Assembly: GCA_028277395.1 (NCBI GenBank) | Contig: JANQGJ010000078.1 | Location: 1 to 64,000 of the forward strand | From: Bacteroidales bacterium | Lineage (GTDB): Bacteria; Bacteroidota; Bacteroidia; Bacteroidales; F082 | DNA length: 64,000 bases | Reading direction: 5' to 3' | In this document: piece after piece, positions 1-64,000 of the stretch | Layout of the letters: each line of letters starts with the position of its first letter | Numbering within the stretch: position 1 is the first letter of the stretch | The notes under the pieces: model-generated | What the model saw: only the letters and a program-made list of their open reading frames with translations | The model's database searches: none | What the model was told of the DNA's origin: nothing | Position numbers and translations under genes: made by a program

Positions 1-1
1 T

Positions 2-766
2 GTAATGAACAATCCATTGAGGTTTACTGATCATAGTGGGTTTGTGGCACTTGAAAATAGTGACTGGTTTGTAAATAGCACAACCGGAGATGTTTATTAC
101 AACACTGAATACAGGAAAGGAGATGAAGAAAAGATTGAAGGAGAAGGTTGGGAACATTTTGCTGAGAATGGGAAGTTAAAAGCTTCAGGAGAAGAAAGTG
201 TTGATTTAAATATATTGTTTGAAAATCAGGAATTAGCAGATAAATTAAAGGTCGATGAGGCTGGTAAAGTAATATTAAGTTCTGGTGATGCTGTCACAAG
301 CTTTAGTGCAGAAGCGACATTTAAAGGAACAGATGCAAAGGAGCTAATGAGTGGTCAGGGGTATGACTTAAAGCCTGTGCAACAGACTATATATGAGCAA
401 AATATTGAGACTGCTATGCCTGGTCCAGGTGATAAGACTTTCACAATAATAACTGGTAGTGAGATCAAAGTAACAGAGAAAGTAAACTATATTAAATCTG
501 GCAGCATAGAATTTAGAAAAATTCAGATGACTGATGTTTTAACAGATGCTGGAAGCTCAATGCCACTACCGGCAACAGTTGCAAGGTATAAGATAACATA
601 TACTAATAACAAAATACTTAAGTTGGCTAATTCAATTACTTCAATTTCAACTCCACTAGGTGGCACCCATGATCTTCGGGCGAAAAAAAATTATAAAAAC
701 TGGTTAAGATACCCAATGAATAATAAACTCATTAATAATTTTATAAATATCAATGGTACACGTTAG
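2..766 (+). CDS. RHS-repeat protein, C-terminal end (5' truncated by window)
   Basis: The reading frame is open from the first complete codon in the window, so the gene begins upstream. Its first residues read V-M-N-N-P-L-R-F-T-D-H-S-G, the hallmark end of the RHS repeat-associated core (usually YxMNNPLxxTDPxG), after which polymorphic RHS proteins switch to a variable C-terminal tip. The remaining roughly 240 residues are therefore the variable tip. I recognise no toxin domain or catalytic motif in it, and it has no membrane segment. RHS proteins are large secreted or surface proteins whose tips are often toxins. The stop codon overlaps the start of the next gene, a lipoprotein, by 14 bases. 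That tight coupling is the usual place for an immunity gene, but toxicity here is inference. Confidence 0.75.
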   Translation, partial: VMNNPLRFTDHSGFVALENSDWFVNSTTGDVYYNTEYRKGDEEKIEGEGWEHFAENGKLKASGEESVDLNILFENQELADKLKVDEAGKVILSSGDAVTSFSAEATFKGTDAKELMSGQGYDLKPVQQTIYEQNIETAMPGPGDKTFTIITGSEIKVTEKVNYIKSGSIEFRKIQMTDVLTDAGSSMPLPATVARYKITYTNNKILKLANSITSISTPLGGTHDLRAKKNYKNWLRYPMNNKLINNFININGTR

Positions 767-1445
767 ATTATATTTAGTCCTTATTATATTCTTCATGAGT
801 TGTAACAACCATGAAAATCATCTTTTGAAACAGGCGAATAAATTACTTACTAAACAAAGAAGTGGTTTTACAAAAGATTATTTAAAAGAAGGCTTGTTAG
901 TTCATTTTCCAAGAAAGATAAAGAATAATAAAGTGTCGTACTTTTCATATCCCGCCTCTTGCCCACCAACTTTTGAGTGTAGCTCACAGTTTGGAGAGAG
1001 ATGTTTCATCCTTGATAAGTCTGATTACAAATTAGAAATGAAGGAACTTCTAATTGATTCTTCTCAAATATATAAGTATGATAATTATGAAGTTAATATT
1101 ATAATAAAAATGACAGAGTTGAGAGGTGAACGGTTTCCAGTTGAGAAATGTAATAAGTGGTATGAAGGGAAACTACCAATACCATATTTTGAGAATTATA
1201 ATTTTGGTTTAGGAGATGTGCAGGAAACAGTTGAAATTGATGGACAAGTTTATTGTGAATCTATTTATACCATTCCAAGTGATTTACAGGTTTATGTTAT
1301 TGATGCACAACCAGGTGATTTCTGGAAAGTTAGCTGTAACGAAATCCGACCGGAATCACTTAGAGAATGGAAACATGGCTATTCGAGAGGGATAGCTCTT
1401 TCTGATTCGGAGAATATAATTGTTTACTGGGCAATGATATGGTAG
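753..1445 (+). CDS. Small lipoprotein overlapping the RHS tip gene; possible immunity protein
   Basis: The 230-residue product begins with a short basic/hydrophobic signal ending in F-F-M-S-C, a plausible lipobox with the lipidated cysteine at residue 17, so it is expected to be exported and membrane-anchored. The mature part has several cysteines (for example around C-P-P-T-F-E-C and G-E-R-C-F) that could form disulfides, consistent with a periplasmic or surface location. I do not recognise the family. The start lies inside the last codons of the RHS gene (14-base overlap), so the two are translationally linked. That position suggests an immunity or partner role for the RHS tip, which is inference from context only. 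An alternative is an unrelated surface lipoprotein. Confidence 0.7.
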   Translation: MVHVRLYLVLIIFFMSCNNHENHLLKQANKLLTKQRSGFTKDYLKEGLLVHFPRKIKNNKVSYFSYPASCPPTFECSSQFGERCFILDKSDYKLEMKELLIDSSQIYKYDNYEVNIIIKMTELRGERFPVEKCNKWYEGKLPIPYFENYNFGLGDVQETVEIDGQVYCESIYTIPSDLQVYVIDAQPGDFWKVSCNEIRPESLREWKHGYSRGIALSDSENIIVYWAMIW

Positions 1446-1775
1446 CTTTGGTTTTACATATTAAAAATCTTTTCATTGAAGTTATGAGGAATTAACTGAA
1501 ACATCTTAACCAACTGAGATTACTGCATGCCTAAATCTTTATTAAAGCTGGATTGTCAGTATAATGTTGTTTTATGAATTTACTATGGAATATATAGTTA
1601 CCAAATAATTAATAAAAGTGATAGCTTGTGTAATGATTTAATTTTTAAATCTACTTACATATCATTTTAATGAAATGTGATATTACTACTGGAAAATCCT
1701 GAAATAAGAATAACTATATATTACTCTAAATTGAAAAACTTATCTAACAACCTAATTAATATAAAAACATAAGCA
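1446..1775. other. Intergenic stretch, no feature recognised
   Basis: About 330 AT-rich bases between the lipoprotein gene and the next secreted-protein gene. I see no ORF of note, no convincing hairpin terminator and no clear -33/-7 promoter pair. Confidence 0.5.
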
Positions 1776-2915
1776 ATGAGAAATATAACAGTACTTTTGG
1801 GGTTAATATTTTTAACTACTCATATATTTGGTCAAAGCAATTTTGACCCAAGAATTATTATTCTTCTTCCAAAATCAGTCGAAATTGAAAAAGGACTTGG
1901 AAAACAAATTCGATTTTATGAGAAGTACGGAATTTTATATAATAAGAATTACATTATAGAAAAGAAGGATTCACTACTCAATGAGATAATAAATAGTGAC
2001 TCAATCCCAATCTCTCACAAAGAACATCTTAAAAACCAAATTGAATTTGCGGAATATCTAAATTTTGAAAATAGTTTTGCTTGGAAATATTCAGAATCAT
2101 TTCAGCGTTTTCTTGGTTACGAATTAGAGAATGTATTAGTAACCATTGATACATCCATTTCTTTAGGCAAACATGAAACGATGATGGAATTTTCACAGAA
2201 AAAAAATGCTGATTACTTGATTAATATTGATAGTTTAATTATTTCAAAATACAATAAGGATATCCTTGTTAAACCAATTTTTACAATTTACTATCAGAAA
2301 GAAAATCGTATAATTGAGATTGATCCATTTGAATATGAGCAGTATAATAAATCCTCTATTAAAGTCGATAATAAAACTTTAAAAATATATTCTGACGATA
2401 TTGACGCATTCACAAAAATTTTAAGAATAATTGAAAAAAATGGTGATTCTGCTAACAGAGAAAAACTGTATAAACAGAAAACTCTTGAATCGAAACGAAT
2501 TCATGTTCTTGATAGTCTTTTCATAGTTGGAAAGACTTGTGATCCTTTTGTAAACTTTGATAAGGACACAATTTTATCTACTCCTCTATCAAATATTTAT
2601 ACAACTGTTTGTTCAAAGAACAATGAAAGGTGTCTTGTATTTTTTGTAGTCAAGTATCATTTGAAAATAGGTGATATTGAAGGAGTACATGATAAAATTG
2701 ATATCATATATTGTAAGAGTGAAGGGGTAAACTGGGAGGCAGAATACCAAGTTGAGGGAACAATTAAGATCAGTAGTTTAACTCAAGAAGAACTAATGCG
2801 TAGAACTTTTAGAAGTTTGATAGATATGGGTTTCTTCATTGAAAATAGTATTGAAACTAACGATGAATTTTGGATTAAGGAATTATTTAAGAATAGTAAT
2901 AAAAAATTCAAATAA
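1776..2915 (+). CDS. Hypothetical secreted protein
   Basis: The 379-residue product has an N-terminal signal peptide (basic start M-R-N, hydrophobic run to about residue 19, ending I-F-G-Q, a common Bacteroidota signal peptidase I site just before the Q). The rest is hydrophilic and rich in Lys, Ile, Asp and Asn, with no membrane helix, no repeat and no motif that I recognise. It lacks a T9SS sorting tail, so it is probably periplasmic. It stands alone on the plus strand and faces the large MAM-domain gene, from which a bidirectional terminator separates it. Function unknown. Confidence 0.7.
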   Translation: MRNITVLLGLIFLTTHIFGQSNFDPRIIILLPKSVEIEKGLGKQIRFYEKYGILYNKNYIIEKKDSLLNEIINSDSIPISHKEHLKNQIEFAEYLNFENSFAWKYSESFQRFLGYELENVLVTIDTSISLGKHETMMEFSQKKNADYLINIDSLIISKYNKDILVKPIFTIYYQKENRIIEIDPFEYEQYNKSSIKVDNKTLKIYSDDIDAFTKILRIIEKNGDSANREKLYKQKTLESKRIHVLDSLFIVGKTCDPFVNFDKDTILSTPLSNIYTTVCSKNNERCLVFFVVKYHLKIGDIEGVHDKIDIIYCKSEGVNWEAEYQVEGTIKISSLTQEELMRRTFRSLIDMGFFIENSIETNDEFWIKELFKNSNKKFK

Positions 2916-3062
2916 TGAATTGGATTTAATAATCAAGTTAAATATGTTGTGATTTATCAATGTACTTATTGGGATGGTTCTTAACAAATAAATATTTGAA
3001 AAGTGAACCAATCTGTTGATATTTTTAGTTTAGCATGAGACCTGAATATGGTTTTCGTGCGT

Positions 3063-3104
3063 AAAAGAAACTCACGAGATTTATGAATCTCGTGAGTTTC
3101 TTTT
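3063..3104. terminator. Bidirectional intrinsic terminator between convergent genes
   Basis: A perfect 19-base inverted repeat (arms 3063-3081 and 3086-3104, loop TATG) with AAAAGAAACTCACGAGATT as one arm. Each arm ends in a short A or T run, so it can work as a terminator in both directions. It lies between the stop of the plus-strand gene at 2915 and the stop of the minus-strand gene at 3130. Confidence 0.85.
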
Positions 3105-3129
3105 ATGTAGTTTACTGGAAGCAGATTTA

Positions 3130-6100
3130 TTACTTTGTAACCACTGTTGATTTCTCTATTTGTCTGTCTCCTTCAACAATGATATAATATATACCTTTTG
3201 CATGACCGGATAAATCTATTATGTCTTTATATTTATTGATTAGAATAATGTCTGATTTTTGATAAATCATAATTCCCATATTATTAAATACCTTGATATT
3301 TACAACGTTATTGGTTTTTGATTTAATTTCAATCGTAAATACACCATTATTAGGATTTGGAGATACCTCAAGTATTATTCTGTCATTACTATATTTACCA
3401 ACATTTTCATCCTCAATATGAGTAAAGTTTAATGTATTACCACGAGGTGAACCTAAAATCTCAATCTTATCAATTGCAATATCAGATTTCCAGCCTGATC
3501 CGGAGATTGCTTTAAATTTAAATTTTACTGAAGGAGAATAGGCATAATTTGTTAAATACACATATGCATTATTCCATTGATCGCCCTGGTTACCACCTTT
3601 TTCCCATAATGGTATCCATGTATTACCGTTATTCGTAGATACTTCAACTGAAAGGGTTCCCATATCATAACCATACATGTGATATTTGAAGAAAAGCATT
3701 GGACCCATTATGTTTTCCAAATTAATTTCAGGGCTAAAAACAGATGCTTCACTATTATAACAACCACCTCCTGAAACTTCAGTATATAAATATCGCGAGC
3801 TGGCATCATATCCTGAAGAGGGTCCTGTTTGCGAAGAAGGGGTGGCACCTTTTCCAACACCCCAATCAAAATCATCATCACTACTGTTATACCAGCAATA
3901 TGAAGATAAATCTATTGTTCCATTATAATTACAAGTAGAATTTGATTGGCTTTCAAAATTTACAAATGTCTCAAAACCTTCAATATATGGAACTGACAGG
4001 GCATCACAGTTATTGCTAATGCAAACCTTATCTAAAGCAATATCTGAAGTAAAACTTCTTCCTGTAAGTGCCATAAATTTAATTACACAATTAGCTTCGT
4101 TTAAATATTCACTAAGATTAACTATACCTTTATTCCACTTATCTCCCTGATTACCACTAACAGTATAAATGTGATCCCAGGTAATTCCTCCATCAGTTGA
4201 AATAAAAAGCATTAAACTTCCCATGTCCTCTCCATGCATATGATAATAGAAACTGAGTTCCGGAGATTGTAATTGTAAGTTGTTCGATAAATCGAATATT
4301 GGAGTCCTTATTGAAGCCTTCTTATGAAAGCAATATGAAGACTCAACCAGTAGGTAATTACCTTCTCCTTCATACCCGGCAGAAGGACCGGTTCCGGTGG
4401 AGGTTGTCGGGCCTGAATGAACATCCCAGTCAAAATCATCATTTAAGTCATTAAGCCAACAATCACCCAGTAATACTGACCCATCAGGAGTGCAATAATT
4501 CTCTGGAGGAGTACTGGTTGTCCAGTTGTCAAAATCCATTTCATAAGGAAACTCATGGATAACATCACATGGATAATTAATACTCACATGGTCAATTGCA
4601 ATATCTGATAAATAGCTGTCACCTGTTACACCTTTAAATCTAAAAAGGAACTCTTCCACAAAGCTACAATCATAAAGTTCAATTATCGCTTCATTCCACT
4701 GATTACCCTGGTTGCCGGATTTTGACCAAACATTTTGCCAGGTATTCCCATTATCCAGGGATATCTCCACACTTAATGACCCCATATTTCCTGAGTTATC
4801 ATCAAACATATGATAATAAAACTTAAGAGTAGGTTTATATATGATATGAAACACCGGACTTTCCAGATAACCAGTCTTTCCTGTACATGATGAAGCCTCC
4901 AAATATAAATAATTCCCTACCCCGCCATAACCACTACCTGGCCCGGTCCAACTACTTTTTGTTGATCCAGTATATATATCCCAGTCGATATCATCTCCGG
5001 TTATATTCTTCCAACCTTGAGAAAGATTAACACTACCATCAGGTGTACATGAATACCAGGGACTACTGGTGTTCCAAAAATCGAAGGTTTGCAGATAGGG
5101 AATAGTATAACCTTCAGTTTCTCTTACAGTTATTTTGTCTATAGCGATATCAGAAGAGTATGAACTTCCTGTATTAGCAATAAACCTAAACCTCACATCA
5201 CTGGCGTTTTGGTAAGAATCCAAAGGTATAATTGCTTTATTCCAGCTATCACCCTGATCCCCTTCTTTTTTCCATAAAGGTGCCGACCATGTCACACCTC
5301 CATCTGTGGAACATTCAACAGCTAAGCTGCCCATTCCGCTTCCATACATGTGATAATCAAATTCAATATCAAAATGTGATATTCCTGTGAAATCAAATGA
5401 TGGGCTTTGTATAATTCCGATGCGGTTAAAACAGTTTGAAGCTTCTGCATATATATAATTCCCGGTACTATTGCCAGGTCCGGTACCAGTGGATGGTGTC
5501 TTTCCTGAATATACATCAAAATCTATATCATCACCTTTAATATTAACCCATCCATCAGTTAATGGAATACTACCATCCGCTGTACATGTATATTCTGGAT
5601 TGCTTTTTTCCCAGCTATCGAATGTTTGGTGGTAAGGGAACTCGTGAATAGACCTTGTTATGGTACTGTCGTTAAATGATGGAAATAAATAACAAGTTGA
5701 ACCATCATCATATAGATACTCATAAAATGATACATAATATTTAAATCCTGGTTCAAGGTTTGTTATGTTAATGCTACTACCTTCACCTGCATATACCACA
5801 TAATTTCCATGTCCAAGATCATCTCCCAGGCCGAATTTTGAATTAGCAATATAAGATTTGCCTGAAACCGGAGGTGCTGTAACAGCAGAATACTCGTTTC
5901 TTACTACTATCAAAACACCATCACCATCACCTCTGTCCCAGGAAAGGTCAACAGAAGTTGATGTGCTGGAGTTTACCCTGAGATTACTGGCCTGAATACT
6001 GGGTGAAATGCAGAAAGGATAGAAAATCCTTGCAATTCTTGTCTTGTGATGACCCAGGTATACACCACTCATATAACAGTTAGTGTACCAAAAAGAAAAA

Positions 6101-7692
6101 TCTGTAAAATCAACATCAGCACTGCTATAATCTCCCCATCTGTTACTTTCATATTGGGAATAGCTTCCTTCCCAGATTACTTTTTCCGGTAAATCCATCA
6201 TTCCTGTTTTAGCAACCCTTGCAGCATTCGACTGGGCACAAAATCTAATTCCGGGATAAACATCGATTCCATTGGAAACGGAATATCCCAAGAATATAAT
6301 TCCGTTTTTACTTATGGCGATGCTTGGATTCCATCTGCTTACATTATCAGGATTGTAAGTGCTTTGCTGGGCAATGGACCAGCCATCCGATACATTTTCT
6401 CTTTCCAACTCATACCAGCGTAATGCTGATTCGTTATTGCTCTCTGCTATTGTGTGTACACAGACAAGCTTATCTTTGCCTTTTACCTTAATGCATTGGG
6501 CTCTGTGCATTAAAACTTCTGATATAGCATGTAGTTTCTGGTTAGTATTTGGTTGTGGAATATTATCCATAGTATTATTGAAATTCCCGGTAAACGGTTT
6601 TACAGGTAACCTTTGTGAAACATAACAATACGCTGTATTTTCTGGGTTTGTTAAATCCCAGTTTATTATCAGGTCATATATCCTTAATTCATCATTATCA
6701 TTTCCCTGGTTGTCATCTGCAATTGTAATAAGTTGATCTTTAGCTGAACTAAATGATACTCCATCATGATCAACTGGTAAAAGGCAGTGAAAATTATTAT
6801 AAGTAGAAGGCATTATTGGTGAAATGTTAAAACCAAGAATTTTAGCATTACTTTCACCATTGATAATTGCATCCCTATCTAAAGCGAAAACATCACTAAC
6901 CTTATCATTACCTGAGTTATTAACAGACAAGACATAAGATTTTTTACCAACCCCAACCTTCAGGTAGTCATTTGTATATACCTTGTAAGACCATGAATAC
7001 CATTGCCCCGTTGGATCTTTTGTTTTAGATATGGCAAACATAATATAATGATTATTGTTTTCACACTTTGATACAGCAGTTAAGATCCACCTGGAGGCTA
7101 TTTCATCATATAGGACAATGGGATCTCCATCATTGCATGATGCTCCCGGCAGATTCTGATCGAATACCTTGTTTAAATCGATTGGCCCTGTTACAATACT
7201 TCCGCTTTTATTATATACACAAAGAGTCCAGTTCACTGCTTGTACGTAGTGATCTGGACCAACAGCTCCAACTGGATCAGTTGGATATGCCGGTGAATCC
7301 TGACCTGTGTAGTTGCGAATTTCAGCAATAGGACCTTCAGAAACACTATGCCAGGTTTGAACATCAAGGTCATCCTGGATGTAGAACTCATCAGGTAATG
7401 CCAAATCAGTGCGACTATTGTTGTTATTAATATCATTAACCTCCTTTTCTTTTGAATAGTCTGATTCTTTGTTAGAATCAATGTTTGATTCCTGAATCAT
7501 ATTCAATGACGAAGAAATTCCAAATCCGGATGGATAAATAATTTCGGATGGATTGATCTTCATTTCAGAACCACCGGCATTAGTATTTTTATTTTGACTA
7601 ATACCCTTAGCTGCTAAACATAAAACTAATACGACTGATAAAACCGTATTCAATAAAAAATGTTTAAAATAAAATGTGTAATCTTCTTTCAT
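3130..7692 (-). CDS. Giant secreted surface protein with four MAM-like domains and T9SS sorting tail
   Basis: About 1520 residues. The start is taken at the ATG at 7690-7692 (M-K-E-D-Y-T-F), 18 codons inside the longest frame, because it directly precedes the hydrophobic signal sequence ending K-G-I-S-Q and follows AAGAAG. After a variable linker, residues about 100-560 form a beta-rich domain (G-A-V-G-P-D-H-Y-V-Q) common in secreted Bacteroidota proteins. A fibronectin III-like segment lies near 570-680. Then come four copies of a roughly 180-residue MAM/jelly-roll-like domain (about 684-856, 864-1044, 1049-1231, 1236-1414), each with Y-H-M-x-G/D...MGSL...S-T-D/N-G-G-x-T-W and ending S-D-I-A-I-D-K. 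The last about 90 residues match the T9SS type A sorting domain (S-P-N-P-N-N-G-V-F...G-I-Y-Y-I-I-V-E-G). Expected to be exported through the outer membrane and act as an adhesin or surface binding protein; the ligand is unknown. Confidence 0.85.
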   Translation of the reverse strand: MKEDYTFYFKHFLLNTVLSVVLVLCLAAKGISQNKNTNAGGSEMKINPSEIIYPSGFGISSSLNMIQESNIDSNKESDYSKEKEVNDINNNNSRTDLALPDEFYIQDDLDVQTWHSVSEGPIAEIRNYTGQDSPAYPTDPVGAVGPDHYVQAVNWTLCVYNKSGSIVTGPIDLNKVFDQNLPGASCNDGDPIVLYDEIASRWILTAVSKCENNNHYIMFAISKTKDPTGQWYSWSYKVYTNDYLKVGVGKKSYVLSVNNSGNDKVSDVFALDRDAIINGESNAKILGFNISPIMPSTYNNFHCLLPVDHDGVSFSSAKDQLITIADDNQGNDNDELRIYDLIINWDLTNPENTAYCYVSQRLPVKPFTGNFNNTMDNIPQPNTNQKLHAISEVLMHRAQCIKVKGKDKLVCVHTIAESNNESALRWYELERENVSDGWSIAQQSTYNPDNVSRWNPSIAISKNGIIFLGYSVSNGIDVYPGIRFCAQSNAARVAKTGMMDLPEKVIWEGSYSQYESNRWGDYSSADVDFTDFSFWYTNCYMSGVYLGHHKTRIARIFYPFCISPSIQASNLRVNSSTSTSVDLSWDRGDGDGVLIVVRNEYSAVTAPPVSGKSYIANSKFGLGDDLGHGNYVVYAGEGSSINITNLEPGFKYYVSFYEYLYDDGSTCYLFPSFNDSTITRSIHEFPYHQTFDSWEKSNPEYTCTADGSIPLTDGWVNIKGDDIDFDVYSGKTPSTGTGPGNSTGNYIYAEASNCFNRIGIIQSPSFDFTGISHFDIEFDYHMYGSGMGSLAVECSTDGGVTWSAPLWKKEGDQGDSWNKAIIPLDSYQNASDVRFRFIANTGSSYSSDIAIDKITVRETEGYTIPYLQTFDFWNTSSPWYSCTPDGSVNLSQGWKNITGDDIDWDIYTGSTKSSWTGPGSGYGGVGNYLYLEASSCTGKTGYLESPVFHIIYKPTLKFYYHMFDDNSGNMGSLSVEISLDNGNTWQNVWSKSGNQGNQWNEAIIELYDCSFVEEFLFRFKGVTGDSYLSDIAIDHVSINYPCDVIHEFPYEMDFDNWTTSTPPENYCTPDGSVLLGDCWLNDLNDDFDWDVHSGPTTSTGTGPSAGYEGEGNYLLVESSYCFHKKASIRTPIFDLSNNLQLQSPELSFYYHMHGEDMGSLMLFISTDGGITWDHIYTVSGNQGDKWNKGIVNLSEYLNEANCVIKFMALTGRSFTSDIALDKVCISNNCDALSVPYIEGFETFVNFESQSNSTCNYNGTIDLSSYCWYNSSDDDFDWGVGKGATPSSQTGPSSGYDASSRYLYTEVSGGGCYNSEASVFSPEINLENIMGPMLFFKYHMYGYDMGTLSVEVSTNNGNTWIPLWEKGGNQGDQWNNAYVYLTNYAYSPSVKFKFKAISGSGWKSDIAIDKIEILGSPRGNTLNFTHIEDENVGKYSNDRIILEVSPNPNNGVFTIEIKSKTNNVVNIKVFNNMGIMIYQKSDIILINKYKDIIDLSGHAKGIYYIIVEGDRQIEKSTVVTK

Positions 7693-8165
7693 GTTAATCT
7701 TCTTTTTTTTAATTAAAACATGTCTCATTAAACAATCAACAGGCATCTGTGTGCATCAGTTATCTGCTATTGTTGTGAGGACAAAATAAAATATCAATTC
7801 ATCAGGCAAAACTAGTTTGTGCCGACATTAACAAACAATTCTAATCATTACAAAACCATTACATAGTTGTTCCCTGCCATTGCATTTTCGTTACAAAAAA
7901 ATTAATGATTGATAATTTTTAATAATTACGTAATTGAGATACAAAAACCAGGGTATTCTATCAAAAACGTGCTGAAAAAACATATGTGGATATGCCTTGT
8001 TTTGGATGTCCGTTATACATGTATAGTATTGACTTTATGAACAGGAATCAGAATATGGTAAACTGCTAACTGTACAGGTTATCCCTGATTAATCAAATTC
8101 ACACTAAAAAGTAATGAATTATAGAGCATTGCAATTAACAGGTGTCTGACAGAGAGTAGTTAAGA
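7693..8165. other. Intergenic region with a GTAACGAAAATG repeat element
   Basis: About 470 bases upstream of the MAM-domain gene. Besides the candidate promoter, the minus strand at 7894-7871 reads GTAACGAAAATGCAATGGC, closely resembling GTAACGAAAATGTAACGC at about 60656 in the tandem repeat region; TATGTAATGG and TGTAATG follow it. I read this as a degenerate member of the same intergenic repeat family. Nothing coding is seen. Confidence 0.45.
7807..7838 (-). promoter_or_regulatory. Candidate promoter of the MAM-domain gene
   Basis: On the minus strand a -7 box TAGTTTTG (7814-7807) follows a TTG (7838-7836) after 21 bases, matching the Bacteroidota TTG-N19-21-TAnnTTTG promoter. It would give a leader of roughly 105 bases before the start chosen at 7692, supporting that start. 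Confidence 0.5.
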
Positions 8166-8750
8166 TTAAATCTGCCCCCTCTCAATCAATCTTACAATAG
8201 TTTCAATCTGTTTGTCTTCACCTTCGGGATCGTATTTTACTTTCAGGTTATAACCCCAGATACGGGCAAAGGCCTGGTAGAAAAATGCAGTGAATTTACC
8301 CCTAAGTTCCTGAACCAGCTCATATGACGAATTTCCTGTTTCGCGGTCTATTAGTTTTATAAGTATCTTTCCCTGTGAGAAAGTGAGTTTTCTTAACTCT
8401 CCACCGTATTTTTCATTTATCTCTTTCTCAGCTTGTTTCATCAGCTTCTTTCGCTCTTTGTCGCTGGAAGCTTCCCGAAGAAGTTTGTCATATTTACGAA
8501 GCTGATAACCGGCAAGTCGTGCCCAGGGATATACTTTTTTTACGTTTCTTACAAGTTTGGTAAGTTTACGCCTTTCCCTTTTCGTTTTGGGAACACTCAG
8601 TGCATAAACCTCAACATGGTCCAGCAGTATCACAGGTATTGTATCGCCGTCAACTACTACAGCCTGCAGTGTTAAAGGGCTAATTGTCTGACCATTTGAT
8701 GTATAGGTGCAGGCAACCATTATTACCAGTATGAACAGATATTTTTTCAT
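8166..8750 (-). CDS. DUF4294 family protein
   Basis: Start taken at the second ATG (8748-8750, M-K-K-Y-L-F), because it begins a standard signal peptide ending S-N-G-Q; the ATG six codons upstream would add a non-signal-like extension. The mature part matches the Bacteroidota-specific DUF4294 family: V-V-D-G-D-T-I-P-V-I-L-L near the N-terminus, the basic stretch K-T-K-R-E-R-R-K-L, V-K-K-V-Y-P-W-A-R-L-A, and the C-terminal block F-F-Y-Q-A-F-A-R-I-W-G-Y-N-L-K. Length (about 194) is normal for the family. It is a periplasmic or secreted protein of unknown function. It lies downstream of clpX on the same strand but over 200 bases away, so co-transcription is uncertain. Confidence 0.85.
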   Translation of the reverse strand: MKKYLFILVIMVACTYTSNGQTISPLTLQAVVVDGDTIPVILLDHVEVYALSVPKTKRERRKLTKLVRNVKKVYPWARLAGYQLRKYDKLLREASSDKERKKLMKQAEKEINEKYGGELRKLTFSQGKILIKLIDRETGNSSYELVQELRGKFTAFFYQAFARIWGYNLKVKYDPEGEDKQIETIVRLIERGQI

Positions 8751-8971
8751 CAGTACTGCAAAGTACAAACATTATGCCTTTGATTGAGCATATGTGATAA
8801 AAAATCTAAAACCTGCGTTAGTAGAAAAGGTGAGGATCTGAAAGTAAAGGTTTTTATGATTTGAAAATGGGGTTTAATTGCTCAATGGCTTGCCTGCAAT
8901 AATTTATGGAGGCAGTTTAATTATTTAAGAAGTATAATAAAGTGTGAAAATTTCCAATAAATAAAACAGAA

Positions 8972-10210
8972 TTACACTGCAGCTCTCAATTTAGCAAGAC
9001 TTGCTTTGCCAAATTTCTCACTGGCGTATTCCTTTGTGATATTTAGCTTACTGGTTCGTTTCTTTGATGGCAGTTCAAACATTGCATCAACCAGTATTGC
9101 TTCAATTATTGAGCGTAGTCCTCTGGCACCAAGTTTAAACTCTATGGATTTATCAACAATGAACTCAAGGGCTTCGGGTTCGAAGGTGAGCTCAATGTCG
9201 TCCATGCCAAACAACTTCTCAAATTGCTTTGTGAGTGCATTCTTAGGTTCAGTAAGAATTCTTCTAAGAGCGTCTTTGTCAAGAGGATCAAGGTATGTCA
9301 GCACAGGCAACCTTCCAACAATTTCAGGAATGAGCCCAAAATTTTTCAGGTCACTTGGAGCTATATACTGAAGCAGGTTTTTACGATCGATGCTTTCATC
9401 ATTAAGTCCTGAAAACGAATATCCTACAACGTTTGTGCGTAACCTGGAAGCAATGATCCTGTCAATACCATGAAAAGCCCCTCCCGCCACAAAAAGAATA
9501 TTTTTCGTGTTAACGGATATCATTTTTTGTTCGGGATGCTTCCGGCCACCTTGAGGAGGAACATTAACAGATGTACCTTCGAGCAATTTTAATAAGGCCT
9601 GCTGAACACCTTCACCACTTACATCGCGTGTAATTGACGGATTATCGCTTTTACGGGCAATCTTGTCAACTTCATCAATAAATATAATACCCTTTTCAGC
9701 TGCTGCAACATTGTAATCTGCAGCCTGAAGTAATCGTGTAAGAATACTCTCAACATCTTCACCAACATATCCGGCTTCTGTAAGTACTGTAGCATCTGCA
9801 ATAGCAAATGGTACATGCAGCATTCTTGAAATGGTTTTTGCAAGCAATGTTTTTCCAGTTCCAGTTTCTCCAACAAGAATGATATTTGACTTCTCTATTT
9901 CAACATCATTTTCATCAGATTCCTGGGCAATTCGTTTATAGTGGTTATAAACTGCAACAGAAAGCACTTTCTTGGCATCTTCCTGACCTATCACATACTT
10001 GTCGAGGAATGCTTTGATCTCAACCGGCTTAAGTAAAGTGGTTTTACCGGAAGGTACATCATATGATTCAGATGTTTCCTCTTTTAAGATAAGGTTAGCT
10101 TGTTCAATACAGAAGTTACAAATTTGTGAGTCGATGCCGGAAACCAGAATCGAAGTTTCAATCTCAGGTCTTCCACAAAATGAACAATGTCCTTTATCTT
10201 TTTTAGCCAT
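8972..10210 (-). CDS. clpX: ATP-dependent Clp protease ATP-binding subunit ClpX
   Basis: ClpX unfolds substrates and feeds them to ClpP in the cytoplasm. The 412-residue product is full length. It has an N-terminal C4 zinc finger (Cys9, Cys12, Cys31, Cys34), which recognises substrates and adaptors, then the AAA+ module with Walker A G-E-T-G-T-G-K-T (residues 114-121), Walker [10 protein letters not shown], the [13 protein letters not shown] sensor region, the pore/RKH-type segment and the small C-terminal domain with G-A-R-G-L-R-S-I-I. It is the last gene of the tig-clpP-clpX operon, 63 bases after clpP, the standard Bacteroidota arrangement. Confidence 0.98.
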
Positions 10211-10273
10211 ATATCAGAGCGTTTTGTTGGTTTATATAGTTACCGGATCAACATTTAAAGTTTGACCGAAGTA

Positions 10274-10951
10274 CTATTTTTTATTCTTAAGTAATACTTC
10301 ATCAATCATTCCGTAATCGAGAGCTTCATTAGCTGTCATCCAGTAATCCCTGTCAGAATCTTTCCAGATCTTTTTATAGGTTTGTTTGGAATGTGTAGCA
10401 AGGATTTCGTATAACTCCTTTTTCAATTTTTGAATTTCCCGTGCAGTAATCTCAATATCAGAAGCCTGTCCCTGGGCACCTCCCATAGGCTGATGAATTA
10501 ATATGCGGGAATGCTTTAATGCAGTACGTTTTCCTGCAGTTCCGGCACATAGTAAAACAGCAGCCATTGATGCTGCCATTCCGGTACAGATAGTTGCTAC
10601 ATCAGGGTTGATATATTGCATAGTGTCATAAATTCCAAGTCCGGCATATACCGACCCACCGGGAGAATTCAAATATATTTGTATATCGCGGTTTGCATCA
10701 TTTGATTCAAGAAACAACAATTGAGCCTGGATGATATTAGCCACATAATCGTCAATTGGTACACCAAGAAATATGATCCTGTCCATCATAAGTCTTGAAA
10801 ATACATCCATCTGTGCAATATTCAGCTGGCGCTCTTCAATAATTGTTGGTGAAATATAATTTCCATATACGGAACTATACTTATCAAGAGAAACACTACT
10901 TATTCCCCTGTGTTTCACTGCATACTTTCTGAATTCATTGTTGTTATCCAT
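10274..10951 (-). CDS. clpP: ATP-dependent Clp protease proteolytic subunit ClpP
   Basis: ClpP is the tetradecameric serine protease of the ClpXP machine in the cytoplasm. The 225-residue sequence holds the nucleophile motif G-M-A-A-S (Ser128) and the catalytic histidine in L-I-H-Q-P (His153), and shows the oligomerisation segment [12 protein letters not shown]. The N-terminal roughly 30 residues form the propeptide/axial loop region typical of Bacteroidota ClpP. It begins 12 bases after the trigger factor stop and is followed by clpX, so the three genes should be co-transcribed and supply chaperone and protease together. Confidence 0.98.
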
Positions 10952-10963
10952 AATTTTCGCCTC

Positions 10964-12313
10964 CTAGTCTATTTTTGATGCAATTTCAATAAATTTTTCT
11001 GTAGTAACGCTTTTTTTCTTAGCTGATACTTTATCGCGGAAGAGTTTGATGAGTTTTTCATCCTGAATATCATTTTGTATCTTTCTTTTCTCTTCCTGGT
11101 TGCTAAGAACCTGATCGATAATACCCTCCATTTGCGGAGTCATATCGGCGCCACCCATTGCCTGAAAATACCCGGCTACTTTAGCGCGAACCTCTTCTTC
11201 TGTAACTTCCATTGCTTCTTTGTGCTCTTTCAGTAGCTCAGCTTCAAGTAGTTGCCATCTGAATGTACGCGCGTAGCTGTCGTATTGAGTCTCTATTTGT
11301 TCTTCGGTGATCTTTCCATCATTGCTTTCCATTAACCATCTTTTAAGAAACTCATCAGGAAGGCTAATATCGGCAATTTTTATTAATTCTTTGATAGTAT
11401 CGCCTAAAAACTGACGATCTGTATCACGTTGATAGTGATTTTGAAGATCTTCAGTAAGTGCTTCTTTGAATTCTTCTTCAGTTTTTATTTCTTTTGAAGG
11501 GAATACTTTTTTGTAAAGATCCTCTCCAAGCTCTGCAATATGAGTCCTTACTATCTTGGCAATTTCAAGCTTATAATCGCATTTCAGTTTTTCATCTCCA
11601 TCTTCATGACGGTTAAGTAGTGAAGCAACTTTCGACTCATCTTTGATTGCTTTCATCAAATTTATTACCACAGAATCGCCAACCTTTTTGCCTACAAGTT
11701 TCTTCTGTATGGTTTTAAGTTTAACATCTTCGTATTTAAGGAATCCGTCATTTGATACACCGCCTTCAATTTCATTACCATCTGCATCAACTTCAACAAA
11801 TTTACCTTGTAACGAATCACCTGCTTCACTTACTTCAGGGTTTTCATCCTCACCAAACCTGTTTTTCACATCCTCAATTGCTTTGTTAAGCTCCTTTTCA
11901 GTGATCTTTATTGTATAGCTTGGTACCTTTATGTCTTTGGATAGTTTAATTTCAACTTCAGGAGCAATACCAATATCAAAATAGAAATCAAATTCTTTCT
12001 GATTTGCAAAATCGATATTAGTAGTCTTTTCAGTATTTGGAATAGGGTTTCCAATGACATTGATCTTATTATCAATTATGTACTTACTTAACGCTTCTGA
12101 TAAAGTTTTGTTTACCTCGTCAACCATTACAGCATTGCCATACATCTTCCTGATCATGCCAATTGGCACCATGCCTGGTCTGAATCCCGGCATATTAGCC
12201 TTTTTTCTATAATCAGAGAGCTGTTTGTTAACAGCATCGATATAATCACTTTCCTGTAGATTGATGTGAATAATGGCTGTGTGTTCGCCATTCGGTTCTT
12301 GAGATATATTCAT
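10964..12313 (-). CDS. tig: Trigger factor (ribosome-associated chaperone)
   Basis: Trigger factor binds nascent chains at the ribosome exit tunnel. The start is taken at the ATG at 12311-12313 (M-N-I-S-Q-E), since trigger factors of this phylum normally begin M-N-I-S; the ATG 7 codons upstream is possible. The protein of about 449 residues shows the ribosome-binding signature in the N-terminal domain (G-F-R-P-G-M-V-P), then a shortened PPIase-like middle domain, then a long helical C-terminal domain with an M-G-G-A-D-M segment and a Lys-rich tail. It opens the tig-clpP-clpX operon. No clear promoter was found in the 290 bases upstream. Confidence 0.96.
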   Translation of the reverse strand: MNISQEPNGEHTAIIHINLQESDYIDAVNKQLSDYRKKANMPGFRPGMVPIGMIRKMYGNAVMVDEVNKTLSEALSKYIIDNKINVIGNPIPNTEKTTNIDFANQKEFDFYFDIGIAPEVEIKLSKDIKVPSYTIKITEKELNKAIEDVKNRFGEDENPEVSEAGDSLQGKFVEVDADGNEIEGGVSNDGFLKYEDVKLKTIQKKLVGKKVGDSVVINLMKAIKDESKVASLLNRHEDGDEKLKCDYKLEIAKIVRTHIAELGEDLYKKVFPSKEIKTEEEFKEALTEDLQNHYQRDTDRQFLGDTIKELIKIADISLPDEFLKRWLMESNDGKITEEQIETQYDSYARTFRWQLLEAELLKEHKEAMEVTEEEVRAKVAGYFQAMGGADMTPQMEGIIDQVLSNQEEKRKIQNDIQDEKLIKLFRDKVSAKKKSVTTEKFIEIASKID

Positions 12314-12625
12314 TAAATCCTTTGTTTGGTTCAAAAATTACTACTCTGAAATTGCAGCATTTAAGGTTGAATATTGAAAATTCAATTGTTTATAATTCGA
12401 TAGTACTGAGTTTAATTTACAAGCTTTATTCATGGTTGTTATCGGAAAAGGGATTTCAGCAGCTTTATAGGCATACAACCCGTTAAGTGCAAATAATAAC
12501 CATAACATTCAATTATAACTTATTACAACTAATAACTCATAATTCATAAAACTTTAAGAACTCTGTTTTTTAAGGTAGTAAGAAAAACAACAGCAAATTA
12601 CTGTAATTTTCATTATCCTTATGTG

Positions 12626-12707
12626 TGCGGATGAAGGGACTCGAACCCCCACGCCTCGCGGCACTAGATCCTAAGTCTAGCGCGTCTACCAATTTCGCCA
12701 CATCCGC
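12626..12707 (-). tRNA. tRNA-Leu (anticodon UAG)
   Basis: The minus strand folds as a class II tRNA of 82 bases. The acceptor stem GCGGATG pairs with CATCCGC. The anticodon stem CTAGA/TCTAG encloses the loop CTTAGGA, giving anticodon TAG. A variable arm TGCCGCGAGGCG and the T-arm GGGGGTTCGAGTCCC follow. The CCA end is not encoded (CAC follows the discriminator A). A TATATTTG box at 12742-12735, about 28 bases upstream of the tRNA 5' end, is a likely -7 element; no clear TTG was found at -33. Confidence 0.96.
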
Positions 12708-12882
12708 AATGAACTATCCCTGAAATTCGGGGTGCAAATATACTATTTTTTTGATTTCAGAGATTGTTTTTTAGTTTTTTTAAACGTACTATATTTATTT
12801 TTGGTTTGTTTGATTTAATTGTCGGGAAATGAGTAATATAGATGGTGGTAATATTAGTATGATTCGATAGGTTCAAAGGAGA

Positions 12883-14256
12883 TCAGGAAGGCTGATCATG
12901 ATACTTATCGATAATACCCTTTGTTTTTGATATTATTTCATAATGTAATGACTTTAGAATATCAATTTGAGATCTTTTGACTTTTGAATTGTACCAATAC
13001 TTAATTCCCTGTAAACTGTACAAAAACAATGATCTCCATTTCCATGATATTGCCGCCGAAACGGGAAGACTTAATAAATACCATCCGGTTACGGAAATAT
13101 TGCTGGTTACCAGATATACTATCAGCGATTGCAATATGTAAAATATTGGAAACGATAACAGTGAAATAACATACCTGACACTGCTCAGGAATTGTTCATC
13201 CCTGATTTTTTTTGAAACGATAACAGGTATTTTATAGGGAACAATGTTATTTAAGAAACCATAAAGGAAAACGGGGAACATTAATATTAACAGAAGTAAA
13301 CCAGGTATTAGTTTTGTTAAGCTGATCCCGTTATTGCGGATAATTTTATTGGAAAAACCAAATCGATCTCTGATCTTTAAGTAATTGTCAGTTATATCTT
13401 TGAGGTGCAAAAAATTATTATGATCAATTTTCTCAAACTCTGAAACAGCTTCTGTGAGGTGCTGATCAATCAATACTCTGTTTTCAGTATTGGACACCAC
13501 ATTGCGATGATTTATGATAAAGTCTTCCCTGCATATTGCCCTTAATTCGTTATAGGTATTGTAATTATCTTTACTTTTAATATTGACAATGAGAGGAGCC
13601 ATGTGTTGGCTCAGTTCTTCCTTTATTTTATTGATTGCAACGGCTTTGTTTTGTTTATACAATTTATAGTAATTGTGCACGGCTACCGGTTTACCAAAAT
13701 TGATCACCACTGAACCCCTTGGATTAAAATAATGATCATAATCGATGCCAACAGGTACAATATGGATGTCGAGGTTGTAGTCGTTTGCTTCTTCCGCCTG
13801 AAACGCCATTCTGGCAAATCCCTTTTTTAATGGTCGTAACCGCCTGAAACTTGAATGGTTGCCTTCGGGAAGTATGACAATAGCACTTCCGGAAGTAATA
13901 ATATCAATTGTTTTCCGTATAATATCTTTACTTTTTTTAACAGTATCAAAACCATCCCTTACTCTGTATATCGGCAGTATTTTGAGAAAATATAGTATCC
14001 TGGCGATCATTGGGTTTTTAAAAATATCAGCCCTTGCAATAAAAACAAATTGTTTGTTATAGCTAAACAGAAGAACAAGGGCATCCATTAGTGCATTCTG
14101 ATGGTTTGGCGTGAAAATCAGGGGTTTGTTTTTGGGAATATTCTCTGTTCCCAATATGGTTACTTTTCTGTAATATACTTTGTTATGCCAGAATTTTGCC
14201 CATATTTTGAGAATGCAATAACCAATGGATCTTTTCTCAATATTATGTAATCCCAT
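12883..14256 (-). CDS. PlsC-type 1-acyl-glycerol-phosphate acyltransferase family protein
   Basis: Likely transfers an acyl group in phospholipid synthesis at the inner membrane. The acyltransferase domain occupies about residues 30-210: N-H-Q-N-A-L-M-D (His52...Asp58, spaced HX5D rather than the canonical HX4D), F-I-A-R-A-D-I-F-K-N-P, the P-I-Y-R-V-R-D substrate motif, and V-I-L-P-E-G-N-H-S-S for the usual F-P-E-G-T. The C-terminal half, about residues 290-420, carries three or four hydrophobic membrane segments, so at 457 residues it is nearly twice the size of plain PlsC. Its ATG overlaps the stop of the upstream BASS transporter gene (TAATG), so the pair is translationally coupled. The acyl acceptor is not determinable from sequence. 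Confidence 0.85.
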   Translation of the reverse strand: MGLHNIEKRSIGYCILKIWAKFWHNKVYYRKVTILGTENIPKNKPLIFTPNHQNALMDALVLLFSYNKQFVFIARADIFKNPMIARILYFLKILPIYRVRDGFDTVKKSKDIIRKTIDIITSGSAIVILPEGNHSSFRRLRPLKKGFARMAFQAEEANDYNLDIHIVPVGIDYDHYFNPRGSVVINFGKPVAVHNYYKLYKQNKAVAINKIKEELSQHMAPLIVNIKSKDNYNTYNELRAICREDFIINHRNVVSNTENRVLIDQHLTEAVSEFEKIDHNNFLHLKDITDNYLKIRDRFGFSNKIIRNNGISLTKLIPGLLLLILMFPVFLYGFLNNIVPYKIPVIVSKKIRDEQFLSSVRYVISLLSFPIFYILQSLIVYLVTSNISVTGWYLLSLPVSAAISWKWRSLFLYSLQGIKYWYNSKVKRSQIDILKSLHYEIISKTKGIIDKYHDQPS

Positions 14257-15248
14257 TAATTAGTAACTGTTTTAGTTTTTGTAAAACCGAGACTGAATTT
14301 ACTCCAGTAACCTGCAAGTGCCAGTCCTGCAATAATATGCCATATTCCCCACCATGCAGCTATTACTGCCATGCCGCCAAGTTCAAGTTCAGGTGGGAAA
14401 ATCTTAGGATTAAAAATGAGTACCAAAGCCAGACCGGAGTTTTGTATGCCCGTTTCAATTGCAATGGTTTTGCGGTCTTTCTCCGGTCGTTTGCCTATAT
14501 AACCTAGTAAATATCCGCTTCCCAGTGCCAAAGCATTATGAACCAATACAATTAAGAAGATATAACCGATTGCTATTTTAAAGTATTCAAAGTTTTTATA
14601 TAAAGCTATAACAACAATAGCAGCAAAAAGCAGTATTGAAATTTGTTTAATTGGTTTTACAATTTTCTCAGTGAACTTTGGAAATCTGGTATTAATAATA
14701 ACCCCGGCAATAAGAGGTATGCCAAGGATAATTAAAACTGTTTGAAACATCTGGTACGAGTCAATTTCCAGAGGTCTCACCAGTGTCGAAGGATCACTTG
14801 CAGAAAAAAACTTTACTGTCATGTTACCCCAGAAGGCAAAATTCAATGGGGTGAAAAAGATTGCTCCAAGTGTTGCAATAGCTGTTAAACTTACGCTTAG
14901 GGCTATATTTCCCTTGGCAAGAGAAGATATGAAATTTGAAATATTTCCTCCGGGACAGGCAGAGACCAGTATCATTCCCAGGGCCATTGTTGGGGTCAGG
15001 AAATTATGCAGAGCAAGTACTAACAGAAACGTAAGGAATGGTAAAAACAGGAATTGTGAAAAAACTCCCAGAAAGGCCGACCGTGGATTCAATATCAGTT
15101 TTTTGAAGTGGTCGGTTTTAATCTCCAGAGCTACTCCAAACATAACGAAAGCAATGGCAATATTTAGGGTATGAAGGTTACTGTTACTAAAATTCAGGCG
15201 GATTTCATCAAGTGCATAAAGCGTATCCATGTAGTGTGGTTTAATCAA
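14256..15248 (-). CDS. Bile acid:sodium symporter (BASS) family transporter
   Basis: An inner-membrane transporter of 330 residues with about nine or ten hydrophobic segments. Two family signatures are clear: S-A-C-P-G-G-N-I-S-N (the crossover region after helix 4) and I-E-T-G-I-Q-N-S-G-L-A (the second crossover). BASS proteins move organic anions with sodium; the substrate is not predictable here and need not be a bile acid. The start is the first ATG; an ATG six codons later (15230) is equally plausible. The gene is upstream of, and overlaps by one base, the acyltransferase gene, suggesting a two-gene operon. Confidence 0.9.
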   Translation of the reverse strand: MIKPHYMDTLYALDEIRLNFSNSNLHTLNIAIAFVMFGVALEIKTDHFKKLILNPRSAFLGVFSQFLFLPFLTFLLVLALHNFLTPTMALGMILVSACPGGNISNFISSLAKGNIALSVSLTAIATLGAIFFTPLNFAFWGNMTVKFFSASDPSTLVRPLEIDSYQMFQTVLIILGIPLIAGVIINTRFPKFTEKIVKPIKQISILLFAAIVVIALYKNFEYFKIAIGYIFLIVLVHNALALGSGYLLGYIGKRPEKDRKTIAIETGIQNSGLALVLIFNPKIFPPELELGGMAVIAAWWGIWHIIAGLALAGYWSKFSLGFTKTKTVTN

Positions 15249-15449
15249 ACAATTGGCATATATAGTAAAATTATTTGAATTTGGTATTGTTTTTCAAATA
15301 TCTGTTTGTTTTGGACTAAGCTTTTTATATTACTAACCTTTTGAAACCCTTGGTGGTAACAGGTTTTCAACAATAAATGTTTAACAAAAAAAACAATCTG
15401 GGGTTAGTTATAGTGGTTATGTTGCTATTTTTGCGGCAAATTGGAATAA

Positions 15450-17303
15450 ATGTCTGTTGATTACACTGAAGATAGTATTAGGTCGCTTGACTGGAAAGAG
15501 CATATTCGCCTTAGACCGGGTATGTACATTGGAAAGCTTGGTGATGGAAGTTCACATGATGATGGCATTTATGTTCTTATCAAAGAGGTGATAGATAACT
15601 CAATTGATGAGTTCGTGATGGGTCATGGTAATGTTGTTGAAGTTACAGTAAGAGAAAAAACTGTTACGATCAGGGATTATGGTCGTGGAATGCCACTAGG
15701 GAAAGTTAATGAATGCGTTAGCAAAATAAACACCGGTGCTAAATATGATTCCAAAGTATTTAAAAAAGCTGTTGGATTAAATGGTGTTGGTTCAAAGGCA
15801 GTTAATGCGCTTTCATATGGGTTCAGGGCGCAATCTGTGCGGGAAGGAAAAACCAAGGTTGTTGAATATAAGCGTGGAACAATAATTTCAGACCCTCCAA
15901 TTATAAAGTGTGATGATAAACAGGGTACGGTTATAACTTTTACTCCGGATCCTGAAATTTTTGGTGATTACCACTTTCTCGTGGAGTATATTGAAGAAAT
16001 GTTGTGGAATTATGTATTCCTTAACAACGGAATAACTATTATTTTCAATGGTGTTAAAATGCAGGCCAAGAATGGTTTGCTCGATCTGTTGGAACATAAT
16101 ATAAATGGTAACGGGCCGGTAAGATATCCAATTATACATATAAAGGAAGGGGATTTTGAATGTGCCTTTTCACATAGCTCAAGATCGTACAGCGAAGAGT
16201 ATTTCTCATTTGTTAACGGACAGCATACAACTCAGGGAGGTACCCATCAGACAGCCTTTAGGGAATCAATTGTAAAAACCATTCGTGAGTTTTACAACAA
16301 AGACTTCGATACCAGTGATATCAGATCTTCAATTATTGCTGCGATCAGTATAAAAGTGCAGGAACCTGTTTTTGAATCTCAAACAAAAACGAAACTAGGT
16401 TCGCAGACAATGGAGCCTGATGGTCAGAGTATCAGGAATTATATTGGTGATATCATCAAAAGAAACCTCGACAATTATTTACATATACACAACGAAACTG
16501 CAGAGGTCTTATTAAAGAAGATCCTTCAGTCGGAGAAGGAGCGTAAAGAAATGGCGGGTATTAAAAAACTTGCCAGGGAAAGTGTAAAAAAAGCAAGCCT
16601 GCATAATAAAAAGTTACGCGATTGCAGGGTACATCTGAATACCAATCATGAAAAACGTTTGGAAACCACACTTTTTATCACTGAGGGTGATTCAGCGAGT
16701 GGTTCAATAACAAAATCGAGGGATGTTCAGACACAGGCAGTATTCAGTTTGAAAGGTAAGCCATTGAACTGCTTTGGTTTAAGCAAAAAAATAGTTTATC
16801 AGAATGAAGAGTTCAATTTACTCCAGGCTGCTTTGAATATTGATGAAGATATTGAAAATCTACGTTATAACAATATAGTGATTGCTACAGATGCAGATGT
16901 TGACGGTATGCATATCAGATTGTTGTTATTAACATTCTTCCTGCAGTTTTACCCTGACCTGGTTAAAGCCGGACATGTATATATTCTTCAAACTCCATTA
17001 TTCAGGGTTAGAAACAAAAAAGCTACGAAATATTGTTACACAGACGAGGAACGTATAAAAGCAATTAACGCCCTCAAACCTAATCCGGAAATTACCAGGT
17101 TTAAAGGTCTGGGTGAGATTTCACCTTCTGAATTCAAACACTTTATTGGCAGTACCATGAAACTTGACCCGGTGATATTACGTCGTGAATCATTGATTAA
17201 CGAAACGCTGGCATTTTATATGGGAAAGAATACTCCTGATCGTCAACAGTTTATTATCAATAACCTGCGAATTGAAGAGGATATTGAAGAAAAAGTTGCT
17301 TGA
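15450..17303 (+). CDS. parE: DNA topoisomerase IV subunit B (GyrB/ParE family)
   Basis: ATPase subunit of a type IIA topoisomerase that decatenates chromosomes. The 617-residue chain has the GHKL ATPase motifs ([31 protein letters not shown]), the transducer domain, and the TOPRIM metal site ([12 protein letters not shown] and [12 protein letters not shown]), then F-K-G-L-G-E-I. The E-G-D-S-A-S-G-S variant and the length just over 600 are typical of Bacteroidota ParE rather than GyrB, which usually has E-G-D-S-A-G-G. No parC lies next to it. A plus-strand antiporter gene follows after 115 bases. Confidence 0.93.
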
Positions 17304-17418
17304 TAATTGTTTATATCCGTTTTCATTAAAAAGTTGGTAGTAACTATTGATATAAGCAGAATGCTCCTCAATAATTACTTTTTCACTACTTTTATAACCA
17401 AAACAAAACAGTAGTAAT

Positions 17419-19056
17419 ATGATAGAGCTTTGGACTATTGATGCAATATGGATATCTGTTGCCTTCGTTCTGGGTATGCTAGCCAAGAGGATAAATCTAC
17501 CACCATTGATAGGTTTTCTTGCAGGTGGTTTTATCCTGAATTTTACTGGAATAACAGAAGGTGGTATGGCACTCCATGTAGTTGCCGACCTTGGCGTAAT
17601 GCTCCTTTTATTTACAATAGGTTTAAAGCTCAATGTAAGATCCTTAATTTCAAAAGAAATACTTGTAACAACATCCTTACATATGATTTTAAGTGTGCTT
17701 TTACTTGGATCTGTTGTAACATTGATAAGTTGGGCAGGATTATATGGCACAACATCTTTATCACTTGAAGCAGCTTTATTAATTGGGTTCGCTTTAAGTT
17801 TTTCAAGTACTGTATTTGCTGTAAAGGTACTGGAGGATAAGGGTGAGATGACATCATTCCACGGTAGGATCGCCATTGGAATACTCGTATTACAGGATTT
17901 AATTGCCGTTATTTTCCTTTCATTGTCAAAAGGTCACATCCCAACCATTTGGGTACTTGGTTTACCTGTTTACCTGATTATCATCAGATGGCTGTTTGTT
18001 AAAGTCTTAAATATAATGGATCATGGTGAATTACTTACTCTGTTTGGTTTTTTCACCGCTTTTGTTGCAGGTGCCATAGCATTTGAACTGGTAGGACTGA
18101 AACCTGACTTGGGTGCACTTGTTGTAGGTGCATTGCTTGGCTCTCACCCTAGATCGAAAGAATTGTCAAAGCAAATGCTGGCTTTTAAAGATTTCTTCCT
18201 GATAGCGTTTTTTCTGGATATAGGTATGTCGGGATTTCCTACTGCCAATTCACTTTTGATCGCAGTTGTATTATTGTTTGCAATACCGGTAAAAGGAACC
18301 CTGTTTATGGTTCTGCTAACAAGGCTGAATCTCAGGGCCAGAACAGCATGGCATTCTACCCTTAGCCTTGCGAACTATAGCGAGTTTGGTTTAATAACAG
18401 GCGCCATTGGTGTTAAAATGGGAGTAATAGAGAACGAGTGGATGATAATTATTGCGCTTGCATTATCATTTTCATTCGTGTTTGCTGCACCCTTAAATAC
18501 ACATTCACACAGGTTGTTTGACCGTTACAGCCATATTTTAATGAAACTTAATACCAAAAACAGACATCCTGATGATGAACCTGTTGACCTTGGAGATGCC
18601 CGGGTAATTATTTGTGGTATGGGACATGTTGGCAGGGCAGCATATCATCAGCTTTCGGCTGATTTTGGTGACAGGGTAATTTCCATTGATTACGATAAAG
18701 ATGTGGTTGCAAAACTATCCGGCTCGAATAAAAATGTGGTTTGGGGTGATTCAACTGATAGCAATTTCTGGCGAAATGTAAAAATGCCCGATGTTGAATA
18801 CATTTTGTTAACTATGGACGACCATAACTCAAATATTAATACTGCCAATGCTTTAACCAAGTGTAAGAACAGAAGGTTTTCGGTTGCTGCACCTGGTCAT
18901 TATTTGCATGAAATTACCGAACTTCGTGATGCCGGTGTATCGTTTGTGTACAATTACTACAGTAGGGCAGGAGCCGAATTTGCTTCCGGGTTTTTGAGTT
19001 TTGTTGAAAACAGGAAAGAAGACAGGGTCAGACTGGCTACTGACGGAGAATGTTAA
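17419..19056 (+). CDS. Kef/YbaL-type monovalent cation:proton antiporter (CPA2)
   Basis: Inner-membrane antiporter of 545 residues. Roughly residues 1-365 form 12 or so membrane helices of the Na+/H+ exchanger fold, including L-P-P-L-I-G-F-L-A-G-G-F, G-V-M-L-L-L-F-T-I-G-L-K and the conserved L-Q-D-L-I-A-V. Residues about 395-520 are a cytosolic TrkA-N/RCK Rossmann domain (V-I-I-C-G-M-G-H-V-G-R, G-D-S-T-D) that binds a nucleotide and gates transport. The whole resembles E. coli YbaL/KefB, which exchange K+ or Na+ for protons; which ion is moved here is unknown. The next gene starts 12 bases downstream, so they may be co-transcribed. Confidence 0.9.
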   Translation: MIELWTIDAIWISVAFVLGMLAKRINLPPLIGFLAGGFILNFTGITEGGMALHVVADLGVMLLLFTIGLKLNVRSLISKEILVTTSLHMILSVLLLGSVVTLISWAGLYGTTSLSLEAALLIGFALSFSSTVFAVKVLEDKGEMTSFHGRIAIGILVLQDLIAVIFLSLSKGHIPTIWVLGLPVYLIIIRWLFVKVLNIMDHGELLTLFGFFTAFVAGAIAFELVGLKPDLGALVVGALLGSHPRSKELSKQMLAFKDFFLIAFFLDIGMSGFPTANSLLIAVVLLFAIPVKGTLFMVLLTRLNLRARTAWHSTLSLANYSEFGLITGAIGVKMGVIENEWMIIIALALSFSFVFAAPLNTHSHRLFDRYSHILMKLNTKNRHPDDEPVDLGDARVIICGMGHVGRAAYHQLSADFGDRVISIDYDKDVVAKLSGSNKNVVWGDSTDSNFWRNVKMPDVEYILLTMDDHNSNINTANALTKCKNRRFSVAAPGHYLHEITELRDAGVSFVYNYYSRAGAEFASGFLSFVENRKEDRVRLATDGEC

Positions 19057-19068
19057 TTCGGTTGCCAA

Positions 19069-19809
19069 ATGAAAGAAGTCCGGTTATCTCAATATCAAAA
19101 GCGGCATATTCAGTTTGTGAATAACAAGGTCGCCAAATCCATTATGGATAATGCTTTAATTGTCAGGGGAGAAAAAATTCTGGTTGCAGTCAGTGGTGGC
19201 AAAGACTCATTGGTACTGCTTGAAGCTTTGTCTACATTAAGAAAATACGATTTTCTTGATTTTAATCTGGAAGCAGTACACATTGATGTTCAGCAGGTAC
19301 CATATAAAACCAGCCGTGAACAGTTGGAATTCCTTTGCAAAAAATTAAATGTTCCCATACATTTTGTTAATATTAATGTCGATCTGGATAATACCGATAA
19401 ATCGCCTTGCTTTGTATGCTCATGGCACAGGCGAAAGGCACTTTTTTCTTTTGCTGAAAAGCATAATTTTGACAAACTTGCTTTGGGTCATCACATGGAT
19501 GATGCCGTGGAAACACTTATCATAAACATGGCTTATCATGGTAACATCAGTTCATTACCTGCTAAATTGAATATGTTTGACGGACAGGTAGTTATAATTC
19601 GACCACTTATATTATTGTCTAATAAAGACATGCAGGAATATGCTAATATTCGAAACTACCCAAAACAAACAGAATCGTGTCCGTATGAGGATAAAACAAA
19701 GAGAACAACAGCGCGTGATTTGGTAAAACAAATGGAAGTGTTACATCCCAAAGCAATGAGGAATATTTTCAGAAGTATGAATAATATTGATAGGGAATAT
19801 TTGCCATGA
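19069..19809 (+). CDS. TtcA-family PP-loop ATPase, probable tRNA thiolation enzyme
   Basis: The 246-residue protein has the PP-loop S-G-G-K-D-S (residues 42-47), which activates a tRNA base with ATP, and three cysteines placed as in TtcA: C114-F-V-C117 and Cys204 in T-E-S-C-P-Y. In TtcA (tRNA 2-thiocytidine synthase) these bind a 4Fe-4S cluster. L-G-H-H-M-D-D-A-V-E-T and S-C-P-Y-E-D fit the same family. TtcA thiolates cytidine 32 of certain tRNAs; substrate identity here is inferred from the family. The gene follows the Kef antiporter after 12 bases. A short inverted repeat (ATCAGGTT/AACCTGAT) lies just after the stop but lacks a good T-run. Confidence 0.85.
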   Translation: MKEVRLSQYQKRHIQFVNNKVAKSIMDNALIVRGEKILVAVSGGKDSLVLLEALSTLRKYDFLDFNLEAVHIDVQQVPYKTSREQLEFLCKKLNVPIHFVNINVDLDNTDKSPCFVCSWHRRKALFSFAEKHNFDKLALGHHMDDAVETLIINMAYHGNISSLPAKLNMFDGQVVIIRPLILLSNKDMQEYANIRNYPKQTESCPYEDKTKRTTARDLVKQMEVLHPKAMRNIFRSMNNIDREYLP

Positions 19810-20050
19810 TCAGGTTATTAAACCTGATAAATTTAAAATTAAGCAACCAGCCCATCTATCATTTGTCTTTAACTACTTGATAGACGACCATTGGGATCAA
19901 TAAACAACATAAATCTGTAACCTTCCTACGTTACACTTCGGCAGGCAAGTCTACAATCGTTTACTTTCCGGTCTCAGTCATAAGAATTCTATCTCCACTT
20001 TGACCCGTACAAACCGGATAAGCTCCATAAATGAAGTCTGATGAGTAAGT

Positions 20051-20419
20051 CTATCCTTTTAGTTTTATTGTTACCCAGGATTTTTCAATCATAAATTTCA
20101 GGAATTCACTTTCACCTTTTTCTTTAATGAATTCAATTCCCTTTCTACGACTGGATCGTGTTAAGAACTGTCCTAACCTGATAAGTAAAGGATTATACAA
20201 CCTGCAATCTTTAACCGAATTATATTTTGAGCAATCTGCACAGGTATTAATACCTTCAGCTATACAACATGGGCGGACTTTGCAGGAAGTATAGCCGGTT
20301 GCACATTTAGTTTCTTCTCCTTTACATCCTACACAGGAATTATTTTTAAATTTCGGACATGCTCCACAGTAAAATCCACAATAGGAAATCATATCATGGT
20401 TGTTGTTAGCAGTGTTCAT
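20051..20419 (-). CDS. DUF3795 cysteine-rich protein
   Basis: A 122-residue cytoplasmic protein whose first two thirds are dominated by paired cysteines: Y-C-G-F-Y-C-G-A-C-P-K-F, C-V-G-C-K-G, C-A-T-G-Y-T-S-C-K-V-R-P-C-C, C-A-D-C and D-C. This matches DUF3795, a family of likely zinc- or iron-sulfur-binding proteins of unknown function. The ATG overlaps the stop of the upstream AlkD-like gene by four bases (ATGA), so the two are translationally coupled. No membrane segment or signal peptide is present. Confidence 0.88.
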   Translation of the reverse strand: MNTANNNHDMISYCGFYCGACPKFKNNSCVGCKGEETKCATGYTSCKVRPCCIAEGINTCADCSKYNSVKDCRLYNPLLIRLGQFLTRSSRRKGIEFIKEKGESEFLKFMIEKSWVTIKLKG

Positions 20420-21141
20420 TTCCTGGATTTTTTGAATTTTGTTCTGTATGTTTTATCCATCTTTTCAGTAGCATAATGGATTATTTTTCTTCCACAGGTG
20501 TCTTTCCATTTCATCAGGAAGTCTTCTGCAACATCAGGAAATTTCTTCCAAATCTCCCTTAGCAAAGTGCCAAGACCTTTTTGGACATCCAGTTCACTGT
20601 CATCCATAAGATCATTGATAACCTCCAGAATTGGTTCGGGATCATCACCTGCCTTGATTGCTTCAACAAAAGTTACCGGTACTGCTCTTCTTTTCCATTT
20701 GGATTCAGAACCATTCCATGGTAAAAATGCTTCAGGACTGATAATTTCCTTCTCCAAAAAAACCGAAAGTACCGACATACATAAAGCATCTGTGTTTCCC
20801 CAGTTTTGAATTCCATTTTCAAGCCAGTTGCCTATCCTGTTAAACGTATCTTCAGTAAATTGCTCCTGCTTTGATAATATAAGCATGTTAGCAAAGCCGG
20901 CTTCTTCATATTTGCCCGTTGAAATAAGCTTATCACCCAGGTCAAGATAATCGGTCAGTGACATATCATGTTGCCACTCTTCAATAAACCTGGCTGCCTG
21001 CGAAATAAACAGATCTTTGTCAATACCATAGGCATCGTATCCTTCTTTAAAATACCAGGCATACTTCTTTGCAATTTTCTCATCAGAGTTTTTTAAACAA
21101 AACTCTACAATTTCATTGTGCTTCTTATCTACTTTGTTCAT
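20416..21141 (-). CDS. AlkD-like DNA alkylation repair protein (HEAT-like repeats)
   Basis: The 241-residue all-helical protein fits the AlkD/DNA alkylation repair family, whose members excise cationic alkylated bases using HEAT-like repeats without base flipping. Recognisable family features are W-K-R-R-A-V-P-V-T-F near residue 150, D-D-S-E-L-D-V-Q-K-G-L-G-T-L-L-R-E near 180 and the Lys-rich tail. Activity is inferred from family; I could not confirm each catalytic residue. It sits between an AraC-type regulator 62 bases upstream and the DUF3795 gene, which overlaps it by four bases, making a likely three-gene minus-strand unit. Its first codons are duplicated at 22136-22092. Confidence 0.8.
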   Translation of the reverse strand: MNKVDKKHNEIVEFCLKNSDEKIAKKYAWYFKEGYDAYGIDKDLFISQAARFIEEWQHDMSLTDYLDLGDKLISTGKYEEAGFANMLILSKQEQFTEDTFNRIGNWLENGIQNWGNTDALCMSVLSVFLEKEIISPEAFLPWNGSESKWKRRAVPVTFVEAIKAGDDPEPILEVINDLMDDSELDVQKGLGTLLREIWKKFPDVAEDFLMKWKDTCGRKIIHYATEKMDKTYRTKFKKSRK

Positions 21142-21203
21142 TATAATAAATTAATTTGAAACAAAATTATCGAATGTTGAAACGATAAAATTGTAAAAAA
21201 TGG

Positions 21204-21989
21204 TCATTCCTGAATTTCTTTAAAAAAAGCCTTTGGTGACATATCTGTTATACTTTTGAAGTCATGATTGAAATGCGAATGATCGTAGTATCCATTATCA
21301 AATGCAAGTTGAAACATCTTAAGTTCAGGTTGTTGTTTTTTCATTTTCAATACGTTCTGAAACCTTGTTATACTTAGAAACTTTTTTGGATTCATGCCCA
21401 CATGTTTGGTGAAAATTTTTTCAAACTGTTTGATTCCAAGACAAGTTTCCTGTGCCAAATCATGAGATTTTATCTGTCCTTTGGTGTTGTTAATCAATGT
21501 TATAGCATGGTTAATACGATTGTAATCTTTATTTATTGTTAATCTTTTTATTAAAAAGTTCTCCAATTGTAATACTCTTTGGTTGCTATTGTTATAATTT
21601 GATAATCTTTCTTCAAGTTCAATTGCTTCAATATTCAGTATATCGCTCAATGCAATGTTCTGATTATGTAAATCACTTACAGGTTCTTTGAAAAAGGCAC
21701 TAATCCCCTGTGGTTTGAAAAGAACGAACACCATTCCTGTTTTTCCGCTTAATGATATATCATAGTACTCGGTTTGTGGCCCGCAAATCACAAATCTGGG
21801 CTCAACATAATCATTTGAGTTCTTTTTTTTGAATTTGGAGGGTTGATTGTAGTGAAAAACCAAAGTTGCATCTCCCATTGGATAAACCCTTTGATTAGGT
21901 AAAAAACCAACAGGATCGTTTACTTCAACAATACAATAGTATTTTATGAATTTTTTAAGCAAACTTGTTGGCTGTATTATTTCTACCAT
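21204..21989 (-). CDS. AraC-family transcriptional regulator
   Basis: The 261-residue protein has an N-terminal sensor-like beta-rich domain (about 1-140, including P-M-G-D-A-T-L-V-F-H-Y and I-C-G-P-Q-T-E-Y-Y) of the type common in Bacteroidota AraC regulators, and a C-terminal AraC double helix-turn-helix (about 165-258). Helix-turn-helix 1 shows C-L-G-I-K-Q-F-E-K-I-F, and the signature at the end reads F-D-N-G-Y-Y-D-H-S-H-F-N-H-D-F-K. It lies directly upstream of the AlkD-like and DUF3795 genes on the same strand, so it may control them, perhaps in response to alkylation damage as Ada-type regulators do; that is inference. Its 3' end is duplicated at 22202-22360. Confidence 0.9.
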   Translation of the reverse strand: MVEIIQPTSLLKKFIKYYCIVEVNDPVGFLPNQRVYPMGDATLVFHYNQPSKFKKKNSNDYVEPRFVICGPQTEYYDISLSGKTGMVFVLFKPQGISAFFKEPVSDLHNQNIALSDILNIEAIELEERLSNYNNSNQRVLQLENFLIKRLTINKDYNRINHAITLINNTKGQIKSHDLAQETCLGIKQFEKIFTKHVGMNPKKFLSITRFQNVLKMKKQQPELKMFQLAFDNGYYDHSHFNHDFKSITDMSPKAFFKEIQE

Positions 21990-22034
21990 TTTGAATAAGG
22001 AAATAAATAATGCTATAATTAATAACCTGATTTT

Positions 22035-22136
22035 TTAACCCAGAAAATGCAGTAGAAATGCCATTGATAGTACTGGTAGGTAATTTGCCTGGCAAAACTC
22101 TATGATTTCTTTATGTTTTTTATCTACTTTGTTCAT
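22035..22136 (-). pseudogene. Fragment duplicating the 5' end of the AlkD-like gene
   Basis: The minus strand from the ATG at 22134-22136 reads M-N-K-V-D-K-K-H-K-E-I-I-E-F-C, nearly the same as the AlkD-like start M-N-K-V-D-K-K-H-N-E-I-V-E-F-C at 21141. It then diverges and stops after 33 codons at 22035. It lies at the same distance from the AraC-like fragment as in the intact pair (58 versus 62 bases), so it is the remnant of a duplicated araC-alkD unit rather than a gene. Confidence 0.85.
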
Positions 22137-22201
22137 TTGGTTTATTTTATGACAAATATATTGAATAATAAAATAAAAGAAATATAAAAAAAGGTCATTA
22201 T

Positions 22202-22360
22202 TTATTTCATTGAAAAAGATGCAGGAGTAAGTTCGGTATTACTTTTGAGATCGTGAGTGAAGTGACACTGATCGTAATAACCATTATCTAATACCAGTTG
22301 AAACATATTAAGTTCAGGTTGTTGCTTTTTCATCTTCAGTACGTTGTGAAATTTATTAAA
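22202..22360 (-). pseudogene. Fragment duplicating the 3' end of the AraC-family regulator
   Basis: The minus strand encodes N-V-L-K-M-K-K-Q-Q-P-E-L-N-M-F-Q-L then D-N-G-Y-Y-D-Q-C-H-F, ending at a TAA at 22204-22202. By eye about two thirds of the last roughly 47 residues match the intact AraC regulator. The frame has no start and no N-terminal or first helix-turn-helix region, so it cannot make a regulator. It is the companion of the AlkD-like fragment. Confidence 0.88.
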
Positions 22361-22408
22361 ATAAATACCTGTTTTTTTTTACATTTGGCATTGTTTTAAC
22401 ACAAATCA

Positions 22409-23782
22409 ATGGTAAGGAAACTGAAATTACTACTTATAAATCCTTTCAGTAAGTCAAAGCAAAGCAAGTTATATGATACAAGCAGTATATCACCTCCACT
22501 GGGTTTAGGAGTGATTGCAGGATTAACTCCGTCAAACTGGGATATTGAGTTAATTGATGAGAACTTCGATCGTTTTGAGTATAAAGAAGTGGATTTAGTT
22601 GGTATAACAGCGCTTACTTCAGCTGCTTACAGGGCTTATGAGATTGCAGATATCTTTAGAAAGAAAGGAATACGAGTAATTCTTGGAGGAATTCATGTTT
22701 CCATGGTTCCCGATGAGGCAGAACTTTATGCGGACGCGATAGTAATTGGTGAAGCAGAAAGAGTATGGCTTAAGGTACTTGAAGATTTTCAAAATAATTG
22801 TTTGAAAAACAGGTACATTGGTGAGTTGAATGACCTAAAAGGAAGTATACATCCTCGTCGTGATTTGTTTCATAAAGATTATTCATATGCAAACGTTCAA
22901 ACATCCAGAGGATGTCCAATGAGTTGTGACTTTTGTTCAGTTCACACATTCAACGGAAGTAAATATAGACAAAGGCCTGTTAAAGAAGTGCTTGATGAAA
23001 TTGAAACAATTGAAGGTGATCGATTATTCTTTATTGATGATAATCTGATTGGTTATTCAAAGCAATCGGCACAAAGAGCAGTCGAGTTGTTCAAAGGGAT
23101 GGTTGACAGAGGAATACAAAAAGATTGGTATTGTCAGGCTTCATTGAATATTGCTTTTAATGATGAAGTACTAAAACATGCAGCCGAGAGTGGTTGCAGG
23201 ATGATTCTTATTGGAATTGAATCGGAGAAGGTTGATCAACTGCAGGAAACAAACAAAAAAATGAACCTCGGAATTGGTATAAATCACTATGAGAAAGCAT
23301 TCCAAAATATTCATAAGCACGGTATAAGCGTACTGGGAGCTTTAGTATTTGGTTTGGATACCGATTCATTAGAGGATATAAGAAACCGAACAAAGTTTGC
23401 CATAGAATCAGGTATTGATGCGATGCAAGCGACTATTGTAACCCCATTACCGGGAACCAACTTGTTTAAAAGGCTGGAAGAAGAAGATAGACTATTATAC
23501 ACAAATTTTCCAAAGGATTGGGAGCGATATCATTTTCATGAAGTTAGCCATATGCCCAAAAAGATGACTCCCCAGGAATTATCAGATGCTATGAAAGAGT
23601 GTTGGACAACATTATGGAATGAAAAAACTGTGTATCGTAAAATGCTAAAAACATTTAAACAAACTAAAAGTGCGAAAGCTGCCACATGGGCCTTTATTTC
23701 AAATGCTGAACGGCATAGTGTAGCCTTTAGTAACAATAAACTGGCACTGAATATTAAAAATATTCTTAAAGGTATTGGTTAA
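22409..23782 (+). CDS. B12-binding-domain radical SAM protein
   Basis: The 457-residue protein starts with a cobalamin-binding-type Rossmann domain (about 5-135; S-P-P-L-G-L-G-V-I-A-G and I-L-G-G-I-H-V-S), without the D-x-H-x-x-G base-off motif. A radical SAM domain follows: R-G-C-P-M-S-C-D-F-C (Cys169, Cys173, Cys176) binds the 4Fe-4S cluster, F-F-I-D-D-N-L lies in strand 2, and G-A-L-V-F-G-L-D-T-D is typical of the class B/BchE-like group. Such enzymes catalyse methylations, cyclisations or other radical rearrangements on varied substrates; the substrate here cannot be told from sequence. It stands alone and converges on carB with only ten bases between the stop codons. The upstream region holds the decayed duplicate. 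Confidence 0.9.
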   Translation: MVRKLKLLLINPFSKSKQSKLYDTSSISPPLGLGVIAGLTPSNWDIELIDENFDRFEYKEVDLVGITALTSAAYRAYEIADIFRKKGIRVILGGIHVSMVPDEAELYADAIVIGEAERVWLKVLEDFQNNCLKNRYIGELNDLKGSIHPRRDLFHKDYSYANVQTSRGCPMSCDFCSVHTFNGSKYRQRPVKEVLDEIETIEGDRLFFIDDNLIGYSKQSAQRAVELFKGMVDRGIQKDWYCQASLNIAFNDEVLKHAAESGCRMILIGIESEKVDQLQETNKKMNLGIGINHYEKAFQNIHKHGISVLGALVFGLDTDSLEDIRNRTKFAIESGIDAMQATIVTPLPGTNLFKRLEEEDRLLYTNFPKDWERYHFHEVSHMPKKMTPQELSDAMKECWTTLWNEKTVYRKMLKTFKQTKSAKAATWAFISNAERHSVAFSNNKLALNIKNILKGIG

Positions 23783-23792
23783 TCACAGAAAA

Positions 23793-26700
23793 TTAATACT
23801 CTCCCCAGCTTTTTACAACCAGATCCTCAGGTTTATATCTTGTAATGGCATAGATAAAAGCACTGGCCAGCCTTGCATTTGTTATCAATGGCACATTGAA
23901 ATCCACTGCAGCCCTTCTGATAGTGTAATCATTATCCAGTTCTTCCTGACTAAGATCCTTTGGAATGTTTATTACCAGGTCAATATGATTGTTTTTAATG
24001 AGGTCATATGCATTTGGTTCCTTTTTTACATCAGGCCAATAAACAATTGTTGAATCGATACCATTTTCAAGATAGAAGTCATGTGTACCCTTTGTTGCAA
24101 ATAGTTTGTAACCATTATTAATTAATAATCGTCCGCTTTCAAGTAGCTCGGTCTTTGATCTCATTGGGCCGGATGAAATAAGGACATTTTTTTCGGGTAT
24201 CCTGTATCCCACAGAAAGCATTGCTTTAAGTATGGCTTCATAATAATCATCTCCAATGCAGCCAACTTCTCCAGTTGAGGCCATATCAACACCCAGAACA
24301 GGATCGGCTTTACTTAGCCTTGAAAACGAAAATTGCGACGCTTTTACCCCAATATGATCAATATCAAACAATGATTTGTTAGGTTTTGAAACCTTCTTAC
24401 CAAGCATGATTCTCGTTGCATAATCAATAAAGTTGGTTTTCAATACTTTTGAAACAAATGGTAAGCTCCTAGATGCACGTAAATTACATTCAATAACTTT
24501 AATGTCATTATCTTTTGCCAGAAACTGAATGTTAAACGGACCACTTATCTGTAATTCTTCAGCAATTTGTCTGGATATCTTCTTTATACGACGAATTGTT
24601 TCAACATAAACCTTTTGGGGAGGAAACATAATGGTTGCATCTCCAGAGTGCACACCGGCAAATTCAATATGTTCTGAAATGGCATAAACTATAATTTCAC
24701 CTTTGTCTGCTACTGCATCCATTTCAATTTCTTTGGCATCGGTTAGAAATTTTGAAACGACAACCGGGTATTGTTTTGATACCTGCGTCGCAAGCTTGAG
24801 AAAATGCTCTAATTCATCCCTGTTTGAAACAATATTCATTGCTGCACCAGAAAGCACATATGATGGACGGATAAGAACCGGAAAACCAACCCTGGTGGTA
24901 AAATCAAATATATCATCAATACTGCTTAATTCTTTCCATTTTGGCTGATCTACTCCAATATTATCAAGCATCTCAGAGAACTTATGTCTGTTTTCAGCAC
25001 GATCAATAAATTCAGGACTTGTCCCCAGTATCTTAATATTTTGATTGTGTAATCGCATTGCCAGGTTATTGGGGATCTGGCCTCCGGTTGAAATTATTAA
25101 ACCTTTTGGCACTTCCAGATCAAGTATATCGAGAGTTCTTTCAAGACTTAATTCTTCAAAATATAACCTGTCACTTACATCATAATCGGTGCTTACTGTT
25201 TCGGGATTGTAATTAATCATTACAGACCTGAAACCCAGTTTTTTTACAGTATGTAGTGCATTAACACACGACCAGTCGAATTCAACACTACTACCAATAC
25301 GGTAAGCACCTGAGCCCAGTACGATCACTGATTGTTTATCGTTTACATATTCCACATCGTTTTCATCTCCATGGTATGTCAGATAAAGGTAGTTTGTTTG
25401 TGCAGGATGTTCGGCTGCAAGGGTATCGATTTGTTTAACCGAAGGAATAATTTCTCTGCTCTTTCGGTGATTCCTTACTTCAATTATTTCATCATCTTTT
25501 ACACCAACATTACGATCCCTGAAAATAAACCTTGCAATCTGAAAATCAGAAAAGCCACTCATTTTACATTGTAACAATAGTTTATCCGGAAGTTCAATCA
25601 AAGAATTAATGGTATTCAATTCATTTCCAATTGAATAGATGTTGGCGAGCTTTTCAAGAAACCATCTGTCGATATTTGTTTGTCTGAAAATATCTTCAAC
25701 TGACCATCCCTGTTTGAAAGCCATTGCTATTGCAAAAATCCTGGTATCAGTGGGATTTGATAGTGTTTCTTCGAGATTATCAATGTGGATATCTTTGTTA
25801 CCAACAAATCCGTGCATACCGAGACCAACCATTCTTAGACCTTTTTGTATTGCTTCTTCGAAACTCCTGCCAATTGCCATTATTTCACCAACACTTTTCA
25901 TGCTGGAGCCAATTTCTCTTGATACACCGATAAACTTGTTTAAATCCCATCGTGGTATTTTAACGACCATGTAATCAAGAGCCGGTTCAAAGAATGCTGT
26001 TGTGGTTTTTGTAATACTGTTTTTGAGTTCATGTAGTCCGTATCCCAGCCCGAGCTTTGCAGCAACAAAAGCCAGGGGATAACCGGTGGCCTTTGATGCC
26101 AGAGCACTAGATCGTGATAATCTTGCATTAACCTCAATAACTCGGTAATCTTCTGAGTTTGGGTCAAGTGCATACTGAACATTACACTCCCCAACAATTC
26201 CAATGGATTGTACAATATCGATCGAGATTTTTCTGAGTTTGTGATATTCAGTATTGGTGAGGGTTTGTGAAGGAGCAATCACAATACTTTCGCCCGTGTG
26301 AATTCCCAGAGGATCAAAATTCTCCATATTACAAACGGTGATGCAATTATTAAAACGGTCTCTTACGACTTCATATTCAACCTCTTTCCAGCCTTTTAGC
26401 GATTCTTCCACAAGTATCTGACCCGAAAACGAGAACGCCCTGGTAGCAAGTGCAATCAGCTCATCTTCATTTGAACAAAAACCACTTCCCTGACCACCGA
26501 GTGTAAAAGCTGCGCGTATAATTATGGGGAACCCAATTGCTTTTGAAGCCTCTATCGCTTCATTAATCGTGGTTACGGCAATTGAATCCGGAGTTTTAAT
26601 ATTGATTGACGCCAGTTTTGCAGCAAATTTTTCTCTGTCTTCGGTTTCCATTATAGCTTCAACCGGGGTCCCCAAAACTTCAATGTCATATTTGCTAAAC

Positions 26701-27020
26701 ACACCTTTTTCAAATAACTCAACCCCACAATTCAACGCAGTTTGTCCTCCAAATGCAAGCAGAATACCATCAGGGTTTTCTTTTTGAATGATCTTTTCTA
26801 CAAAAAAAGCAGTAACCGGCAGGAAATAAATACTGTCGGCGATATCTTCAGAAGTTTGTACAGTTGCTATGTTTGGATTGATTAGTACGGTTGTTATCCC
26901 TTCTTCTTTCAGTGCTTTAAGAGCCTGGGAACCGCTATAGTCAAATTCTCCAGCCTCACCGATCTTTAGAGCACCTGAACCCAGGATAAGAACTTTGGAA
27001 ATATTTTTGTTATTGTACAT
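23793..27020 (-). CDS. carB: Carbamoyl-phosphate synthase large subunit
   Basis: Makes carbamoyl phosphate from bicarbonate, ammonia (passed from CarA) and two ATP, for pyrimidine and arginine synthesis. The 1075-residue length is standard. Two homologous ATP-grasp halves are visible: the first opens V-L-I-L-G-S-G-A-L-K-I-G-E-A-G-E-F-D-Y, and the second V-I-V-L-G-S-G-A-Y-R-I-G-S-S-V-E-F-D. E-V-N-A-R-L-S-R-S-S-A-L-A and E-C-N-L-R-A-S-R-S-L-P-F are their metal/ATP-binding ends. The C-terminal MGS-like allosteric domain starts near residue 940 (K-N-V-L-I-S-S-G-P). It begins ten bases after carA stops and is co-transcribed with it. Confidence 0.98.
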   Translation of the reverse strand: MYNNKNISKVLILGSGALKIGEAGEFDYSGSQALKALKEEGITTVLINPNIATVQTSEDIADSIYFLPVTAFFVEKIIQKENPDGILLAFGGQTALNCGVELFEKGVFSKYDIEVLGTPVEAIMETEDREKFAAKLASINIKTPDSIAVTTINEAIEASKAIGFPIIIRAAFTLGGQGSGFCSNEDELIALATRAFSFSGQILVEESLKGWKEVEYEVVRDRFNNCITVCNMENFDPLGIHTGESIVIAPSQTLTNTEYHKLRKISIDIVQSIGIVGECNVQYALDPNSEDYRVIEVNARLSRSSALASKATGYPLAFVAAKLGLGYGLHELKNSITKTTTAFFEPALDYMVVKIPRWDLNKFIGVSREIGSSMKSVGEIMAIGRSFEEAIQKGLRMVGLGMHGFVGNKDIHIDNLEETLSNPTDTRIFAIAMAFKQGWSVEDIFRQTNIDRWFLEKLANIYSIGNELNTINSLIELPDKLLLQCKMSGFSDFQIARFIFRDRNVGVKDDEIIEVRNHRKSREIIPSVKQIDTLAAEHPAQTNYLYLTYHGDENDVEYVNDKQSVIVLGSGAYRIGSSVEFDWSCVNALHTVKKLGFRSVMINYNPETVSTDYDVSDRLYFEELSLERTLDILDLEVPKGLIISTGGQIPNNLAMRLHNQNIKILGTSPEFIDRAENRHKFSEMLDNIGVDQPKWKELSSIDDIFDFTTRVGFPVLIRPSYVLSGAAMNIVSNRDELEHFLKLATQVSKQYPVVVSKFLTDAKEIEMDAVADKGEIIVYAISEHIEFAGVHSGDATIMFPPQKVYVETIRRIKKISRQIAEELQISGPFNIQFLAKDNDIKVIECNLRASRSLPFVSKVLKTNFIDYATRIMLGKKVSKPNKSLFDIDHIGVKASQFSFSRLSKADPVLGVDMASTGEVGCIGDDYYEAILKAMLSVGYRIPEKNVLISSGPMRSKTELLESGRLLINNGYKLFATKGTHDFYLENGIDSTIVYWPDVKKEPNAYDLIKNNHIDLVINIPKDLSQEELDNDYTIRRAAVDFNVPLITNARLASAFIYAITRYKPEDLVVKSWGEY

Positions 27021-27030
27021 CTTTCGTAGT

Positions 27031-28104
27031 TTATTTGTTTATAACAGCTTTAATGAAATCATCAAACAGGTAAGCTGTATCAGTTGGACCGCTTGAAGCT
27101 TCGGGATGAAATTGTGTGGTGAAGATTTTTTTTGATTTATGTATTAGCCCTTCGTTACTTCCATCATTAAGGTTGTGAAAGTAAGCTTCCCAATCATCGG
27201 GAATGGTATTGTTGTCAACCGCAAAACCATGATTCTGAGAAGTTAAATATGCTTTGTCAGTACCTGTTTTCAACACCGGCTGATTATGACTACGGTGTCC
27301 GAATTTTAACTTGTAAGTATTTGCTCCGGCTGCCAGTGCAATTAACTGATGACCAAGACATATACCAAATATCGGTCGATTGTCTGTTAATGATTTCTTT
27401 AGGTTGCTTATTGTAGTAATACATTGCTGTGGGTCGCCAGGACCGTTGGATATAAACAGACCATCGTAATCTTCATTCTTATAATCGAAATCCCATGGTA
27501 CCCGGATAATTGTTGTGTCAAATTTCAGTAAATACCTGATAATGTTATTCTTTACTCCACAATCAATAAGTAGTATCCGGTATTTTCCATTTCCGTAAGT
27601 CGTTTTTTTATCCAGAGAAACCTTATCGACCAAATTAATCCTGTTTGGATCAAAAAACGGGATATCATCATCAAAAACGATTTTAGCAAGCATTGAGCCT
27701 TTTTCCCTGATAATTTTAGTTAGTTTTCTTGTATCAACACCAAATAATCCCGGCACTTTCTCATGAATTAACCATTCTCCAAGGCTGGTTGATGCATTCC
27801 AGTGATTATATTTACTGGAATAATCCGATATTATAAGAGCACTTAAGTGAATTCTATCCGATTCGAAGTTCCGTAACATACCACTAATTATTTCATTATC
27901 CGGAACACCATAGTTCCCTATTGAAGGATATGTTAGAACAAGTAACTGTCCACAGTATGAAGGATCGGTCAAACTTTCCGGGTAACCTGTCATTGCTGTA
28001 TTAAAAACAATTTCACCGGATACAGGTTCTTCATAACCAAAAGAATACCCGGTAATTATGTTTCCGTCTTCAAGAATTAGCTTTGCCTTTCGGTAGTTTG
28101 TCAT
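27031..28104 (-). CDS. carA: Carbamoyl-phosphate synthase small (glutaminase) subunit
   Basis: Hydrolyses glutamine and delivers ammonia to CarB. The 357-residue protein has the CarA-specific N-terminal domain (E-I-V-F-N-T-A-M-T-G-Y-P-E-S-L-T-D-P-S-Y) and a class I glutamine amidotransferase domain with the nucleophile elbow G-I-C-L-G-H-Q, the S-N-G-P-G-D-P motif and the His-Glu pair in Q-F-H-P-E-A-S-S-G-P. The gene is first in carA-carB. A hairpin followed by a U-run lies 27 bases upstream of the start codon and points to transcription attenuation in the leader. Confidence 0.98.
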   Translation of the reverse strand: MTNYRKAKLILEDGNIITGYSFGYEEPVSGEIVFNTAMTGYPESLTDPSYCGQLLVLTYPSIGNYGVPDNEIISGMLRNFESDRIHLSALIISDYSSKYNHWNASTSLGEWLIHEKVPGLFGVDTRKLTKIIREKGSMLAKIVFDDDIPFFDPNRINLVDKVSLDKKTTYGNGKYRILLIDCGVKNNIIRYLLKFDTTIIRVPWDFDYKNEDYDGLFISNGPGDPQQCITTISNLKKSLTDNRPIFGICLGHQLIALAAGANTYKLKFGHRSHNQPVLKTGTDKAYLTSQNHGFAVDNNTIPDDWEAYFHNLNDGSNEGLIHKSKKIFTTQFHPEASSGPTDTAYLFDDFIKAVINK

Positions 28105-28114
28105 AGTTAATGCT

Positions 28115-28237
28115 TTAAAAATTTTGGCACAAAAAAAGACGGCTGAACCGTCTTACTGAAAATAATAGAATTGAAATGGTTTTCCCGGTGATGGGTGATT
28201 TTTTGTTTTTTAATCTGACAATTGTTGTTATAGTCAT
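28115..28237 (-). CDS. Possible 40-codon leader peptide upstream of carA
   Basis: An ATG at 28237-28235 opens a 40-residue frame beginning M-T-I-T-T-I-V-R-L-K-N-K-K-S-P-I-T-G-K and ending N-F at 28115. The frame runs through the attenuator hairpin (R-R-F-S-R-L-F) and stops ten bases before carA. The threonine/isoleucine-rich start recalls amino-acid leader peptides, but carAB would be expected to respond to arginine or pyrimidines. It could equally be a chance frame. Confidence 0.25.
   Translation of the reverse strand: MTITTIVRLKNKKSPITGKTISILLFSVRRFSRLFLCQNF
28131..28154 (-). terminator. Intrinsic terminator/attenuator in the carA leader
   Basis: On the minus strand AAGACGG, loop TTCAG, CCGTCTT is followed by a T-run (plus-strand arms 28136-28142 and 28148-28154, A-run 28131-28137). 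It lies 27 bases upstream of the carA start and downstream of where transcription must begin, so it is placed to abort carAB transcription conditionally. Confidence 0.75.
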
Positions 28238-28252
28238 ATTAAAAAACAAAAA
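28200..28252. repeat. 15-bp perfect inverted repeat in the carA leader
   Basis: Arms 28200-28214 and 28238-28252 (TTTTTGTTTTTTAAT and its exact reverse complement) flank a 23-base loop. The ATG of the possible leader peptide lies in the loop, at its edge. In RNA this would be an A-U stem upstream of the attenuator hairpin; it could pair alternatively with the attenuator region or be an AT-rich operator. Confidence 0.6.
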
Positions 28253-28484
28253 TAAGTATTGTTTATTTATAACAATGGAAATAGAAACATCAATTACTAA
28301 CATGCTATTAACAATTTCAGTAACCAGACTAAATATGACATTATCGCTTTGTTTGGTAAACTGATCAGGTTATTGTAATTGGTATATTGATCTTAATCTT
28401 TATATGATTACAGAAAAACTTAATAGTGTAAGTAAACGAAATAATAATTTAATGGTCTTATCAACAAAGATTAACCTGAAACAA

Positions 28485-29051
28485 CTAGCTTTTCCACACA
28501 GGTTTACCCATTGGCAGAATGCTTTTTCCGGCAACATCGGCAAAAATAATTCCAGCCATCATATACCAGGCAGCAAAAGCACAAAAAATTAACTCATAAG
28601 CAGCAATAGTATTGAAAACAGGATCACCGAAATGCCCAATATCGAGTAACACAAATCCACCAAGGAGCAGTCCGAAAGTAATTGCCATGGCAGTATGTAT
28701 TCTCAATGAAATAATAAACATTATTAATGTATATAATGTCCATGCGATCAGGTACCAGCCAACATCGGTTTTTGAAGGACTATAAACATCAAATTGTGCC
28801 AGCAGCCATATAATTCCAAGGCCGATCCAGAATGATCCGTAGGCAACAAAAGCACTGTATCCAAAGCTGTTACCTGTTTTTTGCTCCTGGAATCCGGCTA
28901 TTAACTGAGCCAGTCCCCCAAAAATAAAAGCCGGTGCAAGTACAACTCCTGTTCCACATAATCCCAGGTTGTGAATTTGAAGAATAAATGTTGTTAAACC
29001 GAATCCGGCTAAACCAACAACTGCAGGGTTTGCTAATTTCTTATCTGACAT
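28485..29051 (-). CDS. GPR1/FUN34/YaaH (SatP) family acetate-type transporter
   Basis: A 188-residue inner-membrane protein with six hydrophobic segments. It begins with the family motif region A-N-P-A-V-V-G-L-A-G-F-G-L-T-T (N-P-x-P-x-G-L variant) and has F-G-G-L-A-Q-L-I-A-G, a conserved pore segment of this family. SatP-like proteins move acetate and succinate across the inner membrane with protons. The length matches bacterial SatP. It lies alone on the minus strand, between the carA leader and a surface-protein operon. Confidence 0.9.
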   Translation of the reverse strand: MSDKKLANPAVVGLAGFGLTTFILQIHNLGLCGTGVVLAPAFIFGGLAQLIAGFQEQKTGNSFGYSAFVAYGSFWIGLGIIWLLAQFDVYSPSKTDVGWYLIAWTLYTLIMFIISLRIHTAMAITFGLLLGGFVLLDIGHFGDPVFNTIAAYELIFCAFAAWYMMAGIIFADVAGKSILPMGKPVWKS

Positions 29052-29312
29052 AATTTTATGCTTTAAAATTTTAAAATTCGCGAATTTAAGGAATTAATGT
29101 ACTGTGATATAACTGCTTTGTTATTTATAGTAATTATAAATATTGCGATTATTGGATTTATGAAACGGTACTATCAAAAGTAACTAAGAATAGATTTGTG
29201 CAAAGCCGGTGTAATGCATTTGAAACATTTTCCGGCAACTATTTTGCAGAATAATTAAAAAGTAAGGATTAAATAATCACTACACAATCAAAAGTAACGG
29301 ATCAATGGTAAC

Positions 29313-31121
29313 CTAACGAATCGTATTTGACTTAACCGAATTAATAGGTAAGCCAGGCAAATCAACTGGTATTGACAACCCTACAAACCAGTACTGACTA
29401 TCGGTATTTGTATTGTAGGACCACCCGAAGCTAACAATGTCCTTGAGTACAGTTCCAATAATTCCCATACCAATGTCGGGTGTCCCGTCAAGGTTGAAGT
29501 CCGGAGTTGAAAAATTGAATCCAATACCGGGATCAAGATAATTCCATGTCCTGTATTTTCTTGAACCGAATTTAAATAATAAACTGCCTGAAGGAGCAAA
29601 TTGTACTCTGTTCTTATCCAGGAGCTCTACATCACTGTTGGCATATGGAACGGCAAGGATCAAAGTTACTTTTGAAATTGAATAAACACTTAGCTGGCGT
29701 AGTTCAAATATCCTCATTTCAACTGTTTCACCGGGAAGATTATTTTTACTTTCTTCTTCATTCAATACCTTGAACCTTATTACAAGTTCATCTCCGTTTT
29801 TCCGGGGTCCAGCAGTTTTCAGGTTTATATAACCATGATCCGGCAGATTATCCATGCTGAAATTTATTACTTTATTGCTAACCTGGTCAGCAAAATCAGC
29901 TGTCTTTTTAAAAGGGTTTAACAGTTCGTTAACGGCCTTAACTATTGTTACTGCAGATTCGATGTCTTCACTAAGTTTATTATTACAGGTTTTTACATCA
30001 TCAACAATTTGAACAAGATCATCAGGCAATGCCGTTATCAGAACAGAATTATTGGTAAGGATAGTTTCGATTGTTTCCGGAAGTGTTTTGATCGCAGAAC
30101 TTATTGTTTCCTGGTAACTATTAAACGTTTGCAGGATGTTTGTACCATCGTTTAATGATTGTAATTCATTAAGCATCTCATATGCATTGAGTATCCTGAA
30201 GTTAAGTACGTTAAGAAAATCTTCAATCTCCTTTTTCTTTTGTGCATCATCAATTGATGAAATACGATTCCTGATAGTAGTATCAATCGTAATTATCAGG
30301 TTCTGGAAACATTCAATAGATGAGAAGTTGCTTTTTAACATTTCCGATACATTGTCCAGGTTATAATTGACCAGAGTATTTAATTTATCAGCCTGATCCC
30401 TTGTTTTTTCAAACACTGCAATATCTTCATCCGAGAATGTTGTAACCCACCTTGGAACTTCATAAAATTCTCCTTCGGAGTAATTATCAAAATTTTCAAC
30501 ATGTACTTTTGAAGGATATCCGGACTTCGAATTTAATGAGGCAACTAACTGAAAACGAATTTTTTCAAAATCCTTAGATTTACCCATTGAAGAAAGAAGT
30601 TTTCCGGCATCTTCTGCCACTTTCTTTATGACGTAAACCTGAGGACTGGGATAGGCAATGACATCAATTTGATTATTATTTCTTTTGGTAATGTAGGAAC
30701 TAAAATGTTTCTCTACAGAATTCTTTATTTCTTCATTACCTTTATTTCTCAATCTTGAATAAAAGTCACTCATTAGAGCAGAATATTTTCCAAGTTCAGC
30801 TATTTTTTCTTCATGTGAAAGACTATTGAAATCAAGATCCAAACTTTGTAAGATATCAATCTGGTTGGCAAGTACGAAATTGAGCTTATCCAGCTGGTTT
30901 AGCATATCCTGGTTAATTCCTTCTGATATACTTACAGTTTTAATCAGGGATTCTTTGCTTATGGATACTTCAATACGTGCATTTATATCAATAATATTTG
31001 AATTTGATTCAATTGGTTTCTTCTCATTTATTTTTTCAATTTCATAAACCTGTAGTATCTGACTGCTTATTGTTCCTGCAATTAGCATTAACAATAGAAT
31101 TAATGTATTTTTTTTCATCAT
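29313..31121 (-). CDS. Hypothetical exported protein with helical core and barrel-like C-terminus
   Basis: The 602-residue product has a signal peptide (M-M-K-K-N-T-L-I-L-L-L-M-L-I-A-G, ending I-S-S-Q). Residues about 50-430 are predominantly helical, with long amphipathic stretches and alternating Leu/Ile. The last about 110 residues are beta-rich and aromatic (F-G-S-R-K-Y-R-T-W-N-Y, F-N-F-S-T-P, S-F-G-W-S-Y-N, Q-Y-W-F-V-G-L-S-I-P-V), like strands of an outer-membrane barrel. I do not recognise the family. Its start overlaps the stop of the preceding small gene by one base (TAATG), and it is the last gene of a three-gene minus-strand operon that begins with the membrane amidohydrolase. Confidence 0.75.
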   Translation of the reverse strand: MMKKNTLILLLMLIAGTISSQILQVYEIEKINEKKPIESNSNIIDINARIEVSISKESLIKTVSISEGINQDMLNQLDKLNFVLANQIDILQSLDLDFNSLSHEEKIAELGKYSALMSDFYSRLRNKGNEEIKNSVEKHFSSYITKRNNNQIDVIAYPSPQVYVIKKVAEDAGKLLSSMGKSKDFEKIRFQLVASLNSKSGYPSKVHVENFDNYSEGEFYEVPRWVTTFSDEDIAVFEKTRDQADKLNTLVNYNLDNVSEMLKSNFSSIECFQNLIITIDTTIRNRISSIDDAQKKKEIEDFLNVLNFRILNAYEMLNELQSLNDGTNILQTFNSYQETISSAIKTLPETIETILTNNSVLITALPDDLVQIVDDVKTCNNKLSEDIESAVTIVKAVNELLNPFKKTADFADQVSNKVINFSMDNLPDHGYINLKTAGPRKNGDELVIRFKVLNEEESKNNLPGETVEMRIFELRQLSVYSISKVTLILAVPYANSDVELLDKNRVQFAPSGSLLFKFGSRKYRTWNYLDPGIGFNFSTPDFNLDGTPDIGMGIIGTVLKDIVSFGWSYNTNTDSQYWFVGLSIPVDLPGLPINSVKSNTIR

Positions 31122-31477
31122 TATCTATTAAATTCAATTTTACCTGCATTTGTAAACGCTTCATCTACTCTAGCGAAACCTATCTCTTCGTTTCTCAGTA
31201 TATAATCAGCTATCACATTTGTGGTTGAGAGTGAAAAAGCTGCAATCTCATTGAAATTGCTATCAAGGTCTCCAAATAATTCTCTGATCTCATTTTCGTT
31301 GGGATCTTTAAACCATATTACATGACGTTCGATATTAGGAGGATACTTTGCAAGATCATCTGCAATTTGCACAATATCTCCGGTTTCGTGGAGAATTATC
31401 ATTTTTAGTATGCTACGGTTTAATACGTCATTTGGGTTTCCGGTTGGGACAATTGTTGTTTTTGTTAAAGGACTCAT
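31121..31477 (-). CDS. Hypothetical 118-residue cytoplasmic protein
   Basis: A small soluble protein without signal peptide or membrane segment, mixed alpha/beta in appearance (K-M-I-I-L-H-E-T-G-D-I-V-Q-I-A-D-D-L-A; R-H-V-I-W-F-K-D-P-N-E-N-E-I). No family is recognised. It starts 31 bases after the amidohydrolase gene and its stop overlaps the start of the exported 602-residue protein, so the three are almost certainly one operon. It may be an assembly or regulatory partner; the sequence does not say. Confidence 0.65.
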   Translation of the reverse strand: MSPLTKTTIVPTGNPNDVLNRSILKMIILHETGDIVQIADDLAKYPPNIERHVIWFKDPNENEIRELFGDLDSNFNEIAAFSLSTTNVIADYILRNEEIGFARVDEAFTNAGKIEFNR

Positions 31478-31508
31478 AATAAGAGGTATTATTTATTTTA
31501 TTAATATT

Positions 31509-33239
31509 TCACAATATTTCGTTTATGTTGGTAATTGCTGTGGAAAGAAAAACGGGAGGGTTATATCCTGATATCTTTCTGAAGTTATCTTCACCAATAT
31601 AAGACCTGACTTTCATGGTTATTCTCCTTTCTGAAGCTTTTGTGGATACCATAAAGAAATCTGTTCCGAACAGTATTTTTTCAGCAAGTAATTTGTTTGA
31701 CTCCAGTCTAATTTTGAGCAAAGGGTACATTTCTTCGTTGGAAAGGTTATAGCTGATATCTGAGTACAGATACGGAAAGTGAAATGTGTCTTCGTAATTA
31801 TCAATTGATATGGTATCTGATCTGCCATTATTCTGCTGAGTCTTATTCTCTGGTCTTTTACAGATCATGTCAGAGATTATACTGTGCCAGCTGTGAGGAG
31901 TTAGTTTACTCACATCTGCTCCCGGATATGTATGTACCCATTTTCCATTGGGCATATGCAGAAGGTCACCATCAATATTCAATGAAGTAGCTGCAGATGG
32001 TAACCATGGATCATCCAGAAACTTTTCCCATTCCCCGGATCCTCCGAAGTGTCCCAGACAAAACTTCAGATTTCTGTATTTTTTAAGTGATTCAGGCTCG
32101 TACTCATCCTTTGAGTTAATACCAAATACTTTATCGCATTTTTGCCAGAATACTGATAGTTTTTCAGGTTCATTCATCAGACAGTAATAATTGAGTGGGT
32201 GGGTAAAGTGCGGTGAAAACTGTTTACCATTTCTCCCATGAAGTTCATTTCCTGTAAAAGGATGGATAAACTTTCCGTTCTCATAATACCCATCATCTCT
32301 AAGTGTACTCAGACTTCCCCTGTAATAAACAGGTCCGATTGAACAATGTGTCATTATTGGGATATTATACTCAAGTGCCAGATCATAAACGGGTTTTAAC
32401 CTTAAATCAAAGGGGAAATAACCAACTGCCGGATATATTTTGATCCCGCTGAAAGTCCCGTCAACAATATATTCTTTAATTGTTTCATAGTAATTCTCAT
32501 TTTTATTCGCAAGTCTCCGGGGATCAGCATGAATAAATGGGTATAACTCTTTGGATTTCTTTGTCAATAGTGCAAGTTCCTTGAGTTGATCGTGGTAAAA
32601 CTTACCTTCCGGTTTTTTACAGTTTACCATATAATCAAGGTCCATTGACAGTGCAACGAATTTTGTTTTGGAGGGATAATAGGATTGAAGTCTGTTAAAT
32701 ATTTCTTCCTGAGTTTTTACCCTGTTTTTCGCAAAATCATAAGAGTGCAGAATAATATTGGTATATCTTTCAAATGAAGGAAACCTGCGGTGGCTTATAT
32801 TCCTGATCGCATTAATGAACTTTTTAAAATATGCTGTTCTTAGCAACCAGTTCAATCGTGGTCTGAAATAGGAAATATAGAGTATAAAATATATAGGTGT
32901 CAAGACCCAGGTAATTAATATCCCTGCTATTACAACTGAAGCCAATATCCTGGTTAACAGAAGGTAGTCGCGTGGAATTCCCCAAAAACTCCAGTTAAAT
33001 ATCCAGTTTACGAAGAAGTATAATCCAGCCAGCAACCCAAAGAATATCAATGTAAGAAGTACTGTAACAAACCATGGGATCATTCCTTTAAGGAAATGAT
33101 TGTTTACATGGTCAAAATTAAAGATATGGGTATGGGTGTTGATAAATGGTAGTTTGTTTTCCTGTTCTGATCTTTTAACGTTTTCAATAACATTTTTATG
33201 ATCGTAAACTTCATTTGATTTGCTGTCTGAATTTAACAT
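31509..33239 (-). CDS. Membrane-anchored amidohydrolase-superfamily protein
   Basis: The 576-residue chain shows the metal-site pattern of the amidohydrolase superfamily (TIM-barrel hydrolases): I-N-T-H-T-H on strand 1 (His36, His38), G-I-K-I-Y-P-A-V-G (possible Lys ligand), P-I-M-T-H-C-S, C-L-G-H-F-G-G and L-F-G-T-D-F (Asp). Unusually, two long hydrophobic segments (about 51-80 and 95-122) follow directly after the H-T-H motif, before the rest of the barrel, so the first metal ligands precede a membrane hairpin. The substrate is unknown. It leads a three-gene operon with a 118-residue protein and an exported 602-residue protein. TAACTTTG at 33354-33347 could be its -7 box, but no -33 TTG is evident. 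Confidence 0.75.
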   Translation of the reverse strand: MLNSDSKSNEVYDHKNVIENVKRSEQENKLPFINTHTHIFNFDHVNNHFLKGMIPWFVTVLLTLIFFGLLAGLYFFVNWIFNWSFWGIPRDYLLLTRILASVVIAGILITWVLTPIYFILYISYFRPRLNWLLRTAYFKKFINAIRNISHRRFPSFERYTNIILHSYDFAKNRVKTQEEIFNRLQSYYPSKTKFVALSMDLDYMVNCKKPEGKFYHDQLKELALLTKKSKELYPFIHADPRRLANKNENYYETIKEYIVDGTFSGIKIYPAVGYFPFDLRLKPVYDLALEYNIPIMTHCSIGPVYYRGSLSTLRDDGYYENGKFIHPFTGNELHGRNGKQFSPHFTHPLNYYCLMNEPEKLSVFWQKCDKVFGINSKDEYEPESLKKYRNLKFCLGHFGGSGEWEKFLDDPWLPSAATSLNIDGDLLHMPNGKWVHTYPGADVSKLTPHSWHSIISDMICKRPENKTQQNNGRSDTISIDNYEDTFHFPYLYSDISYNLSNEEMYPLLKIRLESNKLLAEKILFGTDFFMVSTKASERRITMKVRSYIGEDNFRKISGYNPPVFLSTAITNINEIL

Positions 33240-33766
33240 TGTTACAGATGTTATGTTTAACCTGGATTAATTAAAAAGCATTGTTTCAATAAATTAAAGA
33301 CGGGAGAAATAATTTCTCCAATTTATGACGATGGGTAATATTATCTCAAAGTTAGGTATATTTTTTTATAAAATAGGATTTTGAACCTTTTTATACATAA
33401 TATTCAATACTATTTAACAATTATTTTGATTTGGCTACCATAACCAGTAGGTAATAGATTTACAGGAATAATATCATTCAAAATTCCTTATAATTAACAG
33501 TAAAACAATGTGGTACAAGTTTGCTTCCAGTCCTGTGTCAAGTGTTTTATTAATTAAAAACAATTATCTGTACAGATTTCATATTTATATTATTATATTT
33601 GTTTTCAGACAATGTAATAAACTGAAAACAGATCACACTAAGAGAAATAAAACAAGCAAGCCTCTTTGATTTAGTTTTTTGATAATACGACTTTTAGAAA
33701 CAAACTGTGAACCATTATTCAATGGCTATATAACTATATTATTATTAACAAACTAAAACATTACTT
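33240..33766. other. Divergent intergenic region upstream of amidohydrolase operon and subtilase
   Basis: 527 AT-rich bases that must hold both divergent promoters. Candidate -7 boxes are TAACTTTG on the minus strand (33354-33347) and TATATTTG on the plus strand (33594-33601), neither with a clear TTG at -33. An 8-bp hairpin (GTTTTCAG...CTGAAAAC, 33601-33629) immediately follows the plus-strand box. No ORF of note. Confidence 0.4.
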
Positions 33767-36700
33767 ATGCGAAAACTAAACGTTTTTATGTTGTGTTTAT
33801 TCATTATTGCAATGTTTTCACAACTGGTAGTATCAGGGCAAACCAACAAGGCTGCCCTTCAACAGTTTGCCGCTGAGAGATCGGCAGATTTTGAAAAGAA
33901 GAAATCGGAAGCTCTGGATTATGCCAGAGTTAACGACATCCCTGTATTTATTGAAGCAGAGGGTGTGTTTATGGAGTTAATGTATATTGATAAGGATGGG
34001 AATCCTCAATATTACATGACAGAAAATTCAAATTCTTCAGCCACAATTTCAACAAACAGGGTCAATCCTGGTGGAGGTGCCGGACTAAACCTTGACGGTA
34101 GCGGGATGAATGTACATGAATGGGACGGTGGTGCTGTTCGTGCCAGTCACCAGGAGTTTGGAAGCCGGGTTACCCAGGTTGATGGTGTTAGTACAACACA
34201 TTATCATGCCACTCATGTTGGGGGTACATTAATTGCATCCGGTGTACAAGGATCGGCAAAAGGAATGGCTCCGGCAGCAAACCTGCAGGCTTACGACTGG
34301 AACAGTGATGAAAGCGAAATGGCAACTGCAGCGGCTAACGGCGCACTTGTTTCAAATCATTCTTATGGTTATGCCAATGGATGGAGCTGGACGGGATCAA
34401 GCTGGGTTTGGTATGGTAATTCTTCCATAAGTACGCAGGAGGATTATTCATTTGGGTTTTATGATTCACAGGCTCAGGACTGGGATGAAATTGCGAAAAA
34501 TGCTCCCTACTATCTGATAGTTAAATCTGCAGGTAACGACAGGGGAGACGGACCCACAAATGGTGCATACCCCCAGGATGGTCCATACGACTGTATTGGA
34601 AATGCCGGAAATGCTAAGAATGTATTAACAGTAGGTGCAGTAAATGATATTCCTGCCGGATATTCCCAGCCATCGGATGTTACAATGAGTACATTTAGTT
34701 CATGGGGACCTTCCGACGATGGAAGGATAAAACCGGATATTTGTGCCAATGGTGTTTCTTTGTACTCAACCGATGATGATAGCGACACTGATTATACTAC
34801 ACTAAGCGGAACTTCCATGTCCACTCCATCAGTGACAGGATCAATGATTCTCCTGCAGGAGCATTACCAGGACCTTTTTGGAACAGGTAACTTTATGCGT
34901 GCTGCAACGTTAAAGGCACTGGTAATTCATACTGCTGACGAGGCAGGACCAAATGATGGCCCGGACTATATGTTTGGCTGGGGTCTGATGAACACAGAAA
35001 GCGCAGCAGCGAAAATTACAGAAGATCAAACAGTTAACGTAATTGATGAACTAACTCTTAATAATGGTGGTACATATACCAGGACTGTTTCTGCATTAGG
35101 TGGCGAACCACTGGTAGTTACAATTGTGTGGACCGATATTGAAGGAACCCCGGTTTCTGCATCACTTGACCCTTCAGATCCTATGATTGTAAATGAATTA
35201 GACCTCAGACTTACTGAAGGATCAAATACATATTACCCCTGGAGTTGTAGCAGGACAAATCACTCAGCCGCAGCAACCAGAAATGGTGAAAATAATGTTG
35301 ATAACGTTGAAATGGTCACAATTGACAATCCTGTTGCAGGAACTGATTATACAATTACTGTTGATCACGATGGTTCATTGACTGGTGGTTCACAGGCTTT
35401 TTCAATCATTATAAGTGGAATAGGATCAGGAACTCCCCATCCACCTGTTGCAAATTTCTCTGCCAGCACAACTAATGTTATAATTGGTGGATCTGTTACA
35501 TTTACCGACCAGTCTTCAAATGGTCCTACATCATGGAACTGGACATTTACCGGCGGAACTCCGGCTTCTAGTACCGATCAAAATCCGGTGGTTACCTATA
35601 ACACAGCAGGTACTTACGAAGTGTCGCTTACTGCTACAAATGCCCTGGGATCTGACACAAAAACAGAACTAAATTACATTACCGTATCAGCATGTTCATA
35701 TTGTTCAATGAGTTATTCGAATACATCTGATGATTATATAAGCAAAGTTGTTTTCAATAATATTGATAACTCAAGTGCATCAACTAACTTCTCCGACTTT
35801 ACTTCGGTCTCAACCGATGTCGCACAGGGCAGCACATATACACTGTCAGTTGATGTAACTGTTAACGGAAGCTGGGTTCAGCATACCTGGGCTTGGTTCG
35901 ACTGGAATGGTAACTGTGATTTTACTGATGCCGGTGAAGCATTTGATCTTGGAGCTACTCCCGGAACTTCGGGAACACATACATTAACAGTTGATGTGAC
36001 AATACCTGCAGGTGCCGACCTGGGAACAACAAGAATGAGAATTGCCGAACATTATAACAGTGATCCAACATCCTGCCAGACAAGCACATATGGTGAAGGA
36101 GAAGATTACTCAATAAATATTGTTGATGGAGGAAGTGTTACACCTCCGGGATGTGCATCAGTTGTTACACCCGCCAATGGTGCAACAGATGTTGCAATAA
36201 CCACAAATATCGAGTGGAGTACAGTTACGGGAGCTGATGGTTATAAACTGTTTTTTGGAACAGATAATTCTCCGACTAATATTGTAAACGGAACAGATCT
36301 GGGTAATACAACTGTTTATAATCCTGCAGGTGATCTTATAAATTACACAGGTTACTATTGGCAGATAGTACCTTATAATACAGGAGGTGATGCCACAGGT
36401 TGTTCTGTGTGGTCATTTACAACTGTTGATGTATCAACCGGTCCGGATGAATTAAGCTATACTGATTTTGAATCAGGGTGGGATATCTGGACTGATGGCG
36501 GTAGTGATTGCAGACGTGTCAGTTCATCATATTCACCACAGGGTAGTTATTCTGCTGATATACAAGATAATTCAGGTGTTGCATCATCATTTTATCATAC
36601 AAATGGTGTTGATGTACATACTCCCGGATATGTTCATATAAGAGTTGAGTTTACATTCCAGGCTGTGAGCATGGATAACTCCAACGAAGATTTCTGGGTA

Positions 36701-37216
36701 CAGTATTTCGACGGTACTAACTGGAATACTGTAGCAGATTTTGATTATTCCATAGATTTTCAGAATAACATCCTATATGCCGGCACGGTAAATATTTATG
36801 AGTCATCATATAATTTCCCGTCAGACATGAAAATTAGATTTATGTGTGATGCAAGTGGAAACCGTGATGATATTTATGTTGATGAGATTCTGATTACAGC
36901 ATCTGATCAGGTGATGACTTCAACAAGTACTGGACTGGATGAGTTAAGAGAGAGGTCATCGCCAATAGCAAACATTGTTGAAACTAATGATGATATCAGA
37001 GTTTATCCGAATCCGGCTTCTGGAAGTATCACAGTTTCAAGTAACGAAAATATTTCACAAATTTTTGTTTATAGTATTTCTGGAAAACTAGTCCTGGAAC
37101 CTGAGTTTGAAGGTAATAGTCATGTTATGGATATAACATCGCTGGATAACGGAATTTATATAATCCGGGTAGTTACAGGAAATGATTCAGAGATAATGAA
37201 ATTCATAAAGAATTAG
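33767..37216 (+). CDS. Secreted subtilisin-like (S8) protease with PKD, GEVED and T9SS sorting domains
   Basis: An 1149-residue extracellular serine protease. After the signal peptide (ending V-V-S-G-Q) the S8 domain holds the catalytic triad: Asp120 in H-E-W-D-G-G, His147 in H-A-T-H-V-G-G-T, and Ser350 in S-G-T-S-M-S-T-P. A beta-sandwich P-domain-like region follows to about 555. Next are a PKD domain (about 560-645, W-N-W-T-F-T-G-G-T-P), a GEVED domain (about 650-790, W-F-D-W-N-G-N-C-D-F-T-D-A-G-E...G-E-G-E-D-Y), an Ig/FnIII-like repeat (about 795-885), a jelly-roll/MAM-like domain (about 890-1050), and a T9SS type A sorting tail (V-Y-P-N-P-A-S-G-S-I-T-V...G-I-Y-I-I-R-V). It probably degrades extracellular protein or matures surface proteins. 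Monocistronic; a terminator follows. Confidence 0.95.
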   Translation: MRKLNVFMLCLFIIAMFSQLVVSGQTNKAALQQFAAERSADFEKKKSEALDYARVNDIPVFIEAEGVFMELMYIDKDGNPQYYMTENSNSSATISTNRVNPGGGAGLNLDGSGMNVHEWDGGAVRASHQEFGSRVTQVDGVSTTHYHATHVGGTLIASGVQGSAKGMAPAANLQAYDWNSDESEMATAAANGALVSNHSYGYANGWSWTGSSWVWYGNSSISTQEDYSFGFYDSQAQDWDEIAKNAPYYLIVKSAGNDRGDGPTNGAYPQDGPYDCIGNAGNAKNVLTVGAVNDIPAGYSQPSDVTMSTFSSWGPSDDGRIKPDICANGVSLYSTDDDSDTDYTTLSGTSMSTPSVTGSMILLQEHYQDLFGTGNFMRAATLKALVIHTADEAGPNDGPDYMFGWGLMNTESAAAKITEDQTVNVIDELTLNNGGTYTRTVSALGGEPLVVTIVWTDIEGTPVSASLDPSDPMIVNELDLRLTEGSNTYYPWSCSRTNHSAAATRNGENNVDNVEMVTIDNPVAGTDYTITVDHDGSLTGGSQAFSIIISGIGSGTPHPPVANFSASTTNVIIGGSVTFTDQSSNGPTSWNWTFTGGTPASSTDQNPVVTYNTAGTYEVSLTATNALGSDTKTELNYITVSACSYCSMSYSNTSDDYISKVVFNNIDNSSASTNFSDFTSVSTDVAQGSTYTLSVDVTVNGSWVQHTWAWFDWNGNCDFTDAGEAFDLGATPGTSGTHTLTVDVTIPAGADLGTTRMRIAEHYNSDPTSCQTSTYGEGEDYSINIVDGGSVTPPGCASVVTPANGATDVAITTNIEWSTVTGADGYKLFFGTDNSPTNIVNGTDLGNTTVYNPAGDLINYTGYYWQIVPYNTGGDATGCSVWSFTTVDVSTGPDELSYTDFESGWDIWTDGGSDCRRVSSSYSPQGSYSADIQDNSGVASSFYHTNGVDVHTPGYVHIRVEFTFQAVSMDNSNEDFWVQYFDGTNWNTVADFDYSIDFQNNILYAGTVNIYESSYNFPSDMKIRFMCDASGNRDDIYVDEILITASDQVMTSTSTGLDELRERSSPIANIVETNDDIRVYPNPASGSITVSSNENISQIFVYSISGKLVLEPEFEGNSHVMDITSLDNGIYIIRVVTGNDSEIMKFIKN

Positions 37217-37232
37217 AATAGTAAATTCACTG

Positions 37233-37258
37233 AACCCGGATGAGAGTTCGGGTTTTTT
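37233..37258 (+). terminator. Intrinsic terminator of the subtilase gene
   Basis: Stem AACCCG (37233-37238) and CGGGTT (37249-37254) with a ten-base loop, running into a T-run (37253-37258), 16 bases after the subtilase stop codon. Confidence 0.8.
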
Positions 37259-37344
37259 ATTTACTTCACCTGCAAATTACTTAAGCCCTGATAACTAAAG
37301 ATTAGTTATACTGATCAGTATTAAGATTGTTATTCGGGTTTAGG

Positions 37345-37376
37345 AAAAAAAGCCACTTAATTGTACTTAGGTGGCT
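37345..37376 (-). terminator. Intrinsic terminator after the 158-residue protein gene
   Basis: On the minus strand AGCCACCTAAG...TTAAGTGGCT forms a hairpin (outer arms 37351-37356 and 37371-37376) followed by a seven-T run, directly after the stop codon at 37380-37378. Confidence 0.8.
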
Positions 37377-37377
37377 T

Positions 37378-37854
37378 CTATACTATCTTATTATCATAGA
37401 TGTAATATGAGAAATAATGATCTCTGTGAAGAACAGGGTCATTATTTTTCTTATAAACATATGCCCCCGGTTCCAATATTGGTCTTCCTTTTCTGGAATT
37501 AACGGGTTTATTAAATTTATCTTTTACAGAAACAGCGGGTTTACAAATACTTTTTAACTGAAATCGGATAAACTCAGCAAGATCAGTATTATTTTCATAA
37601 TTACCATCCTGATTTGAAAGAGTTTCAAAACTTATGATTGTGTCGTATGAAAGTATCGATTTAAGCTCATTGAATTCATCAGTACTTAGTTTAAGACTGT
37701 CAACTATCTGTTTCAGTTCATGGCCTTTTACCATAGAACTAAAATAAGTGTCTATATCGGAAACCAAAAACTCTTCAGTATTTTTAGATATATTTTCAAT
37801 GACCGGATAAAGCCGGCTGGTTGAATTTATTTTTAAATAATCAAGTAAAGTCAT
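37378..37854 (-). CDS. Hypothetical 158-residue protein
   Basis: A soluble, mostly helical protein (helices suggested around residues 1-15, 45-75 and 95-112) with a charged C-terminal part G-R-P-I-L-E-P-G-A-Y-V-Y. No signal peptide, membrane segment or known family. A -7-like box TACCTTTG (minus strand, 37915-37908), about 55 bases upstream, suggests its own promoter. It lies 283 bases downstream of the metallophosphoesterase gene on the same strand and ends at an intrinsic terminator, so it may be the last member of that cluster or independent. Confidence 0.65.
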   Translation of the reverse strand: MTLLDYLKINSTSRLYPVIENISKNTEEFLVSDIDTYFSSMVKGHELKQIVDSLKLSTDEFNELKSILSYDTIISFETLSNQDGNYENNTDLAEFIRFQLKSICKPAVSVKDKFNKPVNSRKGRPILEPGAYVYKKNNDPVLHRDHYFSYYIYDNKIV

Positions 37855-38137
37855 CTTTTTGCTTTATGTACAACAAGGTACAAATACACTTTGTGAAATT
37901 TGGGCTGCAAAGGTAGTATAATATTTTGAATTAAAAAGACTTTTTTCATGCAAGCTCACATCGCGTATATTGGATTGTGTATTAATTAGTTAGTCAAATG
38001 TAATCAATTATGTCACACAAACTTGTAATTTTTGTTAAATAAACTTAATATTGGTGCTATATAATTGTTCGCTACTTTTATAGGGTACAGAAAAACAGCA
38101 TGATAGCCTGTTGAAAACTTTTTGTTGGTAAATATAT

Positions 38138-39772
38138 TTAGTTTGGGTTATACGTTACCAAATGTGACAGATTATAGGTGATTTTAACATCACATAAGCG
38201 CTGAAAAAGAGATTTGTCCTTACTTAAGTTCAGGAAAAAGTGATGTTTGAATGAATGATACTTCATCCTTTGTTCCGTCCTTAATTTTTTGATTGAATAT
38301 CCGGTAACATTTTGTTCAGCAGATGATAATTCCTGCAATTCTTTTTCAATATTTTCACCATTCAGGTACAATGAGTAGAAATCGAAAATTGAGATTATTA
38401 TTTCTTCATTTTCTTTTTCATCTATTAGTTTTATAATCTCATAAAGTGATTTTGTTATTCCTGTTGTATCGTTATTTTCCCAAATGCTATCCAGGTTTAA
38501 TACTACAATCCTGGTGATCTTTGCATCTAAAATCTTAAAATAGATTATATCACCATGTTTTTGTAGAGTTACTTCACTTAGGTTTACATCTTTTTCCCTT
38601 GTTACTATTAGTTTGATATTTTCTGTAAGCTCTTCATCAGGGAACCCAAACTTTATTAATTGTGGTTTGGGAGACTCCACAGAAAAGTCATGGGGGTCTT
38701 TTGAACTTAAGTATCTGGATTCTGATAATTGATAATTAATAGTATCATCGCTATCCCAACTCTGCGTATCTTTACGGAAGAAATATGGTGTTCTTTCGCA
38801 TAAGTTTGGCTTTAAGCTAAGAATGGAAAACCAGTTATTAGACAGTGATAATTGTCCGTTTTCAGGGAGGTCGAGGAAAGCACCTGCTTTAAGCATTATC
38901 GTTTTGTCACCTATGCGATCGCCAATATTTATCGTTGAATGTTCGTGACCTACAAGTAACATATCACTTATGTGAACAAGCTTTGTATAGAAAGGTTTGC
39001 TGTCGTGAAGCTTTTCGGAGTTTAATTCGCTCCAATGCAGCCAGTTATGTGGGTGGTGCGCCATTGCAAGGACCGCCGGGGAGTGTTCCTCAATTATTTC
39101 ATTTACTTCTCTGAACGGAAATTTTTCAAGATTGTATGTTTGGTTACCTAATTCAGATATAATTCTCTCTTTACCAATTAGAACCTGAGTTTTTATACCT
39201 CCAACTTTTAAATCCTGTAATTCGAAGCCATCAATAACCTTGTTGATGTTTCCAAATGATAAATTACAGCTGTTTATTAGAAGGAACAGCAGGTTTTTCT
39301 TTTCAAAGTAAACATATCCATCAGTATTTGCTTCTGACAGTTTAGTTTTAATCCCTTCTTTGTTATTAATTGTACTGCTCCTATGAAAGAATGCAGTATA
39401 ATCACTAAAAATTTCAGGGTCTATTTGTTTTTTTCTGTCTGTGAATTTTGTTTTACTGTCGATATTCGCTGAAAGCCTGCTTTTTACCATATCCCAACTC
39501 ACGTCGTGGTTGCCAGGAATGAAAATCAAGTCTGCTTCTGGTAGTATTTTATTTATGGGTTCCAGAAAGTCTTCTTCAAAATATGTATATTCCAACGAAT
39601 GACAACTAAACGAGATATCGCCTGTAAATATTAGTATTTCAATTGAGTTTTCAGCATTTAGTTCTTTAAGCTTATTGATGAAAATATCGATATAATTTTT
39701 AAAATCTTCAGACTTATGATACTCTTTCTTATAATGAATATCAGATATCCAGGCAATGTTTATTTGTTCCAT
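38138..39772 (-). CDS. Calcineurin-like metallophosphoesterase
   Basis: The N-terminal about 290 residues carry all motifs of the two-metal phosphoesterase fold in order: S-D-I-H (Asp11, His13), T-G-D-I-S (Asp52), P-G-N-H-D (Asn88, His89), A-H-H-P-H-N-W and V-G-H-E-H-S. These enzymes cleave phosphomono- or diesters, including nucleic acids and cyclic nucleotides. The C-terminal about 230 residues form a separate mixed alpha/beta domain of unknown type. There is no signal peptide, so it acts in the cytoplasm. It starts 12 bases after a 932-residue protein of unknown function, so the two are one operon and probably one system. The substrate is unknown. Confidence 0.88.
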   Translation of the reverse strand: MEQINIAWISDIHYKKEYHKSEDFKNYIDIFINKLKELNAENSIEILIFTGDISFSCHSLEYTYFEEDFLEPINKILPEADLIFIPGNHDVSWDMVKSRLSANIDSKTKFTDRKKQIDPEIFSDYTAFFHRSSTINNKEGIKTKLSEANTDGYVYFEKKNLLFLLINSCNLSFGNINKVIDGFELQDLKVGGIKTQVLIGKERIISELGNQTYNLEKFPFREVNEIIEEHSPAVLAMAHHPHNWLHWSELNSEKLHDSKPFYTKLVHISDMLLVGHEHSTINIGDRIGDKTIMLKAGAFLDLPENGQLSLSNNWFSILSLKPNLCERTPYFFRKDTQSWDSDDTINYQLSESRYLSSKDPHDFSVESPKPQLIKFGFPDEELTENIKLIVTREKDVNLSEVTLQKHGDIIYFKILDAKITRIVVLNLDSIWENNDTTGITKSLYEIIKLIDEKENEEIIISIFDFYSLYLNGENIEKELQELSSAEQNVTGYSIKKLRTEQRMKYHSFKHHFFLNLSKDKSLFQRLCDVKITYNLSHLVTYNPN

Positions 39773-39784
39773 GTGTAGCTGGTT

Positions 39785-42583
39785 TTAAAATGAGAAAAGA
39801 TTAATTTTATTAACTAAACCCAAATGCCATAGAGCATGAAGGATTGAATTTTTAAATAGGTTATGCTTATCTCCTGACTGAATATTTGTTGAGTAAAATC
39901 CACCATGAGGGTCCACAAGGAGAAATTCATTGTTTTTCAGCCTTACGAAGTCCAATATTGGCTCACCATTGGCCCAGTTTCTTCTAAGCAAATGTATTTT
40001 ACCACCTGTGTTTTTAAAAATCCATGATAAATATGCATATGAGATGCAGTTAAAATAAAGTGATGTTGAGAAATGCTCTTCTTCATTGTAATTACAAATC
40101 TCCCCATTTTCCATATAGTTTGTTATTTCCTTGCTAAGGCATTCTATAAATGCATACCTGTTTTTGATATCGTCACGTGCATCAAAATCGGATATTTTTG
40201 CAATAGCATTTTTACTACTTGTTTTACTGGAAAATCTGTTAGTCAGCAGGCATTTCATTCTTTCTTCATTCATACTTCCGGTATTGGAATAATCAATCTC
40301 AGGAGAATCATAAAGGAGAATTCTTTCTATATATTCTTTAGTAATAATTTCTTTAAGCTTGATAAATGTAACAGATTTGTTGAGTTCTTCAACGGACTTT
40401 AAAGTAACATCGAAGTACCTTTCCCAGTAATCATATAACTCAGGAACAGGACATTTCATGTAACCCTTAGTTATAAATTCCTTATCAAAATGATAAACAA
40501 CCAGCAATATTCTGAATAACTCATTATGAAACTTCTCCTCTTCAACATAGCCAACTGTTGAATACATTGATGTATTTTGTAACATGTAAACCCAAGACCA
40601 AAACACATACAATTCAGTATTTGCATTGTAAGTATGATAGTATTTGATTACATCGAAATGAAAATATTCAAAATCAAATATTTTGGTAATATCCTCGAGA
40701 TAATTAATATTGGTTATACTGTATAAATCTTTAAAGATCAGTTTTCGCCCGTTTACAAGTATTTGGAAATCGGCAGGGTTCTCAATCTTATTCTCAATAA
40801 TCTGTGGTATTGCGTTTGCTAACTCTTTGGCAACAGTTGAGAAAACGAGACTTGGTTCAAGTAAATGGTATGAGTTATAATTAATCGAAACCATGTTTGA
40901 CTCTGTATTTATGTCATTTTGCCGGACCAGGATATGTGGATCTTCTCTTTGGAAAGGCATTGATAACAGCTTAATTACAGAATCATAGCTGGTTAGAATT
41001 TGTGTTATTGAGCTGTTAAAATCTATGCTAAAGTCATTTATATCCTCGTAAAAGTAATTATTCAATACCCTATTGTAATAGGCTTCTTCGAAGGCTTCGA
41101 TTAAAATACCCAGCTGGTTTTCAATGTGGCTGTTATTTAAAGGATTCATTTCTGGAGTTTCAGGAATTAATACCCCTTTATTGTCAATTACTGAGTCAAC
41201 GTTTTTCGCAAACTCTTCAATTATCGAAATAAAGTATTTTAGGTATTCTTTGAAATCAATAAAATAAATGTATGAAATCGGATCAAGAATTCCTGCATTA
41301 TAATTGTGATAAACCTTTAGCACCTTATCACGTACCTGCCGGGAAAGTTTTAGCTTCTTTAAATTTTCCCTGATATCCGCTAATTCAGTATTGAAGGTAT
41401 TCTTCTTTAACATTTTTTGAATGTCAATGATTTCTACTTCTTCAGGGTTATCTTCATGTCTGGTACAATCTTCGATGTTAACGAACTGTCCCTTAACTTC
41501 AAATAATGGATTTGTTTTTAATTTCCTAAAATGTTTTATCAGCTCTTTGTTACTTCTTATTTCTTTATAAATATCAAGGTTTGACTTTAGGGATTCCGGA
41601 TTCTTTTCTTTGAAATAGAAATCTGTTTTACCATTTTTAAAATGAACAATTTCTTCAAATAATTCAGGATTATTTTTGAAAAGACCTGCCTTTAAATATG
41701 GTAGATGTCCTGGAGAAATCTGATATTCAATTATCGACATCAAATTATTATTTTGAAAATCGATTTCATTATTTTGTAATCTTTCATAATTTAATCCAAA
41801 ATATGATTGAGTATCGCTGACAACATGAGAATTGAAGATCTTATCTTCATCTTCATATTTTTTGAATAAGGAATTATCAATTATTTTTTGGCAGGAGTCT
41901 GTTTTATTGTTAGAGAATAAATCAGACAATGTTAATTTACGGATTTCAAGAATACTATCGGTCAGATATTGTATTTTTCTGCTAAACATTATAATGGTTA
42001 ACTCGCACCAGTTAAATGAATTTACCAGCAAATAATTAGTTTCAGGTTTGTTGTAGAGCAGATTATCAATCTTTGTAATTACTTCGTTTAATAACTTGCT
42101 CCCGTTACCAATTAGAAGTCCGTTATTAAGTTTGATATTCATAATCTGAACGAAATCAAAATCGAAATTATCAAAATATTTTTCGATTTTAAGCTGGTCA
42201 TTTAGTTTGAAAATAGAACCAGTGAGTATTTGATAGGATGATGGTTTGGTGAAATTCTCGTCGCATGCTTTGTCCTCATGTTCCTTTTTGGATGAAAACA
42301 TGGATTCAAATACTTTTTGTGCAAATCCATAACTATCTAATAATGAGATGTATGCTATGTCGTAATGTCCCAGGAGATGGAACTTCAAGGGCTTATAAAG
42401 AAAATGTGCCAACTGGTTGTTGGCTGGTTTATCATCTTCACTAAATATTTTAAGCCCCTGATTGAAATTATCTTTGTAATTCGAATAGATATTCTCTATG
42501 CATTTCACATATTTGTCATCTTTTCCAAGAGGATAAGTTGCCAATGCTACATGAAGTGAATAAGGTAAAAATTGCTTCTCCAT
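39785..42583 (-). CDS. Large hypothetical protein (932 residues) partnered with metallophosphoesterase
   Basis: A soluble protein with no signal peptide and no clear membrane helix. It is acidic/lysine-rich, mostly helical, with many Asn and Tyr. I recognise no P-loop, nuclease or protease motif. The C-terminal end has a distinct compact block, F-V-R-L-K-N-N-E-F-L-L-V-D-P-H-G-G-F, followed by H-A-L-W-H-L-G-L. It is the first gene of the operon and lies 12 bases before the metallophosphoesterase gene. A TACATTTG box at 42637-42630 (minus strand), about 47 bases upstream of the start, is a plausible -7 element. The architecture (big sensor-like protein plus enzyme) is reminiscent of conflict systems, which is inference only. 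Confidence 0.75.
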   Translation of the reverse strand: MEKQFLPYSLHVALATYPLGKDDKYVKCIENIYSNYKDNFNQGLKIFSEDDKPANNQLAHFLYKPLKFHLLGHYDIAYISLLDSYGFAQKVFESMFSSKKEHEDKACDENFTKPSSYQILTGSIFKLNDQLKIEKYFDNFDFDFVQIMNIKLNNGLLIGNGSKLLNEVITKIDNLLYNKPETNYLLVNSFNWCELTIIMFSRKIQYLTDSILEIRKLTLSDLFSNNKTDSCQKIIDNSLFKKYEDEDKIFNSHVVSDTQSYFGLNYERLQNNEIDFQNNNLMSIIEYQISPGHLPYLKAGLFKNNPELFEEIVHFKNGKTDFYFKEKNPESLKSNLDIYKEIRSNKELIKHFRKLKTNPLFEVKGQFVNIEDCTRHEDNPEEVEIIDIQKMLKKNTFNTELADIRENLKKLKLSRQVRDKVLKVYHNYNAGILDPISYIYFIDFKEYLKYFISIIEEFAKNVDSVIDNKGVLIPETPEMNPLNNSHIENQLGILIEAFEEAYYNRVLNNYFYEDINDFSIDFNSSITQILTSYDSVIKLLSMPFQREDPHILVRQNDINTESNMVSINYNSYHLLEPSLVFSTVAKELANAIPQIIENKIENPADFQILVNGRKLIFKDLYSITNINYLEDITKIFDFEYFHFDVIKYYHTYNANTELYVFWSWVYMLQNTSMYSTVGYVEEEKFHNELFRILLVVYHFDKEFITKGYMKCPVPELYDYWERYFDVTLKSVEELNKSVTFIKLKEIITKEYIERILLYDSPEIDYSNTGSMNEERMKCLLTNRFSSKTSSKNAIAKISDFDARDDIKNRYAFIECLSKEITNYMENGEICNYNEEEHFSTSLYFNCISYAYLSWIFKNTGGKIHLLRRNWANGEPILDFVRLKNNEFLLVDPHGGFYSTNIQSGDKHNLFKNSILHALWHLGLVNKINLFSF

Positions 42584-42854
42584 TTACTATTTTTATTTCA
42601 ATAATCAGGTTTTATTTTTTTTTGGGAAACAAATGTAGTATTATTCTACATAATATCTGGGTGTTACAACTATTTTGTGTCAATGAAGTATATAATTATT
42701 GAATAATTTTGAATAACTGCATGGTTTTGGATCAGGTAAGCATGTGGGTATAGCAGGTAAATAATTGATATTTCAGGCGGTCTCTTATACAGGCTTTATT
42801 TTACACTGCTTATTATAATTAAACTCAATGCATTATATCATATTTCAATAATCT

Positions 42855-43202
42855 TCATAACCTCCTCTTAAAACTCTCAACAGCAAATTCGCGATACGCG
42901 GTTGTAATGATAACCAAAGGTGGATTTCCAAGAGATTTAAGAAAACCAAGTCAGCTTAGTTCGGGCATGATTATGTCCAGAAAGATCAGATCGACTTTTT
43001 CCTTGTTTACATAGCTAATTGCTTCAAATGTAGATTTACACTCTACTGTGATACCCAAAGAATCAACCTTTAATATTAAGTTTTCAACAACACGAATTGC
43101 AGCAAGTTCATCGTTATAATGAATATCAAAAAAGGTAAAGTACAAACAAATAGTTGCTTTCCCGGTTTTTATGTTTGAAATACTTTGATATGGATTATTC
43201 AT
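42855..43202 (-). pseudogene. Broken LytTR-type response regulator (receiver domain remnant)
   Basis: From the ATG at 43202 the frame reads through a degraded first strand, N-D-E-L-A-A-I-R-V-V-E-N-L-I (normally D-D-E-P-L-A-I-R), and V-D-L-I-F-L-D-I-I-M-P-E-L-S with the phosphoacceptor Asp, then a TGA at 42953-42951. In the same frame beyond the stop it continues L-G-F-L-K-S-L-G-N-P-P-L-V-I-I-T-T-A-Y-R-E-F-A-V-E-S-F, exactly the next part of a receiver domain, until a second stop at 42857-42855. The Gly expected after P-E-L-S has become a stop (for example GGA to TGA). The output (LytTR) domain is gone. No kinase gene is nearby. Confidence 0.88.
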
Positions 43203-43297
43203 AGAGCGAGTAAAACAAAGTGATTAATTAGTTTAAAAAGAGTAAATAATGCTCATAAATGTTAAAATTGAAAAGTAATTGGTTCTTTGTTGAATTA

Positions 43298-43361
43298 TTT
43301 GTTAAGAAGTATAAGTATTGTTTATTTTTGGTTTACCTTAGATATTATAATAAACAATACT
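43298..43361 (+). promoter_or_regulatory. Promoter with overlapping 13-bp inverted-repeat operator
   Basis: TTTG (43298-43301), 21 bases, then TATTTTTG (43323-43330) form a Bacteroidota promoter. A perfect inverted repeat, AGTATTGTTTATT (43314-43326) and its complement (43349-43361), overlaps the -7 box and ends four bases before the start codon at 43366. The placement suits a repressor-binding site or a 5' RNA hairpin over the translation start. Confidence 0.65.
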
Positions 43362-43365
43362 AATA

Positions 43366-43677
43366 ATGAGTAATCCATTAGAAATATTTAAAAAAGAAGC
43401 TCCGGAAATTCAGGAAGCTTATGCAGGTGTAATAAATGCATTAATTGCAGGTAACGGACTGGATGCAAAGACCAAACAACTTATTTACATAGCAATGAAG
43501 GTGGTTGCTGATGATAAAAATGCTGTAAAATATCACATCCCAATGGCAAAAGCCTGTGGAGCAACACGTGATGAAGTAAAAGAAGTTATTCTGTTGTCGT
43601 TGACGGTGGTTGGTTTAAAAGGAATTAGCAACTATTTGCCGGAGGCCCTGAATATTTATGATTCATTAGATTCATAA
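43366..43677 (+). CDS. Carboxymuconolactone decarboxylase (CMD) family protein
   Basis: A 103-residue all-helical protein with the CMD fold signature: L-D-A-K-T-K-Q-L-I-Y-I-A-M-K-V-V, then V-K-Y-H-I-P-M-A-K-A-C-G-A-T-R-D-E-V-K-E-V-I. The AhpD-type C-x-x-C redox pair is absent, so a peroxidase-partner role like AhpD is unlikely; the lone Cys in K-A-C-G-A-T may still be reactive. Family members include decarboxylases and proteins of unknown role. It has its own promoter with an inverted repeat and is followed by a protease gene 59 bases on. Confidence 0.88.
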   Translation: MSNPLEIFKKEAPEIQEAYAGVINALIAGNGLDAKTKQLIYIAMKVVADDKNAVKYHIPMAKACGATRDEVKEVILLSLTVVGLKGISNYLPEALNIYDSLDS

Positions 43678-43736
43678 TTTTTAGTCTGGTTAAGAAAACC
43701 GGGTAATTTTACATTCTGAAATAATTAATCATTGTC

Positions 43737-45023
43737 ATGAAAAAAATTATAATATTTCTTGTTACAATAATATCATTAAGTAATAATTCGGTTGCCCAGA
43801 AGATCAAAATTGATGGTAATTTTTATGACCATGTGAACCGTGACTGGTCCGAAACCATCACACTCGAAGAAAACATTCCGGTTGTCAACAACTGGGGAAT
43901 ACTCTGGGATGAAATAACAGATAAATCGATAGAAATACTAAGTACCAATAACGATTATGGTCTTGATAGTAAACATTTGGAGTTATTATCCCGGCTCAGG
44001 CTGTTTTACAAAAGTACTGCCGATTACAGCACAAGCAAAACAAAAAGGGTCAGATTGGTACAGGAAACGCTGCCAATACATTTCGGTGTTATTTTTTCAG
44101 AGATTACGATAGGAAAGGAGAAAGAGAAAACATTAAATGAACTCATCGGATACCTGATTGAAGCTTATGAGCGAAAAATAGAATCCAGCAATAATATCTG
44201 TGATGACTACAGGTCAATGATGTTAGCCAAGCTCAGGAACATGAAATTCATTTATGGCTCACCTGAAATTTGGGAAATACCGGATTTACCACAATTTAAG
44301 ACAGATGATCTGAAAAATATTGTTAAAACAGCTCAAAAAGTCAATGATAGTATAACTAATGAGAATGCTTTATTGTGGAAAAACCCACCTTTTGAAACCG
44401 ATTGCAGGTATAATTATACTGAAAATGCTGTCATAATCTATGCAGGAACGCTTTTAAGTATGGGTGAATCAGATATTGATTTTAGTTATTTGTTTGCCAC
44501 AACCGGTAGGACAATAGCACATGAAATGACTCATGCATTTGATAAAACCGGACTTGAATATGATAAAGACGGCAAACGTATTGGAAGAAGCATGAAATCG
44601 AAATATACTGACAAACAAATGAAAAATACCTATAAAGCTATTGTAAATCAGTATAATAATTATTATTTACTTGATGAATACCAGGTTAATGGTAAAGAAA
44701 CTGCAATTGAGAACTATGCTGACCTGGGTGGTGTTGAGGTTTCAATGTTGGCTTTTGAATTGTATTTGGATGCAAAACAACCTGAACTGTCACAGGAACA
44801 AAAAGATAAGCTAATTGCCGACTATTTTGTAGCATATGCGGAGTTTTGGAAAGAAGTGGGGTCGGAGGAATTTATTAAGAAGTCGATAACTGGAATGCAT
44901 ACACCACAAAAATTCAGGGCAGTAGGTGTTATTTATAATCAGGATAAGTTTTATGAACTGTTTGAAGTTGACGAACAGGATGAATATTATATACCTGAAG
45001 AAAACAGAGTGAGGGTTTGGTAA
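43737..45023 (+). CDS. Short M13 (neprilysin)-family zinc metalloprotease
   Basis: Exported peptidase: signal peptide at residues 1-20 (ending N-S-V-A-Q). The catalytic motif H-E-M-T-H (His262, His266) with the following A-F-D-K-T-G-L and the second motif E-N-Y-A-D-L-G-G (Glu325 as third zinc ligand, Asp329) are the M13 pattern, and the chain ends in V-W as M13 enzymes do. It has only 428 residues, against about 650-750 for ordinary M13 proteases; much of the N-terminal helical cap that restricts substrate entry is missing, yet the frame is intact with a normal start and signal. A natural minimal form is more likely than a truncation. Probably periplasmic or a surface oligopeptidase. Confidence 0.85.
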   Translation: MKKIIIFLVTIISLSNNSVAQKIKIDGNFYDHVNRDWSETITLEENIPVVNNWGILWDEITDKSIEILSTNNDYGLDSKHLELLSRLRLFYKSTADYSTSKTKRVRLVQETLPIHFGVIFSEITIGKEKEKTLNELIGYLIEAYERKIESSNNICDDYRSMMLAKLRNMKFIYGSPEIWEIPDLPQFKTDDLKNIVKTAQKVNDSITNENALLWKNPPFETDCRYNYTENAVIIYAGTLLSMGESDIDFSYLFATTGRTIAHEMTHAFDKTGLEYDKDGKRIGRSMKSKYTDKQMKNTYKAIVNQYNNYYLLDEYQVNGKETAIENYADLGGVEVSMLAFELYLDAKQPELSQEQKDKLIADYFVAYAEFWKEVGSEEFIKKSITGMHTPQKFRAVGVIYNQDKFYELFEVDEQDEYYIPEENRVRVW

Positions 45024-45542
45024 GCAGCACGTTGGTTATTTAAGACAAATATGAGAGACTGAATATAAAAGTTTCCGGAGGCATTATTAAATTTCATGTA
45101 CTCAGAGGAATACTGTGATGGTCATGATATTGAAGGACTGACTACTATGTGTAATAAAGTTGGTTGATACTTGATCCCATAACATAACCTGTATGGTTTG
45201 AACAGAATCAATAAATAAGCAAAACAAAAGTCTGCCGGAAATCAACAAACCAGTACCTGCTAAGTTTAAGCAAATTGTATTGCTCTGAAACAGGGAGTAA
45301 TTACTGATTCCATCATTTGTACATGTATTCACAGAGCACAAGTAGTAGGTTGATTTTTTAAACTAAAACCCGTGCTTAAATAAAAATGAGTCTTACAAAA
45401 GTTAATTTTCAGTTTCGATTGTGAGCAGCAATTACTTAAAAACTGACGAAATCAAAATACTTAGTTATTTTATAACAACCCAACAGGCAATTTGTTAAAG
45501 TACAGGAAGTCAGTATTTTGGGTTATGTTGGAGCCAAATATT
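45024..45542. other. Intergenic stretch before the first shared-type promoter
   Basis: About 520 bases with no supported gene. A 79-codon minus-strand frame (45102-45341) has no signal, motif or coding-like composition and is not annotated. AACAGGCAAT occurs near 45482 and again near 53146 and 53412, close to the promoter family described here. Confidence 0.45.
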
Positions 45543-45614
45543 CTACCCTTTTGGTAAGGAGAATTTACTACACTTTCAGGGTATTGACTTGAGTTACATT
45601 AGTGTTTATGTTTG
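45543..45614 (+). promoter_or_regulatory. Shared-type promoter/operator, copy 1 (407-residue protein)
   Basis: CTAC boxes at 45543 and 45568 (25 apart), then CAGGGTATTGAC with TTG at 45584-45586, exactly 20 bases, then TATGTTTG at 45607-45614. The same arrangement recurs at 47128-47198 and 53047-53118. The -7 box covers the GTG/ATG codons at 45602-45610, so translation must start further down, at 45650. Confidence 0.85.
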
Positions 45615-45649
45615 ATGTGAAACAAAATAAACAGGAAACCAGGTATATT

Positions 45650-46873
45650 ATGAGTGGACAACATGTATTTTGTAATCTTGAAAAATCACATGGAAATATA
45701 ACAAATCATGAGTTATTTCTGAAAAATAAAATGCGACCGTTTTATAAATCAGGATCAGTTAATGAGGAGTATTTGGATATGGCAGTTAAGAACCCGACAA
45801 ATATCGTCCTGCCTATGCGCTATGGAACTCTTGATGAATTGAATAATTCTGAGTATGCAGTATCACTTACAAACAGTATGGTAGAGTATATCAGCAACAG
45901 GTTTTATTTCGAAGATGGTGAGGAACTTATTGTTGATACTGTTTCATGTCTGACTGAGGATATTAATGGATTCCCGACCGGTACTACCATACTCAAAAGA
46001 GAAACAAACAAATGTGTGTTCTATTATATCAATCCTCAATTTGTTGTTAATAACAATACTTTGATAGATAACAGTTCTGATTTTGAACAATATAAATTTT
46101 CAGACGAAGAACCTGATTATGGTGCTGCCATGCTGGTTGAGCTGGCAACGGATATGTTGAATTTTGGGATCGATGATCTGGGGGCTAAACTTTTAACTCT
46201 CATATTTGGTGATGAAGAAGAAATTCAGTTTAAAGAGCTTCAAAAGGTATTTGCTCAGATAGTGAAAGATGCCAATATAGAACAAACCGTTAATGAGCAG
46301 GGAGGAAAAATCAATGCTGTCCTGCTGGATATGCTGGAGTTCTATAAAAATGTATCTGACAAAGCAGATTATATAAACGACAGACTTGCTGATTTGAATG
46401 CATCAGTTGAGATTCTTTGGAAGGAAGAATTCAGAAAAAAGGGATTACCCACATATCTTGGTGGCCAGGAGTTAAGCTTTGCAATATTACATGAACAATA
46501 TAAGGTAACCGGAAAAGAAACCATAAAACAAACAATAATTGACAGGGCCAAAAGAATATCGGAGAATGTTATTGATGAGCATAAGGTACTTTTAAAAGAA
46601 AGGCTAGACCAGGTAACTGAAGTAGAACCTTGGCCTGTACCTGAACATAACAGAGCGAGATATTATTTTGAAGATAAATTTACCGGTGATTCATATTCTG
46701 AGGAAACCAAAATTTGTTTTAATGAAAAAGATGAAGATGTTGTTATAGCAAAAATTACGAAAATCCGGGATGAACTGATTTCAAAACTCACAAAAGACAT
46801 GGACTGGATAAAGGATGTTAGTGAGAAGTTAAATGAGTTACAGCAATATCCTCTGGGAGATAAACCGAAATAA
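45650..46873 (+). CDS. Hypothetical 407-residue protein under the shared promoter
   Basis: The start is taken at the ATG at 45650 (M-S-G-Q-H-V-F), because the frame's earlier starts at 45602 and 45608 fall inside the -7 element. The product has no signal peptide. Residues about 1-150 look beta-rich (I-V-L-P-M-R-Y-G-T-L-D-E-L; C-V-F-Y-Y-I-N-P-Q-F-V-V). Residues about 155-260 are long amphipathic helices (A-T-D-M-L-N-F-G-I-D-D-L-G-A-K-L-L-T-L-I-F-G). This pattern loosely resembles the helical bundle of delta-endotoxin-type pore formers, but I see no decisive motif. The gene is monocistronic, bounded by its own promoter and a strong terminator. Sharing a promoter with the his-like operon suggests a common programme. 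Function unknown. Confidence 0.75.
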   Translation: MSGQHVFCNLEKSHGNITNHELFLKNKMRPFYKSGSVNEEYLDMAVKNPTNIVLPMRYGTLDELNNSEYAVSLTNSMVEYISNRFYFEDGEELIVDTVSCLTEDINGFPTGTTILKRETNKCVFYYINPQFVVNNNTLIDNSSDFEQYKFSDEEPDYGAAMLVELATDMLNFGIDDLGAKLLTLIFGDEEEIQFKELQKVFAQIVKDANIEQTVNEQGGKINAVLLDMLEFYKNVSDKADYINDRLADLNASVEILWKEEFRKKGLPTYLGGQELSFAILHEQYKVTGKETIKQTIIDRAKRISENVIDEHKVLLKERLDQVTEVEPWPVPEHNRARYYFEDKFTGDSYSEETKICFNEKDEDVVIAKITKIRDELISKLTKDMDWIKDVSEKLNELQQYPLGDKPK

Positions 46874-46930
46874 ATTATATCATTCACAGATGTAAAATAC
46901 TATATTCCCTATAGTTATCTCAATTTCTCC

Positions 46931-46987
46931 GGAGCTATCCAATGTACCAATTTCCAACCCCCTTATTACTGGATAGCTCCATTTTTT
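46931..46987 (+). terminator. Intrinsic terminator of the 407-residue protein gene
   Basis: Arms GGAGCTATCCA (46931-46941) and TGGATAGCTCC (46970-46980) pair perfectly over 11 bases and are followed by ATTTTTT. It isolates this gene from the operon downstream. Confidence 0.88.
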
Positions 46988-47127
46988 CTCTTCTTTGAGA
47001 TCAACAAATCCTGGAAAAGCTAACCTTAATAGGAAGAACCTGCATATTAGAATTCACTTATAACATAACTCATAAAATCGTAACAAACATAAAGTCAGGC
47101 TTATATAACATACTGGCGCCATTTTAA

Positions 47128-47198
47128 CTACATTTTGTGGTAACAACAATACTACCTTTTCAGGGTATTGACAATCAGTTATATAGTTCTTAAGTTTG
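47128..47198 (+). promoter_or_regulatory. Shared-type promoter/operator, copy 2 (his-like operon)
   Basis: CTAC boxes at 47128 and 47152 (24 apart), CAGGGTATTGAC with TTG at 47168-47170, 20 bases, then TAAGTTTG at 47191-47198. From the second CTAC to TTG is 16 bases, as in the other two copies. Transcription would begin near 47205, giving a leader of about 170 bases to the ATG at 47377. Confidence 0.85.
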
Positions 47199-47376
47199 AA
47201 AGCTGTAATAATTTTAATATCCATGAGGGATATTATTACCGGTAGAAACAATCCATTGCAAGCTGCAATACCATCTCTGGAAACAAACAGTTAAATATTT
47301 CCACCAAAGTCTGAAAATCATTACGATTATAAAAATGAATGAGGATGGTTAACCGGTTATTATTATTGACTTGATT

Positions 47377-48762
47377 ATGAAACTAAGTAAAGCTTTATAT
47401 AATGTAAATCAATCATATGTGGGTCATGAAACTGTTTTCATGCCTCCAAACTGGAAGTCAAAATATCCCGTGGAGTTCACATTTATTTATGTCAGTAATG
47501 ATTTAAATAGTTCCGATTTTTCAAGATATTATAAAGTATGTCACCAAATGAATGTGGTTAATCCCAGGTTGTTCACTCCCGGAATCATCAGATATTCATC
47601 ATTATTTCATCCTGCATTTTACATGTCTGTTTCAAGATCCGACAGAAATCTGTCTCCAAATATTAAGAGCTTTATTTCAGAAATAACGCCATTAGACATG
47701 TCGGTTGAAGTATCACCGGAGTTGTGCGTTAATACAGTTCATTACTATCTTCAGTCTATGATTTTCCTTACCGGAGTAACCCTTAGCGCCGCGTTAGTAC
47801 AGAATCGCTGGTCGCATGGTACTATTGAGAGCAAACTCAACAGACTGTGGCAGGCAGGAAAGCTGGCAGAAAAGTTTGGGATCACGGAGTTAGCTGATTT
47901 AAATATCTGTGACTTTGTTTATGATCAGGCGGCTAATCTGGTTACACAACCTCTGAATGTGCTTGTGAATTTAAAATTGTTTTTTTCGCGTTTACTTGGT
48001 AAACTATCAAAATCAATTCCACATAAGGAACTCATTATGAAAAAAGCGTTGTTAACCAACTCACAAAAACAAAGATTTGGTTTTGTAAAGCAATTGTCAG
48101 CACTCTTAGGTAACAATTTATTAAGTATTATAGTTTATGGTTCTTCCACAAACAGTGAAAAGTTTGCAGATTATGATGTGATTATAGTTGTAAAGGAGTT
48201 ATCGGAAGGGCTTAAAATACTAGGTGGTAAAGCCCCAACATACAACGGACTGGAATTAAACATCAGTATTTTCGATGAAGAAGACTTCCTGATTTATCAA
48301 CTGGTATCAGGCGATAATTTACATGATCATTCCATATGTTTATTTGGAGAAGCAATGGTTCCCCAAAAACCTTATGGTGATCTGTTGGCCAGAAATTATA
48401 GCTTTGGTTTCATCCGTCTGCGACAATTACTCGGAATGGCAGCCCATATTGATGATATTGCTTCTGATACAGATGATAAAAGTAATCTGCTTGCCTATTT
48501 TACAAAAATTCCTCTCAACGTAAGCAAAGGAATACAGGGCAGTTATGGTGGTATAACAAATAATGAAGAATTGCGGAACTGGTTTCATAATGAAATAAAT
48601 TTTGACGTTGATGATCATATTTCAGGTTCTAAAAATGGAAAACAGGTTGAGGCCATCTCCGCAGCAGCCTGCGCAACACTGGAAGTTCTAAAATATTACG
48701 ATGAAAAGTTAAACATATGTGTAGGTCGTAATTCCAAAAAAACAATAACGATAAATGGATAA
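47377..48762 (+). CDS. Nucleotidyltransferase-like protein, first gene of the his-like operon
   Basis: The ATG at 47377 (M-K-L-S-K-A-L-Y) is preferred to a TTG two codons earlier. The 461-residue protein has a polymerase-beta-type nucleotidyltransferase core near residues 250-275: S-I-I-V-Y-G-S-S-T-N-S-E-K-F-A-D-Y-D-V-I-I-V, the G-S-x9-D-x-D pattern whose aspartates bind metal and NTP. A third acidic position may lie in L-E-L-N-I-S-I-F-D. The first about 240 residues and the last about 120 residues match nothing I recognise. Such enzymes transfer NMP to a small molecule, RNA or protein. It overlaps the SAICAR-synthetase-like gene by eight bases, and heads a seven-gene operon of nucleotide-handling enzymes. 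Confidence 0.75.
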   Translation: MKLSKALYNVNQSYVGHETVFMPPNWKSKYPVEFTFIYVSNDLNSSDFSRYYKVCHQMNVVNPRLFTPGIIRYSSLFHPAFYMSVSRSDRNLSPNIKSFISEITPLDMSVEVSPELCVNTVHYYLQSMIFLTGVTLSAALVQNRWSHGTIESKLNRLWQAGKLAEKFGITELADLNICDFVYDQAANLVTQPLNVLVNLKLFFSRLLGKLSKSIPHKELIMKKALLTNSQKQRFGFVKQLSALLGNNLLSIIVYGSSTNSEKFADYDVIIVVKELSEGLKILGGKAPTYNGLELNISIFDEEDFLIYQLVSGDNLHDHSICLFGEAMVPQKPYGDLLARNYSFGFIRLRQLLGMAAHIDDIASDTDDKSNLLAYFTKIPLNVSKGIQGSYGGITNNEELRNWFHNEINFDVDDHISGSKNGKQVEAISAAACATLEVLKYYDEKLNICVGRNSKKTITING

Positions 48763-49777
48763 TACAAAGAAAGAAAATATAGAAATTGTCATATTAGCGG
48801 GGAAGAATCCTGTGAAAGATACAGCAATAATTGAGAAAAAACTCAAAGAAGCCGGAGTTGTTACTGTCATTTCTGAGAGCAAAATCCCTGGCAAACCGTA
48901 CATTGATATGGATGAACAATTATCACTCAAAGGAAAAGACTTACAAATTGGAGATATAATTACTGGTTTACACCTAAACTTCAATGAGCTGCCTCTGCTG
49001 GTTGAAGGTGAGAGCAAAATTATCAGGCTACTGGGTAACAGCATTGTCCTTGAAATGTTTAAACCAACAGTTTACTCATTTTCAAAGAACAGATACGGAA
49101 TTGTTGAAGGAACCGAAGAAATCAGGGCAAGGTTTACTGCTGAAATTTTCAAACATATGAACCTTTTTAATAACAAAGAAGGTAACTATAAACTTAACAA
49201 TGCATTTTTAGGAATGATAAACAGTCCGGAAGGAACGATTATTGCCCAGAAAAGGCTGGAACCGGGGAATCTTGAGGTCCGGGTAAAACGATTTCATGTT
49301 GGCTCTCCTGTGCATAGGTACAGATATACCTGGAAATACCCAACTGTAACCGAAAACGGGAAGCCACTTCAGAAATGGGACAGATTTAAGTCACCAGTAG
49401 TATGTTTCGACTGGCGAAATCCATTGACTGATGATGATGGAAACAGGCTTGCCGATGAACCCATATCCGATGATTATGCAGCAATCTGGATTGAAGATGT
49501 TCCAAGCGCAAAGCAATTGGCTTCAGAAACCTTCCTGTGGCTTGAGCAACTTTTTGGTAACGCAGGACTTACGCTCATCGATATTTGTTTTTTCATTGAT
49601 CAGTCGGGGAAATACATTTTTGGAGAAATAAGTCCCGATTGCATGCGCGTAAGAGAAGGTACCAAAAGTCCCGGTGATCTCCAAAGCCTGGACAAAGATC
49701 TCTGGCGGGAAGGTGAAAAAGAAGAGAATCTGAAGAAAAGCTATGAACGACTATATAATCTGATTTTTAACAATTAA
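48755..49777 (+). CDS. SAICAR synthetase (PurC)-like ligase with N-terminal extension
   Basis: SAICAR synthetase joins aspartate to the carboxylate of CAIR using ATP in purine synthesis. Residues about 80-330 fit this fold: L-L-V-E-G-E-S-K-I-I-R (ATP loop, usually E-G-K-T/S-K), N-L-E-V-R-V-K-R-F-H-V-G-S-P, T-L-I-D-I-C-F-F-I-D, G-E-I-S-P-D-C-M-R (usually E-I-S-P-D-T-x-R) and L-D-K-D-L-W-R-E-G. At 340 residues it is about 75-100 longer than ordinary PurC, because residues 1-75 form an extra domain (E-I-V-I-L-A-G-K-N-P-V-K-D). It is in an operon with hisG, hisA and hisIE homologues, so a role on a purine-like carboxylate intermediate is inferred; housekeeping purine synthesis is less likely given the context. 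Confidence 0.82.
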   Translation: MDNTKKENIEIVILAGKNPVKDTAIIEKKLKEAGVVTVISESKIPGKPYIDMDEQLSLKGKDLQIGDIITGLHLNFNELPLLVEGESKIIRLLGNSIVLEMFKPTVYSFSKNRYGIVEGTEEIRARFTAEIFKHMNLFNNKEGNYKLNNAFLGMINSPEGTIIAQKRLEPGNLEVRVKRFHVGSPVHRYRYTWKYPTVTENGKPLQKWDRFKSPVVCFDWRNPLTDDDGNRLADEPISDDYAAIWIEDVPSAKQLASETFLWLEQLFGNAGLTLIDICFFIDQSGKYIFGEISPDCMRVREGTKSPGDLQSLDKDLWREGEKEENLKKSYERLYNLIFNN

Positions 49778-49788
49778 ACTATTGAGTT

Positions 49789-50106
49789 ATGAACACATTA
49801 ACAGTAAAAAACAAAAGACTAAAAATGTCACCAAAAGGAATGATAACACTGTCCACTGCAGCCAGAAAAGGGCTTGGTATGGAAATTGGTAAATCAAAAT
49901 TTGTAAATGTTTCCAATGATGGAGAAAGTATAATAATCAACGGAGAGCTAAAAAAAGGTGAAAAATCACATAAAGTATCTCCGGCAGGTTTGCTGAACTT
50001 GAAAGGAGAAGAACGCGATATATTACTTAAGGGTGATAATCGTCATTACTGGATGAAGGTGGATGATGACATGAAAATGGTAATTATTTGCCCTTCATTA
50101 GATTAG
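49789..50106 (+). CDS. Small AbrB/SpoVT-like protein in the his-like operon
   Basis: A 105-residue soluble protein starting 11 bases after the SAICAR-synthetase-like gene. K-M-S-P-K-G-M-I-T-L-S-T-A-A-R-K-G-L-G-M resembles the swapped-hairpin AbrB/MazE DNA-binding motif (normally x-x-G-x-I-x-I-P-x-x-x-R-x-x-L-G-I). A weaker second copy follows at K-V-S-P-A-G-L-L-N-L-K-G-E-E-R. It could be an autoregulator of the operon or its promoter family, or a non-DNA-binding structural relative. Family assignment is by motif pattern only. Confidence 0.55.
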   Translation: MNTLTVKNKRLKMSPKGMITLSTAARKGLGMEIGKSKFVNVSNDGESIIINGELKKGEKSHKVSPAGLLNLKGEERDILLKGDNRHYWMKVDDDMKMVIICPSLD

Positions 50107-50181
50107 GCTGTACAGTAATTCGCATTTTGTTTATAAATATTAATTGCTGCTACACAAGGATATGGGATCCCTTTTGATTTA

Positions 50182-50712
50182 ATGAAAAAAGACAATTATA
50201 TTATCATAGCTCTGGACGGGCATGATGGAAGTGGAAAAACAACATTATGTAAACTTCTTGCTGCTTCTCTGGGAGGCACCTATGTTAGACCTTTTACCGT
50301 GGAGTATGGCGAGTCGCTGATCAGGTCAGCAGAAATGAAGAATTATCATGAAACCATATCCATAGGTGAAGAAGCTATCAGAGAAGCATGTAATAATCAT
50401 GAAGGTGGTTTGCTTATCATGGACAGACACTGGATGACAGTTTTATCATTGCTGCCAAAAGTTTGGCATTCAAGATGGTACATGTTCCCTCCGGTCATAT
50501 TATGCTGGTGCGACTTACATACCACAAAGCAAAGGATAGCCTCAAGAAATGAAGAAAAATTTAGTGATAATTACCATAGCTACTATCTGGAAACTTATAA
50601 AAAACTGGCACATTTTTACGATGTACCGGTTATTGATACCGGTAATAATTCGATAAATACAAGTATATTTGAGATTATCAACTGGCTGAAAAACAATAAA
50701 ATAAAACTATGA
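50182..50712 (+). CDS. Thymidylate-kinase-like P-loop nucleotide kinase
   Basis: A 176-residue P-loop protein: Walker A G-H-D-G-S-G-K-T (residues 13-20) following A-L-D-G, as in thymidylate kinases, and M-D-R-H-W-M-T-V-L-S at the position of the D-R-Y motif that contacts the nucleotide. R-I-A-S-R-N-E-E-K-F and V-I-D-T-G-N fit the lid and C-terminal parts. It is shorter than normal Tmk (about 205-215), so a dedicated monophosphate or nucleoside kinase is more likely than the housekeeping enzyme. It begins 75 bases after the AbrB-like gene, and its stop overlaps the hisG-like start by four bases (ATGA). Confidence 0.8.
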   Translation: MKKDNYIIIALDGHDGSGKTTLCKLLAASLGGTYVRPFTVEYGESLIRSAEMKNYHETISIGEEAIREACNNHEGGLLIMDRHWMTVLSLLPKVWHSRWYMFPPVILCWCDLHTTKQRIASRNEEKFSDNYHSYYLETYKKLAHFYDVPVIDTGNNSINTSIFEIINWLKNNKIKL

Positions 50713-51359
50713 ATAAACTACAACATAAAAGCGGTTTGGTAATAGCTTTCGGAAAAGGAAGACTATTTAATGAAACAATCGAGAATTTTGATTTCAATAA
50801 TGATCCCCATGCAAATGATTTTACTTCAGGCAGGATACCGGTCTATGAAGATGTCGATAGAAATCTTACATTTATATCAGTACGACATGCAGACCTAAAC
50901 TGGATGCTTAAAAACAAACATATTGATATTGCAGTTGGCAGCTCACTCTGGTTTTTAAACGATAGCGAAACATCACTTAAAAAAGCGCTCACTATTCAAA
51001 CTAAGAACTATCACCTCGACCTGATAGCGAAAAAAGGAGTTAATATATGTCATATTCGAAAGGTTGCAACAAAGTTTAAGAATATTGCACAGGCATATTT
51101 TAAAAACAGGGGACAGAATGTTGAAATAGTTATGATGAACGGTGCACACGAAGTTGCCTTAACTCTTGGAATTGCAGACGCAATAATTGATGTTGTTGAA
51201 ACAGGGCAGACAATTCGAAAATTGAACCTTCATCAACTTGATATTATTTATAAGCTGTATCATGAGGTTTGGTTGCGGGATGATGAGGATTACGATAAAA
51301 ATATGGCTGCGCTAAACGCATTATTAAATAAGAAACATTCGGAAATACTGCAGTTATAG
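50709..51359 (+). CDS. hisG: ATP phosphoribosyltransferase (HisG) homologue, catalytic core only
   Basis: HisG joins ATP and PRPP to give N1-phosphoribosyl-ATP. The 216-residue chain has G-K-G-R-L-F-N-E-T near the N-terminus, V-R-H-A-D-L-N-W-M-L in place of R-x-x-D-V-P-x-Y-V, V-A-T-K-F-K-N-I-A-Q-A-Y-F (usually I-A-T-K-Y-P...Y-F), N-G-A-H-E-V-A, and the PRPP loop D-A-I-I-D-V-V-E-T-G-Q-T (residues 157-168). It ends there without the roughly 75-residue ACT-like domain that mediates histidine feedback in long HisG, and no hisZ (partner of short HisG) is nearby. It overlaps the kinase gene by four bases. I infer a specialised paralogue not feedback-controlled by histidine. Confidence 0.88.
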   Translation: MNKLQHKSGLVIAFGKGRLFNETIENFDFNNDPHANDFTSGRIPVYEDVDRNLTFISVRHADLNWMLKNKHIDIAVGSSLWFLNDSETSLKKALTIQTKNYHLDLIAKKGVNICHIRKVATKFKNIAQAYFKNRGQNVEIVMMNGAHEVALTLGIADAIIDVVETGQTIRKLNLHQLDIIYKLYHEVWLRDDEDYDKNMAALNALLNKKHSEILQL

Positions 51360-51392
51360 TTAACAGGATTGTACTTATAAAACTAAAATGAA

Positions 51393-52139
51393 ATGAGATT
51401 AATTCCTTCGATTGACATATTAAACGGAAAATGTGTCAGGCTTGTTAAAGGTAATTTTTCGAAAGTAACTATCTATGGGAATCAACCAGTTGAATTCGCA
51501 AAAAGGCTGGAAGATACAGGAATTAAATATCTTCATATGATTGATTTGGATGGTGCTGTAAAGGGAACTGTGGTAAACCATCATACATTAAATGAAATTG
51601 CATTAAGAACAAATCTTAGTATTGAATATGGCGGAGGAATTCAGTCTACGGAGGATGCCCGGAAGATATTCGATTGCGGAGCAACACAAATAATTGGTGG
51701 CACAATTGCAATAAAGAAACCGGATATTATTGCAGAATGGCTGGGAAAATTCGGAAAAGACAGGATTATTCTGGCTGCTGATACTAAAAACGGGATGATA
51801 GCCGTAAATGCATGGAGAAAAACCACTGAAACAGGTTTAACAGAGCTGATACAAAATTTCAAAAAAAAAGGAGGCAGGTACGTAATATGTACAGATATAG
51901 CAAAAGACGGGACTTTGGACGGTGCTTCAAATACATTGTATAAAAAACTATTATCCACTATAAATATAAACCTGATCGCCAGTGGGGGTATTTCATCAAT
52001 AAGCGATTTAATTGAATTGAAAAAAACAGGTTGTGATGGTGCGGTTTTTGGCAAATCAATTTACGAAAACCGGATAACTCTAAAAGATTTAAGCAGATCC
52101 GTAAGCGATGGGTTATTAAATATTGGTCATACATCATAA
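51393..52139 (+). CDS. hisA: ProFAR isomerase (HisA) homologue
   Basis: HisA converts ProFAR to PRFAR by an Amadori rearrangement. The 248-residue TIM barrel has the HisA start I-P-S-I-D-I-L-N-G-K-C-V-R-L (catalytic Asp8), L-H-M-I-D-L-D-G-A, E-Y-G-G-G-I-Q-S, L-A-A-D-T-K-N-G (the second catalytic Asp position), C-T-D-I-A-K-D-G-T-L-D-G and A-S-G-G-I-S-S (phosphate sites). The order and length fit HisA rather than HisF, which would read D-K-N-x-G-R-V-V-K-G near the start. It lies between hisG and hisIE homologues; there is no hisF or hisH to use its product. Confidence 0.92.
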   Translation: MRLIPSIDILNGKCVRLVKGNFSKVTIYGNQPVEFAKRLEDTGIKYLHMIDLDGAVKGTVVNHHTLNEIALRTNLSIEYGGGIQSTEDARKIFDCGATQIIGGTIAIKKPDIIAEWLGKFGKDRIILAADTKNGMIAVNAWRKTTETGLTELIQNFKKKGGRYVICTDIAKDGTLDGASNTLYKKLLSTININLIASGGISSISDLIELKKTGCDGAVFGKSIYENRITLKDLSRSVSDGLLNIGHTS

Positions 52140-52146
52140 AAGCAAT

Positions 52147-52740
52147 ATGTTGAACTTAAATTTTCAAAAAAGTGACGGGCTTATACCCGTGATAATTCAG
52201 GATCATACCACCTGTAAAGTGTTAATGCTGGGTTACATGAATATGGAAGCTTATGAGAAAACCCTTACAGACAATACCGTGACATTTTTCAGCAGGTCGA
52301 AAAACCGGTTGTGGACCAAAGGTGAGACATCCGGAAATTACCTGAGAGTAAAGGAAATACTCATGGATTGTGACTATGATTCATTATTGATAAAAGTATT
52401 ACCGGGTGGTGATGTTTGTCATAAGGGATCAATGTCGTGTTTTAAAGATAACAGCATTAAGGGTACAATATATAATCTGGAGAAAACGATCAATAACAGA
52501 GTTACTGAGAATACTACGGATTCATACACTAATGATCTTTACAAAAAAGGGCTTGACAGAATACTTCAGAAAGTAGGTGAGGAGGCTGTTGAATTAATAA
52601 TTGCATCGAAGGATGAAGATAAGGAAGAAATAAAAAACGAGACCGCAGATTTGTTTTACCATTTACTTGTTCTTTTGAAAAAAAAGTCATTAACAATTGA
52701 AGATATTGAGAATGTACTGTTTAAAAGAGCTGCTGAATAA
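52147..52740 (+). CDS. hisIE: Bifunctional PR-AMP cyclohydrolase / PR-ATP pyrophosphatase (HisIE) homologue
   Basis: The start is taken at the ATG at 52147 (M-L-N-L-N-F), seven bases after the hisA-like stop; an ATG at 52123 inside hisA is less likely. The N-terminal HisI half has V-L-M-L-G-Y-M-N-M-E-A, S-R-S-K-N-R-L-W-T-K-G-E-T-S-G-N, D-C-D-Y-D and C-H-K-G-S-M-S-C-F, the metal-binding Asp and Cys residues of the cyclohydrolase. The C-terminal HisE half has G-L-D-R-I-L-Q-K-V-G-E-E-A-V-E-L-I and E-T-A-D-L-F-Y-H-L-L-V-L-L. Both active sites look intact. It would turn PR-ATP into ProFAR, feeding HisA. Last gene of the operon; no terminator was found in the following 60 bases. Confidence 0.93.
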   Translation: MLNLNFQKSDGLIPVIIQDHTTCKVLMLGYMNMEAYEKTLTDNTVTFFSRSKNRLWTKGETSGNYLRVKEILMDCDYDSLLIKVLPGGDVCHKGSMSCFKDNSIKGTIYNLEKTINNRVTENTTDSYTNDLYKKGLDRILQKVGEEAVELIIASKDEDKEEIKNETADLFYHLLVLLKKKSLTIEDIENVLFKRAAE

Positions 52741-53046
52741 CCATATCATTTAAAATTGATGTTACGATCCTGCTGAAGTAGTTTATATCTGACAAAGTAT
52801 TGACTTATTTTTTAGATTCTTATTATTGATGAATCATAGGATTTGGGGATATTTAATTAAATTACCTTCCAATCTCCCGGAAATTTTGCTTTATCCGGTA
52901 AAATCTTTCAGTTTGCTGTTCTCTGTTGCCATATTTTAATGAAATGATGAAAACAATCTAAAAAATGACAAAATCTGTTTAATATATGGCGATTTTAGCT
53001 AAGTAAAACGTATTCAGGCAGATGTAAAATGTGGTATTGAAAATAA
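52741..53046. other. Intergenic stretch between the his-like operon and promoter copy 3
   Basis: About 300 AT-rich bases. I see no gene, no strong hairpin terminator for the operon and no repeat. Confidence 0.4.
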
Positions 53047-53118
53047 CTACCCTATTGTAAAGAAAAAAAAACTACACTTTCAGGGTATTGACAGGTGATA
53101 TATTAATTATTATGTTTG
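53047..53118 (+). promoter_or_regulatory. Shared-type promoter/operator, copy 3 (71-residue protein)
   Basis: CTAC boxes at 53047 and 53072 (25 apart), CAGGGTATTGAC with TTG at 53088-53090, 20 bases, then TATGTTTG at 53111-53118. Same geometry as copies 1 and 2. The transcript would run about 320 bases before the ATG at 53442. Confidence 0.85.
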
Positions 53119-53188
53119 ACAAAACTTACAAAACCACATAACAGGCAATACGGGTTGGTTAGTTTGATCACCCGGAAACAGAAAAACA

Positions 53189-53397
53189 CCGGTTTGAATT
53201 TAAACCGGAATTAACAAAATTGAAAGATCGATAAACGGGTAATAATTGAACTCTGATGTGGTATTCTCAAAATAATAAATAATATGTTTCAGTTGAATAA
53301 TGCGTACAGCAGATCACCCTGATGATCATGCAATAATTTGAAAGTACTTTAGGCTGATAGTGGGTCCGATTTAGTATCTAATTGAATTATTAGATAC
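53189..53397 (+). promoter_or_regulatory. Long 5' leader with two perfect hairpins
   Basis: Within the leader between promoter copy 3 and the small gene there are two perfect stems: CCGGTTT/AAACCGG (53189-53208) and GTATCTAAT/ATTAGATAC (53374-53397). No open frame longer than about a dozen codons was noticed between them. They may be structured RNA or operator sites; neither has a T-run, so they are not terminators. Confidence 0.45.
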
Positions 53398-53441
53398 AAA
53401 ACAAACACAAACAGGCAATCAATTACAAAACAACAACGCAA

Positions 53442-53657
53442 ATGCACAGGATTTACAAAAAACCCATTGAAAAGTGGGGATCAGCAGCAAAGAGAAATAA
53501 CACTACAGTTGAGTCATTAAATGCACAATGGACAAAACATGTAGAAGTATCGAACCACTGCCTTTTCACCAGGGGCAGTATTAGTGACCCCACCGGGTTA
53601 AAAACCATGTCTTATGATCGTGACGATCTGATATGTTTGGGTAACCGGCTCAATTAG
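53442..53657 (+). CDS. Small 71-residue protein under the shared promoter
   Basis: The frame starts M-H-R-I-Y-K-K-P-I-E-K-W-G-S and ends D-D-L-I-C-L-G-N-R-L-N. The N-terminal half is basic, the C-terminal half Ser/Thr/Asp-rich with two Cys (N-H-C-L-F-T-R-G-S and L-I-C-L-G). There is no signal peptide, no double-glycine leader that I can identify and no known family. Support for a real gene comes from its framing: a dedicated promoter of the three-copy family upstream and a strong terminator 38 bases after the stop, with no better ORF in that transcript. It could be a peptide precursor, a regulator or a small effector working with the his-like operon; the sequence does not decide. Confidence 0.65.
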   Translation: MHRIYKKPIEKWGSAAKRNNTTVESLNAQWTKHVEVSNHCLFTRGSISDPTGLKTMSYDRDDLICLGNRLN

Positions 53658-53695
53658 AAAAACAAAACAGGCACAAAACAGAGTAATTAAGTGTG

Positions 53696-53755
53696 AAGTT
53701 CCTGCCCGTCAGCAATTATGGAATTGGTTATTGTTGAAAGGGCAGGAACTTTTTT
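53696..53755 (+). terminator. Intrinsic terminator of the 71-residue protein gene
   Basis: Arms AAGTTCCTGCCC (53696-53707) and GGGCAGGAACTT (53740-53751) pair perfectly over 12 bases, followed by a T-run. The 32-base loop is AT-rich. Confidence 0.9.
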
Positions 53756-53779
53756 GCATAAATTAGCTAAAACTATTAA

Positions 53780-53800
53780 CTAGCATGCATTTGCAATGCG
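53780..53800. repeat. GTGCATTTGCAATGCGTGC-type repeat, isolated copy
   Basis: CTAGCATGCATTTGCAATGC closely matches CTAGCGTGCATTTGCAATGC at 54958 and 55094. It is an imperfect palindrome around GCATTTGCAATGC and a member of the intergenic repeat family of this region. Confidence 0.7.
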
Positions 53801-53978
53801 TGCCTATTCTTAGCAATGAATGCCCATACCTGTCCTTTGCCAAATATATTTCCAATAAGAACAACATAAACACACCTCAAAAAAATCTTTCAAAAAATCT
53901 AAAACAGAGTAGGGGTAATCCCTGTTTAAACTGTCTTAATACATATTAACTATATTATATTAACTAAAATCCGAAACA

Positions 53979-54908
53979 ATGAAGTATAGTGTATTATTGC
54001 CTTGCGCCCGGAATTTCAACAAAAAGACCTTCGTTACAGCTTTTTTGATGTTTTTTAACGGACTTACATTTGCTCAATACGTTGTAATTGAAAACTCAGA
54101 TATGAGTGGTGAGAACATCCAGTTACAGGATACATTATTAATGCCTGTAGATCCGCTAGAAAGAACATGCCTGCCGGATGGTACAGAGTATTATATGGAT
54201 CTTGATAATGATAATATCAAAGATGTAAAATTCAGATTGTTTTGTGAAAGGACACCTGAGATCAACAATTATTCAATTTCTGTAACAACTTATAATGATT
54301 TTAATGTTCATATAGATAACGACCATATCGAACATTTTCAATATATTGATCCGGAGACCAATACAGTATGTGACTCAGTCAGGAACACACCTGTTGTAAA
54401 AAGATATGATCGCGGAGATACAATATACTACAATACAAACGCTTCAAACGGCCCTATATATATGCATAACATGACTGTTGAGTCATTTCAGGTTGTTGTA
54501 TGCGTTGTGGATAACATATATTTGTTTGCAGGAATGGTAGGCTATGTTGCATTTACGAAAAATGTATCAGGAAGCAAATGTATATACTATATAAAGATGT
54601 CGTTGTCAACTGAACAGGGTTTGCAATTAATGTCAGCAAAAACAGATGATATAACCTATGGCATTGAAGATAAAGTCTCTTCATCTGACGTAGTATTTCC
54701 AAATCCCGCTTCTGATAAGATCAGAATGGCAGAATCGTATGATAGAGTTGAAATTTACTCATTACATGGTTCTATAATAATGATCGTTGAACAAACAGAA
54801 AGACATGATCATATTGATATATCGGGAATCCCAAATGGTTATTACATTTTGATAGGCTCTAATGAAAAAAAGAAAACAGTATCAAAGCTACTCAAAACAG
54901 GAATGTAA
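53979..54908 (+). CDS. Secreted protein with T9SS sorting domain
   Basis: A 309-residue exported protein. The signal is longer than usual: a basic stretch up to residue 17 (C-A-R-N-F-N-K-K), then a hydrophobic core ending F-N-G-L-T-F-A-Q. The middle part contains Y-Y-M-D-L-D-N-D-N-I-K-D-V-K-F, a short Asp-rich calcium-binding-like loop, and beta-rich segments of no recognised family. The last about 75 residues form a T9SS type A sorting domain (V-F-P-N-P-A-S-D-K-I-R-M... I-S-G-I-P-N-G-Y-Y-I-L-I-G). Expected to be secreted or attached at the cell surface. Monocistronic; a REP-like hairpin about 100 bases downstream may end the transcript. Confidence 0.85.
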   Translation: MKYSVLLPCARNFNKKTFVTAFLMFFNGLTFAQYVVIENSDMSGENIQLQDTLLMPVDPLERTCLPDGTEYYMDLDNDNIKDVKFRLFCERTPEINNYSISVTTYNDFNVHIDNDHIEHFQYIDPETNTVCDSVRNTPVVKRYDRGDTIYYNTNASNGPIYMHNMTVESFQVVVCVVDNIYLFAGMVGYVAFTKNVSGSKCIYYIKMSLSTEQGLQLMSAKTDDITYGIEDKVSSSDVVFPNPASDKIRMAESYDRVEIYSLHGSIIMIVEQTERHDHIDISGIPNGYYILIGSNEKKKTVSKLLKTGM

Positions 54909-54954
54909 TCTGATCACTATCCAATACTAACCCAGTCCTGACGCACACTTCCCC

Positions 54955-55184
54955 ACACTAGCGTGCATTTGCAATGCATGCTTCAATCCTCGTTTACTTT
55001 ACCGATACCTGGTCCTCGTTTAGCTTGCGCAACGAGGATCTTTCTTCATTGAGCATTTGTAATGTTCATTATTATGAAAATTTATACCTTACACTAGCGT
55101 GCATTTGCAATGCGTACTCCAATCCTCGTTTACTTTACATAACGATGATCTTTTTTATTGAACATTTACAATACTTTAATTTTA
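54955..55184. repeat. Two tandem copies of a ~136-bp intergenic repeat with REP-like hairpins
   Basis: ACACTAGCGTGCATTTGCAA begins at 54955 and again at 55091 (period 136). Each copy continues with AATCCTCGTTTACTTTAC. Inside the first is a perfect-looking hairpin, GGTCCTCGTT (55011-55020), TAGCTTGCGC, AACGAGGATC (55031-55040). The second has a degenerate form at 55121-55150. The 55011 hairpin recurs almost exactly at 60873-60902. No ORF covers the area. Confidence 0.75.
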
Positions 55185-55600
55185 TTAAGATTAACCATCA
55201 ATAAAACAATTTGTAACTACACCAACCTTCTTCCATTGCAGTACAACATATAAATTGTAAATTAGCAACTTTAAAGCTCATACCATAACAATTATCGAAA
55301 AATAATTAAGAACAGACTAAATAAACGGCAAAAGCAGATACAGATTTAAAAAGGAAATGAGTTGTACGACAAATGAAATGATGGGATACAGACAAAATCA
55401 GAAATATTATGCGATACCCGGAAACTTCAAGTGAAAACAAAAAATACTATCTGTAAAAAAGTAAAAACAAGATTATAAACTAACACCCGGAAAATGTGGG
55501 AACCGGAACCGAAAAAGACGATGGAATACTCCCTGAAAAAAATGACAACACTAAAAAAACGCGACTTGCAAAAGATAATCCGGGATAACATAAAGAGATC
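55185..55600 (+). other. Upstream region of the KAP-type NTPase gene with tiny candidate ORFs
   Basis: Two tiny plus-strand frames occur. The first, 55357-55434 (25 codons, M-S-C-T-T-N-E), has AAAAAGGAA just upstream. The second, 55494-55604 (36 codons, M-W-E-P-E-P-K-K), has a TGA that overlaps the GTG start of the NTPase gene. In the NTPase frame itself, 34 open codons precede a TAA at 55586-55588, which sits five codons before the GTG. Whether any of this is translated is unclear. Confidence 0.35.
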
Positions 55601-58600
55601 GTGATTACAAATGAAAAAGATAGATTTGAATATCTCAGGTTTTTAAGAAAGTTACTTAATCGTGAGTATATGTATGGCTTGTCACTGGACGTGCAGGTTA
55701 GTGATGGCATTAGTACCGAAAAATTCGACCTTGCTGATAATAAAATGCATGGTTATGTTAAAGTATTTTACAATTTCGATTCAGATGAAAGAAGAGACTA
55801 TGTTGATGAGGTCAACAAATTAATGTTTGCTCTGGAGCGTAATAATATTAACAGTAACAAAACATTGCACGTAGTATTCGATTCAAATATAGGTGGCAAT
55901 GATCTTGAATATTTTAATTTGAATATTGAAAAGTCTAAGAATGTTTCATACCATATTATCGACAACTCACATATAAATGAACTGTCCGAGAAGTACAATA
56001 TTAAACTTGAAGGGGCAGAAAAGGAAGATAAATCAGAAACAGAGATAATTGATGTTGATGAAAAAATAATCAACCTCATAAACTCCGGTAAAAACTTCTA
56101 CACTCTTGGTAATGAAAAAGTAATAGGTCAGAAAAAGAAATCATTAAGTAAAGGTGTATGGGAAATAGGTATTAATAAAAAGCTTACAGATGTAGTAAAA
56201 AATGTTAAAGTTGGCGATATTGCATTTCTTGAAACTATGACAATAAATAAAGATTCAGAAAATGCACAAATAAATGCCATAGGAGTTATTACTGAAAATC
56301 CGGGAGACGGTGAGAAGCTAACTGTTGACTGGGAGTATACAAAAAAGATCGGGTTTCCAATTATTAACCATATCCAGCACAATATCTACAAGGTGGAAAG
56401 TAAGGATAAAAGAAAAGTACTGGAAAGCTTATCTCAACAACTCCCCGAGTTTTTCGATATCCTTAAAAAACTGGGCGGTTATGTAAGCCTGCCTTCAGCT
56501 CTCAAGGAAAGCCTGTCTGAAAGTTTTAAAATTTCATTGAAAGATATTAAAACAAAACAATTCTGGTGGATAAATATTAAGAAAGACCGTTGGTATTTTG
56601 ACAGTGGTGTTAAGATCGGTGATGAATTGTCATTTCCAACACACAGACAAAGTGGTACAAAACATAAAATCTTTAATCACTTTTTCAATGTTAAAAAGGG
56701 GGATTATTGCATTGGCTATCAAACTGGTGATACTACCAGAGCAATACTTGAGATAACGAAAGAAGCTGTCAACAGAAATTTGGATGAAATTCGGTTCCGG
56801 GTAGTTTACATATTTAAAGACAAAGAACAAATTATTTATAGTGCTCTAAAATCTGTTGATCTTTTTAATGATTCGGAGGTCATTAAAACTAATATTAACG
56901 GCGACCTGTTCAAACTAACCAGGGAGGAATTCGAATTCTTATGCCCGGCAACAATTTTAAGTAAAGACATTGAAGAAACTGTTACAGTACCGGTAAAAAC
57001 CGGACTTAATAATGATGGGGCATACACCACAAAAGATCTGTTAAATATCGAAAATGATGTAAGATCGTTTGCTTTGATCCTTGCTTCAAAAGATATAAAA
57101 CCACCTATTGCGGTGGCTTTGTTTGGCAAATGGGGTTCGGGAAAAAGCTTCTTTATGGAACACATCTCAAAAAGGGTGAAGGAATTATCCAAACACCAGA
57201 GATTTCTGGAAAAAGGAGAAGACGAAGATGAAATAAAAGAAACGGGAAAAGAAAAGGAATTTTGTAAGGGCATTGCCCAAATAAAATTCAATGCCTGGTC
57301 ATATCTTGACGCCAACCTTTGGGCTGGGTTAATAACAACCATATTCGAGAAGCTTGATGAATTTATTACTGGTGATAATGTAAAGGAAGCTGTAAAGAAA
57401 GAAGTACACAATACTGTTAGTAAGAAGTTAAAGATTGTTCATGATGAAAAGGTAATACTTGAAAAAGAGATCAGGGAACTTGAATCAGACAAGAAGAACA
57501 TCAAAGATAGTCTTGATAAACTTAAGACTGATAAAAAAAGTATATCGGAGAATGTCCAGAAGAAAACGGTTGAAGATCTAAAAAATGAAGCAAAAAAACT
57601 TACAGCAGACATTGAGGATAATGTAAAATCGGAGCTTGATAGCTACGGAATAAGTCAGCAAAAGCTTGATGAGATGTCGCCTGCAAGTTTATTGGATGAA
57701 GTGGGTTCATGGGTTACTTTTGTTAAAAATGTTGGGAAATTCAGTCCTAAAAGTATCGTAATTGCCATTATAATACTGTTTGTATTACTATTTTATTCAG
57801 TCGATCCGTTTAACTGGTTTGAGACTGTAAAACAAATTTTAACCAGTAACATCGCTTTGTTTTTCGGAATAGCAGGTCCTGCTTTTATGAAAATTTATAA
57901 TTCATATTCCAGGTATAGTAAGGTTCTGCAACCTGTAATTAATTATAAAAATGAGTTTAATAAAGCTTTTGAAACGGTTAAACACAACTTTGAAAAGGAA
58001 CAAAGTATGTTAAATCAGGATATAGCTCAAAAACAACATGAGATAGAGGCAAAAGAACACGAATTAACAAAGGTTACATCACAGATAGAAGAGTACGAAT
58101 TTGAGATTAAACACTCAATAACCAGAAGAGCATTCAATAGTTTCATCAGCAGGAAATCAAAAGGCAAAGATTATGAAAAGCACCTGGGCTTAATATCCAT
58201 TATCAGGAAGGATTTTGAAACGTTAAGTGCTTTATTTGAAGAGGTAACTATTCCTGGAAATATTGACTCCAAAGAAAGAGACAGGCTGGAGGAAAAGAAG
58301 AAAGCAAGTGATAAATTCAGAGGATATTTTAAAAAACCACTTGACCGGATAATATTGTATATAGATGACCTGGACAGGTGTTCAGACGATAAAGTGTTGG
58401 AAGTAATTCAGGCTGTACATTTATTAATGGCATTCCCGTTGTTTAATGTTGTTGTTGGGGTTGATATACGATGCCTGAAAAATGCATTGATTTACAGAAA
58501 TTTGCTGCAATACAACCAATTCTCATCTTTACAGGAGGTAGTAGAACAGGGAATTCATGTTATATCGCCTGATGAATATCTGGAAAAAATATTCCAAATC

Positions 58601-59323
58601 CCGTTCCAGCTTGAAGATCCCGGTGATAACCTGATAAAAGGGATGGTAGATACTTTTTTAAAGGATCAAATAGAAAAAGAGGTTACAGAAACACAGGAAA
58701 CAACAGGAAAGCAGGAAATTGATGACGACAAAAAAGATGATGATAAAAACGATACAAAAGTTGAAACCAAAACTGAAAAAGACGAGGATGTAGCAGGAAA
58801 CAACGAAAAAGATAAAGAAGAAGTTCAAAAAGATAGCAAAGGAGATGAAAATGAAGGAGATGAAAATATTGTTGTAACACCCAAAGATTTAGAATTAACC
58901 GCCCTGGAAGTAGAATTGTTGCAGGAAATGGCATGGATAGTAGGAAGTAATCCAAGAACCATAAAGCGTTTCATAAATATTTACCGAATAGTGCGGTCGC
59001 ATCAGGGACTGAAATACTCTCATAATGAGAAGCATAAGGAGTTTTTGTCAATAATGTTTATACTGGCCATAAATATCGGACAGTATAAAATGTACGCTGA
59101 AACATTAATTAATTGTATTGAAAAAGATGAGGCCTCAAAACTCTCGGAAGTTTTAAATAAAAAAGAATTGGATGATTTTAAAGATTTGAATAAGATCGTA
59201 TTGAGAATGGCTAAAACAGATGCGATCCGGGAAATTTTGCAATATCCCGGATCACAATTCACAAAACACATACCTCTTGTTGGCAGGTTTTCCTTTGGTG
59301 AAATACAAAATGGTGGTGAATAA
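55601..59323 (+). CDS. KAP-family P-loop NTPase with PUA/EVE-like domains, likely defence protein
   Basis: 1240 residues, GTG start (an in-frame stop lies five codons upstream). In order: residues 1-140, an alpha/beta domain resembling a degraded restriction-endonuclease fold (V-K-V-F-Y-N-F; V-S-Y-H-I-I-D-N); about 165-275 and 318-440, two PUA/EVE-like domains, the second opening F-W-W-I-N-I-K-K-D-R-W; then the KAP NTPase with Walker A G-K-W-G-S-G-K-S (509-516), K-F-N-A-W-S-Y (562-568), coiled coil 600-680, two membrane helices (about 718-735, 747-765), coiled coil 790-840, Walker B I-L-Y-I-D-D-L-D-R-C (918-927), a disordered acidic linker (about 1027-1092) and N-P-R-T-I-K-R-F-I-N (1117-1126). 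EVE domains read modified bases in known defence proteins. With the following nuclease gene, an anti-phage role is inferred. Confidence 0.85.
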   Translation: MITNEKDRFEYLRFLRKLLNREYMYGLSLDVQVSDGISTEKFDLADNKMHGYVKVFYNFDSDERRDYVDEVNKLMFALERNNINSNKTLHVVFDSNIGGNDLEYFNLNIEKSKNVSYHIIDNSHINELSEKYNIKLEGAEKEDKSETEIIDVDEKIINLINSGKNFYTLGNEKVIGQKKKSLSKGVWEIGINKKLTDVVKNVKVGDIAFLETMTINKDSENAQINAIGVITENPGDGEKLTVDWEYTKKIGFPIINHIQHNIYKVESKDKRKVLESLSQQLPEFFDILKKLGGYVSLPSALKESLSESFKISLKDIKTKQFWWINIKKDRWYFDSGVKIGDELSFPTHRQSGTKHKIFNHFFNVKKGDYCIGYQTGDTTRAILEITKEAVNRNLDEIRFRVVYIFKDKEQIIYSALKSVDLFNDSEVIKTNINGDLFKLTREEFEFLCPATILSKDIEETVTVPVKTGLNNDGAYTTKDLLNIENDVRSFALILASKDIKPPIAVALFGKWGSGKSFFMEHISKRVKELSKHQRFLEKGEDEDEIKETGKEKEFCKGIAQIKFNAWSYLDANLWAGLITTIFEKLDEFITGDNVKEAVKKEVHNTVSKKLKIVHDEKVILEKEIRELESDKKNIKDSLDKLKTDKKSISENVQKKTVEDLKNEAKKLTADIEDNVKSELDSYGISQQKLDEMSPASLLDEVGSWVTFVKNVGKFSPKSIVIAIIILFVLLFYSVDPFNWFETVKQILTSNIALFFGIAGPAFMKIYNSYSRYSKVLQPVINYKNEFNKAFETVKHNFEKEQSMLNQDIAQKQHEIEAKEHELTKVTSQIEEYEFEIKHSITRRAFNSFISRKSKGKDYEKHLGLISIIRKDFETLSALFEEVTIPGNIDSKERDRLEEKKKASDKFRGYFKKPLDRIILYIDDLDRCSDDKVLEVIQAVHLLMAFPLFNVVVGVDIRCLKNALIYRNLLQYNQFSSLQEVVEQGIHVISPDEYLEKIFQIPFQLEDPGDNLIKGMVDTFLKDQIEKEVTETQETTGKQEIDDDKKDDDKNDTKVETKTEKDEDVAGNNEKDKEEVQKDSKGDENEGDENIVVTPKDLELTALEVELLQEMAWIVGSNPRTIKRFINIYRIVRSHQGLKYSHNEKHKEFLSIMFILAINIGQYKMYAETLINCIEKDEASKLSEVLNKKELDDFKDLNKIVLRMAKTDAIREILQYPGSQFTKHIPLVGRFSFGEIQNGGE

Positions 59324-59394
59324 ATGATCGAAGCGAAGTTAACTGAAGCAAAAAATAATGCTAATTGTATACAACATAAAAATTACTACTTTTA

Positions 59395-59426
59395 TTGTTA
59401 CAAAGAAAAATCACGAAATAATTTTG
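59395..59426 (+). promoter_or_regulatory. Candidate promoter of the Mrr-HU gene
   Basis: TTG (59395-59397), 21 bases, TAATTTTG (59419-59426): a Bacteroidota-type promoter 17 bases before the GTG start. The Mrr-HU gene could thus be expressed independently of the NTPase gene, from a nearly leaderless transcript. Confidence 0.55.
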
Positions 59427-59442
59427 TCTTAAAACGTAACAG

Positions 59443-60411
59443 GTGAATAAGCATGAATTAATAGAAGCTATGATGCTGGAAACAAATCTGAACGAGCAGG
59501 GTTTTGCAGAAAAAGCATTAAAAAGTTTCATGTCTGATTTGAAGAATGAAAAGTTAAAAGTTATTAATCCTTTGACTAATAATTATATTGATCTGAACAA
59601 AAGAAAGCAGTATTATGTAAGTAATTTTAAGATATTTGAAATAATTTCTGAAGGATTATACAAAAAACTTCTGGAAAAGGATTTCGATCCTGAAAAAACA
59701 AAAATTTCTAGAAACAAAAAAATTACAGGTCGGAGCGGGGCAAATCACGAGATTGACATATTAATTGAGATATCTACAGAACTAAAAACATTTAAAATAG
59801 CAGTTGAATGTAAATACCTTACCAGGAAAGTGTCGAAACAGGTAGTTGCAGGATTTGTGGAGGTATTAAACGATTTAAATATAACCAATGGCTGTATAAT
59901 CAGTAAACTGGGATATCAGACAGGAGCTGTTAAACTGGCCTTCTTCCATGGCATAAGACTGGATATTATGAAAGTCCCTGATGAAGAAGAAAATGATACT
60001 GAAGATGACGGAGCTGCGGTTGTACTACTTTCGAATGCTGAATTGAAACAGGTATTATTATCAAACCTGGCAAACTTGGTTGAAAATAATTTTTATTTGT
60101 TTAAGAAAAATGCATTGAATGGAATTGTAGTAAGTACTAACATAATTACACACGGGAATCTGATAGAAAAGTTGAACAAACATGCGGGTTCAAAAAAATA
60201 TATAACAAACCGATCGCTAAATGCTTTATTAGATTCTACTACCTATGCACTCAACAAAGGTCAGCGTGTAAGTTTAAGAGTATTTGGCTCATTTTCGGTA
60301 TCAAAAAGAGCAGCACAAACCGGAAGGAACCCTAAAACCAGACAGGAAATCAAGATACCGGCATCCAAAGTTGTAAAATTCAAACCGTACACAAAGCCGG
60401 GAGGTTTTTAG
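59443..60411 (+). CDS. Mrr-type restriction endonuclease fused to an HU DNA-binding domain
   Basis: 322 residues, GTG start. The N-terminal about 40 residues (M-N-K-H-E-L-I-E-A-M... A-L-K-S-F-M) resemble the first helices of HU. Residues about 95-180 are an Mrr-type nuclease core: G-A-N-H-E-I-D-I (Asp105), V-E-C-K (Glu122, Lys124), then G-F-V-E-V-L-N-D-L-N-I-T-N-G and the G-Y-Q-T-G-A-V-K-L-A element, so the D...ExK metal site is intact. After an acidic linker (about 180-192), residues about 237-320 are a full HU/IHF-type domain with the DNA-binding arm G-R-N-P-K-T-R-Q-E-I-K-I-P and A-S-K-V-V-K-F-K-P. Mrr enzymes cut modified DNA; HU bends it. It follows the KAP NTPase gene by 119 bases; joint action in defence is inferred. 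Confidence 0.9.
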   Translation: MNKHELIEAMMLETNLNEQGFAEKALKSFMSDLKNEKLKVINPLTNNYIDLNKRKQYYVSNFKIFEIISEGLYKKLLEKDFDPEKTKISRNKKITGRSGANHEIDILIEISTELKTFKIAVECKYLTRKVSKQVVAGFVEVLNDLNITNGCIISKLGYQTGAVKLAFFHGIRLDIMKVPDEEENDTEDDGAAVVLLSNAELKQVLLSNLANLVENNFYLFKKNALNGIVVSTNIITHGNLIEKLNKHAGSKKYITNRSLNALLDSTTYALNKGQRVSLRVFGSFSVSKRAAQTGRNPKTRQEIKIPASKVVKFKPYTKPGGF

Positions 60412-60431
60412 AAATTACGAATACAAAATCT

Positions 60432-60868
60432 GGTCTTCGTTTAAATTGTGTAACGATAATCAATTTTCAAACTAAAAACTATACTTGTGGTAGTTTGTAA
60501 CTGCCACAAACAGACTCTGACCTGTTATTTTTAATCCAGATCATATAATCCCAAATAACGATGATCCCAATATCATTTGTTACATTTTATAAATTATGAA
60601 TAGTCAGGTAATTAAAACCCCATGCAACGCATTTGTAATACCCTCACCGTATTTGTAACGAAAATGTAACGCAGAAAGTTATGTAGTTCAAATGAGAAAT
60701 ATTGACTTTTGCAGAAAGCATTTAATACATAAAATGTTAATGTGAAACTGTGCCTAAAACATTGATTTGGGTTAATTTTTAATTACATAGTGCCGGGTGA
60801 GTGGGTATTACTGGTAATTGGTCGCCTGTGATCTGAGACCAATACCGGTATATCCGCTCTGACTCTTA
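60432..60868. repeat. Composite intergenic repeat, unit A
   Basis: First of two diverged tandem units with a 441-bp period. In order it holds a degenerate REP-like hairpin (GGTCTTCGTT...AACGATAATC, 60432-60461), GTGGTAGTTTGTAACTGCCAC, repeated CGCATTTGTAAT / CGTATTTGTAACG / AAAATGTAACGC boxes (about 60626-60672), and a terminal long hairpin with arms 60799-60823 and 60837-60859 (GAGTGGGTATTACTGG... CCGGTATATCCGCTC). No coding frame is evident. Confidence 0.75.
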
Positions 60869-60872
60869 ACAT

Positions 60873-61340
60873 GGTCCTCGTTTAGCCTGCGTAACGAGGA
60901 TCAATTTTCAAACTTAAAACCTCACCAGTGGTAGTTTGTACCTACCACAAGCATCACCCATCGCTTCAACAATTATCCCAGACTCCATAATCCCAAAACA
61001 ACGACAATCACAATATCCTCTGTTACATTGAACATAACAGGAATAGTTTGGCAACTAACCTCCATGCAACGCAATTGTAATGCCACCAAAGTATTTGCAA
61101 CGCAAATGTAATGCATAAAATTAGGCATCCTGTCAGGCATATATGACATTTGCTAAACTTTATTATTTAGTTTGTCAACATGACAATATGGTGACACATT
61201 AGCAATAGATAAAACTATTGAATTACACTATTGTCAATCATTAGAAACTGAAAGGTTAAGTTTTGGGTACTTAACAGCGGATATGCTACTGGTATTTGGT
61301 CAACTATGTTTTTTGGTCTAATAGCGTATCCGCTCAGTTT
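60873..61340. repeat. Composite intergenic repeat, unit B
   Basis: Second unit with the same order of parts: hairpin GGTCCTCGTT/AACGAGGATC (60873-60902), GTGGTAGTTTGTACCTACCAC, boxes GCAACGCAATTGTAAT and GCAACGCAAATGTAATGC (about 61065-61114), and a terminal hairpin with stem GCGGATATGCTA (61277-61288) and TAGCGTATCCGC (61322-61333). Like unit A it ends in TATCCGCTC. Parts of the middle are too diverged to align by eye. Confidence 0.75.
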
Positions 61341-61543
61341 CTTTTCTTTTGTGAATAAATCTGTCAAAAAAAATAATCAGATGAAAATAAAAGCAATACC
61401 AATTATCACAATACTACAAATTGCATCAACAACCCATGCTCGTATGTATTTACTATGCATATTATCTAATCTGAATTAAATGCAAAATAGTATTTTCAAT
61501 ATTTATCACTATTTTTGGTTCAATAAATCGAAAAAGTATCAAA

Positions 61544-62248
61544 ATGAAAACCCTTAAAATCGCTGCTTTACTGCTAATGGTCAATATAATTATTTTGTCC
61601 TCATGTGAAAAAAAAGATGCAAATCCCGATGAAAAAATATTTATAACACCGGTTGAGCCCTGGGAACCTACCTATGAAGACTTAAAGGCTATTTACGACT
61701 CCGGTTATAATATTATCGATGGACATTTGAGATTGTATCTGATGGATAGTTTGTATGATCTGAATTATCTTTCAAATATTGAAAGGATAGACGGAAGCCT
61801 GCTTATTTACGGGAACCGGAACCTTAAAACTGTTGACGGTTTAAACAATCTTGAATATGTTCAAAGTCTATATATTGGTATAAAGCATCCGGATATGCAT
61901 GTATCAAATATTGAGAACCTTAACGGACTCGAAAGTCTTGAAATAATTGAAGGTGTGTTCCAGGTTACAAATAATTACAGACTGGAAAATATCTATGGAT
62001 TAAGTAACCTGAAGCACATTGGAGGAGAATTCCTTATTTATAAGAATAGTATATTGACTTCAATGGATGGCTTGCAAAATCTCGAATATATAAGTTTTAC
62101 TGATATTTGCGATAACGACAGTCTGACTGATTTTTGTGCATTAAAAAACGTATTATCAACCCTGGAAGATGAAAGAATGGTCCAGATTTGTAATAACAGG
62201 TATAATCCAACTGTTCAGGAAATTGTAAATGGAGATTGTCAGCAATGA
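61544..62248 (+). CDS. Lipoprotein with receptor L-domain (leucine-rich-like) repeats
   Basis: The 234-residue product has a lipoprotein signal ending I-L-S-S-C-E-K-K (Cys21), so it is anchored in a membrane and probably surface-exposed. The mature part has beta-helix/leucine-rich-like repeats of the furin-receptor L-domain type: G-S-L-L-I-Y-G-N-R-N-L-K-T-V-D-G-L-N-N-L, N-L-N-G-L-E-S-L-E-I-I-E-G and Y-G-L-S-N-L-K-H-I-G-G-E-F-L-I-Y, with a closing C-x-x-L...C segment. These domains bind ligands or other proteins; no partner is evident. TATTTTTG at 61510-61517 may be its -7 box. A 32-codon frame at 61381-61479 with a signal-like start precedes it but is not convincing. Confidence 0.82.
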   Translation: MKTLKIAALLLMVNIIILSSCEKKDANPDEKIFITPVEPWEPTYEDLKAIYDSGYNIIDGHLRLYLMDSLYDLNYLSNIERIDGSLLIYGNRNLKTVDGLNNLEYVQSLYIGIKHPDMHVSNIENLNGLESLEIIEGVFQVTNNYRLENIYGLSNLKHIGGEFLIYKNSILTSMDGLQNLEYISFTDICDNDSLTDFCALKNVLSTLEDERMVQICNNRYNPTVQEIVNGDCQQ

Positions 62249-62430
62249 TTGGTGACTTTTTGTTTAATGAAGTAAAATAATTTGTCCGGTATAATTTGAA
62301 TTCAATTAAGAAGAAGCAAACAGGTTGAAAGAAGTTTTTGTTGTTGATTTAAGAGGAGGGTTATATATTTAAAGTTAAAAGATGAAACGTATCTAAACTA
62401 TCGTAAAAAGCTTCATTTAACTACAAAAAT

Positions 62431-63894
62431 TTAAATTGGAATCCAGGTTAACCCGTAAGAAATTGCAAAACCTGAATAGTTTATCGACCTGTTATAATCT
62501 GTTATGATCTCTTTTGACCACAAATTAGAAAACACCTTTTTCCCGATCAAATCCGGTCCCGGAGCCCTGGAACTAACAATATTCCCATCAGGATCTATAA
62601 GTATATAGCGGGGAATGGATTTTATGAGGTAATCATTAACAATACCTGTATTCCAGCCATCTTCGCTGATAAGCTGTAACCAGTTCAGGTTTTTACCAAT
62701 GATCATATCTTTCCATTCATCATGATCTGTATTAACGGAAACGCTTAAAAATACAATGTTCTTATCGCTGTATTCATTAACAAGCTTTTTCATGCTTTCC
62801 AGCTTTGATACACAGGGATGGCACCAGCTTGCCCATACATCAATATAAATATAGTTTCCTCTGAAATCAGAAAGTGAATAACTACGACCTGTAGAATCAC
62901 TATTGGTAAAATCAGGAGCTTTGGTACCTTTGCTTATCCGGTTCCATTTTTCTACCAGCAACTCAACCTCTGAAGATTTTCCATCATTGCAGTACTTACC
63001 AGTGTAGATACTTAACATTGAGTCCAATCCTTCGGGCCCCTTTCTTTTCAGAAGGGAAATAACTGTTTCATATGCAAGATCTTTTTTGATCTTACTATCA
63101 GAAATAATGCTGTCGATGGAATTTAGTTTGGCATAGTAATAACCATACTCAATATCATATCTGCTACTGTTCCGGTATGCTTTGTAGGCAGCACGTCTTA
63201 CCATAATATTGATCAGATTAACGTACTCAGGAAGTTCCATAAAATCATATTCAGATGTAGGTACTTCATTAATAAAATCATAGAAATTTGCACTAACCTC
63301 AAAATCTTCACTATTTGTATGGTACATATGACCTGACTGGTATTGTATCATGTGTAATGCCCACTCAAAAAGAATTCTGCTTTTTTCTAGCTTGTAAAAC
63401 CTGTGATCAGCTTCGTTTTTGATAACAAATGTGGAAATAACAGAATCTTTGTACGATCTTACGGAATCCATAAAAAAAACAAAATCAGTTTCATTCATTG
63501 AAATCAACTCTCGTTCCCTTGAGTTGATTTCACTGCTTAGGAGTGATGACATCCTGAGATAATTACTGGCATCATCACCAGTACCTGAGAACTCAATGTT
63601 ACCCGGAGATTCCCGGTTATCCTTTGAGATAAATAACTCATAACCGTTGGCAACAAACACCGTAAACTTATCTTTTCCATCAGCAACCGTTAAGTACCCG
63701 GGATTCTCAATCTCCATTTCCAGAAAAAAGCTGTTGTTATTGTCAATACTGATCGTATCAGTATCATTTTTAGAGATAATCAGTAAATAATTAGTATTTG
63801 GTTTATATATGATGCCACGGATAACAACCTTTTTTGATCTCTGGTTACATGATGTTAATAGTATCAATAGTATTAAGCCGGTAAAGTATTTCAT
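62431..63894 (-). CDS. TlpA-like thiol:disulfide lipoprotein (DUF4369-type N-terminus)
   Basis: A 487-residue lipoprotein (signal ending L-L-T-S-C-N-Q, Cys16). Residues about 20-110 form a beta-sandwich of the kind often found before TlpA in Bacteroidota (I-R-G-I-I-Y... Y-L-T-V-A-D-G). A helical middle follows, then a thioredoxin-fold domain from about 330: G-T-K-A-P-D-F-T, D-V-W-A-S-W-C-H-P-C (the redox pair, near residue 357) and S-I-P-R-Y-I-L-I-D-P-D-G-N-I with the cis-Pro. It is expected in the periplasm, reducing or exchanging disulfides on unknown partners. A further minus-strand gene ends 13 bases upstream of its start, so it may lie in an operon that continues past the window. Confidence 0.9.
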   Translation of the reverse strand: MKYFTGLILLILLTSCNQRSKKVVIRGIIYKPNTNYLLIISKNDTDTISIDNNNSFFLEMEIENPGYLTVADGKDKFTVFVANGYELFISKDNRESPGNIEFSGTGDDASNYLRMSSLLSSEINSRERELISMNETDFVFFMDSVRSYKDSVISTFVIKNEADHRFYKLEKSRILFEWALHMIQYQSGHMYHTNSEDFEVSANFYDFINEVPTSEYDFMELPEYVNLINIMVRRAAYKAYRNSSRYDIEYGYYYAKLNSIDSIISDSKIKKDLAYETVISLLKRKGPEGLDSMLSIYTGKYCNDGKSSEVELLVEKWNRISKGTKAPDFTNSDSTGRSYSLSDFRGNYIYIDVWASWCHPCVSKLESMKKLVNEYSDKNIVFLSVSVNTDHDEWKDMIIGKNLNWLQLISEDGWNTGIVNDYLIKSIPRYILIDPDGNIVSSRAPGPDLIGKKVFSNLWSKEIITDYNRSINYSGFAISYGLTWIPI

Positions 63895-63907
63895 TGATTG
63901 CAGTTAA

Positions 63908-64000
63908 TTAATTACCTGATTTTTCTATTCTCCATCCTCTCTCTGTTTCAACAATTTCGTATCCATCTGCCAGTTTCAGCTCATATCTGTTGGTTTTCAG
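63908..64000 (-). CDS. C-terminal end of a gene cut by the window edge
   Basis: The minus strand is open from the window edge to a TAA at 63910-63908. The last 30 residues read L-K-T-N-R-Y-E-L-K-L-A-D-G-Y-E-I-V then E-T-E-R-G-W-R-I-E-K-S-G-N, a natural, coding-like sequence. The stop is 13 bases before the TlpA-like start, as expected for an operon neighbour. Too little is present to name the family. Confidence 0.6.
   Translation of the reverse strand: MKTNRYELKLADGYEIVETERGWRIEKSGN

Follow-up and report, generated by a model that had tools for sequence, protein, structure and literature searches.

A seven-gene operon in the window (the whole 64,000-nucleotide stretch of Bacteroidales DNA that was analysed) may well encode a dedicated pathway yielding an unusual purine-like nucleotide, in which PRFAR would be converted in a CofB-like manner and then phosphorylated. 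The probability of this reading was put at about 55%. We infer the product and its purpose; the first half of the route has a published precedent. The seven ORFs lie in one direction at 47371/47377-52740 (+) and comprise:

47377..48762 (+): ORF1, 461-463 aa; a GSS..D.D nucleotidyltransferase-like motif in the C-terminal half, no assignment for the N-terminal half
48755..49777 (+): PurC-like (SAICAR-synthetase family) enzyme, assigned by Pfam PF01259, alignment, clade and relatives
49789..50106 (+): 105-aa protein with halves resembling each other, perhaps an AbrB-like regulator (by-eye motif likeness)
50182..50712 (+): Tmk-like P-loop nucleotide kinase, assigned by the motifs DGHDGSGKT and DRHWMT, Pfam and phrog_761
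50709..51359 (+): short-form HisG, assigned by family models; sole HisG detected in the genome
51393..52139 (+): HisA (ProFAR isomerase), assigned by family models and motifs
52123..52740 (+): HisIE (phosphoribosyl-AMP cyclohydrolase / phosphoribosyl-ATP pyrophosphatase), assigned by family models and motifs

The tight arrangement described in the original prediction was confirmed, with overlaps of 8 bases between ORF1 and the PurC-like gene and of 4 bases between the kinase gene and HisG. The remaining gaps are 11 bases (PurC-like/small gene), 75 bases (small gene/kinase) and 33 bases (HisG/HisA). HisIE starts either with TTG at 52123, inside the end of HisA, or with an internal ATG 7 bases past HisA. 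The identities predicted for HisG (TIGR00070, 94.7 bits; curated cut-off 75.75), HisA (TIGR00007, 239.6 bits; cut-off 228.95) and HisIE (NF002747, 275.2 bits; cut-off 187) were upheld. Sequence inspection found catalytic-type motifs retained in these three proteins, the kinase and the PurC-like protein, under motif names which we take to be the customary ones. For the predicted Tmk-like kinase, the P-loop kinase assignment stood (AAA_18, 29.8 bits, cut-off 29.4; phage family phrog_761, thymidylate kinase, 5.9e-16), whereas the Pfam thymidylate kinase model stayed under its cut-off (25.1 bits against 27). ORF1 had no Pfam match, a best NCBIfam E of 0.079, no meaningful match of its profile in the PDB, and no match in phages or plasmids. 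The 105-aa protein likewise had no Pfam match, and its PDB profile search returned a chance match only. The names 'nucleotidyltransferase' and 'AbrB-like' are therefore motif-based: the GSS..D.D motif and the by-eye resemblance are there, the profile support is not.

The genome of the bacterium (4.86 Mb, 103 contigs, 95% complete) was searched for further histidine genes. HisG matched once, at the operon copy, and the housekeeping long HisG that had been proposed as a search target was not found. Among five HisA/HisF-family matches the operon HisA alone is full length, hence HisF was not detected; neither was HisD. In the control genomes the same searches were positive in 14/14 (HisA/HisF family) and 13/14 (HisD) cases. 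The absence of HisF and HisD claimed for the operon thus extends to the 95% complete genome, and dispersed copies of hisD and hisF, which would have spoken for ordinary histidine synthesis, did not turn up. Since both are missing from the searches, the gene set cannot yield histidine here. The operon is not a histidine operon, and the bacterium seems incapable of histidine synthesis. HisG is also absent from 40/49 other genomes of the family and from 4/4 others in the genus, so a missing housekeeping his operon is the rule of the family. In the nine family genomes with a HisG match, eight have long frames (289-314 aa) and one has two broken pieces; the operon HisG, at 216 aa, is unlike the long frames. 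The operon might still be a remnant feeding AICAR into purine synthesis, its other genes being unrelated neighbours. HisA and HisIE are indeed ordinary in type, and they cluster with a contig on which HisA, another HisA/HisF-type gene and HisIE occur. However, HisF, required for AICAR release, was not found, the PurC-like hub is accompanied by these partners in remote genomes and in phages as well, and the genome has a separate PurC, which makes a remnant very improbable.

The PurC-like protein exceeded the cut-off of Pfam SAICAR_synt (PF01259; 39.8 bits against 20), and in the PDB its profile matched solved SAICAR synthetases, two entries of PAICS type and, by chance, one other entry. It differs from SAICAR synthetase PurC in matching no NCBIfam model, in forming a clade of its own and in a stretch reading FDWRNP, next to the motifs EGESK, FKPTVYSF, GEISPDC and SLDKDLWR. 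In a tree with 15 housekeeping PurCs (thinned to that number), eight PurC-like sequences formed one clade (100/100), and all 15 housekeeping rows sat across a 100/100 branch from it. Rows L087, L100 and L088 were omitted, and L118, L010, L059 and L062 were not among the eight. The window's genome encodes, on another contig, a separate full PurC (247.8 bits) which reached 6.0 bits against the module profile.

The predicted PurC-like 'ligase' belongs to the SAICAR-synthetase family, as Pfam indicates, but the word 'ligase' may be wrong, since CofB, whose reaction is said to act on PRFAR, is not known to ligate anything. Taken literally, a true ATP-dependent ligase would couple an amino acid with an imidazole nucleotide, either carboxylated or N1-ribosylated, and the resulting amide nucleotide, new and not coformycin-like, would pass to the kinase. 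EGESK, GS/T..HRY, GEISPDC.R and LDKD.WR are retained and parts of these stretches align with solved SAICAR synthetases, as a ligase would have it. Nevertheless, FDWRNP replaces the FDYKN-type stretch of PurC, so that substrate handling may have changed, PRFAR is without a free carboxylate for ligation, and the recurrent HisG/HisA/HisIE partners point to PRFAR. We consider a ligase unlikely, though worth keeping in mind.

Relatives of the PurC-like protein were found by scanning with alignments and with a motif pattern; peptide-pattern scans using the window protein alone found nothing, another motif pattern matched solely a 335-kb contig already known, and the plasmids searched gave no match. 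Weak profile matches from two scans, in 20 genomes other than the bacterium's own and in 19 genomes (39 loci scored), were sorted out as housekeeping-type PurC. They reached 17.6-50.8 bits against the module profile, compared with at least 183.5 bits for whole module proteins, and were mostly 233-258 aa long (exceptions 184, 419 and 697). Two further matches, G908 (34.9 bits) and G1371 (19.8 bits), lie outside these sorted loci. Matches of HisG, HisA or HisIE in records of Listeria, Staphylococcus, Salmonella, Acinetobacter and 'Bacteriophage sp.' were kept out of the phage tally: with murA, hisG and hisD annotated together, they seem to be bacterial sequence within phage assemblies.

The PurC-like family is rare, with 11 distinct loci read, and forms the hub of the module. 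Among its carriers are Lak megaphages and other viral contigs, besides a deltaproteobacterial MAG, CPR bacteria and Verrucomicrobiota; in other genomes of the window's family it was found in 0/99. A P-loop kinase lies nearby at 8/11 loci, HAM1 at 5/11 (four phage-type loci and L064), HisG at 5/11 (the window and 4/10 others; not nearby at 6/11), and HisA plus HisIE at 3/11, twice as a single fused protein. The deltaproteobacterial MAG combines a HisA-HisI-HisE fusion with HisG, PurC-like, HAM1 and a kinase, and a 335-kb viral contig has HAM1, HisG, PurC-like and the fused HisA-HisI-HisE. Lak megaphages carry HisG, kinase, HAM1, CoaD-like and PurC-like genes; searches for HisA and HisIE in megaphages found none. 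Falkowbacteria have HisG, PurC-like and HAM1, and a Saccharibacteria bin (CPR) has PurC-like, two kinases and HAM1, with no HisG match at all. Kinase and PurC are fused in one phage lineage, identically in two viral contigs. The module kinases fall into two groups with mutual likeness mainly at the P-loop; those of Lak and L069 matched no Pfam kinase family, so the label 'kinase' is weaker there. Conservation of all seven genes, as the original prediction would have it, did not hold: no other genome showed the literal set. An Opitutaceae MAG retains four of the genes (ORF1, PurC-like, small gene, kinase), and at L059 an ORF1 homologue (38% identical) stands immediately upstream of PurC-like, with a copy of the 105-aa protein (47% identical) at the matching place. 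The wider claim of a new nucleotide pathway is supported by the lack of HisF and HisD, the recurrent partners and the kinase-PurC fusion, and weakened by the uniqueness of the full set.

In a tree of few rows, the window HisA and HisIE branched separately from the phage-type ones. As these are different lineages, two separate recruitments of the PRFAR-making set are probable; for HisG this is weakened, since a single origin of all module HisGs was not rejected (p-AU 0.067, few rows).

In the preferred CofB-like route, HisG would join PRPP and ATP (or dATP), HisIE would remove pyrophosphate and open the ring, and HisA would isomerise the product to PRFAR, steps assigned because the family models were passed and the motifs kept. 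As no HisF was found, neither histidine nor AICAR would be reached from PRFAR. Its conversion would fall to the PurC-like enzyme, most likely through cyclisation of the CofB type, as the coformycin precedent suggests, giving an 8-ketocoformycin-type 5'-monophosphate. The Tmk-like kinase, placed here because of its linkage at eight loci and the one fusion, would form the diphosphate and host enzymes the triphosphate. ORF1 and the small protein may be accessory in the bacterial version (nucleotide transfer, or regulation), and phages would use the same core, often plus the HAM1 (ITPase-family) gene. The predicted sequence of PRFAR synthesis, modification by PurC-like and phosphorylation remains the best reading, with kinase, HisG and HisA-HisIE as recurring partners. 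Against it, Pfam recognised no short-chain dehydrogenase (CofA/PenB) among the seven genes, which leaves out the final reduction step known from that pathway. The six loci with no HisG close by, the Saccharibacteria bin included, and the single occurrence of the full set also count against it.

Prokaryotic viperin, an enzyme that makes an unusual nucleotide and is accompanied by a nucleotide kinase, is similar in idea; Pfam found no radical-SAM family among the seven genes. Formycin and pyrazofurin, originally named as precedents, gave way to coformycin, pentostatin and adechlorin, which combine HisG, HisA/PriA and a SAICAR-synthetase homologue and whose end product is a 1,3-diazepine nucleoside. 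In these Actinomycetota clusters (cof, pen, ade), as described in the sources cited, a HisG homologue and a SAICAR-synthetase homologue are likewise recruited together and entry is via histidine-pathway intermediates (PMC13055916, PMC12648386). In the adechlorin cluster, hisG homologues stand with a SAICAR synthetase and the ProFAR isomerase AdeK, whose HisA activity was demonstrated by complementation; penA is given there as a hisG homologue (PMC13055916), and a review states that PenA couples PRPP to dATP (PMC12648386). The window operon, too, has HisA, so a PRFAR-making enzyme is present, and a SAICAR-synthetase homologue that is distinct from housekeeping PurC and related to CofB/PenC/AdeA at the level of the family. 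It differs in including HisIE and lacking a dehydrogenase, and the module differs in its commonest partner, a nucleotide kinase, and in its carriers: the window's bacterium, Verrucomicrobiota, CPR, a deltaproteobacterial MAG and jumbo phages.

The 2-aminoadenine system is a phage base-modification set. By analogy, the phage product could be a (d)NTP analogue entering phage DNA, the bacterial operon being a captured or repurposed copy. Phage purine and base-modification sets share phage-borne PurC-family, nucleotide kinase and NTP-pyrophosphatase-family genes with the module, but we know of none linked, as the module is, to HisG and a HisA-HisI-HisE fusion, and module proteins match phrog_1112 PurC weakly. 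The kinase-PurC fusion lies in the vicinity of genes for DNA polymerase and anaerobic ribonucleotide reductase, HAM1 belongs to a nucleotide-pyrophosphatase family, and dATP is the reported PenA substrate (PMC12648386). On the other hand, such a modification is argued from gene content, not from phage DNA, the annotated window neighbours (a minority of the window) are not phage genes, and a seven-membered base would be expected to pair poorly. We judge it quite unlikely.

The nucleotide could also serve as poison or shield: a phage coformycin-type phosphate would block (d)ATP-deaminating defences, with HAM1 clearing (d)ITP, or the bacterial version would poison phage nucleotide metabolism. RADAR is described as converting ATP and dATP to ITP and dITP, and Cad1 ATP to ITP (PMC9994260, PMC11645235), and coformycin and pentostatin as inhibiting adenosine deaminase (PMC8724604, PMC12648386). 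HAM1 at the four phage-type loci and L064, an ankyrin-TIR and a DUF4062-AAA protein close to the L118 pair, and KAP-NTPase and Mrr-like genes downstream within the window fit this. Yet it draws on gene content and analogy, and the RADAR and Cad1 accounts, as far as cited, mention no such inhibitor (PMC9994260, PMC11645235). The defence-like neighbours occur at two loci only, as a raw count, and PADLOC matches were weak and short (kinase-VakA, 31.6 bits over 28 residues; ORF1-PDC-S09, 16.1 bits). Poison or shield use is thus unlikely on present evidence. Somewhat less doubtful, and tentative still, is a nucleotide-weapon pathway common to bacteria and giant phages, which would redeploy histidine- and purine-synthesis enzymes to turn ATP/dATP into a phosphorylated coformycin-type nucleotide active in phage-bacterium conflict, with the ITPase-family enzyme HAM1 as phage companion and ORF1 and the small protein as bacterial companions. 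Such a weapon might conceivably inhibit deaminases, poison polymerases or serve as a building block of DNA.

If the CofB-like route is true, the pathway described for actinobacterial nucleoside antibiotics (and, going by reference titles, for fungal pentostatin) would also reach into further bacterial phyla and some of the largest known phages, and a nucleotide kinase would be new as its frequent partner. This would give a concrete reason why megaphages have HisG though searches gave no HisA or HisIE there, and the products would be candidates for a new class of nucleotide analogues occurring in nature.

All seven ORFs of the predicted operon were found in the window sequence and were as tightly packed as claimed:

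47377-52740, forward strand: ORF1, PurC-like gene, gene for a 105-aa protein, kinase, HisG, HisA, HisIE

HisG, HisA and HisIE exceeded the curated NCBIfam cut-offs, and family profile searches assigned the kinase to the P-loop kinases of the thymidylate-kinase type. These names of the original prediction held, but nucleotidyltransferase and AbrB did not: ORF1 has a nucleotidyltransferase-like motif unsupported by profile searches (Pfam, NCBIfam, PDB), and none (Pfam, PDB) supported AbrB for the 105-aa protein. The PurC-like protein matched Pfam SAICAR_synt (39.8 bits, cut-off 20) and no NCBIfam model. Motifs which we take to be catalytic are retained in HisG, HisA and HisIE, as predicted, and in the kinase and the PurC-like protein.

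In the host genome (4.86 Mb, 103 contigs, 95% complete), the operon HisG is the sole copy, with no separate long housekeeping HisG such as the original prediction envisaged. The HisA/HisF family gave five matches, full length only for the operon HisA; the other four were partial (≤ 36.4 bits). Neither HisF (by the HisA/HisF family search) nor HisD was found in this assembly; for these two, the absence claimed for the operon, where HisH, HisB and HisC had also been listed, extends to the assembly searched. Among 14 control genomes, HisG was found in 13, the HisA/HisF family in 14 and HisD in 13. An ordinary PurC (247.8 bits) lies on a different contig. The host family is mostly without HisG (matches in 10 of 50 genomes, host included; none in the four other members of the host genus). 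The nine other carriers comprise eight long frames (289-314 aa) and one in two broken pieces; the 216-aa operon HisG is of a different kind from the long ones. The PurC-like gene was present in 1 of 100 family genomes, the host itself. A type IX secretion sorting domain, carried by one of the window's proteins, points to Bacteroidota.

HisG, HisIE and HisA convert ATP and PRPP to PRFAR. From the gene content, homology, motifs, linkage, fusion and searched absences observed, we infer all reactions, the product and the purpose of the operon: its HisG, HisIE and HisA would make PRFAR from ATP and PRPP, the PurC-like enzyme would be the natural PRFAR user, because no HisF was found, and the kinase would phosphorylate, giving a nucleotide product.

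A tblastn search of phage records with the PurC-like protein yielded 15 Lak megaphages (34.6-35.8% identity across 77% of the protein). Further members came from scans of viral contigs and genomes and from phylum and group genome searches. Contig copies and near-identical phages were counted once, and 11 distinct loci were read.

PurC-like loci, with kinase position relative to the PurC-like gene and other partners
Window: Bacteroidales operon; kinase one gene away; HisG; separate HisA and HisIE
Lak: Lak megaphages, two read under code 15 (TAG=Q); kinase two genes away; HisG, HAM1
L055/L071: one 335-kb viral contig; HisG, HAM1, fused HisA and HisIE
L069/L070: two viral contigs, fusion protein identical in both; kinase fused (L069)
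L010/L049: one 141-kb viral contig, PurC-like C-terminal part only; kinase overlapping (L010)
L057: deltaproteobacterial MAG; kinase one gene away; HisG, HAM1, fused HisA and HisIE
L059: Opitutaceae MAG; kinase one gene away
L062/L119: Planctomycetia MAG, fragment
L064: Saccharibacteria; kinase overlapping; HAM1
L065/L104: Falkowbacteria; HisG, HAM1 (L065)
L118: genome in the same phylum as the Opitutaceae MAG, 5.7-Mb contig; kinase overlapping

The family is rare. True members numbered 1 in 395 genomes of the host phylum (the host itself), 1 in 379 of the Falkowbacteria phylum (the seed, with a further weak match left uncounted), 2 in 318 of the Opitutaceae phylum (one the seed, again with a weak match left uncounted) and 1 in 324 of the Planctomycetia phylum (the seed). 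An Atopobium pattern match was due to chance (no true member in 396 genomes of the group centred on it). L118 was the sole new member gained from the host-phylum search and four other group searches. Conserved co-occurrence of all seven genes, a check named in the original prediction, was not borne out: so far the full set was seen only in the window, which counts against the proposed pathway.

In 8 of 11 loci the PurC-like gene has a kinase gene nearby or fused to it. The L069 fusion (427 aa) has genes for DNA polymerase and anaerobic ribonucleotide reductase in its vicinity; its PurC part scored 183.5 bits against the module profile, and its kinase part gave E 2e-8 in a two-sequence search and no Pfam match at 0.01. 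Two kinase sets were distinguished (window, L059, L064 and L118 versus Lak, L057 and L010), with cross-set likeness mainly at the P-loop; the Lak kinase matched no Pfam kinase family. Judged on these comparisons, the module kinases are not one close family, which counts against the proposed pathway. In L010, the kinase frame (9340-10037) is broken by an in-frame TGA at position 9927, and only the C-terminal part of the PurC-like gene is present; decay, assembly error or recoding are the alternatives.

HisG and HAM1 each occur in 5 of 11 loci, HisA plus HisIE in 3. The Lak order is RNA-ligase-like (named by eye), 150-aa protein, HisG (92.5 bits), P-loop kinase, HAM1, CoaD-like nucleotidyltransferase and PurC-like; tblastn found neither HisA nor HisIE in the Lak records. 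For five of the six HisG-less loci (L118 genome excluded), HisG was looked up beyond the locus: in two genomes other contigs matched (G496, and G495 in two pieces), and none was found anywhere in the Saccharibacteria bin or the L010 and L069 viral records. The Saccharibacteria carrier without HisG in its bin counts against the proposed pathway. Absent partners are weak evidence, since several loci are truncated by contig ends. L059 retains the window order from ORF1 to the kinase, with an N run in its PurC-like gene; downstream, the remaining 300 bases of the contig hold no His gene. Two loci encode a 415-aa HisA-HisI-HisE fusion:

L071 10876-12123: viral contig
L057 89-1336: deltaproteobacterial MAG

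The two are 42% identical, with all three domains above Pfam cut-offs; we know of no published fusion of this kind.

Eight module PurC-like proteins formed one clade (100/100) against 15 housekeeping PurCs, among which the host's own is a very long branch. The HisGs of Lak, L071, L057 and L065 formed a clade (96/97), with the window HisG on a long branch elsewhere; a single clade of all six module HisGs was not rejected (p-AU 0.067). In small trees (7 and 5 rows), the window HisA and HisIE clustered with those of an ordinary-type contig (85/94 and 99/98), and those of L057 and L071 paired apart (100/99 and 96/94). Most simply read, this means recruitment of the PRFAR-making enzymes to the PurC-like gene at least twice.

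Further genes were recorded in or near these loci:

Window 55601-60411, ~3 kb downstream of the operon: 1240-aa NTPase of the KAP family, resembling QatA/PifA over ~100 residues, then a fusion of an Mrr-type nuclease domain with a DNA-binding domain of HU type
Window 45602-46873, ~500 bases upstream: 423-aa protein for which no family reached its cut-off
Window 38138-42583: calcineurin-like phosphoesterase (PDC-S10, a candidate defence family, matched weakly) beside a 932-aa protein without PADLOC match
L118 10421-12655 and 15888-17786: ankyrin-TIR and DUF4062-AAA proteins near the PurC-like/kinase pair
L059 694-2724, directly upstream of the ORF1 homologue: deaminase-like domain plus HAD acid phosphatase, read as a single frame containing an N run
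L008 (Lak) 11411-11902: CoaD-like nucleotidyltransferase (Pfam CTP_transf_like)
L071 18750-19352: CoaE-like kinase (by eye)

The KAP-NTPase and Mrr-HU genes are possibly defence genes; defence-like neighbours at L118 and the window are suggestive only. Coenzyme-A-type genes lie near the module in both Lak and the 335-kb viral contig. Three phage-named records seem to carry histidine genes from bacteria, probably because host DNA was assembled with them: CAKLQF020000038.1 (murA, hisG and hisD annotated together), OR844989.1 and OR846787.1 (hisG, hisA and hisIE matches).

In the mostly open literature searched, no paper was found for phage, ATP phosphoribosyltransferase and SAICAR synthetase, nor for SAICAR synthase, phage and hisG. 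Coformycin, phage and gene cluster gave only PMC12300143, on tRNA modification; phage hypermodified nucleobase, kinase and SAICAR gave nothing relevant among the matches listed (best 12 of 19). The available main text of the Lak papers PMC6784885, PMC8346664 and PMC11165621 lacks 'phosphoribosyl', 'SAICAR', 'histidine', 'purine' and 'Ham1'; that of PMC7162821, on huge phages, has a general reference to genes of purine synthesis. The module was missing from the literature found and may have been published earlier.

Coformycin, SAICAR synthetase and histidine together gave only PMC13055916 in the mostly open literature. In its available part, clusters related to coformycin carry hisG homologues; the adechlorin cluster has a ProFAR isomerase with HisA activity by complementation, and its hisG homologues AdeC and AdeL could not stand in for HisG in E. 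coli. According to a review (PMC12648386), PenA joins dATP with PRPP, and PenC function is unclear.

By family and described reaction, the PurC-like enzyme may resemble CofB of the coformycin pathway, the parallel known from publications. CofB, a SAICAR-synthetase homologue, reportedly turns PRFAR into 8-ketocoformycin-5'-phosphate (Ren et al. 2020, PNAS). No dehydrogenase is among the operon's genes, which counts against a coformycin-type pathway. In coformycin-type clusters a dehydrogenase acts and phosphate is removed, whereas the module has a kinase as frequent partner, which makes a nucleotide more probable than an exported nucleoside as its product.
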